A stretch of 64,000 nucleotides of DNA from Cellulosimicrobium arenosum. GTDB taxonomy: Bacteria > Actinomycetota > Actinomycetes > Actinomycetales > Cellulomonadaceae. The notes below the pieces were generated by a model that saw only the letters and a program-made list of their open reading frames with translations, was not told the origin of the DNA and did no database searches. Position 1 is the stretch's first letter, and each line of letters starts with the position of its first letter. The translations under genes and the position numbers were made by a program. The stretch is taken from contig NZ_JACYHB010000017.1 in NCBI RefSeq assembly GCF_014837295.1, positions 1 to 64,000 of the forward strand, given 5' to 3'. Below are positions 1 to 64,000 of the stretch, piece by piece.

Positions 1-461
1 TCCGTCAGCGCCGTCGCGTCCGCGATCGCGAACGGCACGTTCAACAACCGCGCCAACGTCTGCGCCAGATACGTCTTGCCCGTCCCCGTCGGACCGATCA
101 GCAGCACGTTCGACTTCGACAGCTCGACCGGGTCGCCGTCGGGACCCGACCCCTTGAGGCTCACCCCGGCGCGCACGCGCTTGTAGTGGTTGTAGACGGC
201 CACGGCGAGCGCACGCTTGGCACCGTCCTGACCGATGACGTACTGCTCGAGGAACTCGAAGATCTCGCGAGGCTTGGGCAGCTCGTCGAGCTGCGCCTCC
301 CCTGCCTCGCTGAGCTCCTCCTCGATGATCTCGTTGCACAGGTCGATGCACTCGTCGCAGATGTAGACGCCTGGACCGGCGATGAGCTTCTTGACCTGCT
401 TCTGCGACTTCCCGCAGAACGAGCACTTGAGCAGGTCGGCGCCGTCTGAGATGCGAGCCAC
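1..461 (-). CDS. clpX: ATP-dependent Clp protease ATP-binding subunit ClpX (N-terminal part only)
   Basis: Unfoldase of the ClpXP protease: it recognises tagged or damaged proteins, unfolds them with ATP and feeds them to ClpP in the cytoplasm. Only the first ~153 codons are here; the rest lies before base 1. The N-terminal zinc-binding domain is clear, with Cys13, Cys16, Cys35 and Cys38 (CSFC...CDEC), followed by the start of the AAA+ domain with Walker A GPTGTGKT. The GTG start at 461 gives VARISDG, a normal ClpX N-terminus, and an AAGGAGA ribosome site lies just upstream. It lies downstream of clpP1-clpP2 on the same strand, the usual actinobacterial order. A 171-base gap separates it from clpP2, so it may also have its own promoter. 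Confidence 0.96.
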
Positions 462-632
462 TGCGTGTCTCCTTGCCTCGGTGCCCCGGTCGGACGTGTC
501 CTGCTCCCCATTCCACACCACCGCGACGACGTTGTCAGGTGGGCGCTCCGGCGGTGCGCGAGAACACGTCGCGCCGCCGACCCCGGGACGGGATCGACGG
601 CGCGACGCTCGCTCCTGCGCAGCCGGCTCCGG

Positions 633-1349
633 TCAGGGCTTGTTGATCTGGACCGGCTTGCGGCTCTCGAGGACCTGGTCGACGAGACCGTAGTCCTTCG
701 CCTGCGCAGCGGTCAGGATCTTGTCCCGCTCGATGTCCTGGCGGACCTGCTCGATCTCCCGGCCCGAGTGCAGCGCGAGGGTGTCCTCGAGCCACTCGCG
801 CATCCGGATCAGCTCGTTGGCGTGGATCTCGATGTCGGACGCCTGCGCGTAGCCACCGCCCTCCATCGCCGGCTGGTGGATCAGGACCCGTGCGTTGGGC
901 AGCGCGAGACGCTTGCCCGGCTGGCCAGCGGCGAGCAGCACGGCCGCGGCGGAGGCCGCCTGACCGAGGCAGACGGTCTGGATCTGCGGCTTGATGTACT
1001 GCATCGTGTCGTAGAGCGCCGTCATCGCCGTGAACGAGCCACCCGGCGAGTTGATGTACAGGATGATGTCGCGGTCGGGGTCCTGGCTCTCGAGGACGAG
1101 CAGCTGGGCCATGACGTCGTCGGCGGACGCGTCGTCGACCTGGACGCCCAGGAAGATGATGCGGTCCTCGAACAGCTTGGTGTAGGGGTCCTGGCGCTTG
1201 AAGCCGTACGCGGTGCGCTCCTCGAACTGCGGGAGCACGTAGCGTGCCGACGGGGCACCGCCCGGCATGGCGACGCCGCCGGGGCGGGCCGCCGGGCCGG
1301 CGAGGCGCTGCGCGGTGGACAGGTACTGGGACTCGGCGCTGAAGCTCAC
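633..1349 (-). CDS. clpP2: ATP-dependent Clp protease proteolytic subunit ClpP2
   Basis: Serine peptidase subunit that assembles with ClpP1 into the mixed 14-mer chamber of actinobacteria. It has 238 residues. The catalytic triad is visible as Ser133 (GQAASAA), His158 (LIHQPA) and Asp209 (ERDK). The N-terminal extension of ~45 residues before [13 protein letters not shown] is typical of the second actinobacterial ClpP. The GTG start at 1349 has a GAGGAG ribosome site five bases upstream. It lies 38 bases downstream of clpP1 and is probably cotranscribed with it; the gene pair is usually activated by ClgR in this phylum, but I could not point to a convincing ClgR box. Confidence 0.96.
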
Positions 1350-1387
1350 GGGTTCTCCTCGGGTGAAGTCTGTGTCCGGTGGCGGGT

Positions 1388-2029
1388 TCAGGAGGCCGTG
1401 GTGCCGCCGCCGCCGGTGACCGACGAGGCGTTCGTGACGACGTGGTCGATGAAGCCGTACTCCTTGGCCTCCGCGGCCGTGAACCAGTTGTCCCGGTCGT
1501 TGTCCTTGACGATCTGCTCGAGCGACTGGCCGGTCTGCTCCGCGGTCAGCTCCGAGAGCACGCGCTTCATGTGCATGATCAGCTGCGCGTTGATCCGCAC
1601 GTCGGTCGCGGTGCCGCCGATGCCGCCGGACGGCTGGTGCATCATGACCCGGGCGTGCGGCGTCGCGTAGCGCTTGCCCTTGGTGCCCGAGGAGAGCAGG
1701 AACTGCCCCATCGACGCGGCCATGCCCATCGCGATCGTGGCGACGTCGGGCTGGATGTACTGCATCGTGTCGTAGATCGCCATGCCGGCCGTGATCGAGC
1801 CGCCCGGCGAGTTGATGTACAGCCAGATGTCCTTGTCCGGGGCCTCCGCGGCGAGCAGCATCATCTGCGCGCAGATGGCGTTCGCGTTCTCGTCGCGGAC
1901 CTCCGACCCGAGCCAGATGATGCGCTCCTTGAGGAGCCGGTTGTAGATGGAGTCGTTGAGTCCGAGGCCCGGACCCTCGGCACGTCCGACCGGGGCCGTC
2001 GCGTCGGACGGCAGGTACAGCTCGTTCAC
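1388..2029 (-). CDS. clpP1: ATP-dependent Clp protease proteolytic subunit ClpP1
   Basis: First subunit of the ClpP1P2 protease. Triad: Ser106 (MGMAASMG), His131 (VMMHQPSGG) and Asp180 (DNDRDNW), numbered from the GTG at 2029. The start is a choice: an ATG at 2035 lies directly against an AAGGAG ribosome site with no spacing, while the GTG two codons later has a six-base spacer, so I prefer 2029 (213 residues). The C-terminus ends in a flexible Gly/Thr tail. It is separated from the upstream tig gene by a strong terminator (2217-2262), so clpP1P2 should have its own promoter in 2036-2216; a TAGGGT box on the minus strand (about 2128-2123) is a weak candidate. Confidence 0.95.
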
Positions 2030-2216
2030 TTCCATCTCCTTCGTCGCTCCTGCGGGGCTCCCCGCCTGCGCTGCGAGCGGTCGGGACGGTGTGCTCTCCG
2101 TCCGCTACCGCCTTGCTGCAGTGACCCTAACGCGGCGGGGGTCGCGCACTCGTCCCGACAGGGCGCCGTTTCGCTGTCGGCGCACCGACGCGTGGTCGCG
2201 GACAGGTCCGGCCGCA

Positions 2217-2262
2217 CGACCACGGCCCGCACCCTCCGGGTGGAGGGTGCGGGCCGTGGTCG
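2217..2262 (-). terminator. Intrinsic-type terminator after tig
   Basis: Exact 21-base inverted repeat (arms 2217-2237 and 2242-2262, four-base loop GGGT), 20 bases after the tig stop codon. There is no U-tract, as is common in high-GC actinobacteria. It isolates tig from the clpP1P2 unit downstream. Confidence 0.85.
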
Positions 2263-2281
2263 ACCGGTGGAGCGGGAGGCC

Positions 2282-3727
2282 TCAGGCCTTCGCGCTCTTC
2301 GACGCCTTCTTCTTCTTCGCGGGCTCGGCCGCGGCGGCCTCCTCGGCCTCGACCTCGGCCACGGCCTCCTCGGCGAGCTCCTCGGTCACGGCCTCGGCGG
2401 CAGCCACCTCGGCGTCCTCCTCGGAGAGCTCCGGGACCTCGTCGGCCGCGTCGTCGGCGTCGGAGCCGATGAACTCGGTGAGGTCGACGACCGTGCCGGC
2501 GGAATCCTTGACCTCGACCTGCCGCAGTGCGACCGCGAGCGCCTTCGACCGGGCGACCTCTCCGACCATCGCGGGGATCTGACCGCCCTTGTCGATCGAC
2601 TGGATGAACTCGTTCGGGTCCATCCCGTACTGACGCGAGGCCTGCACGAGGTACTCGAGGAGCTCGTTCTGGGCGACCTTGACCTCGAGCTGCTCGGCGA
2701 GCGTGTCGAGCAGGATCTGGTTCTTGATGGCCGTGGTCGCCTCCACCGTGACCTCGGCGCGATGCTCGTCGTCCTCGAGCCGGCTCTCGGACTCGAGGTG
2801 ACGGTGCACCTCGGCCTCGACGACTCCGGCCGGGACCGGGACCTCGACGGCCTCCTCGAGCGCCTTGAGCAGCCCGTCGCGCGCGGCGACGGCCTGGTCC
2901 GACGTCTTGCTGCCGGCGGCCTGCTCACGCAGGTCCGTCGTCAGCTCGTCCAGGGTGTCGAACTCGGACGCGAGCTGGGCGAAGTCGTCGTCCGCCGCAG
3001 GCAGGTCGCGCTGCTTGACCGAGGTCGCGGTGACCGTCACCTCGGCGTCCTTGCCCTCGTGCTCGCCCCCGGCGAGCGGTGCCGTGAACGTCGTCGTCTC
3101 GTCCGCGGACAGCCCGGTGAGCGCCTCGTCCAGCCCGTCGAGCATGTTGCCCGAGCCGATCTGGTAGCTCACGCCGGACACGGAGTCGACCTCCTCGCCG
3201 TCGACGACGGCCTTGAGGTCGAGGACGACGAAGTCGCCCTCGGCTGCCGGGCGGTCGACGCCGACGAGGGTGCCGAAGCGCTCGCGCAGCGCGTCGAGGC
3301 GCTCGGTCACGTCCTCGTCGCTCACCTCGGCGGCGTCGACGGTCAGCGCGATCGACGACAGGTCCGGGAGCGTGATCTCGGGACGGATCTCGACCTCGGC
3401 CGTGAACTTCAACGGCCCCTCCGCCTCGAGCGGCACCTCGGTGACCTCGACCTCGGGCTGGCCGAGCGGACGGATGCCGGACTCGGTGACCGCCTGGCGG
3501 TAGAAGCCGGAGAGGCCCTCGTTGACTGCGTGCTCGAGCACGGCCGGCCGACCCACGCGCTGGTCGATGATGCGGGGCGGGACCTTGCCCTTGCGGAAGC
3601 CGGGGATGTTCACCTGCTCCGCGATGTGCTGGTAGGCGTGGTCGATGCTCGGCCTGAGCTCGTCGTACTCCACCTCGACGGTCAGCTTGACCTTGGTGGG
3701 GTCCAGGGTCTCGACGTCGCTCTTCAC
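2282..3727 (-). CDS. tig: Trigger factor, ribosome-bound chaperone and prolyl isomerase
   Basis: Binds the ribosomal exit tunnel and shields nascent chains, with FKBP-type peptidyl-prolyl isomerase activity. 481 residues. The ribosome-binding signature GFRKGKVP sits at residues 43-50, followed by the PPIase domain (about 155-245) and the helical C-terminal chaperone domain. The last ~60 residues are an acidic Glu/Ala tail ending in a Lys-rich KKKKASKSAK segment, longer than in E. coli and typical of this phylum. The reading frame extends five codons further to a TTG at 3742, but the GTG at 3727 gives VKSDVETL, the usual actinobacterial N-terminus, and has GGAG nine bases upstream. Upstream, bases 3728-3918 hold no gene. 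Confidence 0.94.
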   Translation of the reverse strand: MKSDVETLDPTKVKLTVEVEYDELRPSIDHAYQHIAEQVNIPGFRKGKVPPRIIDQRVGRPAVLEHAVNEGLSGFYRQAVTESGIRPLGQPEVEVTEVPLEAEGPLKFTAEVEIRPEITLPDLSSIALTVDAAEVSDEDVTERLDALRERFGTLVGVDRPAAEGDFVVLDLKAVVDGEEVDSVSGVSYQIGSGNMLDGLDEALTGLSADETTTFTAPLAGGEHEGKDAEVTVTATSVKQRDLPAADDDFAQLASEFDTLDELTTDLREQAAGSKTSDQAVAARDGLLKALEEAVEVPVPAGVVEAEVHRHLESESRLEDDEHRAEVTVEATTAIKNQILLDTLAEQLEVKVAQNELLEYLVQASRQYGMDPNEFIQSIDKGGQIPAMVGEVARSKALAVALRQVEVKDSAGTVVDLTEFIGSDADDAADEVPELSEEDAEVAAAEAVTEELAEEAVAEVEAEEAAAAEPAKKKKASKSAKA

Positions 3728-3918
3728 TTCGATGGTCTCCAACTGGTCTGGGCGGGCCGGCGTGCGGCCGGGGACAGCACCGTGCTCTCACGCGGACGCG
3801 TGGAACGAACGGAACGGGAGCGGAAGGCAGCAGTCCACGGGGATCCCCGCGGACGCGCCGACCACAGACGTCGCACGTGCGCGGACGAACGGGCAACCGT
3901 CCTATCGTACGGGAACGG

Positions 3919-4299
3919 TCAAGCGCGACGGTTCCCCGGGTCTCCTGCGACCGCCCGGAATCGCCCCCCGAGCTCCACGTCGCCGTCCGTCTCCAGCACG
4001 ACCACGACGCTGTCCGAGACCGCCCAGGACTGGTGCTCCTCGCCCGGTGACCAGAGTGCAAGACGTCCCGGGGTCACGGTCGCTCGGGCGTCGTCGTCGC
4101 CGACCACCGTGCACTCCCCCGCCACGACGGCGAACACCTGGGTACGCGTCGCCCGGTGCCTGCCGATCGTGCCTCCGGCGGCGACCCGGGCCACGTGGAC
4201 CTGGGTCCGCCCGTCCGTCGCCGGCGGCAGGGCGTCCATGACGACCCCGGTGCTCCCGAACCGCTCGACCGGGTACTGCACGACCTCGAAGATCCGCAC
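3919..4299 (-). CDS. Cupin-fold small protein
   Basis: 126 residues with the pattern of a single-domain cupin: HRATRTQVFAVVAGECTVVG (first cupin motif) and TPGRLALWSPGEEHQSWAVSD (second motif with Glu-Glu-His). Members bind metals or small ligands; no substrate can be named here. The GTG start used lies one base after the 3' end of tRNA-Pro, so trimming of the tRNA would leave an almost leaderless mRNA. An alternative ATG at 4239 would remove the first 20 residues. Reading-frame use matches the neighbours and suggests a real gene, but the start is uncertain. Confidence 0.65.
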   Translation of the reverse strand: MRIFEVVQYPVERFGSTGVVMDALPPATDGRTQVHVARVAAGGTIGRHRATRTQVFAVVAGECTVVGDDDARATVTPGRLALWSPGEEHQSWAVSDSVVVVLETDGDVELGGRFRAVAGDPGNRRA

Positions 4300-4300
4300 G

Positions 4301-4374
4301 TCGGGGTGACAGGATTTGAACCTGCGACCCTCTGCTCCCAAAGCAGATGCGCTACCAAGCTGCGCCACACCCCG
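4301..4374 (-). tRNA. tRNA-Pro (anticodon TGG)
   Basis: Cloverleaf of 74 nt including discriminator A, with acceptor stem CGGGGTG/CACCCCG, a D-arm GCGCAGCTTGGTAGCGC, anticodon loop CTTTGGGA (TGG) and T-arm with GGTTCAAATCC. CCA is not encoded. A TACACT -10-like box lies about 30 bases upstream (minus strand 4409-4404). Confidence 0.95.
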
Positions 4375-4451
4375 ATGCCGGCCGCGGGGCGGCGGGCATG
4401 GCAAGTGTACTGGTGGAGGGCGGGTCCGGATGCTGGCCCCGGACGGCCTCC

Positions 4452-4488
4452 GGGGGACTCTGGGGGGGCTCCGGGGGGGCTCTGGGGG
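4452..4488 (+). other. G-quadruplex-type tract between divergent tRNA genes
   Basis: Four uninterrupted G runs of 5, 7, 7 and 5 bases (4452-4456, 4462-4468, 4473-4479, 4484-4488) separated by loops ACTCT, CTCC and CTCT. The block is nearly mirror-symmetric. It sits between tRNA-Pro (minus) and tRNA-Gly (plus), where both promoters must lie. This fits the classical intramolecular G4 pattern on the plus strand; any function is inference. Confidence 0.6.
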
Positions 4489-4559
4489 ACTCTGCGGCGG
4501 GCGGGCCCCACGGTTTGCTATCGTTGCCGCCGCAGGCAGCCGGGCTCCCGGCGGCCCTC

Positions 4560-4633
4560 GCGGGCGTAGCTCAATGGTAGAGCCTCAGTCTTCCAAACTG
4601 ATCACGCGGGTTCGATTCCCGTCGCCCGCTCCA
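4560..4633 (+). tRNA. tRNA-Gly (anticodon TCC)
   Basis: 74 nt including encoded CCA. Acceptor stem GCGGGCG/CGCCCGC, D-arm TAGCTCAATGGTAGAGC, anticodon loop CTTCCAA (TCC), T-arm GGGTTCGATTCCC. A TATCGT -10-like box lies at 4519-4524. Confidence 0.96.
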
Positions 4634-4694
4634 CCCACGGGCGCCCCACCGACTCGGTGGAGCGCCCGTCGTCGTCTCCACCCGCGGACAGCCG

Positions 4695-4724
4695 TTGCGG
4701 CTCCGCGACGCGGACCGATAGCCT
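4695..4724 (+). promoter_or_regulatory. Predicted promoter of the cysteine leader-cysK-cysE unit
   Basis: TTGCGG (4695-4700), 18-base spacer, TAGCCT (4719-4724). The spacing is right for a housekeeping sigma factor and it would give a leader of about 80 bases before the leader peptide start. Confidence 0.5.
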
Positions 4725-4812
4725 CAGGGCAACGCACGTCGCAGCGCCGCACCGCCGCCACCGCACGGCGGCCCGCGACCGTCGGCGCGCATCCGACCAG
4801 GAGGAGCGAGGA

Positions 4813-4896
4813 ATGACCGCGAGCACCGCGCTTCCCGCGCCGTCCCGTCGCGCTCTCGCGCGCACCTCCTGTTGTTGCTGTCCCGGCTGTCGCTGA
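4813..4896 (+). CDS. Cysteine-rich leader peptide (27 residues) upstream of cysK
   Basis: Short frame starting with ATG at 4813, preceded by AGGAGG at 4799-4804. It ends in SCCCCPGCR: four consecutive Cys codons (TGT TGT TGC TGT) and a fifth Cys two codons later, just before TGA. The gene that follows makes cysteine. Cysteine-run leader peptides that attenuate downstream sulfur genes have been described in mycobacteria, and this one has the same design: ribosomes should pause on the Cys codons when Cys-tRNA is scarce and change access to the cysK start. It is probably a cis-acting sensor, not a functional protein. The frame is open further upstream to 4660 but without a ribosome site. Confidence 0.8.
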
Positions 4897-5059
4897 CGAC
4901 CGCCCAGCGCGCGGACCGCCGCGCAGACCGACCGCGAGAGCTCGTGCCGCGCACGACGCGCCGTCGGTCGCCGCACGACGCGCCCCGCCCGTCCGCGGCA
5001 CCTCGCTCCCGCACCACCACCGCCCCGGCTCGCCCGAGCCGTCGACAGAAGAGGAACTC
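4897..5059 (+). promoter_or_regulatory. Attenuator region between Cys leader peptide and cysK
   Basis: 163 bases that hold no other gene. Complementary segments are visible: GACCGAC just after the leader against GTCGGTC about 30 bases later, and a short hairpin CGGCTC-GCCC-GAGCCG (5026-5041) ending shortly before the AGAGGAA ribosome site of cysK. These fit alternative structures governed by ribosome position on the leader peptide; the exact fold is inference. Confidence 0.5.
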
Positions 5060-5995
5060 ATGGCACGCATCTACGACGACGTCACCCAGCTCGTCGGCAA
5101 CACGCCCCTCGTCCGGCTCAACAAGCTCACCGAAGGCGTCGGCGCGACGGTCGTCGGCAAGCTCGAGTTCTACAACCCCGCGAACTCCGTCAAGGACCGC
5201 ATCGGTGTCGCGATCATCGATGCCGCCGAGGCGTCGGGCGAGCTCGCGCCCGGCGGCACGATCGTCGAGGCCACCTCGGGCAACACCGGCATCGCCCTCG
5301 CGATGGTCGGCGCGGCACGCGGCTACGACGTCGTGCTCACGATGCCCGAGACGATGTCCAAGGAGCGTCGCGCGCTGCTGCGGGCCTTCGGCGCCGAGCT
5401 CATCCTGACGCCCGGCTCCGAGGGCATGAAGGGCGCGGTGAACCGCGCGGACGAGATCGTCGCCCAGCGCGAGGGCGCGATCCTCGCGCGCCAGTTCGCC
5501 AACGAGGCCAACCCCGAGATCCACCGGCGCACGACCGCCGAGGAGATCTGGGCGGACACCGACGGCGAGGTCGACATCGTCGTCGCGGGCATCGGCACCG
5601 GCGGGACGATCACCGGAGTCGGCCAGGTGCTCAAGGAGCGCAAGCCGGGCGTGCAGATCGTCGCGGTCGAGCCCGAGGAGTCGGCCATCCTCAACGGCGG
5701 CGCGCCCGGGCCGCACAAGATCCAGGGCATCGGCGCGAACTTCGTGCCCGAGATCCTCGACACCTCCGTCTACGACGAGGTCCTGGACGTCAACGCCGAG
5801 ACCGCCGTCGAGTACGCGCGGCGCGCGGCGAAGGAGGAGGGCCTGCTCGTCGGGATCTCGTCCGGCGCGGCGATCTACGCGGCGCTCGAGCTCGCGAAGC
5901 GTCCCGAGAACGCGGGCAAGTTGATCGTCACGATCATCCCGTCGTTCGGCGAGCGCTACCTGTCCTCGATCCTCTACGCCGACCTGCTGGACTGA
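5060..5995 (+). CDS. cysK: Cysteine synthase A (O-acetylserine sulfhydrylase)
   Basis: PLP enzyme that makes L-cysteine from O-acetyl-L-serine and sulfide in the cytoplasm. 311 residues, normal length. The PLP lysine is Lys45 in NSVKDR; the phosphate-binding loops [12 protein letters not shown] and [12 protein letters not shown] and the C-terminal GISSGAA are all intact. ATG start with an AGAGGAA ribosome site. It is followed by cysE after one base, so serine acetyltransferase and cysteine synthase are made together and can form the cysteine synthase complex; the cysE C-terminus ends in Ile, as needed to dock into CysK. It is likely regulated by the Cys-codon leader upstream. Confidence 0.97.
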
Positions 5996-5996
5996 C

Positions 5997-6623
5997 GTGT
6001 CGGCACCTGCTGCGCAGCGCGGCGCACCCGGCTCCCGGGTGCGCCGCTTCCTGCGCGTCCTCGCCGAGGACCTCGAGGCGGCCCGACGGCGCGACCCGGC
6101 CGCGCGGACACGTCTGGAGGTGGCGCTCGCGTACCCCGGGCTGCACGCCGTGTGGGCGTACCGGCTGGCGCACCGGATGTGGCGCGAGCCCCTGCTGCGC
6201 CTGCCCGCGCGCCTCGTCTCGCAGGCCGCGCGCACCGTCACCGGCGTGGAGATCCACCCGGGTGCCCGCATCGGGCGGAGGCTGTTCATCGACCACGGCA
6301 TGGGGGTCGTCGTCGGCGAGACGGCCGTGGTCGGGGACGACGTCGTGCTCTTCCACACGTCGACCCTCGGCGGCCGCTCGATGCGCCGCGGCAAGCGCCA
6401 CCCCACGCTCGGGGACCGGGTGGTCGTCGGTGCCGGCGCCAAGATCCTCGGCCCGGTCTGGGTCGGTGACGACGCGCAGGTCGGCGCGAACGCGGTCGTC
6501 GTCAAGGACGTGCCCGCGGGTGCCGTCGCGGTCGGCGTCCCGGCCCGCGTCCGGTTCCCGCGACGCGGCGCCGACGACAGCACGGTGGAGGACCCGTCGC
6601 TGCTGATCGAGTACGTCATCTGA
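5997..6623 (+). CDS. cysE: Serine O-acetyltransferase
   Basis: Transfers acetyl from acetyl-CoA to L-serine, the first step of cysteine synthesis. 208 residues, the short form without the long N-terminal helix domain of E. coli CysE. The left-handed beta-helix hexapeptide repeats run from about residue 83 to 180 ([40 protein letters not shown]), with catalytic His100 in FIDHGMG. The last residues EYVI end in the C-terminal Ile that binds the CysK active site. GTG start one base after the cysK stop indicates translational coupling. A small CCCGC/GCGGG hairpin follows the stop. Confidence 0.95.
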
Positions 6624-6699
6624 CCCGCTGCGCGGGCCCGGCACGTGCGGCCTGGGGATGGTCTCGAGCACTCCCGGGCGTCCGCTAGGCTACTTCCAG

Positions 6700-6758
6700 C
6701 GGTACCCGAGACCTCGCGTCCCGGATACCCCCCTGCCCGTGACGCGGCTCGGGTACCG
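6700..6758 (+). promoter_or_regulatory. Long inverted repeat / structured leader before the F420-type oxidoreductase
   Basis: Exact 11-base arms CGGTACCCGAG (6700-6710) and CTCGGGTACCG (6748-6758), with a second 6-base stem CGCGTC/GACGCG (6715-6720, 6741-6746) nested inside and a 20-base loop. It lies between a TAGGCT -10-like box (6686-6691) and the start at 6809. It could be an RNA hairpin in the leader or a two-half-site operator. Confidence 0.5.
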
Positions 6759-6808
6759 CCCTACTCTCCCCCTCGGACCCACCAGTCCCTCGACGACGAG
6801 GAGCACCC

Positions 6809-7861
6809 ATGCGCCTGGGAATCCACACCGGCTACTGGTCCGCCGGGCCTCCCCCCGGGATCCAGGACGCGGTCCTGGCGGCCGACCGGCTCGGCGTCGA
6901 CTCGGTGTGGACCGCCGAGGCCTACGGGTCCGACGCGTTCACCCCGCTCGCGTGGTGGGGCGCGGCGACCTCGCACGTCCGCCTCGGCACCGCGGTCGCG
7001 CAGATCTCCGCGCGCACCCCCGCCGCGACCGCGATGGCCGCGCTGACGCTGGACCATCTCTCGGGCGGTCGCTTCGTGCTCGGCCTCGGCGTCTCCGGGC
7101 CGCAGGTCGTCGAGGGCTGGTACGGCCAGCCGTACGCGCGCCCCCTCGCACGCACGCGCGAGTACGTCGACGTCGTGCGTCAGGTCCTCGCGCGCGAGGC
7201 TCCGGTCACGTCGGCGGGACCCCACTACCCGCTCCCCCTGCCCGACGGCGCAGGAACAGGTCTGGGCAAGGCGCTGCGCTCGACCGTGCACCCGTTGCGC
7301 GCCGACCTGCCGATCCACCTCGCGGCGGAGGGACCCAAGAACATCGCCCTGGCCGGCGAGATCGCCGACGGTTGGCTGCCGCTGTTCTACTCGCCGCGCA
7401 TGGACGCCTCGTTCCGCGAGCTGCTCGCGGACGGCTTCGCGAAGCGCTCGCAGCACCGCTCGCCGATCGACGACTTCGAGGTCAGCGCGACCGTCCCCGT
7501 CGTCGTCGACGAGCACGTGGAGCGCGCCGCGGACACGGTCCGCCCGTTCCTGTCGCTCTACGTGGGCGGCATGGGCGCCAAGGGCGCGAACTTCCACCGC
7601 GACGCGCTCGATCGGCTGGGATACTCCGACGCGTGCGACGAGATCCAGGCGCACTACCTCGCGGGCCGCAAGGACCTCGCGGCGGCCGCGGTGCCGACGG
7701 CGATGGTCGAGGACGTCGCGCTCGTCGGTCCGGCGGAGAAGATCGCCCACGACCTGGGTGCGTGGCAGGAGACCGCGGTCACGACCCTGCTCGTGCAGGG
7801 CGACGCCACGGCGGTCCAGGTGGTCGCCGCCGCGCTGGGAACCGAACCCACCGGGCACTGA
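6809..7861 (+). CDS. LLM-class F420-dependent oxidoreductase
   Basis: 350-residue luciferase-like monooxygenase fold (TIM barrel). The N-terminus MRLGIHTGYW, the segment GVDSVWTAEAYGSDAFTPLAWWGA and LTLDHLSGGRFVLGLGVSGPQVVEGWYG match the F420-binding oxidoreductase families that are abundant in actinobacteria. The cofactor is probably reduced F420; the substrate cannot be deduced. ATG start with GAGGAG upstream. It stands alone, preceded by a structured leader and followed by a convergent gene; a 6-base stem (7863-7881) after the stop may terminate it. Confidence 0.85.
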   Translation: MRLGIHTGYWSAGPPPGIQDAVLAADRLGVDSVWTAEAYGSDAFTPLAWWGAATSHVRLGTAVAQISARTPAATAMAALTLDHLSGGRFVLGLGVSGPQVVEGWYGQPYARPLARTREYVDVVRQVLAREAPVTSAGPHYPLPLPDGAGTGLGKALRSTVHPLRADLPIHLAAEGPKNIALAGEIADGWLPLFYSPRMDASFRELLADGFAKRSQHRSPIDDFEVSATVPVVVDEHVERAADTVRPFLSLYVGGMGAKGANFHRDALDRLGYSDACDEIQAHYLAGRKDLAAAAVPTAMVEDVALVGPAEKIAHDLGAWQETAVTTLLVQGDATAVQVVAAALGTEPTGH

Positions 7862-7889
7862 GGCCACGCCGACCTCGTGGCGGCCGGGA

Positions 7890-8306
7890 TCAGGGGTGCC
7901 GGTCCGGACCGGACCCGCCGGGCGCGGTATCGGCGTCCGGGTCGGGGAACCACACCGCCCGTCGCAGATCGACGCGCCGGCCGTCCGCGCTGAGCGGACA
8001 GCCCTCCGCCCGGAGCGTGCGCAGCACCTCCTCGCGCTTGTGCGCCGGGGGGTACCCCGACGCCGCGAGGACGCGCCACCACGGCAGGGGCGCGCCGTCG
8101 TCGTCCACGCCGGACGACTCCCGCAGGACCCGGCCCACCTGGCGGGGTCCGCCGCGGTGGAGCGTCTCGCCCACGATCTCTGCGACGAGGCCGTACGTCA
8201 TCACGCGTGCGGTCGGGATGCGCCCGACGAGGGCGAGCACCGCCGCGGCGTACTCCGCGGCGTCCGCCGTACCGGTCGAGGCACCCAGGTCGTGGGACGG
8301 TTGCAT
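7890..8306 (-). CDS. Alkyltransferase-like protein (MGMT fold without active cysteine)
   Basis: 138 residues resembling the DNA-binding domain of O6-alkylguanine-DNA alkyltransferase. The helix-turn-helix region RIPTARVMTYGLVAEIVG and the segment after it are recognisable, but the catalytic PCHRV motif reads PWWRV at residues 75-79, so Trp76 replaces the acceptor Cys. This is the hallmark of ATL proteins, which bind O6-alkylguanine and hand the lesion to nucleotide excision repair instead of reversing it. Monocistronic, convergent with the oxidoreductase gene. Confidence 0.85.
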   Translation of the reverse strand: MQPSHDLGASTGTADAAEYAAAVLALVGRIPTARVMTYGLVAEIVGETLHRGGPRQVGRVLRESSGVDDDGAPLPWWRVLAASGYPPAHKREEVLRTLRAEGCPLSADGRRVDLRRAVWFPDPDADTAPGGSGPDRHP

Positions 8307-8437
8307 CGAGACGGTCTCCCTGCGGGTCGCGCCGGGCGACGGTCGCCGGACCTCGCCATCGTGCCACGTGGGTCACAGGTTGCGCGGCCCGCGAGATTCT
8401 CCTGGCGCCGACCACCGCAGGTCGCGATGATCGAGGC

Positions 8438-9808
8438 ATGAGCCACGACCGTCCGCCCGAGCCGACCACCCCTGGCGTCACCGCCGACCGGCTGCCCCCG
8501 CGGTACGCGTTCACCGACCTGCAGGTCGAGGACCTGCGTGCCGTGCTCGAGCTCGACGGCACGGTCTTCCCGTCTCCCGTCGAGGTGGACGAGCTGGTCG
8601 ACCGACCGCTCCCGCTGACGTGGCCGCGCACCCTCGGCGTCGTCCACGAGGTGCCCGACCCCGCCGCCGAACCGGTGGACGGCGCCGTCCCCGTCCTGCG
8701 GGACCTCGTGGCCCTGCACAGCTCGTACCCGTTCTCGCGCTTCCCCGTGCCGGGCGGCGTCGCCCCGGTCGCCGGTCTCACGTGGGTCGCGGTGCACCCG
8801 GGACACCGCCGACAGGGGATCCTCACCGCGATGATCCACACCCACCTCGCCCGCTGCCGTGAGCGGGGCGAGCCGTTGTCCGCGCTCTTCGCCGCCGAGG
8901 CCGCGATCTACGGACGGTTCGGCTACGGTCGCGCGGCCGACGACCTGCGGGTGACCCTGCCCCGTGGCGCGCGACTGCGGGACGTCCCCGGCGCGGCGCG
9001 CCACACCGTCCGGATCGAGCGTGCGGACCGCGAGCGCCACGGGGACCTCGTGGCCGACCTGCACCGGCGCGTCGGCGACGACCCGACCGGGCACGGCGGC
9101 GTCGTGAACCGACCGGGGTGGGCTGCCCGCGAGACACCCGAGCTGCAGGCGATGTTCTGGGACGACGCGAAGGTCTTCCGCAAGGACCGTGAGCCCACCC
9201 GGATCGTCGTCGTCGAGCTCGACGGCGAACCACGGGGCTACGCCCGGTTCCACCGCACGCTCTCCTGGGAACCCTCGGGGCCGCGCGGGTCGGTCCGCAC
9301 GGGCGAGGTCGTCGCGCTCGACGCGGCCGCCGCCCGGGCGCTGTGGGGGGTGCTCACCGACCTCGACCTCACGCACGAGGTCGTGCCGTTCGTGCTCCCC
9401 GTGGACGACGCCGTGACCCACCTGCTCGTCGACCCTCGCTCGGCGACGCCACGGATCGCCGACAACCTGTGGGTGCGGGTCGTCGACGTGGCCGACGCGC
9501 TCACCGCCCGACGCTATGCGGCCGACGTGGACGTCGTGCTGCACGTCACCGACGAGCTGCTGGGGGACAACACGGGGCGCTGGCGCGTGCGCGGCGACGC
9601 GTTCGGCCCCGCGGTCGCGCACCGCACGGACGACGCGGCCGACCTGTCCCTGGACGTCCGCGAGCTCGGTGCGGCGTACCTGGGCGGCACGAGCCTGGCC
9701 GCGCTGGGCGCAGCCGGGTTCGTCGCCGAGCACACGCCGGGTGCGCTCGCCCGGGCGAGCGCCGCCTTCTCGTGGCCGGTGGCGCCGGTCTGCGGCTGGG
9801 TCTTCTGA
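8438..9808 (+). CDS. Eis-type GNAT N-acetyltransferase
   Basis: 456 residues with the three-part layout of the Eis family: N-terminal GNAT domain with acetyl-CoA loop VAVHPGHRRQGILTAMIHTHL, a central GNAT-like domain and a C-terminal sterol-carrier-like domain. The protein ends AAFSWPVAPVCGWVF; a free C-terminal Phe carboxylate is typical of Eis, where it acts as catalytic base. Eis enzymes acetylate amines such as aminoglycosides and peptides; the natural substrate here is unknown. The ATG at 8438 was chosen because MSHDRPPEPTT starts a normal Eis N-terminus; the frame stays open upstream. Tail-to-tail with the Nei-type gene. Confidence 0.85.
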   Translation: MSHDRPPEPTTPGVTADRLPPRYAFTDLQVEDLRAVLELDGTVFPSPVEVDELVDRPLPLTWPRTLGVVHEVPDPAAEPVDGAVPVLRDLVALHSSYPFSRFPVPGGVAPVAGLTWVAVHPGHRRQGILTAMIHTHLARCRERGEPLSALFAAEAAIYGRFGYGRAADDLRVTLPRGARLRDVPGAARHTVRIERADRERHGDLVADLHRRVGDDPTGHGGVVNRPGWAARETPELQAMFWDDAKVFRKDREPTRIVVVELDGEPRGYARFHRTLSWEPSGPRGSVRTGEVVALDAAAARALWGVLTDLDLTHEVVPFVLPVDDAVTHLLVDPRSATPRIADNLWVRVVDVADALTARRYAADVDVVLHVTDELLGDNTGRWRVRGDAFGPAVAHRTDDAADLSLDVRELGAAYLGGTSLAALGAAGFVAEHTPGALARASAAFSWPVAPVCGWVF

Positions 9809-9815
9809 GGAGCCT

Positions 9816-10832
9816 TCAGCCCTGGCAGCGGGCGCACCGGTACAGCGTGCGGCCTGCCAGCTCGGAGCGCAGCACCGGGGTGCCGCAGACACGGCACGGG
9901 AGCCCGTCCCGGTGATAGACGTAGAACGCGTCGTCCGCGGGCACGGTGCCGGGTACCCCGTCGGTGTTCTGGCGCACCGTGCGGGCGCCGGGCCCTGCGC
10001 CGGCGACGGCGTCGCGGTCCTCGGGCCGCGTCGTGACGATCGCGCCGTCGCGCGCACCGGCACGCATGAGGACGACGAGGTCGTCCCAGATCGCGCGCAG
10101 CACCGCCGCCGGGACGTCGCGTCCGGGTCGCAGCGGGTCCAGCCCGGCGCGGAACGACGACTCCGCGCGGTAGATGTTGCCCACCCCCGCCACGACGTCC
10201 TGGTTCATGAGGAGCACCCCCACCGGGGTGCGCGACCGCCGCACCCGCGAGACGAACGTCTCGCGCGGGTCCGGCTCCCCGGGCACGACCTCACGGAGCG
10301 GGTCGGGACCGAGCCGTCCGGTGACGGCGCGCTTCTCCGCGTCCGTGATCACCTCGCAGGCCGCCGGACCCGTCAGGTCCGCGACCGCGTGCTCTCCCAG
10401 GAGACGAGCGCGGACGGCTCCTCGGGGCGGCGGGGCCGACCACGCGACGTCGGGCCCCTGGCCGGACGCCGACGGTCCCGGAGCGCCCGCGGGGACGGTC
10501 TCGCGCTCGCCGACGCGCCGCCGTGGCGCCCCGATCGCGTGCGCGACGGCGGTGCTGCCGTCCCCGGCGAACGTCCAGGCCCCGTACAGACCCAGGTGGA
10601 CGCGCAACCAGCGCCGGCACCCGGCGGTCGTCGCCGGGCCCGCGCCCGGTCGCGGAGCGAAGCCGAGGAACAGGTGCTTGCCCCAGGCCTCGCTCGCGAC
10701 GAGCACGTGCCCGTCGACGACGGCCGCGCCCGCGTCGAACCGACCCTGCGGGCTCGAGACCGCCAGCTGCTTCCCGAGGAAGAGGTCGAGGAACGTCCGC
10801 GCGAGCCGGTGGACGGTGTGCCCCTCCGGCAC
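9816..10832 (-). CDS. nei: Fpg/Nei-family DNA glycosylase (endonuclease VIII type)
   Basis: Base-excision repair enzyme for oxidised bases. With the GTG start at 10832 the mature protein begins PEGHTVHRLART: Pro2 is the Schiff-base nucleophile and Glu3 the partner. The helix-two-turn-helix appears as NQDVVAGVGNIYRAESSFRAGLDP, and the C-terminal zinc finger as CRVC...CARC. 338 residues, longer than E. coli Nei because of a ~40-residue Pro/Gly-rich insertion in the N-terminal domain. The start lies one base after the rpiB stop, so the two are cotranscribed; the same pair (Rv2464c-Rv2465c) is kept in M. tuberculosis. Confidence 0.92.
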   Translation of the reverse strand: MPEGHTVHRLARTFLDLFLGKQLAVSSPQGRFDAGAAVVDGHVLVASEAWGKHLFLGFAPRPGAGPATTAGCRRWLRVHLGLYGAWTFAGDGSTAVAHAIGAPRRRVGERETVPAGAPGPSASGQGPDVAWSAPPPRGAVRARLLGEHAVADLTGPAACEVITDAEKRAVTGRLGPDPLREVVPGEPDPRETFVSRVRRSRTPVGVLLMNQDVVAGVGNIYRAESSFRAGLDPLRPGRDVPAAVLRAIWDDLVVLMRAGARDGAIVTTRPEDRDAVAGAGPGARTVRQNTDGVPGTVPADDAFYVYHRDGLPCRVCGTPVLRSELAGRTLYRCARCQG

Positions 10833-10833
10833 C

Positions 10834-11295
10834 TCAGGCGGAGGTGCCGCGCGAGGCCTCGTACGCGGCGAGCTGGTCGATGCGGCGCTGGTGACGTGCG
10901 TCGTCGCTGAACGGCTCGGCGAGGAACGCGTCGACGAGCTCGACGGCCTCGTCCGTCGGGTGCTGCCGGGCTCCCACCGCGACCACGTTCGCGTCGTTGT
11001 GCTGGCGTCCCAGCCGTGCGGTCTCGAGGTTCCACGCCAGCGCGGCACGCACGCCGTCGACCTTGTTCGCCGCGATCTGCTCGCCGTTGCCCGACCCACC
11101 GATGACGACCCCGAGCGAACCCGGGTCGTCGACGACGGCCTCCCCGGCGGCGAAGCAGAACGACGGGTAGTCGTCCAGGGCGTCGTAGGAGTGGGCGCCG
11201 TGGTCGGTGACGTCGTGCCCGGCGGACCGCAGGTGCTCGACGAGGTGGGTCTTGAGCTCGTATCCGGCGTGGTCGGAGGCGATGTGTACGCGCAT
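10834..11295 (-). CDS. rpiB: Ribose-5-phosphate isomerase B
   Basis: Interconverts ribose 5-phosphate and ribulose 5-phosphate in the pentose phosphate pathway. 153 residues, typical RpiB length. N-terminus MRVHIASDHAGYELK and the phosphate loop GGSGNGEQIAANKVDGVRAAL are family signatures. As in the mycobacterial enzymes there is no active-site Cys in the loop: Gly-Gly-Ser-Gly-Asn-Gly, with Glu as the likely base. Followed immediately by the Nei-type gene. Confidence 0.95.
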   Translation of the reverse strand: MRVHIASDHAGYELKTHLVEHLRSAGHDVTDHGAHSYDALDDYPSFCFAAGEAVVDDPGSLGVVIGGSGNGEQIAANKVDGVRAALAWNLETARLGRQHNDANVVAVGARQHPTDEAVELVDAFLAEPFSDDARHQRRIDQLAAYEASRGTSA

Positions 11296-11341
11296 GGGTC
11301 CATCATGCCGCCCCCGGACGCCGGGCACCGTGGCGAGGTCG

Positions 11342-11347
11342 TAGCCT
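11342..11347 (+). promoter_or_regulatory. -10 box for the M13 peptidase gene, probable leaderless start
   Basis: TAGCCT followed by seven bases and then the ATG at 11355. This spacing puts the transcription start at or next to the start codon. No convincing -35 box. Confidence 0.4.
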
Positions 11348-11354
11348 GAGACGC

Positions 11355-13397
11355 ATGACTCAGACCTCATCGTCGTCCACCCCACCGGCCTCGGACGAGC
11401 TGCGCTCGGGCATCGACCGCACCGCGCTCGACCCCGCGACCCGGCCCCAGGACGACCTCTACCGGCACGTCAACGGACGCTGGCTCGCGACGCACGAGAT
11501 CCCCGGGGACCGCGCGATGGACGGCGCGTTCCGTGCCCTGCACGACCAGGCCGAGGCCGACGTGCGCGACATCATCACCGACCTGGGCGCCCAGGTCGCG
11601 TCCGGTGACCCGGACGTGAGCCCGGACGCTGCCAAGGTCGGGGCCCTGTACGCGAGCTTCATGGACACCGAGACGATCGGGTCGCTCGGCACCACGCCGC
11701 TGCAGACGGACCTCGCGCTCGTCGCCGCCGCCACGACGCAGGCCGAGCTGACGGGTGCGCTCGGCGCGCTCCAGCGCACCGGCGGGGCGGGCGCCGTCGC
11801 CCTGTGGGTCGACAACGACGCGAAGGACCCGGAGCGCTACGTCGTCTACCTGCACCAGTCCGGTCTCGGGCTGCCCGACGAGGCCTACTACCGCGAGGAC
11901 CAGTACGCACCGGTCCGCGAGACGTACCGGGCGCACGTCGAGCGCATGCTCGGTCTCGTCGGGGTGACGAGCGAGGCGTGGGGTGCCGCTCCCGCCGAGG
12001 CCGCGCAGCGGGTCGTGGACCTGGAGACCAGGATCGCCGCGCAGCACTGGGACGTCGTGCGCGACCGCGACGCGGACCTGACGTACAACCCGATGAGCAT
12101 CGGCGCGCTCGAGGAGTCCGCTCCGGGCTTCGACTGGCGCGCATGGGCGCTCGCGCTCGGCGCCCCCGCGGGCGCTCTGGACGACCTCGTCGTCCGGGAG
12201 CCGGACTTCGCTGCCGGCTTCGCGGCGTTGTGGCAGTCCGAGCCGCTCGAGGACTGGAAGCTGTGGATGGTCTTCCACCTGGTGACCGCGCGCGCTCCGT
12301 ACCTGAACGACGAGCTGGTCGAGGCGAACTTCGACTTCTACGGTCGCACGCTCTCCGGGGCGCAGGAGGTGCGCGAGCGCTGGAAGCGCGGGGTCTCGGT
12401 CGTCCAGGGAGCACTGGGCGAGGCGGTCGGCGCGCAGTACGTGGCTCGGCACTTCCCGCCGTCGCACAAGGCACGGATGGAGGAGCTGGTCGCGACCCTC
12501 GTCGCTGCCTACCGCGAGTCCATCGGGACCCTCGACTGGATGACCGACGACACCAAGGCCAAGGCCCTCGACAAGCTCGAGGCGTTCACCCCGAAGATCG
12601 GCTACCCGGTGCGGTGGCGCGACTACTCGGCACTCGACGTCGAGCCGGACGACCTGGTGGGCAACGTGCGCCGGGCGCACGCGTTCGAGCAGGACCGCGA
12701 GCTGGGCAAGATCGGCAGGCCGCTCGACCGCGACGAGTGGTTCATGACGCCCCAGACCGTCAACGCCTACTACAACCCCGGCATGAACGAGATCGTGTTC
12801 CCCGCGGCGATCCTGCAGCCGCCCTTCTTCGACCCGGACGCGGAGGACGCCGTGAACTACGGCGGCATCGGCGCGGTGATCGGGCACGAGATCGGGCACG
12901 GGTTCGACGACCAGGGGTCGAAGTACGACGGCGCGGGCCGCCTCGAGGACTGGTGGACCCCGAGCGACCGGGACGAGTTCGAGACGCGGACCCGAGCCCT
13001 CGTCGCCCAGTACGACGCGTACCGTCCCGCGCAGCTCGGCGACGACGGCCCGCACGTCAACGGAGGCCTGACGATCGGTGAGAACATCGGCGACCTCGGC
13101 GGGTTGTCCATCGCGCTCAAGGCGTATCGGATCGCGCTCGGGCGTCCGTTGTCGCAGGCTCCGGTGGTCGACGGCCTCACGGGCGTCGAGCGCGTGCTCC
13201 TCGGCTGGGCCCAGGTCTGGCAGTCCAAGGGACGCGACGAGGAGGTCGTGCGCCGCATCGCGACCGACCCGCACTCGCCGAACGAGTTCCGCTGCAACGG
13301 CGTGGTGCGCAACGTGGACGAGTTCTACGAGGCCTACGACGTCCGGCCAGGAGACACCCTGTACCTCGATCCGGCGGAGCGCGTGCGCATCTGGTGA
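11355..13397 (+). CDS. pepO: M13-family zinc metalloendopeptidase (neprilysin/PepO type)
   Basis: 680-residue metallopeptidase. Zinc site HEIGH with His511, Glu512 and His515, third ligand Glu576 in ENIGDLGG (Asp580 included), NAYYNPGMNEIVFPAAILQPPFF before the zinc site, and the C-terminal RCNGVVRNVDEFYEAYDV. The N-terminal half is the helical cap domain of the family. No signal peptide or membrane anchor is seen, so it probably acts on peptides in the cytoplasm, unlike animal neprilysin. The start codon lies 7 bases after a TAGCCT box, suggesting a leaderless mRNA. It shares a terminator with the convergent gene. Confidence 0.94.
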   Translation: MTQTSSSSTPPASDELRSGIDRTALDPATRPQDDLYRHVNGRWLATHEIPGDRAMDGAFRALHDQAEADVRDIITDLGAQVASGDPDVSPDAAKVGALYASFMDTETIGSLGTTPLQTDLALVAAATTQAELTGALGALQRTGGAGAVALWVDNDAKDPERYVVYLHQSGLGLPDEAYYREDQYAPVRETYRAHVERMLGLVGVTSEAWGAAPAEAAQRVVDLETRIAAQHWDVVRDRDADLTYNPMSIGALEESAPGFDWRAWALALGAPAGALDDLVVREPDFAAGFAALWQSEPLEDWKLWMVFHLVTARAPYLNDELVEANFDFYGRTLSGAQEVRERWKRGVSVVQGALGEAVGAQYVARHFPPSHKARMEELVATLVAAYRESIGTLDWMTDDTKAKALDKLEAFTPKIGYPVRWRDYSALDVEPDDLVGNVRRAHAFEQDRELGKIGRPLDRDEWFMTPQTVNAYYNPGMNEIVFPAAILQPPFFDPDAEDAVNYGGIGAVIGHEIGHGFDDQGSKYDGAGRLEDWWTPSDRDEFETRTRALVAQYDAYRPAQLGDDGPHVNGGLTIGENIGDLGGLSIALKAYRIALGRPLSQAPVVDGLTGVERVLLGWAQVWQSKGRDEEVVRRIATDPHSPNEFRCNGVVRNVDEFYEAYDVRPGDTLYLDPAERVRIW

Positions 13398-13407
13398 GGT
13401 GCGCGCA

Positions 13408-13444
13408 GCTCTGAGCGGCCCGGACGACCCGGGCCGCTCAGAGC
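13408..13444. terminator. Bidirectional terminator between M13 peptidase and membrane protein
   Basis: Exact 16-base inverted repeat (13408-13423 and 13429-13444) around the loop ACGAC. It lies ten bases after the plus-strand stop and includes the stop codon of the minus-strand gene, so it can serve both. Confidence 0.85.
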
Positions 13445-14442
13445 GTGCTGATCCCCGCGCGAGCGATGACGAACCCCGTGCCCGTCGTGTCGTCCCGGCA
13501 CGTCATCCCGGTGTCCTCGCTGTCGCACGTGTAGTCGCCGACCGTCTTGCTCGTCCCGTAGTCCAGCAGCGCGACGCTCTCGTCCGCGGGACCCGGCTGC
13601 TCGGAGGCCGGCACGCACGGTTGGTCCACCCCGTCCGCGTCGAGCGTCGCCCGGAAGCCGATGGACCCGTCACAGCCGTCGACGGGCGCGGGCTGGCTCG
13701 CGAGCGTCGCGATCGAGCAGGTCACGCCCAGGTCGGTCATCTCGCAGGTGATGTTGCGCGACTCGGACGCGAAGGTCTCCGACACGGTCGGTTCCGCCGG
13801 CTCCGCGGACTCGTCGTCCGTGGCGGCCGCGGATGGCGGCGCGGACGACTGCGTGGTGCCCTGCGGGTCGTCGTCGCCGCCTGCCAGGGAGAGGGCGAAC
13901 AGCACCGCGCCGACGACGAGCAGGACGTCGATCACGATGAAGGCGATCCAGCCCGCACCGAGGCCTCGCCGCCCGCGGCGGCCACCGGAGCGTCCGCCGG
14001 ACCCGCTGCCGGCACCGCCCGACGGCGGCGACGCCGGCGTGGTCGGTTCCCGGCGCTGCACGCTCTCGGCGGACGGCGCTCCGGCCGCCGCAGGCGGGTG
14101 GTACGCGGGCCGGGAACCGTTCGGCGAGGGAGCCGGTGCCTGCTGACCGATCGACCCGACCGGCGCCGGAGCGCCGTATCCCGGTTCGGTCGCGTAGCGG
14201 ACCCGCTGCGGCGGGACCGCGGACCCCGCCCCGACGACCTGGGTGGACCCGTCCGCAGCTCCCGCGGTCGCGGCCGGCAGCTGGACGGCCGTGGGTGGCC
14301 CGTCGCCCGCCGCGACCGGCCGGGTGCGCGGCGCGTGCGCACCTCGCGCGCCGACCGGGGCGAAGGTCGGGGGCAGGGCAGAGCCCGACGACCCACCGGG
14401 CGTCGGTGGCGGAGGCGGCGGCACGGGTGCGTTCGCGGACAT
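13438..14442 (-). CDS. Single-pass membrane protein with Pro-rich N-terminus and Cys-containing outer domain
   Basis: 334 residues, function unknown. Residues 1-165 are rich in Pro, Ala and Gly (starts MSANAPVPPPPPPT) and end in a basic patch GGRRGRRG. One membrane helix (about 168-192, WIAFIVIDVLLVVGAVLFALSLAG) is followed by an Ala/Ser/Glu linker and an outer domain of ~100 residues with six Cys. Two similar segments are seen: ITCEMTDLGVTCSIA and YTCDSEDTGMTCRDD, hinting at a duplicated disulfide loop. Orientation is likely N-in, C-out by the positive patch. ATG at 14442 has GAGGAG upstream. Similar proteins are common in Micrococcales but uncharacterised. Confidence 0.8.
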   Translation of the reverse strand: MSANAPVPPPPPPTPGGSSGSALPPTFAPVGARGAHAPRTRPVAAGDGPPTAVQLPAATAGAADGSTQVVGAGSAVPPQRVRYATEPGYGAPAPVGSIGQQAPAPSPNGSRPAYHPPAAAGAPSAESVQRREPTTPASPPSGGAGSGSGGRSGGRRGRRGLGAGWIAFIVIDVLLVVGAVLFALSLAGGDDDPQGTTQSSAPPSAAATDDESAEPAEPTVSETFASESRNITCEMTDLGVTCSIATLASQPAPVDGCDGSIGFRATLDADGVDQPCVPASEQPGPADESVALLDYGTSKTVGDYTCDSEDTGMTCRDDTTGTGFVIARAGISTL

Positions 14443-14499
14443 GCTCGGACTCCTCGTGGGCTTCTCGACGGCCCCGCGTGGTCGCGACCGCCACGGGGC

Positions 14500-14519
14500 G
14501 GGCCGTGCGTGCACGGCCC
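14500..14519 (-). terminator. Possible terminator after the DsbA-like gene
   Basis: GGGCCGTG-CGTG-CACGGCCC, eight-base arms with a four-base loop, about 95 bases beyond the stop of the DsbA-like gene and upstream of the membrane-protein gene. The rest of 14443-14614 holds no visible gene. Confidence 0.45.
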
Positions 14520-14614
14520 ACAACCTCACGAAGCATGGCACGACGCCCCGGCCGCGGTCGAACCGCACCCACGCGCCCACGTACCGGTCACGTGGAGCAG
14601 GGACGGACGGGGAG

Positions 14615-15244
14615 TCAGTCGAAGACGGGTCCCTGGGTACGGCTGCGCTTGAGCTCGTAGAAGCCCGGCGTCCCGGCGACGAGCACGCACCCGTCCCAGA
14701 GCCGGCCGGCGGCCTCGCCCTTCGGGGCGGGTGTCACGACGGGGCCGAAGAACGCGGTACCGCCGAACGCGACGACCGGGGTGCCGACGTCGTCGCCGAC
14801 GAGCCGGATCCCCTCCGCGTGCGACGCGCGCAGCTGCGGGTCGTACGCGTCGGAGGTGGCGGCGTCGGCCAGCTCCGCCGGCAGCCCGACCTCGGCGAGC
14901 GCCTCGGCCACGACCGCGTCGAGGTCCTGCCGCCCCCCGGGGTGGATCCGGGTACCCATCGCGTCGTACAGGGGCTTGACCACGTCGTCGCCGTGCTCCA
15001 GCCGCGCGGCGGTCACGACGCGGACCGGACCCCACGCGCGGTCCATCAGCGCACGGTAGTCCTCGGGCAGCTCGCGGTCCTCGTTCAGCACGGCGAGGCT
15101 CATGACGTGCCAGTGCACGGTGATGTCACGGACCTGCTCCACCTCTCCGATCCAGCGGCTCGTCATCCACGCCCACGGGCACAGGGGGTCGAACCAGAAG
15201 TCGGCGGTGGTGTCGGGTACGTCCGTCGTCGCAGCAGTGGTCAC
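14615..15244 (-). CDS. DsbA-family, Rv2466c-like (mycothiol-linked) oxidoreductase
   Basis: 209 residues with the thioredoxin-like fold of M. tuberculosis Rv2466c: DFWFDPLCPWAWMTSRW near the N-terminus, HVMSLAVLNEDRELPEDY, ARAWGPVRV-like helix, DVGTPVVAFGGTAFFGPV with the cis-Pro, and a C-terminal YELKRSRT. Rv2466c is a mycothiol-dependent reductase that uses a CPWC pair. Here the active site reads CPWA (Cys22, Ala25), so only the nucleophilic Cys is present and a monothiol mechanism is expected. GTG start at 15244. It lies divergent from pepN exactly as Rv2466c/pepN do in M. tuberculosis. Confidence 0.88.
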   Translation of the reverse strand: MTTAATTDVPDTTADFWFDPLCPWAWMTSRWIGEVEQVRDITVHWHVMSLAVLNEDRELPEDYRALMDRAWGPVRVVTAARLEHGDDVVKPLYDAMGTRIHPGGRQDLDAVVAEALAEVGLPAELADAATSDAYDPQLRASHAEGIRLVGDDVGTPVVAFGGTAFFGPVVTPAPKGEAAGRLWDGCVLVAGTPGFYELKRSRTQGPVFD

Positions 15245-15397
15245 GGAGGGGTCCCTTCGGGATGGACGGTGGGTCGGGTGCTTCTCGCAGCGTATATCCC
15301 GGCGGTGGACCGGGGCTGCGTGGGATGATCGTCGCCGGCCCACAGGCCGCACCGAGCTCGTGCACCGAGCCCCGTCCAGACCGACCGAGGAGTAGCA

Positions 15398-17989
15398 GTG
15401 CCCGGAGAGAACCTCACCCGTGCCGAGGCGCGCGAGCGCGCAGAGATCGTCGACGTCGGCTCCTACGACGTCGCCCTCGACCTGACCACGGGGGCGTCGA
15501 CGTTCGCGTCCACGACCGTCGTCCGGTTCACCGCGACGCAGGGCGCGTCGACGTTCGTCGACCTGGTCGCGCCGACCGTGCGCGAGGTCGTGCTGAACGG
15601 GCGTGCGCTCGATCCGGCGCAGGTGTTCGCCGACTCGCGGATCGCGCTGGACGGGCTCGCCGCGGACAACGAGCTGCGCGTCGTCGCCGACTGCGCGTAC
15701 ACCAACACCGGCGAGGGCCTGCACCGCTTCGTGGACCCCGTCGACGACAAGGTGTACCTCTACACGCAGTTCGAGGTTCCGGACGCTCGCCGCGTGCTCG
15801 CGGTGTTCGAGCAGCCCGACCTCAAGGCGACCTTCACCTTCACGGTGACGGCACCCGCCGCGTGGCAGGTCGTGAGCAACCAGCCGACGCCGGAGCCGGA
15901 GCCGCTCGGCACCGTGGCGGACCCGACGGGCACGGGCGCGGGCGACGTCGAGGTCGCGCGCTGGTCGTTCGGCCCGACCCCCCGCATCTCGTCCTACATC
16001 ACCGCGCTCGTCGCGGGGCCGTACGTCGTCGAACGCTCCGAGCTGACCAGCGCCGACGGCCGGACGATCCCCCTGGGCGTCTTCTGCCGGGCGTCGCTGG
16101 CCGAGCACATGGACGCCGACTACGTGTTCGACAAGACACGCGAGGGCTTCACCTTCTACGAGGAGGCGTTCGCCTGCCCGTACCCGTTCGACAAGTACGA
16201 CCAGCTCTTCGTGCCCGAGTACAACATGGGCGCGATGGAGAACGCGGGGTGCGTGACGTTCACCGAGACGTACGTGTTCCGCTCCAAGGTGACCGAGGCC
16301 GTCAAGGAGCGTCGCGTCGTGACGATCCTCCACGAGCTCGCCCACATGTGGTTCGGCGACCTCGTCACCATGAGGTGGTGGAACGACCTGTGGCTCAACG
16401 AGTCGTTCGCGGAGTACGCCTCGACGCTCGCGACCGCGCAGGCCACCGAGTGGACCGAGGCCTGGACGACGTTCGCCGCGATGGAGAAGTCCTGGGCGTA
16501 CCGTCAGGACCAGCTGCCCTCGACCCACCCGATCGTCGCGACGATCAACGACCTCGAGGACGTCTTCGTCAACTTCGACGGCATCACCTACGCCAAGGGT
16601 GCCTCGGTGCTCAAGCAGCTCGTCGCGTGGGTGGGCCAGGAGCAGTTCCTCGCGGGTGTCGCGGCCTACTTCCGCAAGCACGCGTGGGGGAACACCGAGC
16701 TGCGCGACCTGCTGGTCGAGCTCGAGGCCACGAGCGGCCGCGACCTCGGTGAGTGGTCGGCGAAGTGGCTCGAGACGGCGGGCGTGAACACGTTGCGCCC
16801 CGAGGTCGAGATCGACGCGCACGGACGGATCGTGTCCTTCGCCGTGCTGCAGTCCGCGTCCTCGGACCACCCGACCCTGCGCCCGCACCGCCTCGGCATC
16901 GGCTGCTACGACGTGTCCACCGTCGACGGCCGTGAGGTCCTCGTCCGCACGCACCGGGTCGAGATCGACGTCGACGGCGCGCGGACCGAGGTGCCGGAGC
17001 TGCTCGGGCTCGACCGCCCGCAGCTGATCCTCCTCAACGACGACGACCTCGCGTACGCCAAGATCCGGCTCGACGACGCGTCGCTCCAGGTCGCGACCGA
17101 GCGGCTCGCCGACCTCGCGGACCCGCTGGCCCGCTCGCTCGTGTGGGGTGCCGCGTGGGACGCGACACGCGACGGCGAGGCGTCGGCGAGCGCGTACGTC
17201 CAGCTCGTGCTCGCCAACATCGGCCGCGAGACCGAGTCGACCACGATCCGTACGACGCTCAACCAGCTCGCGCTGGCCGCCAAGACGTACGTGGCGCCCG
17301 AGCGACGTGCCGAGACCCTCGTCGAGGTCGGCGACGCGCTGTGGACGCTCGCGGGCCGGGCCGAGGCCGGCTCCGACCTGCAGTTCCAGCTCGTGAAGTT
17401 CTTCGCCCACCTCGCCTCGACACCCGCGCACGGTGCGATCCTGAGGGGGCTGATCGACGGCTCCGCGCAGCTCGAGCGGCTGGAGATCGACACCGACCTG
17501 CGCTGGGAGATCCTCGAGGGCCTCGTCCTGCTCGAACTCGCGGACGACGCCGAGATCGAGGACACGCTGGCGGCGGACTCGACGGCCACGGGACGCCAGT
17601 CCGCCGCGCGCGCCCGCGCGACGGTGCCCACGGCCGCGGCGAAGCGCGCAGCGTTCGACCGGCTCGTCGGTTCCGCGGACGCGCCCAACGCGATCGTGCG
17701 GGCGACGACGCAGGGCTTCCAGCACGTCAACGACCCCGCGGTGCTCGCACCACTGGTCGGCGCGTACTTCGACGCCCTCCTGCCCCTGTGGGACGCGCGG
17801 TCCTACCACATCGCGGAGGCGTTGGTCACCGGTCTGTACCCGGCACCGCTCGCCAGCATCGCCCTGCGGGACGCCACCCGCGAGTGGCTCGAGGCGAACG
17901 ACGCGGCCCCGCCGGCGCTGCGCCGGCTCGTCGTGGAGAACCTCGCCGGGGTCGAGCGCGCCCTGAACGCCCAGGCCGACGACGACTGA
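15398..17989 (+). CDS. pepN: Aminopeptidase N (M1 family)
   Basis: Zinc aminopeptidase that removes N-terminal residues from peptides, important for amino-acid recycling. 863 residues. The exopeptidase signature YNMGAMENAG (about 273-282) and the zinc site HELAHMWFGDL with the downstream NESFAEY are intact, and the C-terminal ERAP1-like helical domain is complete. GTG start at 15398 with a GAGGAG ribosome site. It is the family form found in actinobacteria (like S. lividans PepN). Stands alone between the divergent DsbA-like gene and the convergent malQ. Confidence 0.96.
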   Translation: MPGENLTRAEARERAEIVDVGSYDVALDLTTGASTFASTTVVRFTATQGASTFVDLVAPTVREVVLNGRALDPAQVFADSRIALDGLAADNELRVVADCAYTNTGEGLHRFVDPVDDKVYLYTQFEVPDARRVLAVFEQPDLKATFTFTVTAPAAWQVVSNQPTPEPEPLGTVADPTGTGAGDVEVARWSFGPTPRISSYITALVAGPYVVERSELTSADGRTIPLGVFCRASLAEHMDADYVFDKTREGFTFYEEAFACPYPFDKYDQLFVPEYNMGAMENAGCVTFTETYVFRSKVTEAVKERRVVTILHELAHMWFGDLVTMRWWNDLWLNESFAEYASTLATAQATEWTEAWTTFAAMEKSWAYRQDQLPSTHPIVATINDLEDVFVNFDGITYAKGASVLKQLVAWVGQEQFLAGVAAYFRKHAWGNTELRDLLVELEATSGRDLGEWSAKWLETAGVNTLRPEVEIDAHGRIVSFAVLQSASSDHPTLRPHRLGIGCYDVSTVDGREVLVRTHRVEIDVDGARTEVPELLGLDRPQLILLNDDDLAYAKIRLDDASLQVATERLADLADPLARSLVWGAAWDATRDGEASASAYVQLVLANIGRETESTTIRTTLNQLALAAKTYVAPERRAETLVEVGDALWTLAGRAEAGSDLQFQLVKFFAHLASTPAHGAILRGLIDGSAQLERLEIDTDLRWEILEGLVLLELADDAEIEDTLAADSTATGRQSAARARATVPTAAAKRAAFDRLVGSADAPNAIVRATTQGFQHVNDPAVLAPLVGAYFDALLPLWDARSYHIAEALVTGLYPAPLASIALRDATREWLEANDAAPPALRRLVVENLAGVERALNAQADDD

Positions 17990-17996
17990 CCTCTGC

Positions 17997-18031
17997 CCGA
18001 GGTAGCACGCCGGTCCGGCGTGCTACCTCGG
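17997..18031. terminator. Bidirectional terminator between pepN and malQ
   Basis: Near-perfect palindrome: arms 17997-18013 and 18015-18031 match exactly, the central bases forming the loop. It starts seven bases after the pepN stop and overlaps the malQ stop codon region. Confidence 0.85.
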
Positions 18032-20200
18032 CAGGGGCTGGTTCATCGCGGCGGCGAGGGACCGCAGCCGCGCGTTGTCGAACAGGTCCTCGAGCATGAC
18101 CACGTTGCCGGCCGAGTCGCCGAGCGGGACCCGCCAGTTCGGGTACTCACGGTCCGTGCCCGGCTGGTTCTGCGCGCGGCGCTCCCCCACGGCGTCGGTG
18201 AGGGAGACGCCGAGGAGCGCCGCAGGGCTCTGCCGGATCATCAGGTGCAGCGCCTCCACGAGCTCGCGCTCGGACGGCTCCTCGCCCACGAGGCCCCGCT
18301 CCCGGAGGAAGGCGACCGTCCGCTCGCGCTCGACCCGGGCCTGTCGGCGCACAACGGCGACCGGTTCCGTGAGGACGCCGAGCCGCTCCCGCAGCTCCAC
18401 GTGCTCACCCGCCAGATAGCCCGCCGTCGGGGGCAGGTCGTGGGTCGTGACCGTGGCGAGCGTGAGCGGGCGATAGTCCTCCGGTGCCAGGGGGGCGCCG
18501 TCGTCGGTCTTCTCGAACCACAGCACCGACGTGCCGAGCACGCCCCGCTCCGCGAGGTAGTCGCGCACCCACGGCTCGAAGACACCGAGGTCCTCGCCGA
18601 TGACCGTCGCACCGGCCCGCTGCGCCTCGAGGCACAGGATCCCGATCAGCGCCTCGTGGTCGTAGCTGACGTACGCACCCGCGTCGGCACGGGCGCCGCC
18701 GGGGATCCACCACAGCCGGAACAGCCCGATGACGTGGTCGATCCGGATCGCACCGGCGTGCCGCAGGACGGTGCGCAGCATGTCCCGGTACGGCGCGTAC
18801 CCGGCGCGCGCGAGCGCCTCCGGGTGCCATGGCGGCTGGGACCAGTTCTGCCCCTGCTGGTTGTAGGTGTCCGGCGGCGCGCCCACGGACACCCCCCGCG
18901 CGAGGACGGACTGGTTCGCCCAGGCGTCGGCCCCCTCGGGGTGCACGCCGACGGCGAGGTCGTGCATGATGCCCACGCACATGCCGGCCTCGCGTGCGGT
19001 GCGCTGCGCGACGCGCAGCTGCTCGTCCGCGACCCACTGCAACCAGCAGTAGAAGTCGATCGTGTCGGAGAGCTGCTCGCGCAGCCCTGCCACCGCCGGC
19101 GACGCCGGGTCCAGGACGTCCCGCGGCCACTCGGCGTCGCCGTAGTGGTCCGCGAGCGCGCACCAGGTCGCGAAGTCCTCCAGCCCTCTGCCCTGCCCCG
19201 CCCGGAACTCGTCGAACCCCGCCTGCCGGGCGGTCGAGCGCGGCGCGGCGAAGACGACCTCGAGCGCGGCCTTCTTCGCCTCCCACGCCGGGTCGCGGTC
19301 GATCGGAGCGGGGTCGGAGCCCAGGTCGCGCACCGGGTCGAACGCCCACTCCACGAGCGAGCGGTCGGCGGCCGACAGGTACGCGGTCTCCCTGATGTCC
19401 TCGACCCGCACGTACAGCGGGTTGACGAAGCGCCTGCTCGTCGGCAGGTAGGGCGACGGCGTCATCGGCGTGCGCGGCTCGGCGGCGTGCAGCGGGTTGA
19501 TGAGCAGGAAGTCCGCCCCGGCCTCACGGGCCGACAGCCACGCCAGGTCGGCGAGGTCGGCCAGGTCCCCGACGCCCCAGGACGCACGCGAGCGCACGGA
19601 GTAGAGCTGTGTCATGAACCCCCAGGGGGCGCGGCCCTCCGGCGCCGGCGGCGGGTCGAGCCGCTCCGGCGTGACGACGAGCGTGGCCCGGGCCCGGGCC
19701 TCGCCGCTCACGGCGTGCAGGTCGTGCCACCCGAGGGGAAGGTCCGCCGGGATCTCGAACGTCGCGCGCCCGACGCGCCGGCCGTCCACCGTCTGCGGCG
19801 GGACCGGGACGTCGAGCTGGGTCGCGTCCCGGCGCTCGCGGACGGGACGCGGGCCGGACGTCCCGCGCGCCGCGTCGTGGGGGGCCTCGAGCTCGATCCA
19901 GACCTCGACGTCGGCTCCGTCGGCGACGTGCACGGGCACGGCTGCCGCGGCACCGTGCCGGACGACGACGGTCGGCGGGAGCATCCGGCGCCACGCGTCG
20001 TCGCGCGAGTGCTCGAGACTGACCGCGACCTTCTCCGGTGACGACGCCGGGACGCCGAGAGCCTCGAGGACCGAGACGAGGGTCGACGCGCGCACCGCGT
20101 GCCGTACGCCGTCGAAGCCGTGGAAGCCGGTCGCGACCCCGTGGGCGTCGGCCAGCTGTGCCAACGGCTCGGGCAGTTCCTCGTGCTGGGGTTCGCTCAC
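18023..20200 (-). CDS. malQ: 4-alpha-glucanotransferase (amylomaltase)
   Basis: GH77 enzyme that transfers alpha-1,4-glucan segments between maltodextrins, used in glycogen and maltose breakdown. 725 residues with the ~200-residue N-terminal extension usual in actinobacterial MalQ. Catalytic landmarks: IRIDHVIGLFRLWW (nucleophile Asp), VIGEDLGVFEPWV (acid/base Glu) and TTHDLPPTAGYLAG (third Asp), plus NQQGQNWSQPPW. The GTG at 20200 was chosen because VSEPQHEELPEPLAQLADAHGV starts a normal N-terminus; the frame is open much further upstream but runs into mscS. Monocistronic and divergent from mscS. Confidence 0.93.
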   Translation of the reverse strand: MSEPQHEELPEPLAQLADAHGVATGFHGFDGVRHAVRASTLVSVLEALGVPASSPEKVAVSLEHSRDDAWRRMLPPTVVVRHGAAAAVPVHVADGADVEVWIELEAPHDAARGTSGPRPVRERRDATQLDVPVPPQTVDGRRVGRATFEIPADLPLGWHDLHAVSGEARARATLVVTPERLDPPPAPEGRAPWGFMTQLYSVRSRASWGVGDLADLADLAWLSAREAGADFLLINPLHAAEPRTPMTPSPYLPTSRRFVNPLYVRVEDIRETAYLSAADRSLVEWAFDPVRDLGSDPAPIDRDPAWEAKKAALEVVFAAPRSTARQAGFDEFRAGQGRGLEDFATWCALADHYGDAEWPRDVLDPASPAVAGLREQLSDTIDFYCWLQWVADEQLRVAQRTAREAGMCVGIMHDLAVGVHPEGADAWANQSVLARGVSVGAPPDTYNQQGQNWSQPPWHPEALARAGYAPYRDMLRTVLRHAGAIRIDHVIGLFRLWWIPGGARADAGAYVSYDHEALIGILCLEAQRAGATVIGEDLGVFEPWVRDYLAERGVLGTSVLWFEKTDDGAPLAPEDYRPLTLATVTTHDLPPTAGYLAGEHVELRERLGVLTEPVAVVRRQARVERERTVAFLRERGLVGEEPSERELVEALHLMIRQSPAALLGVSLTDAVGERRAQNQPGTDREYPNWRVPLGDSAGNVVMLEDLFDNARLRSLAAAMNQPLPR

Positions 20201-20279
20201 GCAGACGATCCTGCCAGAACCGGCCACCGCAGGCAGGACCGGGTCCTCGGCGCGCCCCGGACCGGTTCGACCGGGCAGG

Positions 20280-20285
20280 TAGCCT
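20280..20285 (+). promoter_or_regulatory. -10 box of mscS, probable leaderless start
   Basis: TAGCCT, six bases before the ATG at 20292. The distance suggests transcription starts at the A of the start codon. No clear -35 box. Confidence 0.4.
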
Positions 20286-20291
20286 GCCACC

Positions 20292-21386
20292 ATGCTCTCC
20301 ACCTTCCTCGCCGGCGCACAGACCGACCCGGACGGTTTCGACCCGAGCGAGCCGCACGACTGGTTGACCTGGTTCGTCGGGCTCCCGCTGCGCGTGATCC
20401 TCATCATCGGGATCGGCGCGGTGGCGCTCGGCCTCCTGCGCCGTGTCATCCGCGGGGTCACCGAGCACATCGCCGCCGGGACACCGACGCGGGCCGGTGC
20501 GCGGCTGCGCGGTCTCGGCCGGACCGAGGTGGGCTCCGCCATCATGCGTGCCACGCCGATCGCCAACCCGCTCGCGACCGCTCGCCGCGCCGCGCGCGCC
20601 CGCACGATCGGCTCCGTCCTGCGCTCGGCGGCGAACATCCTGATCGGGACCACCGTCGTCCTCATGGTCCTGGCCGAGCTCGGCATGAACATCGGTCCCT
20701 TCCTGGCCTCCGCCGGGATCGCCGGCGTGGCGCTCGGCTTCGGTGCCCAGAGCCTCGTGAAGGACTTCCTGTCCGGGACGTTCATGCTGCTCGAGGACCA
20801 GTACGGCGTCGGCGACGTCGTCGACTTCGGCGAGGTGACGGGAACGGTCGAGGAGGTGGCGCTGCGCGTGACCAAGGTGCGCGACCTGGACGGGACCGCG
20901 TGGTACGTGCGCAACGGCGAGATCCTGCGCACCGGCAACATGTCCCAGGAGTGGGCCCGCGCGACCGTCGACGTCCGGGTGGCCTACTTCGCCGACGTCG
21001 ACGCGGTGCGTTCCGCGCTCCTCCAGGCGGCGCAGCGCGTCGCGGACGACCCGATGATCGGCTCGTACCTGATGGAGCCCGCCGAGGTCGTCGGGGTCGA
21101 GGACCTGACGGCGGAGGCGCTGCGGCTCAAGGTGTGGGTCAAGACCCAGCCCGCCATGCAGTGGGAGGTCGCCCGCGCGCTGCGCGTCAGCGTCCGCGAC
21201 GTCCTCGCCGAGGCGGGCATCCCGCTCGCCGGCGCCCAGCAGGTCGTCGTCCTCGACCAGTCACCGGCACGGGCGGACGCGCAGGAGAATCCGGTCGACG
21301 GTGCCGACGTGCCCCGTGACGCGGCCGCTGCGGCTGCGGGGATCGCGCACCGGGACGCTCAGGACCAGGAGAACAAGGGGTCCTGA
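20292..21386 (+). CDS. mscS: Small-conductance mechanosensitive channel, MscS family
   Basis: 364 residues. Three membrane helices are visible: WFVGLPLRVILIIGIGAVALGLL (28-50), ILIGTTVVLMVLAELG (about 117-132) and the pore helix IGPFLASAGIAGVALGFGAQSLVKDFLSGTFMLLEDQY, which carries the Gly/Ala packing pattern and the FGAQSLVKDF core of MscS. The cytoplasmic beta domain (GDVVDFGEVTGTVEEVALR, DGTAWYVRNGEI) follows. It opens when membrane tension rises on hypoosmotic shock. The last ~55 residues are a charged tail. Its 3' end overlaps that of the convergent EIIA gene by 28 bases. Confidence 0.93.
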   Translation: MLSTFLAGAQTDPDGFDPSEPHDWLTWFVGLPLRVILIIGIGAVALGLLRRVIRGVTEHIAAGTPTRAGARLRGLGRTEVGSAIMRATPIANPLATARRAARARTIGSVLRSAANILIGTTVVLMVLAELGMNIGPFLASAGIAGVALGFGAQSLVKDFLSGTFMLLEDQYGVGDVVDFGEVTGTVEEVALRVTKVRDLDGTAWYVRNGEILRTGNMSQEWARATVDVRVAYFADVDAVRSALLQAAQRVADDPMIGSYLMEPAEVVGVEDLTAEALRLKVWVKTQPAMQWEVARALRVSVRDVLAEAGIPLAGAQQVVVLDQSPARADAQENPVDGADVPRDAAAAAAGIAHRDAQDQENKGS

Positions 21387-21871
21387 GCGACGACGGCCGC
21401 ACCGGCCGTGGCACGCACGCGCACACGGTCGGGCTCGGCCTGCAGCGCGACGACCGGGCAGACCGTCGACAGCCCGGCAGCGACGACACGCGCGGGGTCC
21501 CAGGTGATGACGAGGTCGCCACGACGCACCTCCGCGCCGGCCTCGACGTGCAGCGTGAAGCCGTCCCCGCGCAGGTTCACGGTGTCGATGCCGAGATGGA
21601 CGAGGATCGCGCGCCCGGAGGTCGTCTCGAGGGCGAACGCGTGCGGGAAGAGGGAACCGATGCGCCCGTCGGCGGGCGCCACCACGTGGGAGTGCTCGAC
21701 CGGCTCGGGGTCGATCGCGATCCCCGGTCCGACGATCTGCTGCGAGAAGACCGGGTCGGGTACGGCGGACAACGCCACCACGGACCCCGCGAGGGGGCTC
21801 GTGACGAGCAGCGACGACAGGTCGTCGTGCGCGGGCGGGCGAGGCGACCGGGCCGTCGTCGGCCCCGTCAC
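21359..21871 (-). CDS. crr: PTS glucose-type EIIA component
   Basis: Cytoplasmic phosphocarrier of the sugar phosphotransferase system. 170 residues; TSPLAGSVVALSAVPDPVFSQQIVGPGIAIDP opens the domain and the two active-site histidines are His77 (SLFPHAFAL) and phosphorylated His92 (ILVHLGIDTV). It has no EIIB/EIIC fusion. The GTG at 21871 lies 17 bases after the EIIB stop with an AGGTCG-like ribosome site; a shorter start is possible. With the EIIB gene it forms a two-gene unit divergent from ptsI. EIIA of this type also serves as a carbon-status signal in other bacteria, which is unproven here. Confidence 0.9.
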   Translation of the reverse strand: MTGPTTARSPRPPAHDDLSSLLVTSPLAGSVVALSAVPDPVFSQQIVGPGIAIDPEPVEHSHVVAPADGRIGSLFPHAFALETTSGRAILVHLGIDTVNLRGDGFTLHVEAGAEVRRGDLVITWDPARVVAAGLSTVCPVVALQAEPDRVRVRATAGAAVVAQDPLFSWS

Positions 21872-21888
21872 CGGTGTGCGCGACCTGC

Positions 21889-22134
21889 TCAACGCAGCGC
21901 GTCGAGGTCGGCGGCGAGGTTGTCGGCCTCCGGTCCCACGATGACCTGGACGACCCGGCCGGACCGCACGACGCCGAACGCGCCGGTCTCCTTCAGGCGT
22001 GCCTCGTCCACCAGCTCCGGGTCGCTGACCTCGACGCGCAGCCGCGTGATGCACGGCTCGAGGTCCACCACGTTGCCCTGGCCACCGAGGGCGTCGAGAA
22101 TGTGCTGTGCCTTCTGGTCCGAGGGAGTGCTCAT
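21889..22134 (-). CDS. PTS glucose/N-acetylglucosamine-type EIIB component
   Basis: 81-residue stand-alone EIIB. Phosphorylated Cys28 lies in the signature DLEPCITRLRVEV, followed by KETGAFGVVRSGRVVQVIVG. It takes phosphate from EIIA and passes it to the sugar bound by a membrane EIIC, which is not in this window. ATG at 22134 with an AGGAGA ribosome site. Stand-alone EIIB proteins of this size are known for the split PTS of streptomycetes. Confidence 0.93.
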   Translation of the reverse strand: MSTPSDQKAQHILDALGGQGNVVDLEPCITRLRVEVSDPELVDEARLKETGAFGVVRSGRVVQVIVGPEADNLAADLDALR

Positions 22135-22398
22135 GAAATGTCGTCTCCTGAGGCAGTGGTGCGGTCAGTACCGCACGGTGGAACGGATCACGGGGCACGT
22201 GGTCGTGCTCCTGGCTCCAGGGTAGTCTCCCGACGCCGGGGGGACCGATCGCGCGTCGCGAGCCGCAGGTGCCGCACGTCGCTGCTCTCGGGTACGGTGC
22301 CGACCACGAGGCGGCGCGCGCCGAGCGGTGCGGGGCGGCCCGTGCGCAGGACGGCTCGGGGCGCCAGCCCGGGCGGACGGACGAGGCGGTGGCAGCAG

Positions 22399-24081
22399 GT
22401 GGCAGGACAGCTGATCACGGGGATCGGGGTGTGCCCGGGCACGGTCGTGGGGCCGGTGGTGCTCATGCCCGAGCCCGTCGAGGAGCCACCACCAGGCGTA
22501 CGGGTCGCGCCTCAGGCGGACCACGAGGCGCAGGCGCGACGCATCGACGACGCCGCACGGCACGTCGCGACGGATCTCGAGCGCGCCGCCGCCCAGGCGG
22601 ACGGCGAGACGCGCGACGTCCTCGAGGCGACCGCGGCGATGGCGGCCGACCCGACGCTCGCCGCCGACGCCCGGCGCCGGGTGCTCTCCGAGCACCTCGT
22701 GCCCGAGCGCGCGGTGTGGGAGGCCGCGGACGAGGTGGCGCGACAGTTCACCGAGCTGGGCGGGCACCTCGCCGAGCGGGCGCGCGACGTCGCGGACGTT
22801 CGCGACCGGCTCGTGGCCGCGCTGGCCGGCCGGCCCGCGCCCGGCGTGCCCGACCACACGGAGCCGTTCGTCCTCGTCGCCCTCGACCTCGCCCCGTCCG
22901 CCACCGCGGCGCTCGACCCGTCGCGGGTCCTGGCGATCGTCACCGACGGCGCCGGACCCACGTCGCACACGGCGATCGTCGCCAACGCCAAGGGCATCCC
23001 CGCCGTCGTCGCGGCGGACGGGGCGAGCGCGGCCCTGGCGGCCGGAGACCTGGTGCTGGTCGACGGGTCGGCCGGGACCGTCGTCGTGCACCCGTCGCCG
23101 GACCAGGTCGCCGCGGCCCAGGCGCGTGCGCAGCAGGCCCGCACGTTCGACGGGCGCGGACGCACGCGCGACGGGCATCGCGTCCAGCTGCTCGCGAACG
23201 TGGGCGACCCGGCGGGTGCCGCGCCGGCCGCCGCCGCGAACGCCGAAGGGGTGGGCCTGTTCCGCTCCGAGTTCTGCTTCCTCGACCGCCAGGACCCGCC
23301 CACGGTCGAGGAGCAGGTCACGGCCTACCGGACCGTCTTCCACGAGTTCGCCCACCGCAAGGTCGTCATCCGCACGCTCGACTCCGGCGCGGACAAGCCG
23401 CTGCACTTCCTCACGGTCTCGGACGAGGAGAACCCGGCGCTCGGTGTCCGCGGTCTGCGCACCGCGGCGCGCTGGCCCGACCTGCTCGAGCAGCAGCTGG
23501 ACGCGATCGCGCAGGCCGCCGGTGCCGAGGAGGCCGAGGTCTGGGTCATGGCGCCCATGGTCTCGACCGTCGGCGAGGCCGAGTGGTTCGTCGAGCGCTG
23601 TCGCGCGCACGGCCTCGACGTGGCGGGAGTCATGATCGAGGTCCCGAGCGCCGCGCTGCTCGCCGGGCCGATCCTCGCCCGCGCCGCGTTCGCGTCCATC
23701 GGCACGAACGACCTCACGCAGTACACGATGGCCGCCGACCGCCTGCTCGGCTCGCTCGCCGAGCTCAGCGACCCGTGGCAGCCGGGCGTCCTGCAGCTCG
23801 TCGCCGCGACGTGCGCCGGCGGCGCGCAGCAGGGGCGACCCGTCGGCGTCTGCGGGGAAGCGGCCTCGCAGCCGGTGCTCGCGGTCGTCCTCGTCGGGCT
23901 CGGCGTCACCTCGTTGTCCATGACCGCCCGTGCGATCCCCGACGTGGCGGCGCTGCTGCGCGAGGTGGACCACGACGAGTGCCGGCGCCTGGCCCGCCTC
24001 GCGCTCGAGGCCGAGAGCGCGGCGCAGGCGCGCGCCGTCGTGCGGCAGAACCTGCCCGTGCTGGCCGAGCTCGGCCTGTGA
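22399..24081 (+). CDS. ptsI: Phosphoenolpyruvate-protein phosphotransferase (PTS enzyme I)
   Basis: General PTS enzyme: autophosphorylates from PEP and passes phosphate to HPr. 560 residues. The phosphorylated His190 is in [22 protein letters not shown]; the PEP-binding barrel shows [43 protein letters not shown] and the Cys loop [14 protein letters not shown] at 22399 was chosen because it gives the usual N-terminus [17 protein letters not shown]. Divergent from crr-EIIB across a 264-base region (22135-22398) that holds no gene; a TAGTCT box at about 22225 may be its -10. HPr must be encoded elsewhere. Confidence 0.94.
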
Positions 24082-24105
24082 CCTGTGCCCCACCGGCTCG
24101 TGGAT

Positions 24106-24131
24106 CCCGTGCCCGCACCCCGGGGCACGGG
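24106..24131 (+). terminator. Terminator after ptsI
   Basis: CCCGTGCCC (24106-24114) and GGGCACGGG (24123-24131) around an eight-base loop, 25 bases after the ptsI stop. Confidence 0.7.
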
Positions 24132-24154
24132 CACCGCGATGCGATGATGGGCCG

Positions 24155-24658
24155 GTGAGCCCGGACTCCAGCCCCCGCCCGACGCTGCCCGTCACCTCGG
24201 CACGGCCCGGCTCCGTCGCGTCCGGAACGTCGAGCGCGCCGGCGGACGGCCCTGCGGACGACCCCGCGCCGACGCGACCGAGCCGGTCGTTCTACGACGA
24301 GGTCGGCGGTCACGACACGTTCGTCCGTCTCGTCGACGCGTTCTACGAGGGAGTGGCCGAGGACCCCGTGATGCGGCCCATGTACCCGGAGCAGGACCTC
24401 GCCCCGGCGCGGCGGCGCCTGACGATGTTCCTCGAGCAGTACTGGGGCGGTCCGACGACGTACAGCGAGGAACGTGGCCATCCGCGCCTGCGCATGCGGC
24501 ACATGCCCTTCACCGTCAACCCGGATGCTCGCGACCGCTGGCTCGCCCACATGCGGGCCGCGGTCGCCACGCTCGATCTCGCCCCGCTCCACGAGGCGAC
24601 GCTCTGGGACTACCTGGAGCGCGCCGCGCACTCGCTCGTCAACACCTTCGACGACTGA
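24155..24658 (+). CDS. glbO: Group II truncated haemoglobin
   Basis: 167 residues: a disordered Pro/Ser/Thr N-terminal stretch of ~45 residues, then a trHbO globin. [38 protein letters not shown], the distal region [22 protein letters not shown] with the proximal His, and [14 protein letters not shown] are diagnostic of group II. Such globins bind O2 tightly and handle NO or peroxide. GTG start at 24155. The order pepN ... glbO ... ettA-ssb parallels M. tuberculosis Rv2467-Rv2470-Rv2477c-Rv2478c. The tesB gene follows after 28 bases. Confidence 0.92.
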
Positions 24659-24686
24659 GCACCCGCCCACCGACCCGAGGAGTCCC

Positions 24687-25679
24687 GTGGCCACCGACCG
24701 TCCCGTGCCCGACCCGAGCCCTCCGAGCCGCACGAGCCCGGGTCCGGACGGCCTGACGCCCTCCCCCGGTCCGACGTCGCAGCACGCGCCGAGCACCCAG
24801 GTGCCCAACCCGCTCGGCCACCTCCTCGAGGTGCTGCGGCTCGAGCAGGTCGACGACGGCGACGGGTCCGCCGCCGACCCGGAGCACTTCCGCGGCGCGA
24901 GCGTCCATCAGCCGAGCGGTCGGGTGTACGGGGGCCAGGTGCTCGCGCAGGCCGTGCTCGCCGCCGGTCGTACCGTCCCCGCCGGTCGCCTCCCCCACTC
25001 GCTGCACGGCTACTTCCTGCGGCCGGGTGCCCTCGAGGTGCCGATCGACTTCGCCGTCGAGCGGCTGCGCGACGGCCGGTCGTTCAGCGCACGTCGCACG
25101 CACGCGATCCAGCACGGCAAGCCGATCCTGTCGATGATCGCGTCGTTCCAGGAGGCCCAGGACGGGTTCGAGCACACGTCGGCGATGCCGAGCGCACCGC
25201 CGCCGCAGGACGTCCCCTCGGCGCTGGAGGTGCTCGGCGGGATCGACCACCCCGTCGCCCGCTTCTGGTCGCACCACTCCGCGTTCGAGCTGCGCCACGT
25301 CGGCGGCTCGCTGTACCTCACGCCCGACGCCGAGCCGAAGGACCACCAGATGGTGTGGATGCGCGCGCGGGGGCACGTCGGCGACGACCAGCTGCTGCAC
25401 CGCGCGCTCATGGCCTACGCGTGCGACCAGGTCATGCTCGAGCCGATCCTGCGACAGTCCGGCACGAGCTGGGTCACGCCGGGCATCTCGATCGCCAGCC
25501 TCGACCACGCGATGTGGTGGCACCGCGACGTCCGGGTGGACGAGTGGCTGCTGTTCGTCCAGTCGGCATCGAGCGCGCAGGGTGGTCGTGGGTTGGGCGC
25601 CGCCCGCGTGTTCACGCAGGACGGCTCGCTCGTCGCGTCCATCGCGCAGGAGGGCATGGTGCGGCTGCCGGACGCGTGA
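24687..25679 (+). CDS. tesB: Acyl-CoA thioesterase II
   Basis: Hydrolyses acyl-CoA to free acid and CoA. 330 residues with two hotdog domains: FRGASVHQPSGRVYGGQVLAQAVLAAGRTV and LHGYFLRPGALEVPIDFAVERLRDGRSFSARR in the first, LDHAMWWHRDVRVDEWLLFVQSAS and GRGLGAARVFTQDGSLVASIAQEGMVR in the second, all TesB signatures. The first ~45 residues are a Pro/Ser-rich extension. GTG start at 24687 preceded by GAGGAG. It follows glbO closely on the same strand, so they may be cotranscribed. Confidence 0.93.
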   Translation: MATDRPVPDPSPPSRTSPGPDGLTPSPGPTSQHAPSTQVPNPLGHLLEVLRLEQVDDGDGSAADPEHFRGASVHQPSGRVYGGQVLAQAVLAAGRTVPAGRLPHSLHGYFLRPGALEVPIDFAVERLRDGRSFSARRTHAIQHGKPILSMIASFQEAQDGFEHTSAMPSAPPPQDVPSALEVLGGIDHPVARFWSHHSAFELRHVGGSLYLTPDAEPKDHQMVWMRARGHVGDDQLLHRALMAYACDQVMLEPILRQSGTSWVTPGISIASLDHAMWWHRDVRVDEWLLFVQSASSAQGGRGLGAARVFTQDGSLVASIAQEGMVRLPDA

Positions 25680-25759
25680 CCCACCCCCGGGACGGTCGCC
25701 GGGGGGCCGGCGGTCGTCCTGGCAGTGCGACGTCACCCGAACCGCTGCACACTGACCAG

Positions 25760-26755
25760 GTGCGACTGCGACGCGTGTCGGTGACCTCCCCCGGCTACTC
25801 CCGCCGGCCCAAGGGCGAGGAGTGGGTGTTCCTCGACGTCGAGGGCATGCCCCTGGCCGACGAGGAGGAGGTCGCCCGCTGCACCCGCCTCGCCGTCCCG
25901 CCGGCGTGGGGCGACGTCTGGATCTGCCGGTACCCGGACGGCCATGTCCAGGCGTTCGGGCACGACGCCGCCGGACGCGGGCAGTACCTCTACCACGAGC
26001 AGTGGCAGGCCCGCCGGGCGCGGCGCAAGCACGACCACGTGCTCGACGTCGGCCGCCGCCTCCCCGCGGCCAGGCGCCGCGTCACGCGGGACCTCGCCCT
26101 CCCCGCCGTGCCGCGCGAGAAGGTGCTCGCACTCGCGTTCCGCCTCCTCGACCTCGCCTACTTCCGCGCGGGCGGCGAGCTGTACGCGAAGCAGAACCGC
26201 AGCTACGGCCTGGCGACCATCCGCAAGGAGCACGCGAGCGTCCGCCGGGACCACAGCGTCCACTTCCACTACCCGGCGAAGTCCGGGCAGGTGCGCGACG
26301 TCGTGGTGGACGACGAGGTGGTCGCGGACCTCGTCACCACCCTCAAGAGGCGTCGTGGCGGGGTCGAGCTGCTGGCGTGGCGCGAGGAGGCGGCCGGCGG
26401 GAGCCGGGGATCCGCCGTCTGGCACGACGTGACCAGCGCCGACGTCCAGGCGGACATCAAGGACCGGCTCGGCGACGACGCGACGCCCAAGGACTTCCGC
26501 ACGTGGCACGCGACGGTCCTCGCCGCGCGTGCGCTCGCGGACGCGGGTGCTCCCCCGTCGTCGGAGCGCGCCCGGCGCCGCGTCGTGGCGGGGATCGTCA
26601 AGGACGTCGCCGAGGAGCTGGGCAACACGCCTGCCGTGGCGCGCTCGTCGTACATCGACCCACGGCTGTTCGACCTGTGGGAGCGCGGCGAGACGATCGG
26701 CGCGACCCGGTCACGACCGCGCGCCGAGCACGAGGTCCTGGAGCTGCTGGCATGA
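25760..26755 (+). CDS. DNA topoisomerase IB (poxvirus-like)
   Basis: Relaxes supercoils through a 3'-phosphotyrosine intermediate. 331 residues. The catalytic Tyr298 lies in ARSSYIDPRLF; other active-site pieces are KQNRSYGLATIRKEH (Arg and the beta-hairpin Lys) and KDFRTWHATV (Arg-x-x-His). The N-terminal segment SRRPKGEEWVFLDVEGMPLADEEEVARCTRLAVPPAW is the usual DNA-binding start of the bacterial family. GTG at 25760. It overlaps the next gene by ATGA, so the two are translated together. Confidence 0.92.
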   Translation: MRLRRVSVTSPGYSRRPKGEEWVFLDVEGMPLADEEEVARCTRLAVPPAWGDVWICRYPDGHVQAFGHDAAGRGQYLYHEQWQARRARRKHDHVLDVGRRLPAARRRVTRDLALPAVPREKVLALAFRLLDLAYFRAGGELYAKQNRSYGLATIRKEHASVRRDHSVHFHYPAKSGQVRDVVVDDEVVADLVTTLKRRRGGVELLAWREEAAGGSRGSAVWHDVTSADVQADIKDRLGDDATPKDFRTWHATVLAARALADAGAPPSSERARRRVVAGIVKDVAEELGNTPAVARSSYIDPRLFDLWERGETIGATRSRPRAEHEVLELLA

Positions 26756-28302
26756 GGGCCGCGGTCACCGGGGTCACCGGATACGTCGGCGGGCGGCTCG
26801 TGCCCGAGCTGCTGCGCGCGGGGTTCGAGGTCCGCGCGCTCGCGCGCCACCCCGAGCGGCTCGCGGGTCGCGACTGGGCGGACGAGGTCGAGGCCGTGGA
26901 GGCGGACGCGGGCGACCTCGACCAGATCCGCTCCGCACTCGCCGGGGCGGACGTCGCGTACTACCTCATCCACTCCCTCGGCACCGGACCGACGTTCGAG
27001 GCCCGCGACCGCCGGACCGCGCTGACCTTCGCCCGTGCCGCGCGCGAGGCCGGCGTCGCGCGGATCGTCTACCTGGGCGGCATGTTCCCCGACGTCCCCG
27101 AGGGAGAGCTCTCGCGCCACCTCGCGTCGCGCAAGGAGGTCGGCGAGATCCTGCTCGCGTCCGGCGTCCCGACGACGGTCCTGCAGGCCGCGGTCATCCT
27201 CGGCTCCGGCTCGGCGAGCTTCGAGATGATGCGCTACCTCACCGAGCGGCTGCCCGCGATGACGACGCCCAAGTGGGTGGACAACCGGATCCAGCCGATC
27301 GCCGTCCGGGACGTCCTGCACTATCTCGTGGGTTCGGCCACGATGCCCGACGACGTGTCGCGCACGTTCGACATCGGCGGTCCGGACGTGCTGACCTACC
27401 GCGACATGATGCAGCGCTATGCCGACGCCGCCGGGCTGCGCCGGCGCAAGATCGTCAGCGTCCCCGTGCTCACGCCGAAGCTGTCGAGCCTGTGGGTCGG
27501 GCTGGTCACCCCGGTCCCGAGCGGGATCGCTCGACCGCTCGTCGAGTCGCTGCAGCACGAGGTCTTCTGCCAGGAGCACGACATCGCCCGGTACGTCCTC
27601 GACCCGGACGAGGGACTGGTCGGGTTCGACCGTGCGGTCGAGCTCGCGCTCGAGCGCATCCACGACGGCGAGGTGAGCACGCGGTGGTCGTCGGCGGCAG
27701 ACCCCGGCGCGCCGTCGGACCCGTTGCCGACCGACCCCGACTGGGCCGGCGGGTCGCTGTACGTCGACGAGCGCCGCACCGTCGTCGACGCACCGCGCGA
27801 CGTCCTGTGGAGCGTGATCGAGGAGATCGGCGGTCAGGGCGGGTGGTACTCCTGGTCGCTCGCGTGGCGGGTGCGCGGGCTGCTGGACCGGTTCGTGGGT
27901 GGCCCGGGGCTGCGCCGGGGTCGCCGCGACGAGCGCCGGCTGCGGGTGGACGACGCGGTCGACTTCTGGCGCGTCGAGGCGATCGACCCAGGGCGCCGGC
28001 TGCTGCTGCGCGCCGAGATGCGCAGCCCCGGTCTCGCGTGGCTCGAGCTGCGCGTGGACGAGTCCGCCGAGGAGCTGGACGACGCGTCGGACCCGGACAC
28101 CCCGGGCCCCACGCCGGACGACGCGAGCGGCCCGGGCCGCACGTACTTCGCCCAGCGCGCGCTGTTCTACCCCCACGGCCTCGGTGGTCAGCTCTACTGG
28201 TGGGCGGTCAAGCCGTTCCACGGCGTCGTGTTCGGCGGCATGCAGCGCAACATCGCGCAGGCGGCGGAGAGAGCCGCCGAGCGAGGCGACCGGCGCGAGT
28301 GA
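26752..28302 (+). CDS. SDR/NAD(P)-binding protein with DUF2867 C-terminal domain
   Basis: 516 residues in two parts. Residues 1-~300 form an atypical short-chain dehydrogenase: VTGVTGYVGGRLVPELL is the dinucleotide-binding motif, with IVYLGGMFPD and AVILGSGSASFEMMRYLTERLPAM as in NmrA-like epimerases. From about residue 330 a DUF2867 domain follows (WSVIEEIGGQGGWYSWSLAWRVRGLLDRFVGGPGLRRGRRD ... FYPHGLGGQLYWWAVKPFHGVVFGGMQRNIA), which resembles a START-like ligand-binding fold. An insertion of ~35 acidic Asp/Ser/Pro residues interrupts the domain near 445-470. Substrate unknown. Translationally coupled to topoisomerase IB. Confidence 0.85.
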   Translation: MRAAVTGVTGYVGGRLVPELLRAGFEVRALARHPERLAGRDWADEVEAVEADAGDLDQIRSALAGADVAYYLIHSLGTGPTFEARDRRTALTFARAAREAGVARIVYLGGMFPDVPEGELSRHLASRKEVGEILLASGVPTTVLQAAVILGSGSASFEMMRYLTERLPAMTTPKWVDNRIQPIAVRDVLHYLVGSATMPDDVSRTFDIGGPDVLTYRDMMQRYADAAGLRRRKIVSVPVLTPKLSSLWVGLVTPVPSGIARPLVESLQHEVFCQEHDIARYVLDPDEGLVGFDRAVELALERIHDGEVSTRWSSAADPGAPSDPLPTDPDWAGGSLYVDERRTVVDAPRDVLWSVIEEIGGQGGWYSWSLAWRVRGLLDRFVGGPGLRRGRRDERRLRVDDAVDFWRVEAIDPGRRLLLRAEMRSPGLAWLELRVDESAEELDDASDPDTPGPTPDDASGPGRTYFAQRALFYPHGLGGQLYWWAVKPFHGVVFGGMQRNIAQAAERAAERGDRRE

Positions 28303-28345
28303 CGCCCACGAGCCCGCGTCCCGGGCCCGTGCGACGCTCGGCCGG

Positions 28346-28843
28346 TCAGGTCCGGCGGCGGAAGGTCAGCGGGTCCTCGACGAACGGCTCCCACGCGGCG
28401 CGCTCGGTCTCGCTGAGCCGGCGGGGCCGGCCGGTCGCCGCGTCCACCACGACGATCGTCGTCGTCGCCTTCGCGTACGGGGCCCCGCCCGACGTGGGCC
28501 CGGTGCGGGCGAACGTCGCGGCGCCGTCGTGCACCTCGTAGCAGACCTCGATGCTCGCCCCGCCCAGGTGGCCCACCCAGAGCTCGACCCGCACCGGTGT
28601 CCGCGTGAACGCGAGCGGGCGCAGGTACTGGATCTCCTGGCGCGCGACGAGCGTGTGGCTGCCGGCGTGCGGTCCGGTCTCGAGGACCGCGGTGGGCCAG
28701 GCGTCCTCCCCCGCCTCCGGGTGCACCCAGAACGCGGTGATGCGCGCGTCCTCGAGGAGCCGGAACATCTCCACATTGTTGACGTGCGCGTACGCGTCGA
28801 GGTCGGACCACCGCAGCGGGACGGGGACGTGCAGGCGGGTCAT
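28346..28843 (-). CDS. Hotdog-fold acyl-CoA thioesterase (4HBT family)
   Basis: 165 residues. The motif RWSDLDAYAHVNNVEMFRLLEDARITAF is the catalytic Asp/helix region of YbgC/FcbC-like thioesterases, followed by RQEIQYLRPLAFTRTPVRVELWVGHLGGASIEV. The true substrate is unknown. ATG at 28843 with an AAGGAT ribosome site. It is the last gene on the minus strand before the GTPase block and may follow it in the same transcript (58-base gap). Confidence 0.9.
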   Translation of the reverse strand: MTRLHVPVPLRWSDLDAYAHVNNVEMFRLLEDARITAFWVHPEAGEDAWPTAVLETGPHAGSHTLVARQEIQYLRPLAFTRTPVRVELWVGHLGGASIEVCYEVHDGAATFARTGPTSGGAPYAKATTTIVVVDAATGRPRRLSETERAAWEPFVEDPLTFRRRT

Positions 28844-28901
28844 GGAGATCCTTCCTCGACGGCGGGCGGTGCCCGCCCATTCTGCCCCCGTGCGGCCGCC
28901 G

Positions 28902-30596
28902 TCAGGACGACGACGCGACGACGGCCGCCGTGCGGCAGCGCGCGAGCGCGTCGAGCTCGTCGCCCACGGGTAGACGCACGAGCCGGTCGCCGACCAGCGC
29001 GACGGCGGCCCGCAGCCGCCGTCGGACGCGCGCGGCGCGCCGTCGGGCACCGACCCGTGCCGCGACGCGCGCCACGAGCCCGGTCACGACGCCGAGGACC
29101 AGGCCGCCGACCGCGAGCAGCGTGGGCCACGGGACGTCCCCCGTGCCGAGCGAGAGCACGGGAACGGCGAGCTCGGGCAGGCGCAGGTACACGAACGCCC
29201 ACAGCACGCCGAGCCACGCGACCCCGACGACGAGCGCGGCGAGCACGAGCCACTGCAGGAGGCCGACGGTGCGCCACCAGAGCGGACGCCGTCCCAGCTC
29301 GAGGTCCACGCCGACGACCGCCTGGTCGAGCTCGTCGGCGAGCCCCTCCGTCGCGTCGGCGGCCCGCCGCCGCGCGGCCAGCGCCCAGGCGTCCGGCACC
29401 CCGGTCGTCGCGCCGTCGACGTACGCGCGGACCGCGGTGCGCGCGCCCGCCCGCACCGTGGCGGGGACGACCGGCAACGAGGTGCGGACGAGCCCGGCGG
29501 AGGCGGGCGGCGCGTCCTTGCCTCCCGCAGGTCGAGGGCGCAGCCCGATCCGCCGCAGCGGGTCAGCGCGGAACCTCGCCGTCCACCGCGTGAGCGGCCA
29601 GCCCGTCGCCGCGCGGGCGTCGCGCTCGGCGCCGCCGCGCACGGCCGCCACCACGGCGGGCACGCCGGCGGCCGCCTCGAACGCGTCCACGAGCTCGTCG
29701 CGCGCCCGACGCTCGGAGCGCGCCGGCGGAGAGGCCCCGCACGCGGCGGCGATCCGACGAGCGACGCCGCGCTCGTCGGCCGCGATCCGGTCGTTCGCCG
29801 CGCGGCGCTGCGCGGCCGCGTCGGCCAGCAGCGCGCGCAGCTCGTCGAGCCCCTCCCCCGTGCGCGCGGACGCGCCGAGGATGCGCGCCTCGGCGAGGCC
29901 GTCCTCCGTGACGCGGCGGCGCAGGTCGTCGAGGCACGCGGCGGCATCGTCGGGCGTCAGACGGTCCACCTGGTTCAGCACGACGACGGTCACGGCTGCG
30001 TGCTCGGCGAGGGGGCGCAGGTAGTGCTCGTGCAGGACAGCGTCCGCGTACTTCTGCGGGTCCACGACCCACACGAGCAGGTCGGCGCGCTCCACGAGCC
30101 GCTCGGCACGCACGCGGTGCTCGACGACGACCGAGTCGTGGTCCGGCAGGTCGAGCAGGACGAGACCGCTCGTGAGGTCGGCTCCCGCGCGCGGGCGCAG
30201 CACTCGACGCAGACCGCTCGCCGGGCCCTCGCCCCCGGCGGTGAGCGGCGAGGACATCTCGTGCCGACGCCGCACCTCGAGCCAGTCCAGGAGAGGTCCC
30301 GCGCCGGAGACCCCGTCCGGTCCCCAGACGGCGGCGAGCGCGCGGGACGTCGTCGGGCGCCGGACGCCGACCTCCGCGAGCTCGGCACCGACCAGAGCGT
30401 TGAACACCGACGACTTGCCCGAGCCGGTCGCTCCGGCGAGCGCGACGACCGTGTGATCGGCGGAGAGCCCGGTGCGCTCGCGCGCGTGGGCGACGACGGC
30501 CCGGCCGCGCGCGAGCAGGTCGGGGTCCAACCGCCCCTCGGCGACGCGGACGGCGGACGCGAGAGCGGCCGTGCGGTCGGTGAGTCCGATCGTCAC
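28902..30596 (-). CDS. Dynamin-like GTPase with two membrane helices (second pair, B partner)
   Basis: 564 residues. GTPase motifs: G1 GATGSGKS (55-62), switch RPTT, G3 LLDLPDHDS, G4 VLNQVD, G5-like GASARTGEGLDEL. After a helical region two hydrophobic segments occur (about 447-472 LQWLVLAALVVGVAWLGVLWAF and 490-510 LLAVGGLVLGVVTGLVARV), followed by a basic segment. The layout fits the membrane-bound GTPases of the YfjP/dynamin-like group. GTG start overlaps the stop of the upstream GTPase by GTGA, so the two are made as a pair. A very similar pair lies at 35036-38244. Possible role: membrane remodelling or septation, by analogy with paired bacterial dynamins. Confidence 0.85.
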   Translation of the reverse strand: MTIGLTDRTAALASAVRVAEGRLDPDLLARGRAVVAHARERTGLSADHTVVALAGATGSGKSSVFNALVGAELAEVGVRRPTTSRALAAVWGPDGVSGAGPLLDWLEVRRRHEMSSPLTAGGEGPASGLRRVLRPRAGADLTSGLVLLDLPDHDSVVVEHRVRAERLVERADLLVWVVDPQKYADAVLHEHYLRPLAEHAAVTVVVLNQVDRLTPDDAAACLDDLRRRVTEDGLAEARILGASARTGEGLDELRALLADAAAQRRAANDRIAADERGVARRIAAACGASPPARSERRARDELVDAFEAAAGVPAVVAAVRGGAERDARAATGWPLTRWTARFRADPLRRIGLRPRPAGGKDAPPASAGLVRTSLPVVPATVRAGARTAVRAYVDGATTGVPDAWALAARRRAADATEGLADELDQAVVGVDLELGRRPLWWRTVGLLQWLVLAALVVGVAWLGVLWAFVYLRLPELAVPVLSLGTGDVPWPTLLAVGGLVLGVVTGLVARVAARVGARRRAARVRRRLRAAVALVGDRLVRLPVGDELDALARCRTAAVVASSS

Positions 30597-32536
30597 GGGC
30601 GCTCACCCCTGCGGCGGAACAGGCGGGACCAGCGGCCGGGGCTGCGCTCGGCCACCTCGTCGGAGGTCCCGGCGCCACCCGGCCTCGCGGCCGGCTCCGC
30701 TCCCGCCGGACCCGCCCCGCGCAGGCCGCGCGCAGCGTGCCGTGGGCCGCGTTCGACGGGGCGCCGGCCCGCGCGCTCGGCACGCGACGCGTTCTCGACG
30801 CCGCGCGCCGCGTCCCGCACGCCGTGCGCGGTCCCGGCGGCGTCCGGCGTGCCGAGCGCGTCGAGCTGGGCCGTGTAGCGCAGGGCCTCGGCGTCGAGCA
30901 GCGACCCGATCCGTTCCGTCAGGCGCTCGCGCGCGGTCCGGGCCAGCCGGCGGACGGCGTCGTCGCCGAAGACCGCCTCGAGGAGCTTCTGCGCCACGAC
31001 CGCCGTCCCGCCCGCGATACCGAGCTCGGCGCCGGTGAGGCCACCCGTCGAGGCGAAGACGACGACCATGAGGCTGACGCCGAGACCGTTGACACCGAGC
31101 GACAACGCCCGGGCGGCCCCGCGCTTGCTCGCACCCTGCTCGCGCACGAGGTCGAGCACGTCCCCCTGCCACGCCCGGATCTGCGTGTCGACGGCCGAGC
31201 GCAGCCCGGCCGACGTGCGGGACAGGTCCAGCCCGTCGAGCAGGACGGCGCCCGCCGGGTCGGCGCGCCACGCACCGTAGGCCTGCTCCGCCGCGGCCTC
31301 CGCGGCGTCGACGACGACCGCCTCGAGCCCGTGCGCGAGCGCCTGCTCCACCTGCGGGGCATCGACCGGCCGCCCGCGGAAGAACGCGGCGACGGCGTCG
31401 CGCACACGACCGACCCCTTGCTCGAACGCACGGAAGATCTCGCTCGTGCCGACGAAGTCCTGCCAGCGCGCGAGGACCTCGCCGCGCAGCAGCGCGCCGT
31501 CGCTCGTGGCCGCCGCCACGCGGTCCGCCGCGTCGCCGTAGGCGTGCGCTACCGCGGCCCGCAGGCGGGTGTCCGACTCGGCCTGGGCGTCCGCCGCGGA
31601 CGCGACGTGCACGCTGCGTCGCACCAGGTCGTCGATCGCACCGTCGCGCGTCGCGGTCGCGACGCGGTCGCGGGCGGAGGCGTCGGCCCCGAGGTCGTTC
31701 AACCAGCCCGCGGTCTCGCTCACCACGGGTTCGGGGAGCATGCCGTCCACGAGCGCGGTCTCGGCGAGGACGAACAGCCGGGCCGAGTCCAGCCCGTTGT
31801 CGTCCATCATCCGGCGCAGGTCCTCGGCCACGGCCTGGGCACCCGGGTCGACGCGGTCGAGGATCATCGCGACCTGCGTGCGACGCCCGACCGCGCGGTG
31901 CAGCAGGTCCCACGGGACGGCGTCCGCGTACCGGGCCGCGGTCGTGACGAACAGCCAGAGGTCCGCTGCGGCGAGGAGCTGCGCCGCGAGGTCGCGGTTC
32001 GCGCTCTCCACGGAGTCGACGTCGGGAGCGTCGACGAGCGCCAGGCCCTGCGGCACCGCGTCGCTCGCCACGAGGCGCAGCGCACGGTCCCGGACCTCGC
32101 CCGTCCCGCTCGTCCCGCCCGTCCCGCCCGTCCCGCCGCTGACGCGCGCCAGGCCGGGCAGCACCCGGTCGGTGGTGAACCAGCGCTCGTCGAGCGGGTG
32201 GTGGACGAGCACGGGTGCCCGTGTCGTCGGGCGCAGCACCCCTGGCGCCGACACGTGCTCACCCACGAGGGAGTTGACGAGCGTGGACTTCCCGGCTCCG
32301 GTCGAGCCGCCGACGACCACGAGCAGCGGCGCAGCGTGCGACCGGAGGCGGGGCAGCAGGTAGTCGTCGAGCTGGCCCACCGCGGCGCCGAGGTCCGCGC
32401 GGGCCGAGGCGGCGCCGGGCAGCTCGAGCGGCAGGCGCACGCCGGCCAAGCGGGACCGCAGGATCTCCAGCGCCTCCACGAGCGGGGCGGTGCCCGACCC
32501 CGGCGCGTCGTCGCGGGTCGGGTCCGGCTCGGTCAT
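30593..32536 (-). CDS. Dynamin-like GTPase (second pair, A partner)
   Basis: 647 residues. G1 GGSTGAGKS (76-84), switch RPTTRAPV, G3 LVDAPDVDS, G4 MILDRVDP, which lacks the first Asn of the usual NKxD. A hydrophobic stretch (about 505-545, LGVNGLGVSLMVVVFASTGGLTGAELGIAGGTAVVAQ) may insert in the membrane. The C-terminal ~80 residues are rich in Arg and Ala. The segment SGGTGGTGGTSGTG near residue 130 is encoded by nine-base tandem repeats. ATG at 32536 chosen; a GTG five codons upstream is possible and neither has a strong ribosome site. First gene of a two-gene unit downstream of the ettA terminator. Confidence 0.83.
   Translation of the reverse strand: MTEPDPTRDDAPGSGTAPLVEALEILRSRLAGVRLPLELPGAASARADLGAAVGQLDDYLLPRLRSHAAPLLVVVGGSTGAGKSTLVNSLVGEHVSAPGVLRPTTRAPVLVHHPLDERWFTTDRVLPGLARVSGGTGGTGGTSGTGEVRDRALRLVASDAVPQGLALVDAPDVDSVESANRDLAAQLLAAADLWLFVTTAARYADAVPWDLLHRAVGRRTQVAMILDRVDPGAQAVAEDLRRMMDDNGLDSARLFVLAETALVDGMLPEPVVSETAGWLNDLGADASARDRVATATRDGAIDDLVRRSVHVASAADAQAESDTRLRAAVAHAYGDAADRVAAATSDGALLRGEVLARWQDFVGTSEIFRAFEQGVGRVRDAVAAFFRGRPVDAPQVEQALAHGLEAVVVDAAEAAAEQAYGAWRADPAGAVLLDGLDLSRTSAGLRSAVDTQIRAWQGDVLDLVREQGASKRGAARALSLGVNGLGVSLMVVVFASTGGLTGAELGIAGGTAVVAQKLLEAVFGDDAVRRLARTARERLTERIGSLLDAEALRYTAQLDALGTPDAAGTAHGVRDAARGVENASRAERAGRRPVERGPRHAARGLRGAGPAGAEPAARPGGAGTSDEVAERSPGRWSRLFRRRGERP
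32101..32141. repeat. Nine-base tandem repeat inside a GTPase gene
   Basis: Units close to GTCCCGCCC repeated about four times. On the coding strand they give Gly-Gly-Thr repeats (GGTGGTGGTSGTG) in a loop between the G2 and G3 regions. Slippage there would change loop length without a frameshift. Confidence 0.6.
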
Positions 32537-32584
32537 CCGGCCAGTGTGCACCAGCGCCGCTGGTCAGGCGCGCGCACACGCAGG

Positions 32585-32611
32585 GGCCGCGGGGCGTCGT
32601 GCCCCGCGGCC
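32585..32611 (-). terminator. Terminator after ettA
   Basis: Exact 11-base arms GGCCGCGGGGC (32585-32595) and GCCCCGCGGCC (32601-32611) around GTCGT, 11 bases after the ettA stop codon. Confidence 0.8.
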
Positions 32612-32622
32612 GCGTGCCGCCG

Positions 32623-34305
32623 TCAGTCGCGCGTGAGCCGGCGGTACGTCACGCGGTGCGGACGGGCCGCGTCCGCACCGAGGCGCTCGACCTTGTTCTC
32701 CTCGTAGGACGCGAAGTTCCCCTCGAACCAGTACCAGCTCGCCGGGCTCTCGTCGGTGCCCTCGTACGCGAGGATGTGCGTCGCGACGCGGTCGAGGAAC
32801 CACCGGTCGTGAGACACGACCACGGCGCACCCGGGGAACTCGAGCAGCGCGTTCTCGAGCGAGCCGAGCGTCTCGACGTCGAGGTCGTTCGTCGGCTCGT
32901 CGAGCAGCAGCAGGTTGCCGCCCTGCTTGAGGGTGAGCGCGAGGTTGAGGCGGTTGCGCTCGCCCCCGGACAGCACGCCCGCGGGCTTCTGCTGGTCCGG
33001 TCCCTTGAACCCGAACGACGCGACGTACGCGCGGGACGGGATCTCGACGTTGCCGACCTTGATGAAGTCGAGCCCGTCGGACACGACCTCGAACAGCGTC
33101 TTCTTCGGGTCGATACCGCCGCGGGACTGGTCGACGTAGGAGATCGAGACGGTCTCGCCGACCTTGAGCTCGCCGCCGTCGAGCGGCTCGAGCCCCACGA
33201 TCGTCTTGAAGAGCGTGGTCTTGCCGACGCCGTTCGGGCCGATCACGCCGACGATCCCGTTGCGCGGGAGAGTGAAGCTGAGCCCGTCGATGAGCTGCCG
33301 GTCGCCGAACCCCTTCTGCAGGTTCGTCGCCTCGAGGACCAGGCTGCCCAGGCGCGGGCCCGGCGGGATCTGGATCTCCTCGAAGTCGAGCTTGCGCGTG
33401 CGCTCGGCCTCCGCGGCCATCTCCTCGTAGCGCGCGAGGCGGGCCTTGGACTTGGTCTGGCGGCCCTTCGCGTTGGAGCGGACCCAGTCGAGCTCCTCCT
33501 TGAGGCGCTTGGCGAGCTTCGCGTCCTTCTTGCCCTGGACCTCGAGCCGCTCGCCCTTCTTCTCCAGGTAGGTCGAGTAGTTGCCCTCGTACGGGTACAG
33601 GCGCCCGCGGTCGACCTCGCAGATCCACTCCGCGACGTGGTCGAGGAAGTACCGGTCGTGGGTGACCGCGAGGATCGCGCCCGGGTACGACGACAGGTGC
33701 TGCTCGAGCCACAGCACGGACTCGGCGTCCAGGTGGTTCGTGGGCTCGTCGAGCAGCAGGAGGTCGGGCTTCTCGAGCAGGAGCTTGCACAGCGCGACCC
33801 GGCGCCGCTCACCACCCGAGAGGACCGTGACGTCCGCGTCCGGCGGCGGGCACTGCAGCGCGTCCATCGCCTGCTCGAGCTGCGAGTCGAGGTCCCACGC
33901 GTCGGCGGCGTCGATCGCCTCCTGCAGCGTGCCCATCTCGGCGAGCAGCGCGTCGAAGTCCGCGTCGGGCTCGGCCATGAGGGCGGAGATCTCGTCGAAG
34001 CGATGCTTCTTCGCCAGGATCTCGGCGACGGCCTCCTGGACGTTGCCCAGGACCGTCTTCTCCTCGTTCAGCGGCGGCTCCTGGAGCAGGATGCCGACGC
34101 TGAAGCCCGGGGACAGACGCGCCTCGCCGTTCGACGGCGTGTCGAGGCCGGCCATGATCTTGAGGATCGTGGACTTCCCGGCCCCGTTGGGGCCGACGAC
34201 GCCGATCTTGGCGCCGGGCAGGAAGTTCAGCGAGACGTCGTCGAGGATGACCTTGTCGCCGTGCGCCTTGCGCGCCTTGTACATGGAGTAGATGAACTCA
34301 GCCAC
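32623..34305 (-). CDS. ettA: Energy-dependent translational throttle protein EttA (ABC-F ATPase)
   Basis: ABC-F protein that binds the ribosomal E site and gates the first peptide bond according to ATP/ADP ratio. 560 residues from the GTG at 34305, giving VAEFIYSMYKARKAHGDKVIL, the standard EttA start; an earlier GTG at 34320 would add five residues. Two ABC modules: GPNGAGKST (38-46) with LSGGERRRVAL, and GPNGVGKTT (near 360) with LSGGERNRLNL. Between them lie the arm insertion and the Lys/Arg-rich linker RLKEELDWVRSNAKGRQTKSKARL. No membrane segments. It lies directly downstream of the ssb paralog, as in M. tuberculosis (Rv2477c-Rv2478c). Confidence 0.95.
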   Translation of the reverse strand: MAEFIYSMYKARKAHGDKVILDDVSLNFLPGAKIGVVGPNGAGKSTILKIMAGLDTPSNGEARLSPGFSVGILLQEPPLNEEKTVLGNVQEAVAEILAKKHRFDEISALMAEPDADFDALLAEMGTLQEAIDAADAWDLDSQLEQAMDALQCPPPDADVTVLSGGERRRVALCKLLLEKPDLLLLDEPTNHLDAESVLWLEQHLSSYPGAILAVTHDRYFLDHVAEWICEVDRGRLYPYEGNYSTYLEKKGERLEVQGKKDAKLAKRLKEELDWVRSNAKGRQTKSKARLARYEEMAAEAERTRKLDFEEIQIPPGPRLGSLVLEATNLQKGFGDRQLIDGLSFTLPRNGIVGVIGPNGVGKTTLFKTIVGLEPLDGGELKVGETVSISYVDQSRGGIDPKKTLFEVVSDGLDFIKVGNVEIPSRAYVASFGFKGPDQQKPAGVLSGGERNRLNLALTLKQGGNLLLLDEPTNDLDVETLGSLENALLEFPGCAVVVSHDRWFLDRVATHILAYEGTDESPASWYWFEGNFASYEENKVERLGADAARPHRVTYRRLTRD

Positions 34306-34389
34306 AGCCTGTTGTTCCACCGTTTCGGTCGCTCGTGGGTGTCGACCACTCAGCCTACGCGGTCGGGGCGCCGCCTCGGCCCGGGAGCG

Positions 34390-34989
34390 TCAGACGCCCA
34401 CGAGCGGCCGGTCGTCCGCATCGGCGTCGTCGTCCTGTCCCTCGGCGTCGGTGCCGGTCGACGGACCGGTCGCCGGGGCACCGAGGCTCCAGGGGTCCGC
34501 GTACGGATCCGCGTCGTCGCCCTCCGCGCTCGACTCCCGCGTCGGCTCCGAGGATCCCTCGGTGCCGGCCGCGTCGTCCGTGACCCCGGCGTCCGTCGAC
34601 TCCGCGCCGGCCGGACCGCGCCGGTGCACGGTCCGGGCGAACCTGCTCTCCCCGAGCGAGAGGTCGTGGCCCAGCGCGCCCGCCTCGACGACGAGGCTCG
34701 TGCGCGGCGCACCGTCCTGGCCGGTCCACTCGTCGAGCGCGAGCCGCCCCGTGACGACCACGGGGTCGCCCTTGTGCAGGGACGTCGCGACGTTGCGCGC
34801 GGCGCTCTTCCACGCCTTCACGGTGAACCAGAGCGTGCGCCCGTCGACCCACTCGCCGCGCTCGCGGTCGAGGTAGCGCCGGGTCTGGGCGATCCGAAAG
34901 CTCGCGAAGTCGTTGCCCGACTCGGAGCGGAACAGGGTGGGGCTCGTCGCGACGAACCCGGACAGCGTGACCGTGACGTCACCGTGCAT
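34390..34989 (-). CDS. ssb: Single-stranded DNA-binding protein paralog
   Basis: 199 residues. OB-fold MHGDVTVTLSGFVATSPTLFRSESGNDFASFRIAQTRRYLDRERGEWVDGRTLWFTVKAWKSAARNVATSLHKGDPVVVTGRL. The tail from ~125 is acidic and disordered (DDADPYADPWS, GQDDDADADD) but ends DDRPLVGV, not the canonical acidic tip with a terminal Phe that recruits repair proteins to SSB. It is therefore probably the accessory SSB (like mycobacterial Rv2478c) and not the main replicative one, which normally sits beside rpsF/rpsR. ATG at 34989 has GGGAGG upstream. It starts 46 bases after the preceding GTPase gene. Confidence 0.92.
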   Translation of the reverse strand: MHGDVTVTLSGFVATSPTLFRSESGNDFASFRIAQTRRYLDRERGEWVDGRTLWFTVKAWKSAARNVATSLHKGDPVVVTGRLALDEWTGQDGAPRTSLVVEAGALGHDLSLGESRFARTVHRRGPAGAESTDAGVTDDAAGTEGSSEPTRESSAEGDDADPYADPWSLGAPATGPSTGTDAEGQDDDADADDRPLVGV

Positions 34990-35035
34990 GGTGCCTCCCG
35001 AGGTGTGCCGGGCCGGGTCCGTCCCGGCCACGACC

Positions 35036-36622
35036 TCAGGGTGCGGGGCGCACGGCGTCGGTGTCCGAGGGCCCGCCCTCGCCTGTGGAGGAGGCGTCGA
35101 GGTCTGGTCCTGTGGGTAACCGTAGAGCGCCGGTCAGCGGGGCGGCCGGGTCACGGTCACGTGCCGACTGCGCCAGCTCGCGCACCCGGCGGTGCGCGTC
35201 GAGCAGCTCCTGCGTGGGCGCGGCCATGGTCTCGCGCACGACGCGCTCGATCGCCCCGCGACCCGACGCGAAGACCTGCTGCCGGCGCCGCCGCCCGAGC
35301 GTTCGCCGCAGCTGGAGCACCACGAGGAAGCACACGACGGCGGTCACGACGGCCACGGCGGCGACCACCGCGCACGTCGTGAGCAGCGGCCGGGACAGCG
35401 GCACGACATCGAGCGAGCCCAGCACCGCGAGCACGGCGGCCACGACCCCCAGGCCCAGCGCGACCCAGGCCGCGCGGCGCGTCGGCCGGGCCGACGACGG
35501 TCCCCGCGTGTCGAGCGGGATCCGGGCGAGCGCGGTGCTCACCTCCCGGGCGATGCCCGACGCCGGCGTGACGGCGCGGTCGAGAGAGCGTCGCCAGCCG
35601 GGTCGCAGCGCACGCCCGGCGCGGGTCAGCCACCGGGCCCGGGACAGGGCGACCGCCTCGGCGCTCACCGGCGACAGCTCCGGGCGGCCGTACCCGTTGC
35701 GGACGGCCGCTCCCACCTGCCCGGCCACCCCGCCCAGACCGCTCACCTCGACGAGCGAGTCGACCTCCTGCTCCACGGCGGTGCTCATGGTCCAGGGCAC
35801 CTCTCCGGGGGTCTCGGCGAGCAGCAGCGCGCCCGCGCGGTCGAGCTCACCGGCGACCCGGCTCGCGGCGACGGACCGGCGTGCCACCGCCTGCTCGAGC
35901 AGCGAGCGCAGCTCGTCCATGCCCTCACCGGTGCGTGCGGAGACGGTGGTCACGTAGACGCCCGTCAGCCCGTCCTCGGTGAGCAGGCGATCCATGTCCT
36001 GCACGAGCGACTCGCGCCGCGACCCCGGCACGGTGTCGATCTGGTTGAGCGCGACCACCATCGAGCCCTCGAGCCCGCTCGACTTGCGCAGGTAGCCGGA
36101 GTGCAGCGCGTCGTCGGCGTACTTCTGCGGGTCCACGACCCACACGAGCAGGTCGACGAGCGGCAGGACCCGGTCGACGACGGCCCGGTGCTCGGGCGCG
36201 ATCGAGTCGTGGTCGGGAAGGTCGAGCAGCACGAGCCCGGCGAGGGCGCTCTCGTCGTCCCCGTCGAGCTCGCCCCCGCGCGTGATGCGACGATCCTGCT
36301 CGACGTCCAGCCAGTCGAGCAGCGCGGTCGCGGCGGCGCTCCACGAGCAGGCCGTGACGAGCGCCGTCGTCGGGCGGCGGACCCCGACGTCCGCGAAGTC
36401 GAGCCGAGAGACGCTGTTGAACAGGCTCGACTTGCCCGAGCCGGTGCCGCCCGCGAGCGCGACCACCGTGTGGTCCACGCCGAGGGCGAGCCGCTCGCGC
36501 ACGCCGCCGACGGCGTCGCGCACCTGGGCGGCCACCTCGGGATCGAGCCGGTCGCCCGCGAGCGCCAGCGCGTCCTCGAGGTCCTGGGTCCGGGTGCGCA
36601 GCTCGGCGTCGTGGGACGTCAC
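35036..36622 (-). CDS. Dynamin-like GTPase with two membrane helices (first pair, B partner)
   Basis: 528 residues, paralog of the protein at 28902-30596. G1 GGTGSGKS (58-65), switch RPTTALV, G3 LLDLPDHDS, G4 ALNQID, VSARTGEGMDEL. VWVVDPQKYADDALHSGYLR is almost identical to the paralog. Two membrane helices lie near residues 385-410 and 415-440 (WVALGLGVVAAVLAVLGSL, TTCAVVAAVAVVTAVVCFLVVL), then an Arg-rich helix and an acidic tail. GTG start overlaps the upstream GTPase stop by GTGA. The pair, ssb and ettA could be one transcript. Confidence 0.86.
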   Translation of the reverse strand: MTSHDAELRTRTQDLEDALALAGDRLDPEVAAQVRDAVGGVRERLALGVDHTVVALAGGTGSGKSSLFNSVSRLDFADVGVRRPTTALVTACSWSAAATALLDWLDVEQDRRITRGGELDGDDESALAGLVLLDLPDHDSIAPEHRAVVDRVLPLVDLLVWVVDPQKYADDALHSGYLRKSSGLEGSMVVALNQIDTVPGSRRESLVQDMDRLLTEDGLTGVYVTTVSARTGEGMDELRSLLEQAVARRSVAASRVAGELDRAGALLLAETPGEVPWTMSTAVEQEVDSLVEVSGLGGVAGQVGAAVRNGYGRPELSPVSAEAVALSRARWLTRAGRALRPGWRRSLDRAVTPASGIAREVSTALARIPLDTRGPSSARPTRRAAWVALGLGVVAAVLAVLGSLDVVPLSRPLLTTCAVVAAVAVVTAVVCFLVVLQLRRTLGRRRRQQVFASGRGAIERVVRETMAAPTQELLDAHRRVRELAQSARDRDPAAPLTGALRLPTGPDLDASSTGEGGPSDTDAVRPAP

Positions 36623-38244
36623 GTGAGCCTCCTCAGCTCGGCAAGTCGGAGTCGCAGACCGGATGCGGCGTCGCCGGCGAGCGGCGGCTCGTCGAGCGCT
36701 GCCCGCACGGGTGCCGCCTCGGCGTCCACGACGGTGGTCGCACGGTCGGCGAGGTCCTCGGCGAGCGCGGTGACCAGGTCCTCGCCGTCGGTGGGCAGCG
36801 CCGTGGACGCCAGGTCGCGGGCGTCGTCGTCGCCGGTCGCAGCGACGAGCAGCACGACGGCCAGCCCCGTGGTCCCGAACGCCCGCACGGCGGCGAGCGC
36901 CTCCTCGGACCCGCCGGACGTCAGCCCGGTCACCGCGGTCACCGCCCGGTCGCACCACTCCTGGGCCTGCGCGGCGCTGCGCTCGTCGCGGACCGACGCC
37001 GCGTCGTCCGCGCCGACGAGGACGTCGTTCGCCCCCGGGAGCGGATCGTCGCCGCCGAGCGCGCTCTCGAGCGACACGTACGCGGCCGCGCCGTGGCCGG
37101 ACAGGGCGCGGGCCGCCGCGCCGCGCACCTCGGGCAGCAGCGTGGACAGTGCGCGGTCGCGCGCGCGACCGCGGCGCCGTCCGGACCGCACGACCCCGCC
37201 GCGCACCTTCACGCGGTCGATGCGCGCCTCGCTCGACACGTGTGCCCACGCCGCGCGCAGCGAACCCCGCGCCACGTCCCCGCGCGCGACGGATGCGCGC
37301 GCCGCCTCGCGCGACGGAGGCAGCGCGTCGTCGACCGCGCCGCGCAGTCGCGCTGCGGCCTCGACCTGTTCCTCGACCGCCTCGACCAGCCCGTCGACCC
37401 AGTCGGGCAGCGCGGCGAGAGAACCCTTGAGGGTGCGCACGATCACCGCGCGCGAGCGGTCCGGACCGGCGAGCATCGTCAGCCAGCGGGCGACCGGTGC
37501 GACGACGGACCGCTCCAGCAGACCCTCGTGCGGGCCGACGTCGGGCACGACGAACAGCGGAGCGTCGTCCATGCCGTGGTCGCGCAGGCGCTGCAGCAGG
37601 TCGCCGCGGATCGTCGTCAGCGTCTCCGGCGGGACCCGGTTGAGCACCATCGCCACGCTCGCACCCCGCTCCTTGGCGCGCGTGAGCGCCTGCCACGGCA
37701 GGGCGTCGCCGTACCGCGATGCCGTCGTGACGAACAACCACAGGTCGGCGGCCTCGAGCAGCAGACCCGCGGTGTCGCGGTTCGTGGACAGCAAGGAGTC
37801 GAGGTCCGGCGCGTCGAGGAGCGCCGTGCCCCGGGGGACGCCGTCGTGCTCGATCATGCGCGAGACCCGGGTCGCGGGTCCCTCGACCAGGACGTCGGCG
37901 TCGAGCGGGTTGAACGCGATGACCGGCTCGCGCGTCGTCGGCCGCAGCACCCCGGCCTGCGACACCTCCTCGCCGAGGAGGGAGTTGTACAGCGTGGACT
38001 TGCCCGCCCCGGTCGACCCCGCGACGACGACGATCGCGGGCGACGACAGCTCTTTGAGCCGCGGCAGCAGGTGCTCGTCGAGCTGGGTCAGCAGGCGTCC
38101 GCGAGAGGCCTCGGCCTCTGCCGTGTCGTCGAGCGCGAGCGGGAGCACGACCGCGGCGACGTCCCGGCGCAGGTCGCGCGCGACGTCGTAGACGGTCAGT
38201 CCCAGCTCGTCGGAGGCGCGCTCGGAGGCGGCTCGGGTTCTCAC
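36619..38244 (-). CDS. Dynamin-like GTPase (first pair, A partner)
   Basis: 541 residues, paralog of the protein at 30593-32536 but ~100 residues shorter at the C-terminus. G1 GSTGAGKS (76-83), switch RPTTREPV, G3 LLDAPDLDS, and a G4 of VLNRVPPET that lacks the specificity Asp. FVTTASRYGDALPWQAL matches the paralog. One weak hydrophobic segment (TTGLAVVLLVAATG) is present. GTG start at 38244; no strong ribosome site. The degenerate G4 in both A partners suggests altered nucleotide specificity or a regulatory role beside the B partner. Confidence 0.84.
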   Translation of the reverse strand: MRTRAASERASDELGLTVYDVARDLRRDVAAVVLPLALDDTAEAEASRGRLLTQLDEHLLPRLKELSSPAIVVVAGSTGAGKSTLYNSLLGEEVSQAGVLRPTTREPVIAFNPLDADVLVEGPATRVSRMIEHDGVPRGTALLDAPDLDSLLSTNRDTAGLLLEAADLWLFVTTASRYGDALPWQALTRAKERGASVAMVLNRVPPETLTTIRGDLLQRLRDHGMDDAPLFVVPDVGPHEGLLERSVVAPVARWLTMLAGPDRSRAVIVRTLKGSLAALPDWVDGLVEAVEEQVEAAARLRGAVDDALPPSREAARASVARGDVARGSLRAAWAHVSSEARIDRVKVRGGVVRSGRRRGRARDRALSTLLPEVRGAAARALSGHGAAAYVSLESALGGDDPLPGANDVLVGADDAASVRDERSAAQAQEWCDRAVTAVTGLTSGGSEEALAAVRAFGTTGLAVVLLVAATGDDDARDLASTALPTDGEDLVTALAEDLADRATTVVDAEAAPVRAALDEPPLAGDAASGLRLRLAELRRLT

Positions 38245-38343
38245 TGGTTCATAGTGACGGTTGCACCCGACGGTGCAAAACGTACGCGCCGGACCGGCCG
38301 GGCCGAGCCCTTCCCGTGCAGGTGCGCACTACGATGGGCGCGC

Positions 38344-38419
<76 letters not shown>

Positions 38420-38555
38420 CGTGCACAGTGCTGACGGATTCGCCCCAGGACCCGCCGTACCGGTCGTCGGTCGCGGCCCGCGGCGACGTGCCCATGGGGA
38501 GCTCTCACCCCCGCACACCCCCTGAGACGGTCAAGTAGGCGTCAGGGTGCGCCGA

Positions 38556-38561
38556 TATACT
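38556..38561 (+). promoter_or_regulatory. -10 box of the telA signalling operon
   Basis: TATACT in a GC-rich setting, 62 bases before the telA ATG. The region 18-19 bases upstream reads GGTCAAGTA, a poor -35. A leader of about 55 bases would result. The other bases of 38420-38623 hold no gene. Confidence 0.5.
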
Positions 38562-38623
38562 CGCCGGACGCCGGAGTCGGTGACCGGCAGGCGACCGAGA
38601 CAGCGCACGAGCGAAGGATCGAG

Positions 38624-39841
38624 ATGACCGAGGCAGCAGCCCTTCAGCCCCCCGAGCCCAGCGAGACGCTCACGCTCAGCGCGCCCGAGCCGGTGAAGCC
38701 GGTCGCCACCACCCAGGCTCCGGCGATGGCACCGAAGGTCGACCCCGCCGCAGTCCCGGGCCTGCAGGCCAAGGTGAGCTCCTACGTCGACCAGCTCATG
38801 TCCACGGACACGCGCTCGCCGGAGTTCGCCGCGCAGGCGGACGACGTCCGCAAGATGGGCGACCAGGACATCCGCGCCGCCGCGGACGTGTCCAACCGCA
38901 TGCTGGAGATGCCGGTCCGCGAGCTCAAGGAGGGTGGTGTCTCGGAGAGCTCGAAGGTCAGCCAGTCCCTCCTCGAGCTGCGCCGGACGGTCGAGGAGCT
39001 CGACCCGAGCGAGGCGACGTTCGGCAAGAAGCTGCTCGGGTTCCTCCCGTTCGGGGACAAGCTGACCGACTACTTCCGCCGCTACGAGTCCTCCCAGTCC
39101 CAGCTCAACGCGATCGTGCAGTCGCTCTACAACGGCCAGGACGAGCTCCGCAAGGACAACGCGGCGCTGAACCTGGAGAAGCAGAACCTCTGGGACACCA
39201 TGGCGCGACTGAACCAGTACATCTACATCGCGGAGAACCTCGACAAGGCGCTGGCGACGAAGATCGCCGAGCTCGAGGCCTCCGACCCGGAGCGGGCCCA
39301 GGCGCTGCGCGAGGACGTGCTGTTCTACGTCCGCCAGAAGCACCAGGACCTGCTCACCCAGCTCGCGGTGTCCATCCAGGGCTACCTGGCGATGGACATC
39401 ATCATGAAGAACAACGTCGAGCTCATCAAGGGCGTCGACCGCGCCACCACGACGACCGTCGCCGCCCTGCGCACCGCGGTGATCGTCGCCCAGGCGCTGG
39501 CCAACCAACGGCTGGTGCTGGACCAGATCACGGCGCTGAACACCACGACGTCGAACATGATCGCCTCGACCTCGAAGATGCTCGCGGACCAGTCCGCGAC
39601 CATCCAGTCGCAGGCGGCGAGCGCGACCGTGGGGATCCCGCAGCTGCAGCAGGCGTTCCAGAACATCTACGCCACGCTGGACTCGATCTCCACGTTCAAG
39701 ACGCAGGCGCTGGACTCGATGTCGCAGACCATCGGGGTGCTGGAGACCGAGACGACCAAGGCCAACGAGTACCTCGAGCGCGCGCGCCGGTCCGACTCCT
39801 CGCAGGTCGGCAACGGCTCGCTCGACATCGGCCGGGTCTGA
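38624..39841 (+). CDS. telA: TelA family (toxic anion resistance) protein
   Basis: 405 residues, almost wholly helical, matching the TelA family (Pfam toxic anion resistance). Conserved-looking stretches are FGKKLLGFLPFGDKLTDYFRRYESSQSQLNAIVQSLYNGQDELRKDNAAL, EKQNLWDTMARLNQYIYIAENLDKAL and the C-terminal TTTTVAALRTAVIVAQALANQRLVLDQI. TelA proteins were named for tellurite resistance but are mostly linked to general envelope or chemical stress, often next to VWA and TerD proteins. ATG at 38624 with AAGGA. First gene of the signalling operon; the next gene follows after 84 bases. Confidence 0.93.
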   Translation: MTEAAALQPPEPSETLTLSAPEPVKPVATTQAPAMAPKVDPAAVPGLQAKVSSYVDQLMSTDTRSPEFAAQADDVRKMGDQDIRAAADVSNRMLEMPVRELKEGGVSESSKVSQSLLELRRTVEELDPSEATFGKKLLGFLPFGDKLTDYFRRYESSQSQLNAIVQSLYNGQDELRKDNAALNLEKQNLWDTMARLNQYIYIAENLDKALATKIAELEASDPERAQALREDVLFYVRQKHQDLLTQLAVSIQGYLAMDIIMKNNVELIKGVDRATTTTVAALRTAVIVAQALANQRLVLDQITALNTTTSNMIASTSKMLADQSATIQSQAASATVGIPQLQQAFQNIYATLDSISTFKTQALDSMSQTIGVLETETTKANEYLERARRSDSSQVGNGSLDIGRV

Positions 39842-39925
39842 GCACCCCTGGCGACCACGACGGCCGGGACGACCGGCACCACCCCGATCAGGCACCGACG
39901 ACGCGAACGGATGGGCGAGACGTAG

Positions 39926-40507
39926 ATGGGCTGGTTCTCCGACGTCATCGGGCGTCTGGCGGGGCGCCCCGACGAGCCCCCCGCGCTCGCGCTGCCGGCC
40001 CCGCCCACGGCGGCGGACATCCTCGCGGCCGCGGAGCGCGTCGAGCAGCAGATCGAGGGACGGGTGCCGCCGGCGGTGACCGCGCGCGTGCACCGCATCA
40101 CGGGCACGGTCGAGGAGATGGTGCCGCGCCTGGACCGCGTCGGCGGTGGGTCGCAGCAGGCGCACACGGTCGTCGCGACGGCGACGAGCTACCTGCCGGA
40201 GGCCGTCGGCGCGTACCTGCGGCTGCCCCGCGACTTCGCCGACCGGCGGGTCGTGGCGAACGGCAAGACGTCCCTGATGCTGCTGTGCGACCAGCTCGAC
40301 CTGCTCGGCGTCACGCTCGACAAGATCTCCGACGCGGTCTCGCGCGCCGACGCCGCGGCGCTCGTCGCCCACGGCGCGTTCCTCGCGGACAAGTTTCGCG
40401 ACTCCTCGATCGCGCTGGCCCCGGGCGCCGGGGCCGGTACCCCGCAGCCCGGCTCTCCCCCGGCGGGCGGCCCGCCGACCACCCACGGACGACTGGAGGC
40501 CCCGTGA
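39926..40507 (+). CDS. Uncharacterised helical protein of the TelA-PknG operon
   Basis: 193 residues, no recognised domain. It starts MGWFSDVIGRLAGRPDEPP, a possibly amphipathic N-terminal helix, then an Ala-rich region, a helical core (SYLPEAVGAYLRLPRDFADRRVVANGKTSLMLLCDQLDLLGVTLDKISDAVSRADAAALVAHGAFLADKF) and a Gly/Pro tail. The core resembles short helical proteins that accompany TelA, but I cannot name a family with confidence. The stop overlaps the next gene by GTGA, which argues for a functional link to the AAA protein. Confidence 0.8.
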   Translation: MGWFSDVIGRLAGRPDEPPALALPAPPTAADILAAAERVEQQIEGRVPPAVTARVHRITGTVEEMVPRLDRVGGGSQQAHTVVATATSYLPEAVGAYLRLPRDFADRRVVANGKTSLMLLCDQLDLLGVTLDKISDAVSRADAAALVAHGAFLADKFRDSSIALAPGAGAGTPQPGSPPAGGPPTTHGRLEAP

Positions 40508-42174
40508 CGAGCGCACCCGACCTCGCCGCCACGCTCGTCACGCTCGCCGACACGGCGCGCGCCGCGGGCGTCGACCCCGACGCCGCGCTCGACGAGGGCG
40601 CGCGCCTCGCCGCGGCCGTCGCCGAGTCGTCCGCCGGGGCCCCGGCGGCCTGGCTCGCCGCGCTCGGTCGCGACCCGGGAGCGACGGGGGCGTTCTTCAC
40701 CGCGGCGTCCAGCGCGCGCCGCTGGCGATCGGCGCCGACCGACGTCCTCGCCGGGCTGGTCGCCGCGCGCTCCACCCACGCGGCGGCGTACGGGCAGGCG
40801 CTGGCGGACGTCGCGGCGTCGGCCGCGACCCTCGGCGCCCCCGGCCGGCACGTCGCGGGCAGTGCCGCGGCGACGGCGTCCGTCCAGCGCACCGCGGCCG
40901 CGGGGCCCGCTACCGGCTCGCCCGTCCCCGGACTCCCGGGCCCGCCGCCGGCCCGCCCCCGGGGCGGTCCTCTCACCTCCCGCGGCGGCGGGTCGTCCCT
41001 CGACCTCGGTGACCTGTCCGCGCTCGGCGGTCTCGCCGGCATCACCCGCTCCGCGCCGCCGCAGGTGCCGTCCGTGGCGGGGATCCTCGACGCGCTCGGG
41101 CGCACCACTTCCACCGCCTCGCCCGACCAGCCGCCGGCCGACCAGCCGCCGGCCGACCACCAGCCGGCGGCCACCGGCCCGGGCAAGGCTGCGACGTCGG
41201 GCACGGGGGACGCGGCCGTCGCGGCCGAGGGCGAGACGCGGGACGAGCCGCTGCCGACGCTGGAGGAGCTGCTCGCGGACCTCGACGCGCTGACCGGGCT
41301 GACTCGCGTCAAGGACGAGATCCACCGGCAGACGGAGCTGCTGCGCGTCGAGAAGCTGCGCACGGAGGCCGGGCTGACCCGCCCGACGCTCACGCGCCAC
41401 CTCGTCTTCCTCGGCAACCCGGGCACGGGCAAGACGACGGTCGCCCGGCTCGTCGCGGGCATCTACCGCGCGCTCGGTCTGCTCGCGAAGGGCCAGCTGG
41501 TCGAGGTGGACCGTTCCGAGCTCGTGGCGGGCTATCTCGGCCAGACGGCGGTCAAGACCTCGGAGGCGGTGGCGACCGCGATCGACGGCGTGCTGTTCGT
41601 CGACGAGGCCTACGGGCTCGCGGAGGACCAGTACGGCGCCGAGGCGATCACCACGCTCGTCAAGGACATGGAGGACCACCGCGACGAGCTCGTCGTCGTC
41701 GTCGCGGGCTACCCCGGGCCGATGGGCGAGTTCCTCGCCACGAACCCCGGCCTCGAGTCACGCTTCGCGACGACGATCACGTTCGAGGACTACACCGACG
41801 CAGAGCTGCGCGCGATCTTCGCGAGCATGGCCGCGCAGGCGGACTTCGAGCCCGCGCCCGGCGCGCTCGACGTGTTCGAGCGGCTCGCGGGGGCCCAGCC
41901 CCGCACCGAAGGGTTCGGCAACGCCCGCTGGGCGCGCAACGTGCTCGACGCCGCGATCTCTCGGCACGCCTGGCGCCTCAAGGACGTCGCCGAGCCCACC
42001 CTGGACGAGCTGCGCCTGCTGCAGCCCGCAGACCTCGTGGACGGCGAGGGAGCGCCGGAGCTGCTGGCGACCCTCGAGCCCCCCGGCACCGCGTCCGACG
42101 ACCATCCCGCGACGATCGAGACGGCCGAGTCGGCGGAGTCGACCGAGCCCTCCACAGCCGAGGAGAACGCATGA
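40504..42174 (+). CDS. CbbX/SpoVK-type AAA+ ATPase
   Basis: 556 residues. Residues 1-~250 are Ala/Pro-rich with low-complexity repeats (QPPADQPPADHQPA). The AAA domain starts at about 255 (LEELLADLDALTGLTRVKDEIHRQ), with Walker A GNPGTGKT (304-311), Walker B VLFVDEAYGL (363-372), sensor VVVAGYPGPMGEFLATNPGLESRF and the Arg-finger region. This is the CbbX/EccA-like clade, whose members remodel protein complexes; EccA acts in type VII secretion and CbbX reactivates Rubisco. No ESX or Rubisco gene is nearby, so the target is probably a product of this operon. GTGA overlap upstream, ATGA overlap downstream. Confidence 0.9.
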   Translation: MTSAPDLAATLVTLADTARAAGVDPDAALDEGARLAAAVAESSAGAPAAWLAALGRDPGATGAFFTAASSARRWRSAPTDVLAGLVAARSTHAAAYGQALADVAASAATLGAPGRHVAGSAAATASVQRTAAAGPATGSPVPGLPGPPPARPRGGPLTSRGGGSSLDLGDLSALGGLAGITRSAPPQVPSVAGILDALGRTTSTASPDQPPADQPPADHQPAATGPGKAATSGTGDAAVAAEGETRDEPLPTLEELLADLDALTGLTRVKDEIHRQTELLRVEKLRTEAGLTRPTLTRHLVFLGNPGTGKTTVARLVAGIYRALGLLAKGQLVEVDRSELVAGYLGQTAVKTSEAVATAIDGVLFVDEAYGLAEDQYGAEAITTLVKDMEDHRDELVVVVAGYPGPMGEFLATNPGLESRFATTITFEDYTDAELRAIFASMAAQADFEPAPGALDVFERLAGAQPRTEGFGNARWARNVLDAAISRHAWRLKDVAEPTLDELRLLQPADLVDGEGAPELLATLEPPGTASDDHPATIETAESAESTEPSTAEENA

Positions 42175-43520
42175 CGAGCACCCCGGTCCGTCCGGCGAGC
42201 CCGCCCGTCCAGGGCGCAGCGCCGCCGCACCGCACCGACCCCGACCCCGGCGGCGCCGACCCGGCCCCTGCCGCGGCGAGCACGGGCATGGCCCGGGCCC
42301 GTGGCGCGCTGCGCCGCACCCCGGGCCAGCTGCGGCTCGTCCTCGTGCTGTGCGTGCTCGCGACGCTCGTGGTGGGCCTGCTCGGCTTCCAGGCCGGCCG
42401 GGTCCAGTCGTCCGCGCTCGAGGCCGCGAGCGCGGACTCGGCGCAGCTCGTGGGGGTGCAGGAGGTCCGCAACGCCCTCGTCGCCGCGGACGCGACCGCG
42501 ACCGGGTCGTTCCTCGTGGGCGGTCTCGAGCCGACGGAGCAGCGTGCGCGCTACGACGACCTCGTCGACACCGCCGCGGCCGGCCTCGCGGAGCTCTCCG
42601 GCAGCAACGCGGCCGACTCCGAGCTGCTGGGTCAGGTCGCGTCCGACCTCACCGTCTACACCGGTCTCGTCGAGCGGGCACGTGCGAACAACCGCCAGGG
42701 CTTCCCCGTCGGCGCCGCCTACCTCGACCAGGCCTCGACCATCCTGCGCGAGCAGATGCTCCCCGCGCTCGACGAGGTCGTGGTGGACGACGCCGACCGG
42801 GTCGCCGCGGACTTCTCCGGGGTGCGCAACGCGTTGTGGGTCCTCGCGGGTGCCCTCGTCGCGCTCGCCGTGCTCGTCGTCTGCCAGATGTGGCTCGCGC
42901 GCCGCACGCACCGGGTCCTGAACGTCGGGCTCGCCGTGGCGACGGGGCTGATCCTCGTCGTCGGGGTCGCCGGGACGATCATGCTCTCGAGCGCGAGCTC
43001 GCGCGCGCACGACGTGCGCGACGGGCCCTACGCGGCCACGCTCGCCGCGTCGCAGGCGTACTCGCTCGGGAACGACGCCAAGTCGATGGAGGCCTTCACG
43101 CTCATCAAGCGCGGGTCGGGACAGTCCTACGAGGACGCGTTCGTCGAGGCGACCGCCGACGCGGCCGAGCGCCTGGACACGGCGCAGTCCGACGGCGTGC
43201 TCGACGACACGACGGCGACGGCGTTGGACGACTGGGTCGCGCAGCACGCCGAGATCCGGGCGCTGGACGACGGCGGCGACTGGGACGCCGCCGTCGAGCT
43301 CGCGACGAGCACGGGCGAGGACAGCCCCAACGCCGCGTTCGCCGCGTTCTCCGACGCGGCGCGGGCGGACATCGAGGCGGGTGCAGCCCAGACGCGCGAC
43401 GACCTCGCCTCGGCCGGCACGACCTCGGCCGTCGCCGGCTGGCTGCTGCTGGCGGCCGGGCTCGTCGCGGCACTTCTCGCCTGGCGCGGGGTCACAGCAC
43501 GACTGGAGGAGTACCGGTGA
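42171..43520 (+). CDS. glnX: GlnX-like four-helix membrane protein
   Basis: 449 residues. Four membrane helices: about 54-76, 221-243, 250-272 and 420-438, leaving two outer domains of ~145 residues each (77-220 and 273-419), both helical. This topology and length match M. tuberculosis GlnX (Rv0412c), which sits beside GlnH and PknG and relays amino-acid binding across the membrane to PknG. The outer domains resemble four-helix-bundle sensor modules. The N-terminal 50 residues are Pro/Ala-rich and cytoplasmic. Joined by four-base overlaps to the AAA gene before and the glnH-like gene after it. Assignment rests on topology and neighbours. Confidence 0.8.
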   Translation: MTSTPVRPASPPVQGAAPPHRTDPDPGGADPAPAAASTGMARARGALRRTPGQLRLVLVLCVLATLVVGLLGFQAGRVQSSALEAASADSAQLVGVQEVRNALVAADATATGSFLVGGLEPTEQRARYDDLVDTAAAGLAELSGSNAADSELLGQVASDLTVYTGLVERARANNRQGFPVGAAYLDQASTILREQMLPALDEVVVDDADRVAADFSGVRNALWVLAGALVALAVLVVCQMWLARRTHRVLNVGLAVATGLILVVGVAGTIMLSSASSRAHDVRDGPYAATLAASQAYSLGNDAKSMEAFTLIKRGSGQSYEDAFVEATADAAERLDTAQSDGVLDDTTATALDDWVAQHAEIRALDDGGDWDAAVELATSTGEDSPNAAFAAFSDAARADIEAGAAQTRDDLASAGTTSAVAGWLLLAAGLVAALLAWRGVTARLEEYR

Positions 43521-44539
43521 GCACGACACCCCGCACCACGACCCGTCGGACGAGCACCCGCCGTGGCGCCAGGGCGCGCGCGGCGATCGGCACGGGCCTC
43601 GCGTCCGCGCTGCTGCTCCTCACCGCGTGCTCGGGACCGACCGGTGCCGACGACCTGCGCCTCGAGGCGCCCGAGCCCACGGCGGAGGAGGAAGCACCGG
43701 CGCCGTCGAGCACCGCGCCCGTCGAGTGCGAGGACCCGCTCGCGTCGTACGCGCCCGAGGGCGACCTGCCGGCACCGGGCTCGCTGCCGTCGGGCAGCAC
43801 GATGGCAGAGATCCGCGAGCGCGGCTCGCTCGTCGTCGGCGTGTCCGCGGACACGCTGCGCATGGGCTCGCGCAACCCGCTGTCGGGGACGATCGAGGGC
43901 TTCGACATCGACGTGCTGCACGAGGTGTCGCGCGCCATCTTCGCCGACCCCGACCGCCTCCGGTTCCGGGTGATCACCTCGGGCCAGCGCATCGAGGTCC
44001 TCGAGAACGGCGACGTCGACCTCGTCGCCCGGGCCTTCACCATCAACTGCGAGCGCTGGGACCAGATCGCGTTCTCCGCGGAGTACTACCACGCGGGCCA
44101 GAAGGTGCTCGTCGCGCGCAACTCGGACGCGCAGGGCATCGACGACCTCGAGGGAGAGCGGGTGTGCGCGCCCGAGAGCACCACGACGCTCACCCGGCTC
44201 GAGGAGTACCCGGGGATCGAGCCCGTGCCGGCTGCGACGCACACACAGTGCCTCGTGCTGTTCCAGCAGGGCCAGGTGGACGCGATCACGGGGGACGACA
44301 CCATCCTCGCGGGCTTCGCCGCGCAGGACCCGTACGCCAAGGTGGTGGGCGAGGCCATCAGCGACGAGCCGTACGGCATCGGCATCCCGCCCGAGAACGT
44401 CGACATGGTGCGGTTCGTCAACGGGGTGCTCGAACAGATGGTGGCCGACGGGACGTGGGCCGACCTGTACGACCGCTGGCTCGCCGAGCTCGGCCCCGCA
44501 CCGGAGCCGCCGGAGCCGGTGTACGGTCGCGCCCCGTGA
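43517..44539 (+). CDS. glnH: GlnH-like amino-acid-binding lipoprotein
   Basis: 340 residues. Twin-Arg-like basic start, hydrophobic stretch and lipobox LLTAC with lipidated Cys38, then an acidic linker and a family 3 periplasmic-binding-protein domain: GSLVVGVSADTLRMGSRNPLSGTIEGFDIDVLHEVSRAIF, GDVDLVARAFTINCERWDQIAFSAEYYHAGQKVLV, and GQVDAITGDDTILAGFAAQDP. Cys residues in TINCERW, GERVCAPES and HTQCLVLF suggest disulfides. No transporter permease or ATPase lies nearby, so it should act as a sensor and not as transport component. In M. tuberculosis GlnH binds Asp, Asn, Glu and Gln and signals to PknG through GlnX. GTGA overlap with the glnX-like gene. Confidence 0.87.
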   Translation: MSTTPRTTTRRTSTRRGARARAAIGTGLASALLLLTACSGPTGADDLRLEAPEPTAEEEAPAPSSTAPVECEDPLASYAPEGDLPAPGSLPSGSTMAEIRERGSLVVGVSADTLRMGSRNPLSGTIEGFDIDVLHEVSRAIFADPDRLRFRVITSGQRIEVLENGDVDLVARAFTINCERWDQIAFSAEYYHAGQKVLVARNSDAQGIDDLEGERVCAPESTTTLTRLEEYPGIEPVPAATHTQCLVLFQQGQVDAITGDDTILAGFAAQDPYAKVVGEAISDEPYGIGIPPENVDMVRFVNGVLEQMVADGTWADLYDRWLAELGPAPEPPEPVYGRAP

Positions 44540-45642
44540 GCCGCACCACCGCTCCCGAGGCGCCCGGGCAGCTCGGCGAGGCGATCCCCGCGCGCGAGCT
44601 CCTGACCTACCTCGGCGCGCTGGAGACCTGGCTCGACGACCGGCGCACCGAGCTCGACCGGCTCGACGCGGCCGCTCAGGCCGCTGCGACCCCGGACGCG
44701 TACACCTCGGACCTCGTGCTGGCGCTGACCCTGTGGCAGGCGATCCGTACGCGCACGGACGAGATGCGCGTCGCGTGGGACTCCGGACGGGTCGACGCGG
44801 TCGCGCGGGAGAAGCTGTCCCGGCTCATCTGGGGCCGCCTCGACTCCGGGTCGGGAGCGGCGCTCGTCTCGCTCGTGGAGGCCGTCAAGCTCTGCGACGC
44901 GCTCGTCGTGCAGCTGCGCACCCGGCTGTCGTTCGACCCGCACACCGCCGACCACGTCGCGCGGCTCCGCGGTCTGCGCGCCGAGCTGGTGCGGTGCGAA
45001 GACCTCGCCGGCCCCGACACCGAGGCGCGCGGACGGGTCGAGGCGCTCCGCCGTCGGCTCGAATCCGTCACCGAGCGCGCGACGCGCGGTGCCGACGTGT
45101 CGGGTCCCCTGGCCGAGCTCGAGGCGGACACCGCGCGCGCCGAGCGCGACCTGATCGTCGGCTCGTCGCAGCGCCGCGAGCTCGCCCGGGACCAGGCGCG
45201 CACGTCGACCCAGCGCGACGCGCTCGAGGCCCGCGAACCCGTGCTGCACGACCTGGTCGCACGGTGCCGGCGCGAGATCGCCCGTCCGCCGCGCCTCGCC
45301 GTCCCGGACGTCTCTCGGCTCGGACCGGTGCCCGACTCACGGTTCGAGCTCGACGCCTACGCCGGTCGCCTCGCGACCGTGGGTCGCGCCATGGAGCACG
45401 TCGAGGACGCCTACGCCGCCCCGCTGCGCGAGCGCGCCGAGCTGCGCTACCGCCTCGAGGGTCTCGCGGCGAAGGCGCAGGCGAACGGCCGCTCCGCCTC
45501 CCCCACCGTCCGTGCCGGCCTCACCGAGGCCCGCGATGCCGTCGAGGCCGTCCCGTGCGACGTCACGCTCGCGCGGTTCCTCGTCGAGCAGTACCAGTTC
45601 CTCGCCCGAGACCTGCCCACCCCGGAAGGAGCGCCGTCGTGA
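44536..45642 (+). CDS. Helical/coiled-coil protein of the PknG operon
   Basis: 368 residues, rich in Arg, Glu, Leu and Ala, predicted almost wholly helical with heptad-like stretches (for example 145-230, LRGLRAELVRCEDL... and LESVTERATRG). No signal peptide or membrane helix; no catalytic motif recognised. By position between the sensor lipoprotein and the kinase it is a candidate adaptor or scaffold. GTGA overlaps on both sides show tight translational coupling. I do not recognise a characterised family. Confidence 0.8.
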   Translation: MSRTTAPEAPGQLGEAIPARELLTYLGALETWLDDRRTELDRLDAAAQAAATPDAYTSDLVLALTLWQAIRTRTDEMRVAWDSGRVDAVAREKLSRLIWGRLDSGSGAALVSLVEAVKLCDALVVQLRTRLSFDPHTADHVARLRGLRAELVRCEDLAGPDTEARGRVEALRRRLESVTERATRGADVSGPLAELEADTARAERDLIVGSSQRRELARDQARTSTQRDALEAREPVLHDLVARCRREIARPPRLAVPDVSRLGPVPDSRFELDAYAGRLATVGRAMEHVEDAYAAPLRERAELRYRLEGLAAKAQANGRSASPTVRAGLTEARDAVEAVPCDVTLARFLVEQYQFLARDLPTPEGAPS

Positions 45643-47981
45643 CGACTGCGACCATCCCGTGCTCGGAGCCCGGTTGCCCGGGCACCATCGAGGACGGCTA
45701 CTGCAACGTGTGCGGCGCTCCCGCGGGCGGCATGTCGCCCGACGGGGGGGCCTCGACCTCGAGCCCGACCGGCACGTCCGCCACCGCCGCCTCCCCGTCC
45801 GCGATGCTCGGCACCGGGTTCGCCGAGGCGGGTCCGGCGACCCGGGGCACCGGCGCCGTCGACCCCGACGCCGAGCGCTCGACACGCACGGGCCGCACGA
45901 GCTCGAGCCGCCTCGCGACCGCTGCGCTGGGCTCGGCCCGCACGGTCGCCACGGGGTCGTCCGCGACCCGGAGGGTCGGGACCTCCTCGACCCGGCTGCG
46001 CGGGCACCGCCTCGGCGCAGGCCTGACGACGGTGCCCTCGACGCCCGTCACCGACCCGCTGCAGGCGGTCATGGCGGTGCCCGAGGTCCCCGAGCGCAAG
46101 CGGTACTGCCCGGCGTGCGGCGAGAAGGTCGGGCGCGCGCGCGACGGTCAGCCCGGCCGTACCTCCGGGTTCTGCGCGCACTGCGGCAACCGCTACGACT
46201 TCACGCCCCAGCTCGAGCCGGGCTTCGTCGTCGGCGGGCAGTACGAGGTCGTCGGGTGCCTGGCCCACGGCGGCCTGGGCTGGATCTACCTGGCGCGCGA
46301 CCAGAACGTCAACGGCCGCTGGGTGGTGCTCAAGGGTCTGCTCAACTCGGGCGACCCCGACGCGTACGCTGCCGCGATCTCGGAGCGGCAGTTCCTCGCC
46401 GAGGTCGAGCACCCGCTCATCGTGGAGATCTACAACTTCGCGATGTACGACGGCGCCGGCTACACCGTCATGGAGTACGTCGGTGGTCTCTCGCTCAAGG
46501 AGATCCTCCAGGAGCGCCGCGAGGAGAGCGGTGGTGCGGTCGACCCGCTGCCCGTCGACCAGGCGCTCGCGTACGTGCTCGAGGTCCTGCCGGCGTTCGC
46601 CTACCTGCACGACCACGAGCTGCTGTTCTGCGACTTCAAGCCCGACAACATCATCCAGCAGGGCGACGGGGTCAAGCTCATCGACCTGGGCGGCGTGCGA
46701 CGTGCGGACGACATGACGTCGGCGATCTTCGGGACCGTCGGCTACCAGGCGCCCGAGGTCGCCGAGGTCGGCCCGTCCGTGGCGTCCGACATCTACACGA
46801 TCGGACGCACGCTCGCGACCCTCGTCCTGGACTTCCGCGGGAACACGTCGACCTACATGGCCTCCCTGCCGCCGGTCGCGGACACCCCGATCTTCCAGAC
46901 CTACGACTCGTTCTACCGGCTCCTGGCGAAGGCGTGCGCCCTGAACCCGGCGGACCGGTTCGCCACGGTCGACGAGATGCGCCACCAGGTGGTCGGCGTG
47001 CTGCGCGAGGTCGTCGCGACCGACCGCGGACCGGGGAGCACCGCGCTGCACTCCGCGGCGTCCGTCCTGTTCGACGCCCCGGTCGCCGACGTCGCCGAGC
47101 GCCCCATGGCGTGGGACGAGCTGCCTGCCCTGCGGCGCGACGAGCACGACCCGATGGCGAGCTGGCTCGCCGGGGTGAACATCGCCGACCCCGAGGCCCG
47201 CATCCTGGCCCTGATGGACGCCCCCGAGTCCACGATCGAGGTCCGGCTCGCCATCGCGCGTGCCGCGCTCGAGGCCCGGTGGTGGGGCGACGTCGACAAC
47301 ACCATCTCGAACATCCTCACCGACGACCCGTGGGAGTGGCGTGCCGCGTGGGTGGCGGGGCTCAAGAACCTCGCGCGCGGCGAGGTCGTCGAGGCGCGCG
47401 CGTCGTTCAACGCGGTCTACGGGCAGGTCCCGGGCGAGCTCGCACCCAAGCTCGCGCTCGCGACCGCGTGCGAGCTCAGCGCCGAGCCCGAGATCGCGGA
47501 GTCGCTCTACGTGATCTGCGCGCGCTCGGACGCGAACTACACCGCGCCCGCCGCGTTCGGGCTGACCCGGATCCGGCGCGCCCGCGGCGACCTCGACGGG
47601 GCGCTGCACGCGCTCGACCTCGTGACGCCCACGCGCAGCTCGTACGTCGAGTCGCGCGTCCTGCGGGCACACCTGCTCGCCGACTCCGGACGAGGGCTGC
47701 CCGCCCTCGCCGACGCGATGGCGAGCGTCGGACAGGTGACGATCGCACCACGGGAACGGGCCGAGCTCTCCGTGGGCGTGCTGCGCTCCGCGCTCGACAC
47801 CGTCACGCAGTCCGGCCCGTCGCCGACCACGCAGATCGCGGGCGTCCCCGCGGACGAGCCGGCGCTGCGCGACGCCCTCGAAGGGGCGTACCGCGAGCTG
47901 GCCGCCCTGACCGACTCGCGCGACGAGCGCATCTCGCTCGTGGACAGCGCGAACGACGTCCGCCGCTGGACCGCACGATGA
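45639..47981 (+). CDS. pknG: PknG-like serine/threonine protein kinase
   Basis: 780 residues. Order: an extra N-terminal zinc ribbon (Cys8, 13, 22, 25); a Ser/Thr/Arg-rich linker; the PknG rubredoxin-like zinc module (Cys157, 160, 179, 182) ending NRYDFTPQLEPG; kinase domain with GGLGWIYLA, Lys232 (VVLKGL), catalytic loop FCDFKPDNI with Asp332, and DLG (Asp349) in place of DFG; a C-terminal TPR-type domain. M. tuberculosis PknG shares the rubredoxin, GGLGWIYLA and TPR parts and phosphorylates the FHA protein GarA to control glutamate metabolism. The first zinc ribbon is additional to that plan. GTGA overlap upstream and ATGA overlap with the phosphatase gene downstream. Confidence 0.92.
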   Translation: MTTATIPCSEPGCPGTIEDGYCNVCGAPAGGMSPDGGASTSSPTGTSATAASPSAMLGTGFAEAGPATRGTGAVDPDAERSTRTGRTSSSRLATAALGSARTVATGSSATRRVGTSSTRLRGHRLGAGLTTVPSTPVTDPLQAVMAVPEVPERKRYCPACGEKVGRARDGQPGRTSGFCAHCGNRYDFTPQLEPGFVVGGQYEVVGCLAHGGLGWIYLARDQNVNGRWVVLKGLLNSGDPDAYAAAISERQFLAEVEHPLIVEIYNFAMYDGAGYTVMEYVGGLSLKEILQERREESGGAVDPLPVDQALAYVLEVLPAFAYLHDHELLFCDFKPDNIIQQGDGVKLIDLGGVRRADDMTSAIFGTVGYQAPEVAEVGPSVASDIYTIGRTLATLVLDFRGNTSTYMASLPPVADTPIFQTYDSFYRLLAKACALNPADRFATVDEMRHQVVGVLREVVATDRGPGSTALHSAASVLFDAPVADVAERPMAWDELPALRRDEHDPMASWLAGVNIADPEARILALMDAPESTIEVRLAIARAALEARWWGDVDNTISNILTDDPWEWRAAWVAGLKNLARGEVVEARASFNAVYGQVPGELAPKLALATACELSAEPEIAESLYVICARSDANYTAPAAFGLTRIRRARGDLDGALHALDLVTPTRSSYVESRVLRAHLLADSGRGLPALADAMASVGQVTIAPRERAELSVGVLRSALDTVTQSGPSPTTQIAGVPADEPALRDALEGAYRELAALTDSRDERISLVDSANDVRRWTAR

Positions 47982-49195
47982 GCGGCGCGGACGCGGGGCC
48001 GGGACCCGCCACCCAGCCGGTCGACGGCCCCCTCGACTGCCCGGCGTGCGGGGAGTCCGCAGCTCCGGGCAGCCGCTTCTGCGAAGGGTGCGGGACACCG
48101 CTCCGCACGGCTGCGCAGGTTCCCCTCGTGATCGACCCGGACCCGCCTGCGGCCGAGAGCGGGTCCGGGCCGGGGTCGGGGACCACGGCGCCCACGGCCC
48201 CGGCGTCCGACCCGGCGACCGCCGCACGGCCGTGCGTCCGCTGCGGTGGCGCGGTGGCCGACGACGGCTACTGCACCGAGTGCGGCGAGCCCGCGGCCTC
48301 CGAGCGCGACCACTGGTCGGAGATCCCCGCGACGTGGGTCGCCGGTGTCTGCGACCGGGGGATCCGGCACAGCCGCAACGAGGACGCGATGGCGCTGCAC
48401 GCCTCGGCCGACGCCGGCGCGACCGGGTTCGCGGCACTCGTCGTGTGCGACGGCGTGTCCGCGGCCCCCGACTCGGACGTCGCGAGCCTCGCCGCCGCGA
48501 CCGCGGCACGCGACGCCCTCGCTCGTGGCGGCCCGGGCGGCGCGGAGCCGGTCACCGGGACGCTCTCGGCCCGGATGGGGAGCTGGAGCGCGCTCGTCGC
48601 GAGCTCGTCCCAGGTCGCCAACGACGCGATCCTCGCGACGGTCGGCGAGATGGCCGACCGCGACAACCCGCCGTCGTGCACGTTCGTCGCGGCCGTCGTC
48701 GACGGCCCGCTGGTGGTGGTCGGCTGGGTCGGCGACTCGCGCGTCTACTGGGTGCCCGACGACGGTGACGCCCGTCAGCTCAGCGTCGACGACTCGTGGG
48801 CGCAGGAGATGATCGCCCAGGGGATCCCGCGGGCGGACGCCGAGAACGCCCCGCAGGCGCACGCCATCACGCGCTGGCTCGGGCCGGACGCCCCCGACCC
48901 GGCGGCCCGCACCGCAGCGACCGTCCCGGAGGGTCCGGGCTGGGTCCTGGTCTGCTCGGACGGGCTGTGGAACTACTGCTCGCCGGCCGACGACATGGCG
49001 ACCCTCGTGCGCGCCACCCAGGAGGCCGTCGGGACGCAGCCCGGGGCGAACGGTCCCGATCCCGCAGACCTCGCCGGCGCGCTCGTCCGCTGGGCGAACG
49101 CCCAGGGTGGCCGGGACAACATCACGGTCGCCCTCGCCCGGTTCGCACCGGCGGCGGGCACCCCGGACGAGAACGCATCCGCCTCCACCCGATAA
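47978..49195 (+). CDS. PP2C-type serine/threonine phosphatase with double zinc ribbon
   Basis: 405 residues. Two zinc ribbons lie in the N-terminus (Cys21, 24, 35, 38 and Cys86, 89, 99, 102) joined by a Pro/Ser/Thr linker. The metal-dependent phosphatase domain starts at about 118: RHSRNEDAMAL (metal Asp), VVCDGVSAAPDSD, WVGDSRVYWV, CSDGLWNY and GGRDNITVALARF are the PP2C motifs in order. Encoded directly after the kinase with an ATGA overlap, so it is the likely opposing enzyme. The ribbons resemble those in the kinase and FHA protein, suggesting a common partner or location. Confidence 0.93.
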   Translation: MSGADAGPGPATQPVDGPLDCPACGESAAPGSRFCEGCGTPLRTAAQVPLVIDPDPPAAESGSGPGSGTTAPTAPASDPATAARPCVRCGGAVADDGYCTECGEPAASERDHWSEIPATWVAGVCDRGIRHSRNEDAMALHASADAGATGFAALVVCDGVSAAPDSDVASLAAATAARDALARGGPGGAEPVTGTLSARMGSWSALVASSSQVANDAILATVGEMADRDNPPSCTFVAAVVDGPLVVVGWVGDSRVYWVPDDGDARQLSVDDSWAQEMIAQGIPRADAENAPQAHAITRWLGPDAPDPAARTAATVPEGPGWVLVCSDGLWNYCSPADDMATLVRATQEAVGTQPGANGPDPADLAGALVRWANAQGGRDNITVALARFAPAAGTPDENASASTR

Positions 49196-49227
49196 CCTGC
49201 CGGAACAGCAACAGCGAAGGAGCCCCC

Positions 49228-50508
49228 ATGGCCGAGTTCTCCGCCGAGGTCTACCAGAACGAGTTCCTGTCGGACGGCGCGACCGACGTGCACGCCATCG
49301 TGACGGTGACCTGCACGGGCGCCGGCACGGCCGGCGCCGAGTCGGGCGGCGGCGTCGCCGAGATCATCATGGTCGACACCTCGGGTTCGATGTCGGGGCG
49401 GAACATCGAGGCCGCCAAGCATGCCGCCTCGGTCGCCGTCGACCAGATCCTGGACGGCACGTGGTTCGCCATCATCGGGGGCTCGCACGTCGCGAACCGC
49501 GCCTTCCCGTACCCGAACGCGCGCGTGGCGATGGTCCAGATGGAGCCCGGCGCTCGTGCCGAGGCCAAGCGCGCGATCTCGATGATGACGCCGGGCGGCG
49601 GCACCGCGATGAGCACGTGGCTGCGTCTGGCCGACCAGCTCTTCGAGACGCTCCCCCGGTCGACGCAGCGCCACGCGATCCTGCTCACCGACGGGAAGAA
49701 CGAGTCGGAGCCGCGGGCGAACCTGTCGTCGGCGGTGCGCGACGTCACGGGCCACTTCCAGTGCGACGCGCGCGGCGTCGGTTCGCGCTGGCAGGTCGAC
49801 GAGCTGCGCGAGATCTCGACCGCCCTGATCGGCACGGTCGACCTCATCGCCGACCCCAGTCAGATCGCCGCGGACTTCGAGGCGCTGATGCGTGCCTCGA
49901 TGGCACGCGGGGTCGCGTCCGCCGAGCTGCGCGTCTGGGCCCCGCAGGGCTCGACCGTGCTGTTCGTGCGCCAGGTGGCGCCCACGGTGGAGGACCTGAC
50001 GACCCGGCGCAGCGAGGCCGGCCCCCTGACCGGCGGCTACCCCACGGGGTCGTGGGGCGACGAGTCGCGCGACTACCACGTCGCGGTGCGTGTCGCGTCC
50101 AAGCCCGTGGGGTCCGAGCAGCTCGCCGCGCGCGTCCAGCTCGCGGTGAACGGCGAGGTCGTGTCGTCGGGCCTGGTCAAGGCCAAGTGGTCGGCCGACG
50201 AGGCGCTCACCACCCGGATCAGCCCGGAGGTGGCGCACTACACGGGTCAGACCGAGCTCGCGACCGCCATCCAGGAGGGGCTCGCCGCCAAGGCGTCGGG
50301 CGACGAGGCGACCGCGACGGTCAAGCTGGGCCGGGCCGTCCAGCTCGCGCAGGAGACCGGCAACGACGAGGCGACGTCGCGGCTGCGCCGCGTCGTCGAC
50401 ATCGACGACGAGGAGCACGGGACCGTGCGGCTCAAGCGCAACACGTCCACGCTGGACGAGATGGCGCTCGACACCGCCTCGACGAAGACCACGCGAGTCC
50501 GGCGGTGA
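49228..50508 (+). CDS. VWA-domain protein
   Basis: 426 residues, no signal peptide. The von Willebrand A domain spans about 40-220; the metal-dependent adhesion site is DTSGSMSG (Asp50, Ser52, Ser54) with PGGGTAMSTWL supplying the Thr and ILLTDGKNE the Asp. Then a beta-rich domain (about 225-340) and a helical C-terminus. It starts 32 bases after the phosphatase with its own GAAGGAG ribosome site, the only real gap inside the operon, which may allow a different expression level. VWA proteins with TelA and phosphorylation genes are part of described Ter-type stress modules. Confidence 0.92.
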   Translation: MAEFSAEVYQNEFLSDGATDVHAIVTVTCTGAGTAGAESGGGVAEIIMVDTSGSMSGRNIEAAKHAASVAVDQILDGTWFAIIGGSHVANRAFPYPNARVAMVQMEPGARAEAKRAISMMTPGGGTAMSTWLRLADQLFETLPRSTQRHAILLTDGKNESEPRANLSSAVRDVTGHFQCDARGVGSRWQVDELREISTALIGTVDLIADPSQIAADFEALMRASMARGVASAELRVWAPQGSTVLFVRQVAPTVEDLTTRRSEAGPLTGGYPTGSWGDESRDYHVAVRVASKPVGSEQLAARVQLAVNGEVVSSGLVKAKWSADEALTTRISPEVAHYTGQTELATAIQEGLAAKASGDEATATVKLGRAVQLAQETGNDEATSRLRRVVDIDDEEHGTVRLKRNTSTLDEMALDTASTKTTRVRR

Positions 50509-51356
50509 GCGCGCTCTGCCCGAACGGGCACGCCTCGGGCTCGACGGACTACTGCGACGTCTGCGGCATGCCCATGGGAGTCCCCGACCCTGCTCCCGCC
50601 GTCGACCCGGGAGCAGCCGTCGCCGGGTCCACGGCCGGCGCAGCCGCGCCCGAGGCGTGCCCCCACTGCGGCGCGGAGGCGGCGTCCGGCGCGCTCTTCT
50701 GCGAGAACTGCGGCTACGACTTCACGACCGGGTCGCTGCCCGACCCGGTCGAGGCTCCGTCCGCGCTCTCGCTCGACCCGCCGACGCCACCCGGGCGACC
50801 GGCCCCGGCCGCACCCTCGGTCTCGGACCCCGACCCGACCCCGGGTCCGAACCCGGGGTCGGCCGGGTCCGACGATCCCGACGAGCGCACGGCCTCGGGG
50901 ACGAGCCCTGCCCCGTCGGGCGGCCACCTGGCCGCGCCCCCGGTACCGGGTCCGGACGAGTGGGTCGTGGAGATCTGGATCGACCCGGACTGGTACACCG
51001 AGCAGCAGGCCGAGGACCCGATGCCCTCGGCGGGCCTCCCGGGCCTCGTGGTGCTTCGCGAACGCAGCGTCCTGGTCGGGCGCCCGTCGGTCTCGCGCGG
51101 CATCCACCCGCTGGTCGACTGCGGCGCCGACACCGGGGTGTCGCGTCGGCACTGCCAGCTGACGACGGACGGTCAGCGCTGGTGGGTCGAGGACCTGCAG
51201 TCGTCCAACGGGACGTACGTGAGTCCCGCGGGCGAGGCTCTCCCGAGCGACCCCGTTCCTCCGGGGCAGCGGCAGGAGCTCGGTGACGGGGACCGGATCT
51301 ACGTCGGCGCCTGGACCCGGTTGGTCGTCCGCAAGGCGCTCCCGGGCGAGGTCTGA
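50505..51356 (+). CDS. FHA-domain protein with double zinc ribbon
   Basis: 283 residues. Two N-terminal zinc ribbons (Cys5, His9, Cys17, Cys20 and Cys52, 55, 66, 69), a Pro/Ser/Asp-rich linker (about 80-150), and a C-terminal FHA domain with the phosphothreonine-binding motifs LVGRPS, SRRHCQL and SSNGTYV. It should read Thr phosphorylation set by the kinase and removed by the phosphatase. It differs from GarA/OdhI, which have a short N-terminal ETTS phospho-site and no zinc ribbon; the only Thr-Thr pair here is at 74-75. GTGA overlap with the VWA gene. Last gene of the operon. Confidence 0.92.
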   Translation: MSALCPNGHASGSTDYCDVCGMPMGVPDPAPAVDPGAAVAGSTAGAAAPEACPHCGAEAASGALFCENCGYDFTTGSLPDPVEAPSALSLDPPTPPGRPAPAAPSVSDPDPTPGPNPGSAGSDDPDERTASGTSPAPSGGHLAAPPVPGPDEWVVEIWIDPDWYTEQQAEDPMPSAGLPGLVVLRERSVLVGRPSVSRGIHPLVDCGADTGVSRRHCQLTTDGQRWWVEDLQSSNGTYVSPAGEALPSDPVPPGQRQELGDGDRIYVGAWTRLVVRKALPGEV

Positions 51357-51377
51357 CACCGGACGGTCACCACGGGA

Positions 51378-51443
51378 TGGAGGTTTCCTCCACCCGAACC
51401 CGGCTCCCGACAGTCAGGGTCGGAGGATTCCTCCAAGCGCTTG
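51378..51443 (+). promoter_or_regulatory. Paired palindromes upstream of bioY, candidate operators
   Basis: TGGAGGTTTCCTCCA (51378-51392) and GGAGGATTCCTCC (51422-51434) are near-identical palindromes whose centres lie 43 bases apart. The second is followed at once by another palindrome, CAAGCGCTTG (51434-51443). They lie 20-90 bases after the FHA stop and 117-182 before bioY. Two copies of one dyad at about four helical turns suggest a repressor with looping or a cooperative pair. The last palindrome has the central AAGCGCTT seen in LacI-type operators. The regulator is unknown. Confidence 0.5.
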
Positions 51444-51559
51444 TGCGGTTCCCTGCAGGTCGGCCCCTCCCCGTGGTCCGCTTGCGCGACGGCGACGGCG
51501 TCGCGCGCGTACCAGAGTGGTCCGTGCCGACCGACCAGACCGCACGGAAGTGGAGCACC

Positions 51560-52258
51560 ATGCCCCAGACGCCTCCCGGCGCACCCACCGAGCCAGCCGA
51601 CACCACGGTGCCCGTCGGGCCCGCAGCTGCCGACCGGTCGGTGGGCCCCACCGACCGGGTGGAGGCCGCACCGTCGGCCGCGCCGGGCCGGGGTGCGAGC
51701 CGGTTCGCACTCGACGCGTCCGACGTCGCCCGGATCGCGACGTTCGCCGCGCTCGTCGCCGTCCTGGGCATGCCCGGGTCGGTCGCGTTGTTCGGCAGCG
51801 CGGTGCCGATCACGCTCCAGACGCTCGGCGTGATGCTCGCCGGGTCGATCCTCGGCGCGTGGCGCGGATTCCTCTCGGTCGCGACGTTCCTCGCGCTCGC
51901 CGCCGCCGGTCTGCCCGTGCTCGCCGGCGGGCGCGGTGGCCTCGCCGCGTTCGTCGGGCCGTCCGCGGGGTACCTGCTCGGGTTCCTCGCCGGCGCCGCG
52001 GCCGTGGGCTGGCTGGTCGACCACCTGCGCCGGGTCACGTTCTGGGGCGTCGCCGGCGCGTGCGTCGTCGGCGGCATCGCGGTCGTGTACGCGTTCGGGA
52101 TCCCGGTCCAGTCGCTCGTGACCGGCGTCCCGGTGTCCACCACCGCGCAGCTCTCGCTCGTGTTCCTTCCCGGCGACCTGATCAAGGCCGTGGCCGCGGC
52201 CGCCGTGACCGTCGGCGTGCTGCGGGCCTATCCCGCCGCCCGCCGCCCGCGCGCCTGA
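51560..52258 (+). CDS. bioY: Biotin ECF transporter S component BioY
   Basis: 232 residues; the first ~55 are a Pro/Thr-rich cytoplasmic extension, then six membrane helices. VPITLQTLGVMLAGSILGAWRGFLSVATFLALAAAGLPVLAGGRGGLAAFVGPSAGYLLGFL is the BioY signature. It binds biotin on the outer face and works with the BioM ATPase and BioN membrane protein encoded three genes downstream. ATG at 51560; an earlier ATG would add 61 residues of unlikely composition that overlap the palindromes. First gene of the biotin operon. Confidence 0.92.
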   Translation: MPQTPPGAPTEPADTTVPVGPAAADRSVGPTDRVEAAPSAAPGRGASRFALDASDVARIATFAALVAVLGMPGSVALFGSAVPITLQTLGVMLAGSILGAWRGFLSVATFLALAAAGLPVLAGGRGGLAAFVGPSAGYLLGFLAGAAAVGWLVDHLRRVTFWGVAGACVVGGIAVVYAFGIPVQSLVTGVPVSTTAQLSLVFLPGDLIKAVAAAAVTVGVLRAYPAARRPRA

Positions 52259-52277
52259 CACCTGCGAGAGTTGTCCG

Positions 52278-53672
52278 GTGCCCGTCGCCCCCCAGGTCCT
52301 GCGCCACGCCGCGGACCCGACCACGCGCGAACGACCCGCGCTGCGCACCGCCGACCGCACCCGCACCTACGCGGAGCTCGGCGTGGACGTGCGGACGGGG
52401 GCGCACGAGCTGCGCGCCACCGGGACCGGCACCAGCGACCTCGTCGCCGTCTCCCTCGCGGATCCGGTCGACCTCGTGACCGCGGCCCTCGCCGTCGACC
52501 ACGCCGGGGCGACACCTCTGGTCTGCGACCCGGCATGGTCGCGGGCGCAGCGCGCCGAGGTCCTGCGGACCGTCGCGCCGCGCACGTTCCTCGAGGTGCC
52601 GCTGCCGCGGGGCACCGTCGGGTCCGGCACCGACGCCCCCGCCCGCGCCGCCCGGCCGGACGATCTCGCCTGGGCCGGCTTCTCGTCCGGGAGCACCGGA
52701 CGTCCCCGCGCCGTCGTGCGGACGCGGTCCTCGTGGGCCGGCTCGTTCGACCACGTCACGCGGCTCACGGGCACGACGGCGACGGACACGGTGCTCGTCC
52801 CGGGCCCCCTCGCGTCCTCGCTGTCCTTCTTCGCGGTCGCCCACGCGCTCGCGACGGGCGCGTGCGCGTACGTGACGCGCACGCCCGCGGCGACGGCCAC
52901 GGCCCTGGCGGTCAGCGACGTCGTGCACCTGGTCCCGCAGGTCCTGGACACGATCCTCGACGCGGTCGACGCCGGCGCCCCGTCGCGGCTGCGCCGTGCC
53001 GTGGTCGGGGGCGCCTCGGTCTCCCCCGGCGCACGGTCGCGCGCCGCGGCCCACGGCGTCGGCCTCCTCACCTACTACGGGGCGGTGGAGCTGTCGTTCG
53101 TGGCCGTCGACGTCGACGGCCGGGGGCTGCGGCCGTTCCCCGGCGTCGAGGTGGACGTGCGGCCGCTCACGGGAGCCCACGTCGGCGAGGTGTGGGTCCG
53201 CTCCCCCTGGGTGGCGAGCGGCTATCTCGCGCACGTCACGGGACCGCTGCGCCGCGACGGGCCCTGGGCCACTGTGGGCGACCTCGCGGACCCGCCCGGA
53301 ACCGGCCCGCTCGTCCTGCGCGGACGGGGCGACGGCGCGATCCTCACCGGCGGCGCGACGGTCGTCCCCGAGGACGTCGAGATCGTCCTGCGCGCCGTCC
53401 CCGGTGTGCGCGACGTGGTCGTGCTGGGTACGCCCCACCGCCGGTTCGGGGCCGTCGTCACCGCGATCGTGGAGTGCGACGGGCTCCCGGGGCTGCGTGC
53501 CCATCTCGAGCGCGTCGCGCGCTCGGCGCTCGCTCCCGCGCAGCGCCCACGCCGCTGGTACGGCACGTCGACGCTGCCGCGCACGCCCTCGGGAAAGCCG
53601 GCCCGCGGTGCCCTGAGCGAGACGCTCGAGGAGCTCGAGACGTCCGGCTCCGACCTGGTGCCGCTGCGATGA
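52278..53672 (+). CDS. AMP-forming acyl-CoA ligase in the biotin operon
   Basis: 464 residues, short for the ANL superfamily. Motifs: FSSGSTGRPRAVVRT (phosphate loop), YYGAVE, VGDLAD, and Lys440 in RTPSGKPARGAL for the adenylation step. The acid it activates is not known. Its place between bioY and bioM, followed by a thiolase-like gene with ATGA overlap, suggests a biotin-related acid such as pimelate or a biotin side chain; this is inference. GTG at 52278, 19 bases after bioY. Confidence 0.87.
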   Translation: MPVAPQVLRHAADPTTRERPALRTADRTRTYAELGVDVRTGAHELRATGTGTSDLVAVSLADPVDLVTAALAVDHAGATPLVCDPAWSRAQRAEVLRTVAPRTFLEVPLPRGTVGSGTDAPARAARPDDLAWAGFSSGSTGRPRAVVRTRSSWAGSFDHVTRLTGTTATDTVLVPGPLASSLSFFAVAHALATGACAYVTRTPAATATALAVSDVVHLVPQVLDTILDAVDAGAPSRLRRAVVGGASVSPGARSRAAAHGVGLLTYYGAVELSFVAVDVDGRGLRPFPGVEVDVRPLTGAHVGEVWVRSPWVASGYLAHVTGPLRRDGPWATVGDLADPPGTGPLVLRGRGDGAILTGGATVVPEDVEIVLRAVPGVRDVVVLGTPHRRFGAVVTAIVECDGLPGLRAHLERVARSALAPAQRPRRWYGTSTLPRTPSGKPARGALSETLEELETSGSDLVPLR

Positions 53673-54832
53673 CCGACCAGCACGCACCGGTGGTCGTCGC
53701 TGCGCGGCGGACCTGGATCGGCACCGTCGGTCGCGGCCACCACGAGCGCACCGAGACGGACCTCGCGGCGGCGGTCCTCGCCGCGACGGCCTGCGACCTG
53801 CGCGGGCTCGGGAACGACACGCCCACGGACGACGTCGTGCTCGGCAGCTGCACCGGCCCGGGCGGCAACGTCGCGCGGGCCGCGGCGCTCGCCGCGGGGC
53901 TCGGCGTGGGCGTGCCCGGGCTGACCGTGGACCGCCAGTGCGGGTCGGGGCTCGCCGCCGTGATCGCCGCTGCCCAGCAGGTCCGTGCGGGCGACGCGCG
54001 CCTCGTCCTCGCGGGCGGCACCGAGAGCGCGTCGCGTGCTCCGCAGCGCGCCCACCGTGCTCCGCACGGCCTGACGCCGTACGCGCGCGCCGCGTTCACG
54101 CCGGCCCCGTGGGCCGACCCCGACATGGGTGCCGCGGCGGACGCGCTCGCCCGGCGCCGCGGCATCACCCGCGAGCGCCAGGACGCCTACGCGGTGCGCA
54201 GCCACACCCTCGCCCGTGCCGCGCACGCCGCAGGACGGTTCGGCCCCGAGTCCGTGCCGGTGGGCGACCGGCTCGACCGCGACGAGCGGGCCCGCCGGCT
54301 CGACCCGGACGTCGTCGGACGCCTGCGCGCGGCCTTCACGCCCGACGGCACCGTCACCGCGGCGACGGCGAGCCCGGTCAGCGACGGGGCGGCCGTCGTC
54401 GCCGTCGTCCCGGAGTCGGTCCGGCGCGACCTGCGCGTGCCCGGGCTGCGCGTCGTCGCCACCGCGAGCGTGGGCTGCGACCCGGCCCTGCCCGGCTGGG
54501 GACCGGTCCCGGCGACCCGCGCCGTGCTCGACCGCGCGGGGTGGTCCGTCGCGGACCTCCGTGCCGTGGAGATCGTCGAGGCCTTCGCCGCGCAGGTCCT
54601 CGCCATGACGGACGCCCTCGGGCTCGACCCGCTCGGCGGGGACGAGCGCGTCTGCGCGGACGGCGGCGCTCTCGCGCTCGGCCATCCGTGGGGCGCGACC
54701 GGAGCGGTCTCGGTCGTGCGGCTGTTCTCGCGACTGGTCCGCGCGGGCGCTCCGGCAGGGGCGCGAGGTCTGGCGACCGCGGCCGTCGGCGGCGGGACGG
54801 GCGTCGCTGCGCTCGTCGAGGTGGTCCGGTGA
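53669..54832 (+). CDS. Thiolase-family protein with altered catalytic motifs
   Basis: 387 residues with a full thiolase fold. The nucleophile Cys91 is in DRQCGSGLAAV and His339 in ALALGHPWGATGA. Two of the four classical motifs are changed: NEAF reads VEAF (Val303 for Asn) and the C-terminal CxG reads AVGGG, with Ala372 where the acid/base Cys should be. Canonical Claisen condensation or thiolysis therefore looks impaired, and the reaction may differ. Overlaps the ligase (ATGA) and bioM (GTGA), so it is made with the biotin transporter. Confidence 0.88.
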   Translation: MTDQHAPVVVAARRTWIGTVGRGHHERTETDLAAAVLAATACDLRGLGNDTPTDDVVLGSCTGPGGNVARAAALAAGLGVGVPGLTVDRQCGSGLAAVIAAAQQVRAGDARLVLAGGTESASRAPQRAHRAPHGLTPYARAAFTPAPWADPDMGAAADALARRRGITRERQDAYAVRSHTLARAAHAAGRFGPESVPVGDRLDRDERARRLDPDVVGRLRAAFTPDGTVTAATASPVSDGAAVVAVVPESVRRDLRVPGLRVVATASVGCDPALPGWGPVPATRAVLDRAGWSVADLRAVEIVEAFAAQVLAMTDALGLDPLGGDERVCADGGALALGHPWGATGAVSVVRLFSRLVRAGAPAGARGLATAAVGGGTGVAALVEVVR

Positions 54833-55611
54833 GGTGGCGTCGGGGAGGGTCGGCCCCGGCACCCGTGCGCGCGGCCGACGAGCCGGTTCCCGCGGTCGGC
54901 GGCCCCCGCGGGTGCGTCGTCGAGCTGGACGACGTGCACGTGCGCCTCGGCGACCGGGACGTCCTGCGCGGGGTCGACCTCGTGCTGCGCGAACGTCGCG
55001 TCGGCGTCGTCGGCGCGAACGGTTCCGGCAAGAGCACCCTCGCGCGCCTGCTCAACGGGCTCGTGCTGCCGACGACGGGGCGCGTGCTCGTCGACGGCCT
55101 CGACACGCGCCGCGACGGTGCCCGGGTGCGTCGACGGGTCGGCTTCGTGTTCACCGACCCCGACGCGCAGATCGTCATGCCGACCGTCGCCGAGGACGTC
55201 GGCTACTCGCTGCGACACGTGCCGGTCGGCCCCGAGCGCGACGCGCGCGTCCGATCGGCCCTCGAGGCGCACGGCCTCGCGGACCATGGCGACCACCCCG
55301 CACACCAGCTCTCGGGCGGGCAGAAGCAGCTGCTCGCACTGACGTCCGTCCTGGTCGGCGAGCCCCGTCTCGTCGTCGCGGACGAGCCGACGACGCTGCT
55401 CGACCTGCGCAACACGCGCCGTGTCGCCGCCGAGCTCGCTGCGCTCGATCAGCAGGTCGTGCTCGTCTCGCACGACCTCGATCTCCTGCACGCCATGGAC
55501 CGCATCCTGGTGGTCGACGGCGGGCGCGTCGTCGCGGACGACGGACCCGCCCCCGCCCTCGCGCACTACCGGCGCCTCGTGGACGCGGACGAGCCGGACG
55601 TCGCCCGGTGA
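54829..55611 (+). CDS. bioM: Biotin ECF transporter ATPase BioM
   Basis: 260 residues; the first ~28 are a linker, then an ABC ATPase: Walker A GANGSGKS (62-69), Q-loop-like FTDPDAQIVMPTVAEDVGY, signature HQLSGGQKQLLAL, Walker B LVVADEPTTLLD and switch His in LVSHDLDLL. The PDAQI/VAEDV pattern is typical of ECF-type (CbiO/EcfA) ATPases. GTG at 54829 overlaps the thiolase stop (GTGA), fixing the start. Confidence 0.92.
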   Translation: MRWRRGGSAPAPVRAADEPVPAVGGPRGCVVELDDVHVRLGDRDVLRGVDLVLRERRVGVVGANGSGKSTLARLLNGLVLPTTGRVLVDGLDTRRDGARVRRRVGFVFTDPDAQIVMPTVAEDVGYSLRHVPVGPERDARVRSALEAHGLADHGDHPAHQLSGGQKQLLALTSVLVGEPRLVVADEPTTLLDLRNTRRVAAELAALDQQVVLVSHDLDLLHAMDRILVVDGGRVVADDGPAPALAHYRRLVDADEPDVAR

Positions 55612-56225
55612 GCCGAGCGGACCGGTCGACGCCGGGCACCTTCCGACCCGGCACGTCCGTCCTGCACCGAGCGTCCGCGGGTGCCAAGCTGCTCGGGCTG
55701 CTCGTCGCCTCCGCCGCGCTCCTGGCCTTCTCGGGCCCGGTCGCCGTCGGGGTGTCCGTCCTCGTCGTGGCCGCGCTGTACGCGGCCGCCGGGGTCGGGC
55801 CCGGGGTGGCGTGGGAGCAGGTGCGGCCGCTGCGCGTCGTCGCGCCCGTCCTGGTCGTCGTGCAGTGGCTCACGCTCGGTCCGTCGGCGGCCGTGGTGCT
55901 CTCGACGCGGCTGGTGGCCCTCGTGGCGCTCGCGGGACTGGTCCTGGTCACGACACGCACGACGGCCGTGCTCGCGGCGATCGAGCGCGGGCTGGGCCCG
56001 CTGCGTCACGTGGGGGTCGACGTCGGGCGGCTCGCCCTGCTGCTCGCGCTCGCGGTGCGCAGCGTGCCGGTCGTCACCGCGCTCTCCGCCCGGGTCCGCG
56101 ACGCGTGCCGTGCGCGCGGACGCGAGCACGACGTGCGCGCCTACGCCGTACCGCTCGTCGTCGGCGCGCTGCGGCAGGCGGACGCGCTCGGTGACGCGCT
56201 GCGCGCGCGGGGGTTCGACGACTAG
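55608..56225 (+). CDS. bioN: Biotin ECF transporter transmembrane (T) component BioN
   Basis: 205 residues with four or five membrane helices (KLLGLLVASAALLAFSG, VAVGVSVLVVAALYAAAGVG, LRVVAPVLVVVQWLTL, LVALVALAGLVLVTT). The T-component signatures that bind the ATPase are at the C-terminus: ARVRDACRARG and ALGDALRARGFDD, both with the Ala-Arg-Gly triplet. GTGA overlap with bioM. Its TAG stop lies inside CTAG shared with the convergent MFS gene. Confidence 0.91.
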   Translation: MSRADRSTPGTFRPGTSVLHRASAGAKLLGLLVASAALLAFSGPVAVGVSVLVVAALYAAAGVGPGVAWEQVRPLRVVAPVLVVVQWLTLGPSAAVVLSTRLVALVALAGLVLVTTRTTAVLAAIERGLGPLRHVGVDVGRLALLLALAVRSVPVVTALSARVRDACRARGREHDVRAYAVPLVVGALRQADALGDALRARGFDD

Positions 56226-57499
56226 CGACCGCGAGGTCCGCCGCGGGCCTGCGCGGGCACGACGCGCCCGCGCAGCGCGAGCGCCGCCGCCACCAGGAGG
56301 CCGACGACGGTGACCGCCAGGACCGCCCGGTAGTCCACCACCCCCACCAGCGCCGCCCCCAGGACGGTCAGCACGAGCTGCGGGACGTGGGTGAGCATGT
56401 TCGTCGCCGCGCTCACCCGGCCCTGGAGCACTGCCGGGGTACGCAGCTGCCGTTCGGTGACGTACCCGACCACGGCCCAGGTGACCCCGAGCCCGACCGC
56501 GCCGAGCCCCACCACGACGGCCACGAGGTTCGAGCCGAGCGCCGGGACGACTCCGAGCGCGAGGATCCCGAACGACCCGGCGACGAACCGGCGGGTCCCC
56601 CAGCGTCCGATCATCCGGGCGGCGGTCAGGCCCGCGACGATCGCCGTGGCCGCCTGCACGGACGAGACCGGACCGAGCAGCTCGGGGGGCAGTCCGAGGC
56701 CGTCCTCGATGATCGCGAGGCTCACGGCGTTGAGCAGCCCGATGGCACCGAACGCGACCACCAGCGCGACGGTGAGCGCTCCGAGCGGCGGGGTGCGCAG
56801 CAGGTGGCGGAAGCCGGCCGTGCCCTCGGCGAGGAACGGCTCCCGGTCCTGCGCCGCGGTCGGTGCGGTCTCGACGACGGCGACACGCGCCATGACGAGC
56901 GCGGCCACGACGAAGGCCGACGACGCGGCGAGGACGAGCGGCACCGGACCGGCGACGGCGTAGGCACCCGCACCGACCACCGGCATGAGCAGGCGGAAGA
57001 CCTGGTCGATCGTCGTCAGGCGTCCGTTGGCGAGGGCGAGCGCGGAGTCGGGCAGCAGGTCACGGACCAGGCCGGACTGTGCGGACGCCGTCGCGAACCC
57101 GACGCCCGAGTAGACGACCGTGACGACGAGCACGAGCCAGACCTGGTCGGGCCCGCGCACCGCAAGGAGCGTGAGGAGGCTCGCGGCGCCCGTGAGGTAG
57201 GACACGACGAGCATGCGCCGGCGCGAGACGCGGTCGGCGACCTGACCGAGCAGCGGGGCCGCGAGAGCGGGCAGGCCGAGGGCGGCGAAGACGAGCCCGG
57301 CGGCACCGTTCGATCCGGTGAGCTCCTTGACCCAGACCGCGAGGATGATCGCGAGCACGGAGTCCGCGAGGTTCGTGAAGCCCCACGCGACCGTGAGCCG
57401 ACGAAACGGCCGCGCACCCAGCGCGGCTCTCGTCTCCGTCCGGTCGGGCACCGCAGCGGACCCGGTGGCCGGCGCCCCGACGGCGGGCGCCTCGCTCAT
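56222..57499 (-). CDS. Major facilitator superfamily transporter
   Basis: 425 residues, 12 membrane helices. FTNLADSVLAIILAVWVKELTGSNGAAGLVFAALGLPALAAPLLGQVADRVSRRRMLVVSYL contains the MFS loop 2-3 motif (GQVADRVSRRRML). It resembles drug/efflux permeases of the DHA3 type; substrate unknown. ATG at 57499 overlaps the stop of the ArsR-type regulator gene (ATGA), so regulator and pump are translated together. The regulator probably controls both genes. Confidence 0.88.
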   Translation of the reverse strand: MSEAPAVGAPATGSAAVPDRTETRAALGARPFRRLTVAWGFTNLADSVLAIILAVWVKELTGSNGAAGLVFAALGLPALAAPLLGQVADRVSRRRMLVVSYLTGAASLLTLLAVRGPDQVWLVLVVTVVYSGVGFATASAQSGLVRDLLPDSALALANGRLTTIDQVFRLLMPVVGAGAYAVAGPVPLVLAASSAFVVAALVMARVAVVETAPTAAQDREPFLAEGTAGFRHLLRTPPLGALTVALVVAFGAIGLLNAVSLAIIEDGLGLPPELLGPVSSVQAATAIVAGLTAARMIGRWGTRRFVAGSFGILALGVVPALGSNLVAVVVGLGAVGLGVTWAVVGYVTERQLRTPAVLQGRVSAATNMLTHVPQLVLTVLGAALVGVVDYRAVLAVTVVGLLVAAALALRGRVVPAQARGGPRGR

Positions 57500-58086
57500 C
57501 GGTCCGCCGCCGGAGGGTCGGCGTTGACGACACCCAGCAGGCGCACGGGTCGTGACCCGGCGGGCCGCAGCGACGGGTCGTCCGAGCGGCCGGCGAACCG
57601 GTCGACCAGGGCCTCGACCTCGCGCGAGAGCGCGTCGAGCTCGGTGCGCGTCGCCCAGAACGAGGCGGTCGTGAGCGTGGAGGCCAGGAGCCAGCCGGGC
57701 TCCTCGCCCGCCGACCTCTCCAGCCACGCCCGGACCCGGTCCGTCTCCTGCCCGAGGAGCGCGGCGCCGACGGCGGCGGCCGCCGGGAGGGACCCGGGGA
57801 CCGCGGGGTCGAACCTGGTCTGGCGGCCCTGCCCGACCGCGCGCCACGGCTTCTCCTTGCCACGTCGCTCGCCGGGCTCCACGAACCCGTATTTCGCGAG
57901 CATGCGCAGGTGGAACGAACAGCTCGCGACGGACTCCCCCGTCGCCTCGGCGCAGCGTGTCGCGGTGACCTCGCCCTCGTCGTCGAGCAGCGACAGGATG
58001 CGCAGCCGCAGCGGGTGGGCGAGCGCGCGCATCCGTTCCGGGTCCGACGTGACGAGCGGTCCGCGCGGGTGGTCCGGGGTCGACAT
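57496..58086 (-). CDS. ArsR-type winged-helix transcriptional regulator
   Basis: 196 residues. N-terminal winged helix: TSDPERMRALAHPLRLRILSLLDDEGEVTATRCAEATGESVASCSFHLRMLAKYGFVEP, the ArsR/HTH_20 pattern. The C-terminal half is helical, with Trp/Leu-rich segments that could bind a ligand; no metal-binding CxC motif. ATG at 58086 lies seven bases after a TAGGCT box, so the mRNA is probably leaderless. A strong palindrome covers its -35 region, consistent with autoregulation and joint control of the MFS gene. Confidence 0.9.
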   Translation of the reverse strand: MSTPDHPRGPLVTSDPERMRALAHPLRLRILSLLDDEGEVTATRCAEATGESVASCSFHLRMLAKYGFVEPGERRGKEKPWRAVGQGRQTRFDPAVPGSLPAAAAVGAALLGQETDRVRAWLERSAGEEPGWLLASTLTTASFWATRTELDALSREVEALVDRFAGRSDDPSLRPAGSRPVRLLGVVNADPPAADR

Positions 58087-58093
58087 GGCCACG

Positions 58094-58132
58094 AGCCTAG
58101 GACGCAAAAGACTTCTTGCGCAAGATATCTTT
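58094..58132 (-). promoter_or_regulatory. Promoter and operator of the ArsR-MFS unit
   Basis: On the minus strand: -35 TTGCGC (58123-58118), 18-base spacer, -10 TAGGCT (58099-58094), ATG at 58086. The 12-base perfect palindrome TCTTGCGCAAGA (58114-58125) covers the -35 box and extends with AAAGA/TCTTT half-arms to 58107-58132. It is clearly richer in A and T than its surroundings. Confidence 0.7.
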
Positions 58133-58835
58133 AGCGAGAACCCGTTGCCGCGGCGGATGCCCGGGCGTCGTGCCACCTGCTCACGACGACGACCACGCCC
58201 AGCACCGCGACAGCGAGCGAGAACCCGGCCAGCACGTCCGTGAGGAAGTGGTACCCGAGGTACAGGCGGCTGCCGGCGACCGCAGCGACCACGACCACGC
58301 TCACCAGCACCCAGACGGCGAGGACCCGCCCGCTGTGATGGCGGTGCCAGATCAGGTACCCGCCCACGAGGACGAGCGTCGACGCGCCGATCGTGTGTCC
58401 CGAGGGGAACGAGAACGAGCGCTCGAGGCCCGCCACCACCATCGACTCCGCCGGCGGGCGGGGGCGCGCGACCACCGCCTTGAGCACGGTCGACACGAGC
58501 GTCGCCAGGACCATGGCACCGGCCAGCAGGGCGGGCTCCCACCACGTCCCCGACCGCCGCGCCCACACGAGGCAACCCACCGCGACGAGCACCGGCAGGA
58601 CGAACGGACCGAACAGGTCCGTGACGATCGTGAGCACGGTCGTGGCCGCTGCCGTGCGGTTCGTCACCAGCCAGGCGAGCAGCGGGTCGTCGAAGGTCGC
58701 GACGTCGTCCGACTCGCGCACCGCGTCGAGCAGGCCGGCGAACGCGGCCACACCCAGCACCACGAGGAGCACCCCGGGCCAGGCCAGCACCACGACGTCG
58801 CGCACCGCCCACCGCCCTGCCGCCGCCTCGTTCAT
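58131..58835 (-). CDS. PAP2-family membrane phosphatase
   Basis: 234 residues with six membrane helices. The three phosphatase signature pieces are present: KAVVARPRPP, FSFPSGHTIGAST and SRLYLGYHFLTDVLAG. Such enzymes remove phosphate from lipid phosphates, for example undecaprenyl pyrophosphate or phosphatidic acid, at the outer membrane face. ATG at 58835; an ATG 11 codons upstream is less likely. Its 3' end touches the operator of the next gene on the same strand. Confidence 0.92.
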   Translation of the reverse strand: MNEAAAGRWAVRDVVVLAWPGVLLVVLGVAAFAGLLDAVRESDDVATFDDPLLAWLVTNRTAAATTVLTIVTDLFGPFVLPVLVAVGCLVWARRSGTWWEPALLAGAMVLATLVSTVLKAVVARPRPPAESMVVAGLERSFSFPSGHTIGASTLVLVGGYLIWHRHHSGRVLAVWVLVSVVVVAAVAGSRLYLGYHFLTDVLAGFSLAVAVLGVVVVVSRWHDARASAAATGSR

Positions 58836-59058
58836 GACTGGCGAGGCTACGCACGCCGGCGGCCCCACGCAGCGCGGGCGGCCACGTCAGGACACCACGA
58901 CCCGACGCCGCCGAGCGGCCGCCCGCGAAAACATGGTGCACCACGCGCGTGCCGCGTGGTTGTGTGGTCACACACCGCGGTGGCGTCCGTCCGGTCCGTA
59001 CCGGGCGGTGGAGGGCCCGGCCAGGCCCACGAGTCCGACGTCACGAAAGGCACGTCCC

Positions 59059-59208
59059 GTGCATCCCCTGATCACCTTCGACGTGGCGGCGCTGAGCCGT
59101 CGCGAGCTCCTCCAAGAACAGACGCTGCGCCGCGAACAGCTGCGCCGCACGTCCACCCGCGTCAACGCGCGCACCCGGCAGGCACGCCTGCCGCGACGCA
59201 CCGCATGA
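59059..59208 (+). CDS. Small basic protein, 49 residues
   Basis: GTG at 59059 with an AAAGG ribosome site; sequence starts VHPLITFDVAALSRRELLQEQTLRREQLRR and is very Arg-rich in its second half. One amphipathic helix is likely. No family recognised. It has its own downstream terminator (59253-59302), which supports a real gene. Bases 58836-59058 upstream hold no other gene. Confidence 0.55.
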   Translation: MHPLITFDVAALSRRELLQEQTLRREQLRRTSTRVNARTRQARLPRRTA

Positions 59209-59252
59209 CGCGCACCCGCCGGACCGGGCCACCCGGTCACGGCGCCCGCACC

Positions 59253-59302
59253 CGAAGGCCCCGGCTCACGGACCACACCGGTCCGACGCGCCGGGGCCTT
59301 CG
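59253..59302 (+). terminator. Terminator after the small basic protein gene
   Basis: Exact 12-base arms CGAAGGCCCCGG (59253-59264) and CCGGGGCCTTCG (59291-59302) with a 26-base loop, ending 27 bases before the orn start. Confidence 0.7.
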
Positions 59303-59316
59303 CCGTCGTGCACCGC

Positions 59317-59322
59317 TAGGCT
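59317..59322 (+). promoter_or_regulatory. -10 box of orn, probable leaderless start
   Basis: TAGGCT followed by seven bases and GTG at 59330. No clear -35, because the preceding terminator occupies that position. Confidence 0.4.
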
Positions 59323-59329
59323 GACCCGC

Positions 59330-60019
59330 GTGAGTCCTGTGAACGCCAACGAACGCATCGTCTGGATCGACTGCGAGATGACCGGGCTCGACCTGGGCAC
59401 GGACGCCCTCGTCGAGGTCGCCGCCGTCGTGACCGACTCCGAGCTCAACGTCCTCGGCGAGGGGGTCGACGTCCTGGTCCGCCCACCGCAGGAGGCCCTG
59501 GACCAGATGGGGGACTTCGTGCGGCGCATGCACACGACCTCCGGCCTCCTCGACGAGCTCGCGCACGGCGTCACCCTCGACGAGGCGCAGCAGATCGTGC
59601 TCGACCACGTGCGCACCTGGGTGCCCGAGCCCGGCAAGGCACCGCTCGCCGGGAACTCCGTCGGCACCGACAAGGGATTCCTCGACCGCGACATGCCCGG
59701 CCTCATGAGCCACCTGCACTACCGGATCATCGACGTGTCGTCGGTCAAGGAGCTCTCGCGTCGCTGGTACCCCCGCGCCTACTTCGCCTCCCCCGAGAAG
59801 CACGGGGGCCACCGGGCGCTCGCGGACATCCTCGAGAGCATCGACGAGCTGCGCTACTACCGCGAGGCCGTGTTCGTCCCGCAGCCCGGCCCGGACACGA
59901 AGTCCGCGCGAGCGCTGGCCCGGCGGATCGCGGCGACGAGCGTCGCGCACCGCGAGGGCGCGGGCGAGGTGGGCACCGTCACAGCGACGGACACCGCCGA
60001 CGTCTCTGCGACGTCCTGA
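59330..60019 (+). CDS. orn: Oligoribonuclease
   Basis: 3'-5' exoribonuclease that degrades 2-5 nt RNA and pGpG, completing RNA and c-di-GMP turnover. 229 residues. DEDDh motifs: ERIVWIDCEMTGLDLGTD, LAGNSVGTDKGFLDRDMP, and the terminal KHGGHRALADILESI. The last ~45 residues are a disordered extension beyond E. coli Orn. GTG at 59330; another in-frame GTG nine bases later is possible. tRNA-His follows, an order also seen in M. tuberculosis. Confidence 0.95.
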   Translation: MSPVNANERIVWIDCEMTGLDLGTDALVEVAAVVTDSELNVLGEGVDVLVRPPQEALDQMGDFVRRMHTTSGLLDELAHGVTLDEAQQIVLDHVRTWVPEPGKAPLAGNSVGTDKGFLDRDMPGLMSHLHYRIIDVSSVKELSRRWYPRAYFASPEKHGGHRALADILESIDELRYYREAVFVPQPGPDTKSARALARRIAATSVAHREGAGEVGTVTATDTADVSATS

Positions 60020-60076
60020 CCGACCGCGGCGAACGGGTACACTTCTTGACGGCTGGTGCGCACGCGCCCGGCTCAT

Positions 60077-60153
60077 GGTGGGTATAGCTCAGCAGGTAGA
60101 GCACCTGGTTGTGGTCCAGGGGGTCGCGGGTTCAAGTCCCGTTACTCACCCCA
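60077..60153 (+). tRNA. tRNA-His (anticodon GTG)
   Basis: 77 nt counting the G at position -1 (60077) that pairs with discriminator C, and encoded CCA. Acceptor GTGGGTA/TACTCAC with one G-T pair, anticodon loop TTGTGGT (GTG), T-arm GCGGGTTCAAGTCCCGT. Confidence 0.95.
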
Positions 60154-60156
60154 TCC

Positions 60157-60186
60157 GCAGGGCCCCTCGTCCGCGAGGGGCCCTGC
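60157..60186. terminator. Terminator after tRNA-His
   Basis: Exact 13-base arms (60157-60169 and 60174-60186) around TCCG, three bases after the tRNA. It lies 33 bases beyond the stop of the convergent AlkD-type gene and may serve both. Confidence 0.85.
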
Positions 60187-60218
60187 GTGCGTCCGGCTCC
60201 ACCGCGACGCCGAGACGC

Positions 60219-60926
60219 CTACGCGGTGGCCTGGCGGCGCACCAGCTCCGCGATCCAGACGGGTGCGTACGGGGACGTGCACCCGGGGGGCGTCGGGTAG
60301 TCCTTGAGGACCTCGAGCCGCTCACCGATCGCGATCGCCCGGGCCCGGTGCTCGGGGTGGGAGATCCCGATCTGGGCCAGGCAGTGGTTCATCGCCCACT
60401 GCAGGCGATCCGGCGCGTCCCTCATCTCCGCCTCGACCACGTCGAGCAGCCCGGACAGGTCGAGACCGTCGGGATCCTTCGCCACCCGGTCGGTGGTCAG
60501 GGCCCAGCCGGCGCTCGCGACCGCCGGGTCCGGGTCGGCGAACCAGGACACCCGGAGCTCGTCGGCGTGCGGGCTCTTCCTGACGACGTAGCCCACGAGC
60601 CAGTCGCTCACCTTGGGGGTCCGCGCCCCGCGCAGCATGACGTCCAGCTCGTCGCGCCCGAACGCCCTCGGGCGGCAGATCAGGATCGCGAGCAGCCTGG
60701 CCGCGGTGTCGTCGGTCTCCCAGAGCTCGCGCGCGAGGTCCTGCTGGGTCGTGACCCGCTTGGCGAGCGCGCGCAGCCGGGTGAGGTTCACGCCGTGGTC
60801 GTCGCCGTGCCGCGAGTTCACCTCGCGGATCCTGGGGTCCTCGAGCTCGGCGATCTCCGCCATCACCTCGTCCACCGTCGCGCGGGTCCCGGTCCCCGTC
60901 GTCCTCCGGGTGGTGGTCTCGGCCAT
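60219..60926 (-). CDS. DNA alkylation repair protein, AlkD family
   Basis: 235 residues, helical, with HEAT-like repeats: TQQDLARELWETDDTAARLLAILICRP, FGRDELDVMLRGARTPKVSDWLVGYVVRKSP, ELRVSWFADPDPAVASAGWALTTDRV. The Trp/Asp positions in ELWETDDTAARLLA and VSWFADPDP match AlkD-type DNA glycosylases that excise N3- and N7-alkylated purines without base flipping. ATG at 60926. Divergent from the OpuC operon across 60927-61159. Confidence 0.85.
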   Translation of the reverse strand: MAETTTRRTTGTGTRATVDEVMAEIAELEDPRIREVNSRHGDDHGVNLTRLRALAKRVTTQQDLARELWETDDTAARLLAILICRPRAFGRDELDVMLRGARTPKVSDWLVGYVVRKSPHADELRVSWFADPDPAVASAGWALTTDRVAKDPDGLDLSGLLDVVEAEMRDAPDRLQWAMNHCLAQIGISHPEHRARAIAIGERLEVLKDYPTPPGCTSPYAPVWIAELVRRQATA

Positions 60927-61079
60927 CTCGGCCTCCTGTTCGTCGACGTCGGGACCAGCCTACGGCCGACCCCCGACGGGCCCCACGACCGGCCCCGCGG
61001 CCTGCCTATGATCAGGTTCGGCGCGAATGCGACGTACCGCCCGCAGGCATACGGTCACATAACGATGTGCGTCGAACCG

Positions 61080-61118
61080 GACGACCACAGTCGCGGGTCG
61101 CCCGTGTCTGTGGTCGTC
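61080..61118 (+). promoter_or_regulatory. Inverted repeat upstream of opuCA
   Basis: Exact 11-base arms GACGACCACAG (61080-61090) and CTGTGGTCGTC (61108-61118) with a 17-base spacer, 42 bases before the opuCA start. Either a regulator site or a leader hairpin. The rest of 60927-61159 holds no gene. Confidence 0.5.
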
Positions 61119-61159
61119 TTGTACGCCGGAACCATGACCCCGTCGGGAGGCACCGCCCC

Positions 61160-61981
61160 ATGATCGAATTCAGCTCGGTCAGCAAGACGTACCCCGACGG
61201 CACCGCCGCGGTCGACGACTTCAGCCTCGTCATACCCCCACGGAAGACCACGGTGCTGGTCGGGTCCTCGGGCTGCGGCAAGACGACGCTGCTGCGCATG
61301 ATCAACCGCATGGTCGAACCCACCGCGGGCACGATCGAGATCGACGGCGAGAGCGTCATGGACAAGGACCCGGTGCGGCTGCGGCGCGGGATCGGGTACG
61401 TCCTGCAGAACGGTGGCCTCCTGCCCCACCACACGGTCCTCGACAACGTCACGACCGTGCTGCGCCTCGAGCGCGCACCCCGGGCCGCCGCCCGCGACCG
61501 CGCGTTCGAGCTGCTCGACACCGTCGGCCTGGACCCGGCGCTCGCCGAGCGGTACCCGAGCCAGCTCTCCGGCGGCCAGCAGCAGCGCGTCGGTGTCGCA
61601 CGAGCGCTGGCGGCGGACCCCAACATCCTCCTCATGGACGAGCCGTTCGGCGCCGTCGACCCGATCGTGCGGGCCGAGCTGCAGACCGAGACGCTCCGGC
61701 TGCAGCGCGAGCTGAACAAGACGATCGTGTTCGTCACGCACGACATCGACGAGGCGTTCCTGCTCGGCGACCAGGTGGTGATCCTGTCCAAGGGCGCGGA
61801 CATCACCCAGATCGGCACTCCCAGCGAGATCATCGAGAACCCCGCGGACGAGTTCGTCGCCAACTTCGTCGGCATCGAGCGCGGCACCCGTGCCCTGCAC
61901 ACGAAGCGCACGGGCAGCGGCACCGTGCTCGTCGACGCCGCCGGACGCACCCAGGGCGTCCTCGTCGAGGACGGCGCATGA
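61160..61981 (+). CDS. opuCA: Glycine betaine/carnitine/choline ABC transporter ATPase
   Basis: 273 residues. Walker A GSSGCGKT (35-42), MINRMVEPTAGTIEIDGESV and GYVLQNGGLLPHHTVLDNV as in OpuCA/ProV-type ATPases, signature QLSGGQQQRVGVARALA, Walker B ILLMDEPFGAVDP, switch VFVTHDIDEAF. The C-terminus is too short for the paired CBS domains found in B. subtilis OpuCA, so osmotic gating through CBS is not expected. ATG at 61160 preceded by GGGAGG. First gene of four, each joined to the next permease by ATGA. Confidence 0.93.
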   Translation: MIEFSSVSKTYPDGTAAVDDFSLVIPPRKTTVLVGSSGCGKTTLLRMINRMVEPTAGTIEIDGESVMDKDPVRLRRGIGYVLQNGGLLPHHTVLDNVTTVLRLERAPRAAARDRAFELLDTVGLDPALAERYPSQLSGGQQQRVGVARALAADPNILLMDEPFGAVDPIVRAELQTETLRLQRELNKTIVFVTHDIDEAFLLGDQVVILSKGADITQIGTPSEIIENPADEFVANFVGIERGTRALHTKRTGSGTVLVDAAGRTQGVLVEDGA

Positions 61982-62622
61982 CCTGGGTCACGAGCAACCT
62001 GGACCTCATCGGTCGGCTCTCGGTCGAGCACCTGCGACAGAGCGCGCTGCCCATCGTGCTCGGACTTCTCGTGGCCGTCCCGACGGGCTGGCTCGCGTTC
62101 CGGTTCCGGCCCACGCGCGGCCTCGTCCTCGGTGCGGTCGGCCTGCTCTACACCATCCCGTCGCTCGCCCTGTTCGCGCTCCTGCCGCCGCTGCTCGGCA
62201 TCAGCTTCCTGTCCGAGGCCAACCTGATCATCGCGCTGACGATCTACGCGGTCGCGATCATGACGCGCTTCGTCTCCGACGCGCTCGCGTCCGTCGAGCC
62301 CTCGGTGCGGCAGGCAGCCGTCGCGGTGGGCTACGGGCCGTGGCGGCGGTTCTGGCAGGTGGACCTGCCGCTCGCCGGCCCCGTCGTCCTGGCCGGGCTG
62401 CGCGTCACCGCGGTCTCGACCATCTCGCTGGCCACCGTGGGGATCCTCATCGGCATCGACAACCTCGGGTACCTGTTCACCAACGGGTACCAACGCCAGA
62501 TCGTCGCGGAGATCCTCGCCGGGGTCGTGGCGGTCGTCGTCATCGCCCTCGTCGTCGACGGGCTCCTGGTCCTGCTGGGCCGGTTGCTCATGCCCTGGAC
62601 CCGAGGGAGGCGAGCAGCATGA
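61978..62622 (+). CDS. opuCB: Glycine betaine/choline ABC transporter permease
   Basis: 214 residues with about five membrane helices. GWLAFRFRPTRGLVLGAVGLLYTIPSLALFALLPPLLG and the coupling loop SVEPSVRQAAVAVGYGPWRRFWQVDLPLAGPVVLAGLRVTAVSTISLATVGILIG are those of OpuCB/OpuCD permeases. ATGA overlaps on both sides. Confidence 0.93.
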   Translation: MTWVTSNLDLIGRLSVEHLRQSALPIVLGLLVAVPTGWLAFRFRPTRGLVLGAVGLLYTIPSLALFALLPPLLGISFLSEANLIIALTIYAVAIMTRFVSDALASVEPSVRQAAVAVGYGPWRRFWQVDLPLAGPVVLAGLRVTAVSTISLATVGILIGIDNLGYLFTNGYQRQIVAEILAGVVAVVVIALVVDGLLVLLGRLLMPWTRGRRAA

Positions 62623-63353
62623 ACGTCTTCGCCGACGCGATCGCGTGGATCTTCTCCCCCGACCGGGCGAGCGGTGCGCTGCCGCTGTCCGAGGCGATCT
62701 GGACGCACCTCGCGTTCACCGTCGTCTCCGTGGCCGTCGCGGCGCTGATCGCGATCCCGGCCGGCTGGCTCATCGGCCACACCGGACGGGGGCGCGAGCT
62801 CGCCGTCGCTCTCTCCGGCGCTGCCCGCGCGGTGCCGTCGTTCGGCCTCGTCCTCCTGCTGGTCCTCGTGCTCGGTGTGACGCACAAGGTCGGCGCGTCG
62901 ACGACCGCGTTCGTCCTGCTCGCGATCCCGCCGATCCTGGCGGGGGCGTACTCCGGCGTCGAGGCGGTCGACCGCCGCGTGATCGACGGTGCGCGCGGCG
63001 TCGGGATGACGGAGGCCCAGATCCTGCGCACGGTCGAGGCGCCCCTCGGCCTCCCGCTCCTCATCGGCGGCCTGCGCTCGGCGACGCTCCAGGTCGTGGC
63101 GACGGTGACGCTCGCGGGCTACGTCGGCAACTGGGGCCTCGGCTTCTACATCGTCCAGGGCATCCAGATCCGCGACTTCTCCCAGATCCTCGGCGCAGCG
63201 CTCCTGATCGTCGTCCTCGCGCTCGTCCTGGACGCGCTCTTCGCGCTCCTCCAGCGCGTCGCGCTCCCGCGTGGCGTCTCCGCAGGCCGTGCCCCCGAGA
63301 ACGAACCCGTCAGACGTCGACGCCGCGGACCGACCGCCCCGGCACCGAGCTGA
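62619..63353 (+). CDS. opuCD: Glycine betaine/choline ABC transporter permease (second)
   Basis: 244 residues; helices at HLAFTVVSVAVAALIAIPAGWLIG, AARAVPSFGLVLLLVLVLGV and ALLIVVLALVLDALFALL. The coupling loop GVEAVDRRVIDGARGVGMTEAQILRTVEAPLGLPLLIGGLRSATLQVVATVTLAGYVG is permease-typical. The last ~25 residues are Arg/Pro-rich and cytoplasmic. Forms a heterodimer with the preceding permease. Confidence 0.93.
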   Translation: MNVFADAIAWIFSPDRASGALPLSEAIWTHLAFTVVSVAVAALIAIPAGWLIGHTGRGRELAVALSGAARAVPSFGLVLLLVLVLGVTHKVGASTTAFVLLAIPPILAGAYSGVEAVDRRVIDGARGVGMTEAQILRTVEAPLGLPLLIGGLRSATLQVVATVTLAGYVGNWGLGFYIVQGIQIRDFSQILGAALLIVVLALVLDALFALLQRVALPRGVSAGRAPENEPVRRRRRGPTAPAPS

Positions 63354-63408
63354 GCCGCACCACCCGCGAACCCGTCCACCGGACGACCACCTGAGAAAGG
63401 GACCACCC

Positions 63409-64000
63409 ATGCGCACCACACGACGCACCGCGATCCTCCTCGCCGGGGCGACCGCCGCCGCTCTCGCCCTCGGCGCGTGCTCGAGCGAGGACCCGCTCGC
63501 CACCGACACCGGTGACGGCGACGGCGGCTCGGGCGACCCCGGTACGATCGTCGTCGGCTCCCAGGCCTACTACTCGAACGAGATCGTCGCGGAGATCTAC
63601 GCCCAGGCCCTCGAGGCGGACGGGTTCACGGTCGAGCGCAACTTCAACATCGGCCAGCGCGACGCCTACATGCCGGCTCTGGAGAGCGGCGAGGTCCAGC
63701 TGTTCCCGGAGTACACCGGCAACCTCCTGCAGTTCTACGACCCCGAGACCGAGGCCACGTCGCCCGACGACGTGTACGCGGCCCTGCAGGACGCGCTCCC
63801 GGACGGCCTCGCCGTGCTCGACCAGTCGACGGCGAGCGACCAGGACTCGTACAACGTCACCAAGGACTTCGCCGACGAGAACGGCGTCGCCAGCCTCGCG
63901 GACCTCGCCGGCCTCGACGTCGACCTCTCCGTCGGCGGGCCGGCCGAGCTGGAGCAGCGCCCGTACGGTCCGCAGGGGCTCAAGGACCTCTACGGCGTGG
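63409..64000 (+). CDS. opuCC: Glycine betaine/choline-binding lipoprotein (3' end outside window)
   Basis: 197 codons present, open at the window end. Signal peptide with lipobox LALGACSS (lipidated Cys24), an acidic linker, then the OpuAC-type binding domain: TIVVGSQAYYSNEIVAEIYAQALEADGFTVERNFNIGQRDAYMPALESGEVQLFPEYTGNLLQFY. The GQRDAYMPALESGEVQLFPEYTG stretch is the family hallmark. ATG at 63409 with AGAAAGGGA. Fourth gene of the operon after a 55-base gap. Confidence 0.93.
   Translation, partial: MRTTRRTAILLAGATAAALALGACSSEDPLATDTGDGDGGSGDPGTIVVGSQAYYSNEIVAEIYAQALEADGFTVERNFNIGQRDAYMPALESGEVQLFPEYTGNLLQFYDPETEATSPDDVYAALQDALPDGLAVLDQSTASDQDSYNVTKDFADENGVASLADLAGLDVDLSVGGPAELEQRPYGPQGLKDLYGV

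Follow-up and report, generated by a model that had tools for sequence, protein, structure and literature searches.

A conserved ten-gene PknG operon as a possible bacterial counterpart of the archaeal ArnA/ArnB switch

What does a PknG-type kinase control when its sensor genes share an operon with TelA, AAA+, PP2C, VWA and FHA proteins? We addressed this question for the genes at 38624-51356 of a 64,000-nucleotide window (the whole stretch of DNA analysed) from Cellulosimicrobium arenosum. The gene models bear out the ten plus-strand genes with four-base overlaps that a sequence-only reading had described. Six consecutive overlaps (40504-40507, 42171-42174, 43517-43520, 44536-44539, 45639-45642 and 47978-47981) run from sml to pp2c, a seventh joins vwa and fha (50505-50508), and the only true gaps are those of telA/sml (84 bp) and pp2c/vwa (32 bp). 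Terminator-like or sigma-70-like sites were not found in 38150-52400, a weak result since shuffles themselves yield 0.9 and 0.2. On the same strand, about 200 bp upstream of telA, lies a tRNA-Arg(tct) gene (38344..38419), probably a neighbour and not a system component. We rejected a tRNA-targeted island: in a pool of two fetch sets, only 6/108 ten-gene loci have a tRNA in the 1.5 kb preceding telA, and in five of these it is tRNA-Arg(tct).

Of the 152 distinct kinase loci whose flanks were long enough, 92 keep the exact ten-gene order, and the ten-gene loci spread over nine GTDB families. Within the taxonomic order of the window, 48 of 54 distinct, adequately flanked loci show it. The proposed co-occurrence of the ten families across relatives was thus confirmed, and a check for separation of the genes in related genera, which the sequence-only reading had named as evidence against itself, found them kept together. 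Members of Cellulomonas, such as L212 and L213, also have all ten. Conservation of this order on one strand across many families rules out chance neighbours. Furthermore, gene content is nested: Streptomyces-type loci comprise the sensor part with cc, PP2C, VWA and FHA genes, and TelA, sml and AAA+ are added in ten-gene loci only. The cc gene is present in 98/98 distinct, adequately flanked loci with telA, and weaker homologues occur in Streptomyces-type loci. For the seven-type class, 28 fully viewed loci were kept apart from 14 contig-limited ones; the 28 include L259, which belongs to the ten type but whose aaa was missed. Two genomes (G925, G856) hold one three-gene and one seven-gene locus each, and in a third (G501) a three-gene locus accompanies a ten-gene one; in these genomes the extended form is therefore a paralogous system in its own right.

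Of the whole operon, only the portion for sensor and kinase is well studied, and its assignment as a GlnX-GlnH-PknG sensor is supported. The membrane relay GlnX (42171..43520; 449 aa) passes NF058618 with 316.9 bits against a cut-off of 250; against the mycobacterial equivalog NF041460 it reaches 126.8 bits, below the cut-off of 780. The Ser/Thr kinase PknG (45639..47981; 780 aa) carries rubredoxin (PknG_rubred), Pkinase and PknG_TPR domains (PF16919, PF00069, PF16918), all above cut-off, and matches structure 2pzi with E 1.7e-131. Its layout is an N-terminal zinc ribbon, a Thr/Ser-rich linker, the rubredoxin domain, the kinase and the TPR domain. The solute-binding lipoprotein GlnH (43517..44539; 340 aa; PF00497, SBP_bac_3; lipobox by eye) aligns with residues 59-336 to the M. 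tuberculosis GlnH structure 6h2t (E 9e-67). In its pocket, R147, R169 and D250 are kept, while T162 is changed to A and W232 to H. The lipoprotein, first proposed to bind an amino acid, thus retains the residues for amino-acid binding in general, but of three contacts to the Asp side chain it has lost two, so the ligand may be an amino acid other than Asp/Glu. The substitution is not peculiar to the window: W232 is H in 96/114 ten-type GlnH sequences (two fetch sets pooled, overlap kept), among which R169 (114/114) and D250 (111/114), the residues holding the ligand amino and carboxyl groups, are retained.

Downstream of the kinase lie a phosphatase with two N-terminal zinc ribbons (pp2c, 47978..49195; 405 aa; PF13672, PF12773), a VWA protein (vwa, 49228..50508; 426 aa; VWA_3/VWA_3_C, PF13768, PF18571) and a double zinc ribbon plus FHA protein, the putative reader (fha, 50505..51356; 283 aa; PF00498, PF12773). 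At its C-terminus the VWA protein carries a nearly invariant Thr-rich tail, DEMALDTASTKTTRVRR (50455..50505, plus strand), which is a candidate PknG site and FHA ligand. The tail pattern was found in 111/111 ten-type loci for which vwa was called (for 3 others it was not) and in 21/28 fully viewed seven-type loci. The VWA protein aligns over residues 3-426, tail included, to 4fx5, a member of the same family that we take to be the Catenulispora acidiphila vWA structure. N-terminal zinc ribbons, scored by regular expression, are common to kinase, phosphatase and FHA protein, and in some lineages they are jointly lost, or lost with VWA. The PknG ribbon is present in 112/112 parsed ten-type loci (2 unparsed), in 22/28 fully viewed and 14/14 contig-limited seven-type loci, in 2/8 four-gene loci and in 2/16 parsed three-gene loci. 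Over distinct loci, 117 have both this ribbon and vwa, 21 have neither and 3 are unparsed; the discordant ones are 6 with vwa and no PknG ribbon and 5 with the ribbon and no vwa nearby. Three loci (L172, L173, L187) lack the PknG ribbon and the first FHA ribbon, keep one PP2C ribbon instead of two and show an altered VWA tail, and four (L112, L118-L120) have neither vwa nor fha, no PknG ribbon and a single remaining PP2C ribbon; these joint losses come from few lineages, the first set from one GTDB family and the second from one genus. In six loci the tail is altered though all ribbons are present. The PP2C protein is the likely eraser, as initially suggested, and the VWA protein, first taken for a Ter-type effector, is better read as a putative kinase substrate and scaffold.

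Is the operon FHA protein, then, a GarA? It scores 29 bits against the OdhI model, whereas a separate GarA-like gene on contig 1 scores 159 bits (below the cut-off of 200) and encodes a DTT motif before its FHA domain, which rules out the operon protein as GarA/OdhI. Sensor membership is left untouched, because mycobacterial GarA is likewise encoded outside the pknG operon. The operon could serve ordinary GlnH-GlnX-PknG-GarA metabolic control, in which the kinase acts on 2-oxoglutarate dehydrogenase and the GarA-like protein while the remaining seven genes form a loose neighbourhood. The family membership of PknG, GlnX and GlnH and the GarA-like gene with its DTT motif fit such control, but order and strand of the seven additional genes are conserved over many families, some genomes carry an extended locus in addition to a three-gene one, and the kinase has a distinguishing ribbon whose presence mostly follows that of vwa. 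We therefore consider this explanation unlikely.

The closest solved relative of the FHA protein points elsewhere. Its profile matches archaeal ArnA (8s05_C) best, with E 3.1e-12 and ahead of GarA, and profile positions 49-230 align to 8s05_C positions 17-216, covering zinc ribbon and FHA domain in the same succession as in ArnA (DZR and FHA families). The reader role first suggested for the FHA protein is supported as likely, while a GarA/OdhI identity gives way to a profile closer to ArnA. ArnA combines a zinc finger with an FHA domain and recognizes its VWA partner in phosphorylated form (PMC6509490, PMC7472852, PMC12852372). ArnB phosphopeptides carry ETTRR-type sites; the mapped sites belong to a helical bundle rather than to an end tail, and motility control survived when they were changed to Ala in pairs (PMC6509490). 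The match of the VWA profile to ArnB is confined to the general VWA domain (42-214, E 1.4e-9), and the unrelated VWA proteins 4cn8 and 9c4f outscore ArnB. A 2026 paper names a vWA structure of the actinobacterium Catenulispora acidiphila ArnB-like (PMC12852372).

Taken together, we give nearly an even chance to a single signalling machine, in which a nutrient-gated PknG would mark the VWA tail, the FHA protein would read and PP2C reset the mark, and TelA and AAA+ would form the output. By analogy with the studied pathway family, GlnH would capture an extracellular, amino-acid-like ligand and GlnX would relay this to the PknG TPR domain; everything past the sensor we infer. PknG may phosphorylate the Thr-rich C-terminal VWA tail, as its conservation suggests. 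On the ArnA/ArnB template, the zinc ribbon would hold the FHA protein loosely on VWA until FHA-phosphothreonine binding clamps it, kinase and phosphatase would reach the same scaffold via their own N-terminal ribbons, and PP2C would reverse the mark. In the weakest step, the VWA/FHA state might control TelA, sml and AAA+, acting on the envelope or stress resistance. Through a separate GarA-like FHA protein, the kinase may also remain linked to 2-oxoglutarate metabolism. More tentatively, we see a possible bacterial ArnA/ArnB counterpart in the extended PknG operon, with a VWA scaffold met by three zinc-ribbon proteins, a tail mark and a TelA/AAA+ readout.

It is plausible that TelA (38624..39841; 405 aa; toxic anion resistance family, PF05816, 317 bits, E 1.2e-94) and the AAA+ ATPase (aaa, 40504..42174; 556 aa; CbbX/SpoVK/EccA group, PF00004 and PF17866) are the predicted output of the system. 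The N-terminal half of the AAA+ protein is unmatched, and the protein falls below all three equivalog cut-offs, which rules it out as EccA, CbbX or SpoVK proper. Neither sml (39926..40507; 193 aa), the TelA partner from an undescribed family, nor cc (44536..45642; 368 aa), named from its earlier coiled-coil reading, matches a family at E 0.01; their members (36 for sml) give scattered sub-threshold matches only, and the profiles of both retrieved nothing convincing from the PDB. XpaC, the TelA partner of Bacillus, is absent among the 13 families matched by the 36 sml members (E up to 10, HMMER filters on). In Sphaerotilus, Variovorax and Nonomuraea, a profile search found homologues of sml in the vicinity of telA. 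Pairs of TelA and sml also occur in TerD-type clusters (L348 and L349 by reading; L293 as annotated, with a weak sml match) and, in kinase-free settings, next to VWA proteins (L290, L294, L292), and telA-aaa occurs without sml or kinase (L346), which means that TelA does not necessarily require PknG. Such contexts would suit an envelope-stress or antimicrobial resistance device, in which TelA, sml and AAA+ act and the sensor detects a signal released by neighbours or damage instead of a nutrient, and the GlnH pocket altered from the Asp/Glu type would fit as well. We regard this as improbable, since GlnH keeps R169 and D250 and TelA is missing from the locus in seven-gene relatives. Two independent modules, telA-sml-aaa and the kinase set, co-transcribed for convenience only, would account for the kinase-free loci L346, L348 and L349 but seem very doubtful, as telA, sml and aaa are all missing from the locus in the six adequately viewed cases without vwa in the window's taxonomic order, and strict sml, found in 32/101 genomes of the window's taxonomic family, coincides with PknG in 32/32 and occurs in 0/64 PknG-lacking ones.

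If the one-machine reading is true, TelA, annotated widely and understood poorly, would gain a regulator, and a bacterial pathway would be tied to an archaeal nutrient switch. PknG-type kinases would have two actinobacterial branches, one for GarA metabolism and one for VWA/TelA, at times as two paralogous kinases in one cell. In the papers cited here, PknG work centres on GarA/OdhI (PMC6069109, PMC8546545, PMC9769921); apart from GarA, the conserved operon would supply a dedicated eraser, scaffold and reader together with a TelA/AAA+ output. Our literature searches found no description of the complete ten-gene assembly, nothing uniting TelA, FHA, VWA, PP2C and kinase, nothing on PknG with toxic anion resistance in actinobacteria, papers that by title were mostly unrelated for TelA with XpaC, and only unrelated papers among those listed for PknG together with ArnB.

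Compared with known systems, the AAA+ protein shares its AAA domain and AAA_lid_6 with CbbX, SpoVK and EccA. Ter-type stress modules (L348, L349) have TelA and an sml-type partner in common with the operon, which carries a kinase, SBP and FHA protein instead; scans of its ten proteins gave no TerD or TerC match at E 0.01. The GlnH-GlnX-PknG-GarA/OdhI cascade is known from mycobacteria and Corynebacterium, the latter with a PknG that lacks the rubredoxin part (PMC6069109, PMC8546545, PMC9769921). The operon resembles this cascade in its sensor lipoprotein, membrane relay and rubredoxin-kinase-TPR protein within one operon, and differs in seven more genes, an extra N-terminal zinc ribbon on the kinase, an FHA protein that is not GarA, and GlnH positions T162 and W232. 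In Sulfolobus, ArnA, ArnB, ArnC and PP2A form a nutrient switch (PMC6509490, PMC7472852, PMC12852372), and the response to nutrient state reported for Arn is what we liken to the operon here. Common to both are a zinc-finger/FHA reader, a VWA partner, a Hanks-type kinase and a phosphatase. The archaeal VWA partner has a beta-sandwich and a helical domain and C-terminal phosphothreonines that the FHA domain reads; on this side the operon offers a VWA protein of the 4fx5 family with a conserved Thr tail. The operon differs in using PP2C where Sulfolobus has PP2A, in its SBP/GlnX sensor, in a phospho-site predicted at the end tail, in zinc ribbons on kinase and phosphatase too, and in the attached TelA/AAA+ genes.

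The ten genes telA, sml, aaa, glnX, glnH, cc, pknG, pp2c, vwa and fha occupy 38624–51356 on the plus strand, and gene models confirmed the positions, single strand and overlaps claimed for this layout by the sequence-only reading. Families were assigned to eight of the ten proteins (Pfam and NCBIfam); no described family in either collection matched the small TelA-partner protein sml (39926–40507) or cc (44536–45642), with family members scanned too. The next gene downstream (51377–52258) appears by eye to encode a BioY-type membrane protein. The genome containing the window is 3.95 Mb, and the nearest named kinases, among the best 80 of 579 by similarity to the window kinase, are from Cellulosimicrobium (82 %).

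The glnX, glnH and pknG genes very probably form a GlnH-GlnX-PknG sensor. Text passages of PMC6069109 describe GlnH as binding Asp, Glu and Asn, connect GlnX to PknG and report the three-gene arrangement as kept in Actinomycetales and other Actinobacteria; those of PMC9769921 and PMC8546545 back both the Corynebacterium cascade and a functional role for the TPR domain. The text passages of these three papers make no mention of TelA or of an operon PP2C, VWA or zinc-ribbon FHA protein; figure 2B of PMC6069109 shows gene neighbourhoods. In the open-licence literature we found no paper joining TelA, FHA, VWA, PP2C and the kinase, and none on PknG and toxic anion resistance in actinobacteria.

The catalytic motifs of PknG are intact by eye (FCDFKPDN, with DLG replacing DFG). 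The M. tuberculosis PknG structure aligns to residues 122–776 of the window protein, which additionally has a zinc ribbon at its N-terminus (CSEPGCPGTIEDGYCNVC) and, after it, a region rich in Ser and Thr. GlnH contact residues came from text passages of PMC6069109, their numbering deduced from one fixed offset that agrees with the residues named there; R147, R169 and D250 are unchanged in the window, and K161 is replaced by R, S164 by T, T162 by A and W232 by H. Across 114 ten-type loci (ten-gene arrangement, fetch sets pooled), position 232 is H in 96, whereas position 162 varies, with A in 51 loci, N in 39 and T in 23. W232 is retained in 10 of 11 loci of family f7, taken as mycobacteria and kin. 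From these residues, the ligand is expected to be amino-acid-like, with an altered side-chain preference.

PF16919 (PknG_rubred) matched 37 of 101 family, 30 of 248 order and 144 of 394 class genomes at E 0.001 (37, 29 and 139 over cut-off), the three draws overlapping one another. Flanks were fetched for 120 kinase loci: every one of the 36 other places in the family that pass the cut-off, 24 of the 27 additional ones in the order, and 60 hand-picked from the class search and a further PknG search to widen the spread. A named set added 80 loci, the best 80 of 579 by similarity to the window kinase and hence biased to close relatives, giving 200 loci in overlapping sets with 183 distinct kinase-domain sequences. 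Profiles of the ten gene families, built from the loci, were used to map gene order, and a gene was scored as present if it lay on the kinase strand within 9.5 kb.

The proposal that the ten families lastingly co-occur was borne out, with the exact order in 92 of 152 distinct, adequately flanked loci. Within the window's order (families f1, f4, f80, f81, f83 and f85), it is found in 48 of the 54 loci whose flanks suffice, the six exceptions holding glnX-glnH-pknG alone, or with pp2c or an fha match; beyond it, the exact order recurs in f9 (3/3), f94 (1/1) and f119 (1/1). Of the named set (best 80 of 579), 59 loci were adequately in view: 53 keep the exact order and the other six lack one to several genes. 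Carriers include Cellulosimicrobium, Cellulomonas, Oerskovia, Promicromonospora, Agreia, Kineosporia, Kribbella, Nocardioides and Terrabacter. Among the 152 loci, telA, sml, aaa, cc, vwa and fha are all present in 95, and a further three have telA, sml and cc but lack some of the others. Of the 101 family genomes, 32 carry strict sml (profile E below 1e-70) and every one of these has PknG; five more have PknG but no strict sml, and both are missing from 64 (Fisher p 2e-21, kinship ignored).

Smaller, nested forms hold part of the same gene set. The order glnX-glnH-cc-pknG-pp2c-vwa-fha (seven-type) is found in 6 of 7 loci of the Streptomyces-type family f6, cc-pknG-pp2c-vwa-fha-glnX-glnH in 8 of 19 loci of f100 (parts of it in most others), and glnX-glnH-pknG (three-gene) in 10 of 14 viewed f7 loci. 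Because G189, a genome of the same phylum and another class, carries cc-pknG-pp2c-vwa-fha, with glnH and glnX on the opposite strand, the kinase-to-fha core either predates the class or was transferred. In two genomes a three-gene locus coexists with a seven-gene one (G925, L193/L195; G856, L205/L204, close to contig ends), and in G501 with a ten-gene one (L139/L140). The seven-gene kinases L195 and L204 are mutual best matches (763 and 793 bits), against top scores of 595 and 611 bits to three-gene kinases. Second, diverged pknG-vwa pairs (L188, L157) occur in G023 and G804, which also hold a seven-gene locus. On a Nocardia plasmid (L035, 844–11130), a PknG-like kinase adjoins an amino acid permease and an NAD-glutamate dehydrogenase.

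Outside the operon, the sml profile matched telA operons on Sphaerotilus (E 3e-26) and Variovorax (4e-18) plasmids, in other phyla, and one in Nonomuraea. In all three, telA and sml flank a gene for a VWA protein; a solute-binding domain (SBP_bac_11) was detected in that protein only in Variovorax. This kinase-free set (L290, 5800–10513; L294, 5817–10849; L292, 5767–10246), recurring in the two betaproteobacterial plasmids and Nonomuraea, consists of a protein whose N-terminus has a membrane stretch, TelA, the VWA protein and a homologue of sml, also with a membrane stretch. In the Streptomyces-type version of this set (L347, 3996–8534), the last protein resembles that homologue, yet the sml profile gave no match there. 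On a Vibrio plasmid (L296, 2136–9173), TelA lies among proteins annotated as solute-binding, a VWA protein and ABC transporter parts, and no sml was detected. From these loci, TelA meets VWA and solute-binding proteins in more than one context, an association that speaks for TelA-sml as a possible output of sensor modules.

Different genes account for the weak sml matches in G336, G352, G386, G387 and G363 and for a second, weak match in G315; those of G336 and G386 adjoin telA inside a TerD-type cluster (TerD by sequence reading). TelA with an sml relative lies in TerD-type clusters at L348 (5053–6762), L349 (4334–6055) and L293 (5703–9298; weak match). In L346 (5713–8561), from an f4 genome without a match in the PknG search, telA precedes the same AAA+ family, and sml and the other cluster genes are absent from 16 kb. 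TelA/AAA+ as the output of this operon is a tentative assignment; the whole chain, from sensor to that output, falls just short of an even chance.

Zinc ribbons were counted by regular expression. The PknG ribbon is present in 112 of 112 parsed ten-type loci (two unparsed), in seven-type loci fully viewed (22/28) or contig-limited (14/14), and in three-gene (2/16 parsed), four-gene (2/8) and other or view-limited loci (14/18 parsed). Of the 103 ten-type loci in which PP2C was parsed (nine more were unparsed), 97 have two ribbons in that protein. In the four loci of genus g212 that lack vwa and fha (L112, L118–L120), the PknG ribbon is absent and PP2C retains one of two; L122, with an fha match and no vwa, also lacks it. 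L172, L173 and L187 have no PknG ribbon, two rather than four PP2C CxxC pairs, no first FHA ribbon and an altered VWA tail. There are counter-cases, however: PknG ribbon absent while PP2C keeps two (L159, L162, L186), ribbon present with no vwa call (L139, L178, L176, L207), and an altered VWA tail despite ribbons in place (six loci). Over distinct loci, ribbon and vwa are both present in 117, both absent in 21 and discordant in 6 and 5, with three unparsed (p 8e-16, kinship ignored).

The operon FHA protein scores 29 bits to a GarA/OdhI-type model, and a GarA-like protein on another contig of the same genome, with DTT ahead of its FHA domain, scores 159. A profile of 33 operon FHA proteins placed Sulfolobus ArnA first (8s05_C, 3.1e-12; 5a8i, 3.8e-12; the match spanning zinc ribbon through FHA) and GarA next (2.7e-10); the window protein alone placed GarA (2e-5) ahead of ArnA (1.4e-4). 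The window VWA protein, including its tail, aligns to 4fx5 and ends in DEMALDTASTKTTRVRR. One tail pattern fits all 111 ten-type loci with a vwa call and, among seven-type loci, 21 of 28 fully viewed and 12 of 14 contig-limited. This tail may be a PknG site read by the FHA protein, a reading we hold in even balance. In the passages of PMC6509490, ArnA binds the C-terminus of ArnB, phosphopeptides of which bear ETTRR-like sites, and single site changes did not abolish function. Passages of PMC12852372 have the ArnA zinc finger holding unphosphorylated ArnB and the FHA domain engaged upon phosphorylation, which PP2A undoes according to those of PMC7472852; the GarA phosphosite is ETTS in those of PMC8546545. 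We infer that the Thr-Thr sites of the VWA tail, ArnB and GarA are probably alike.
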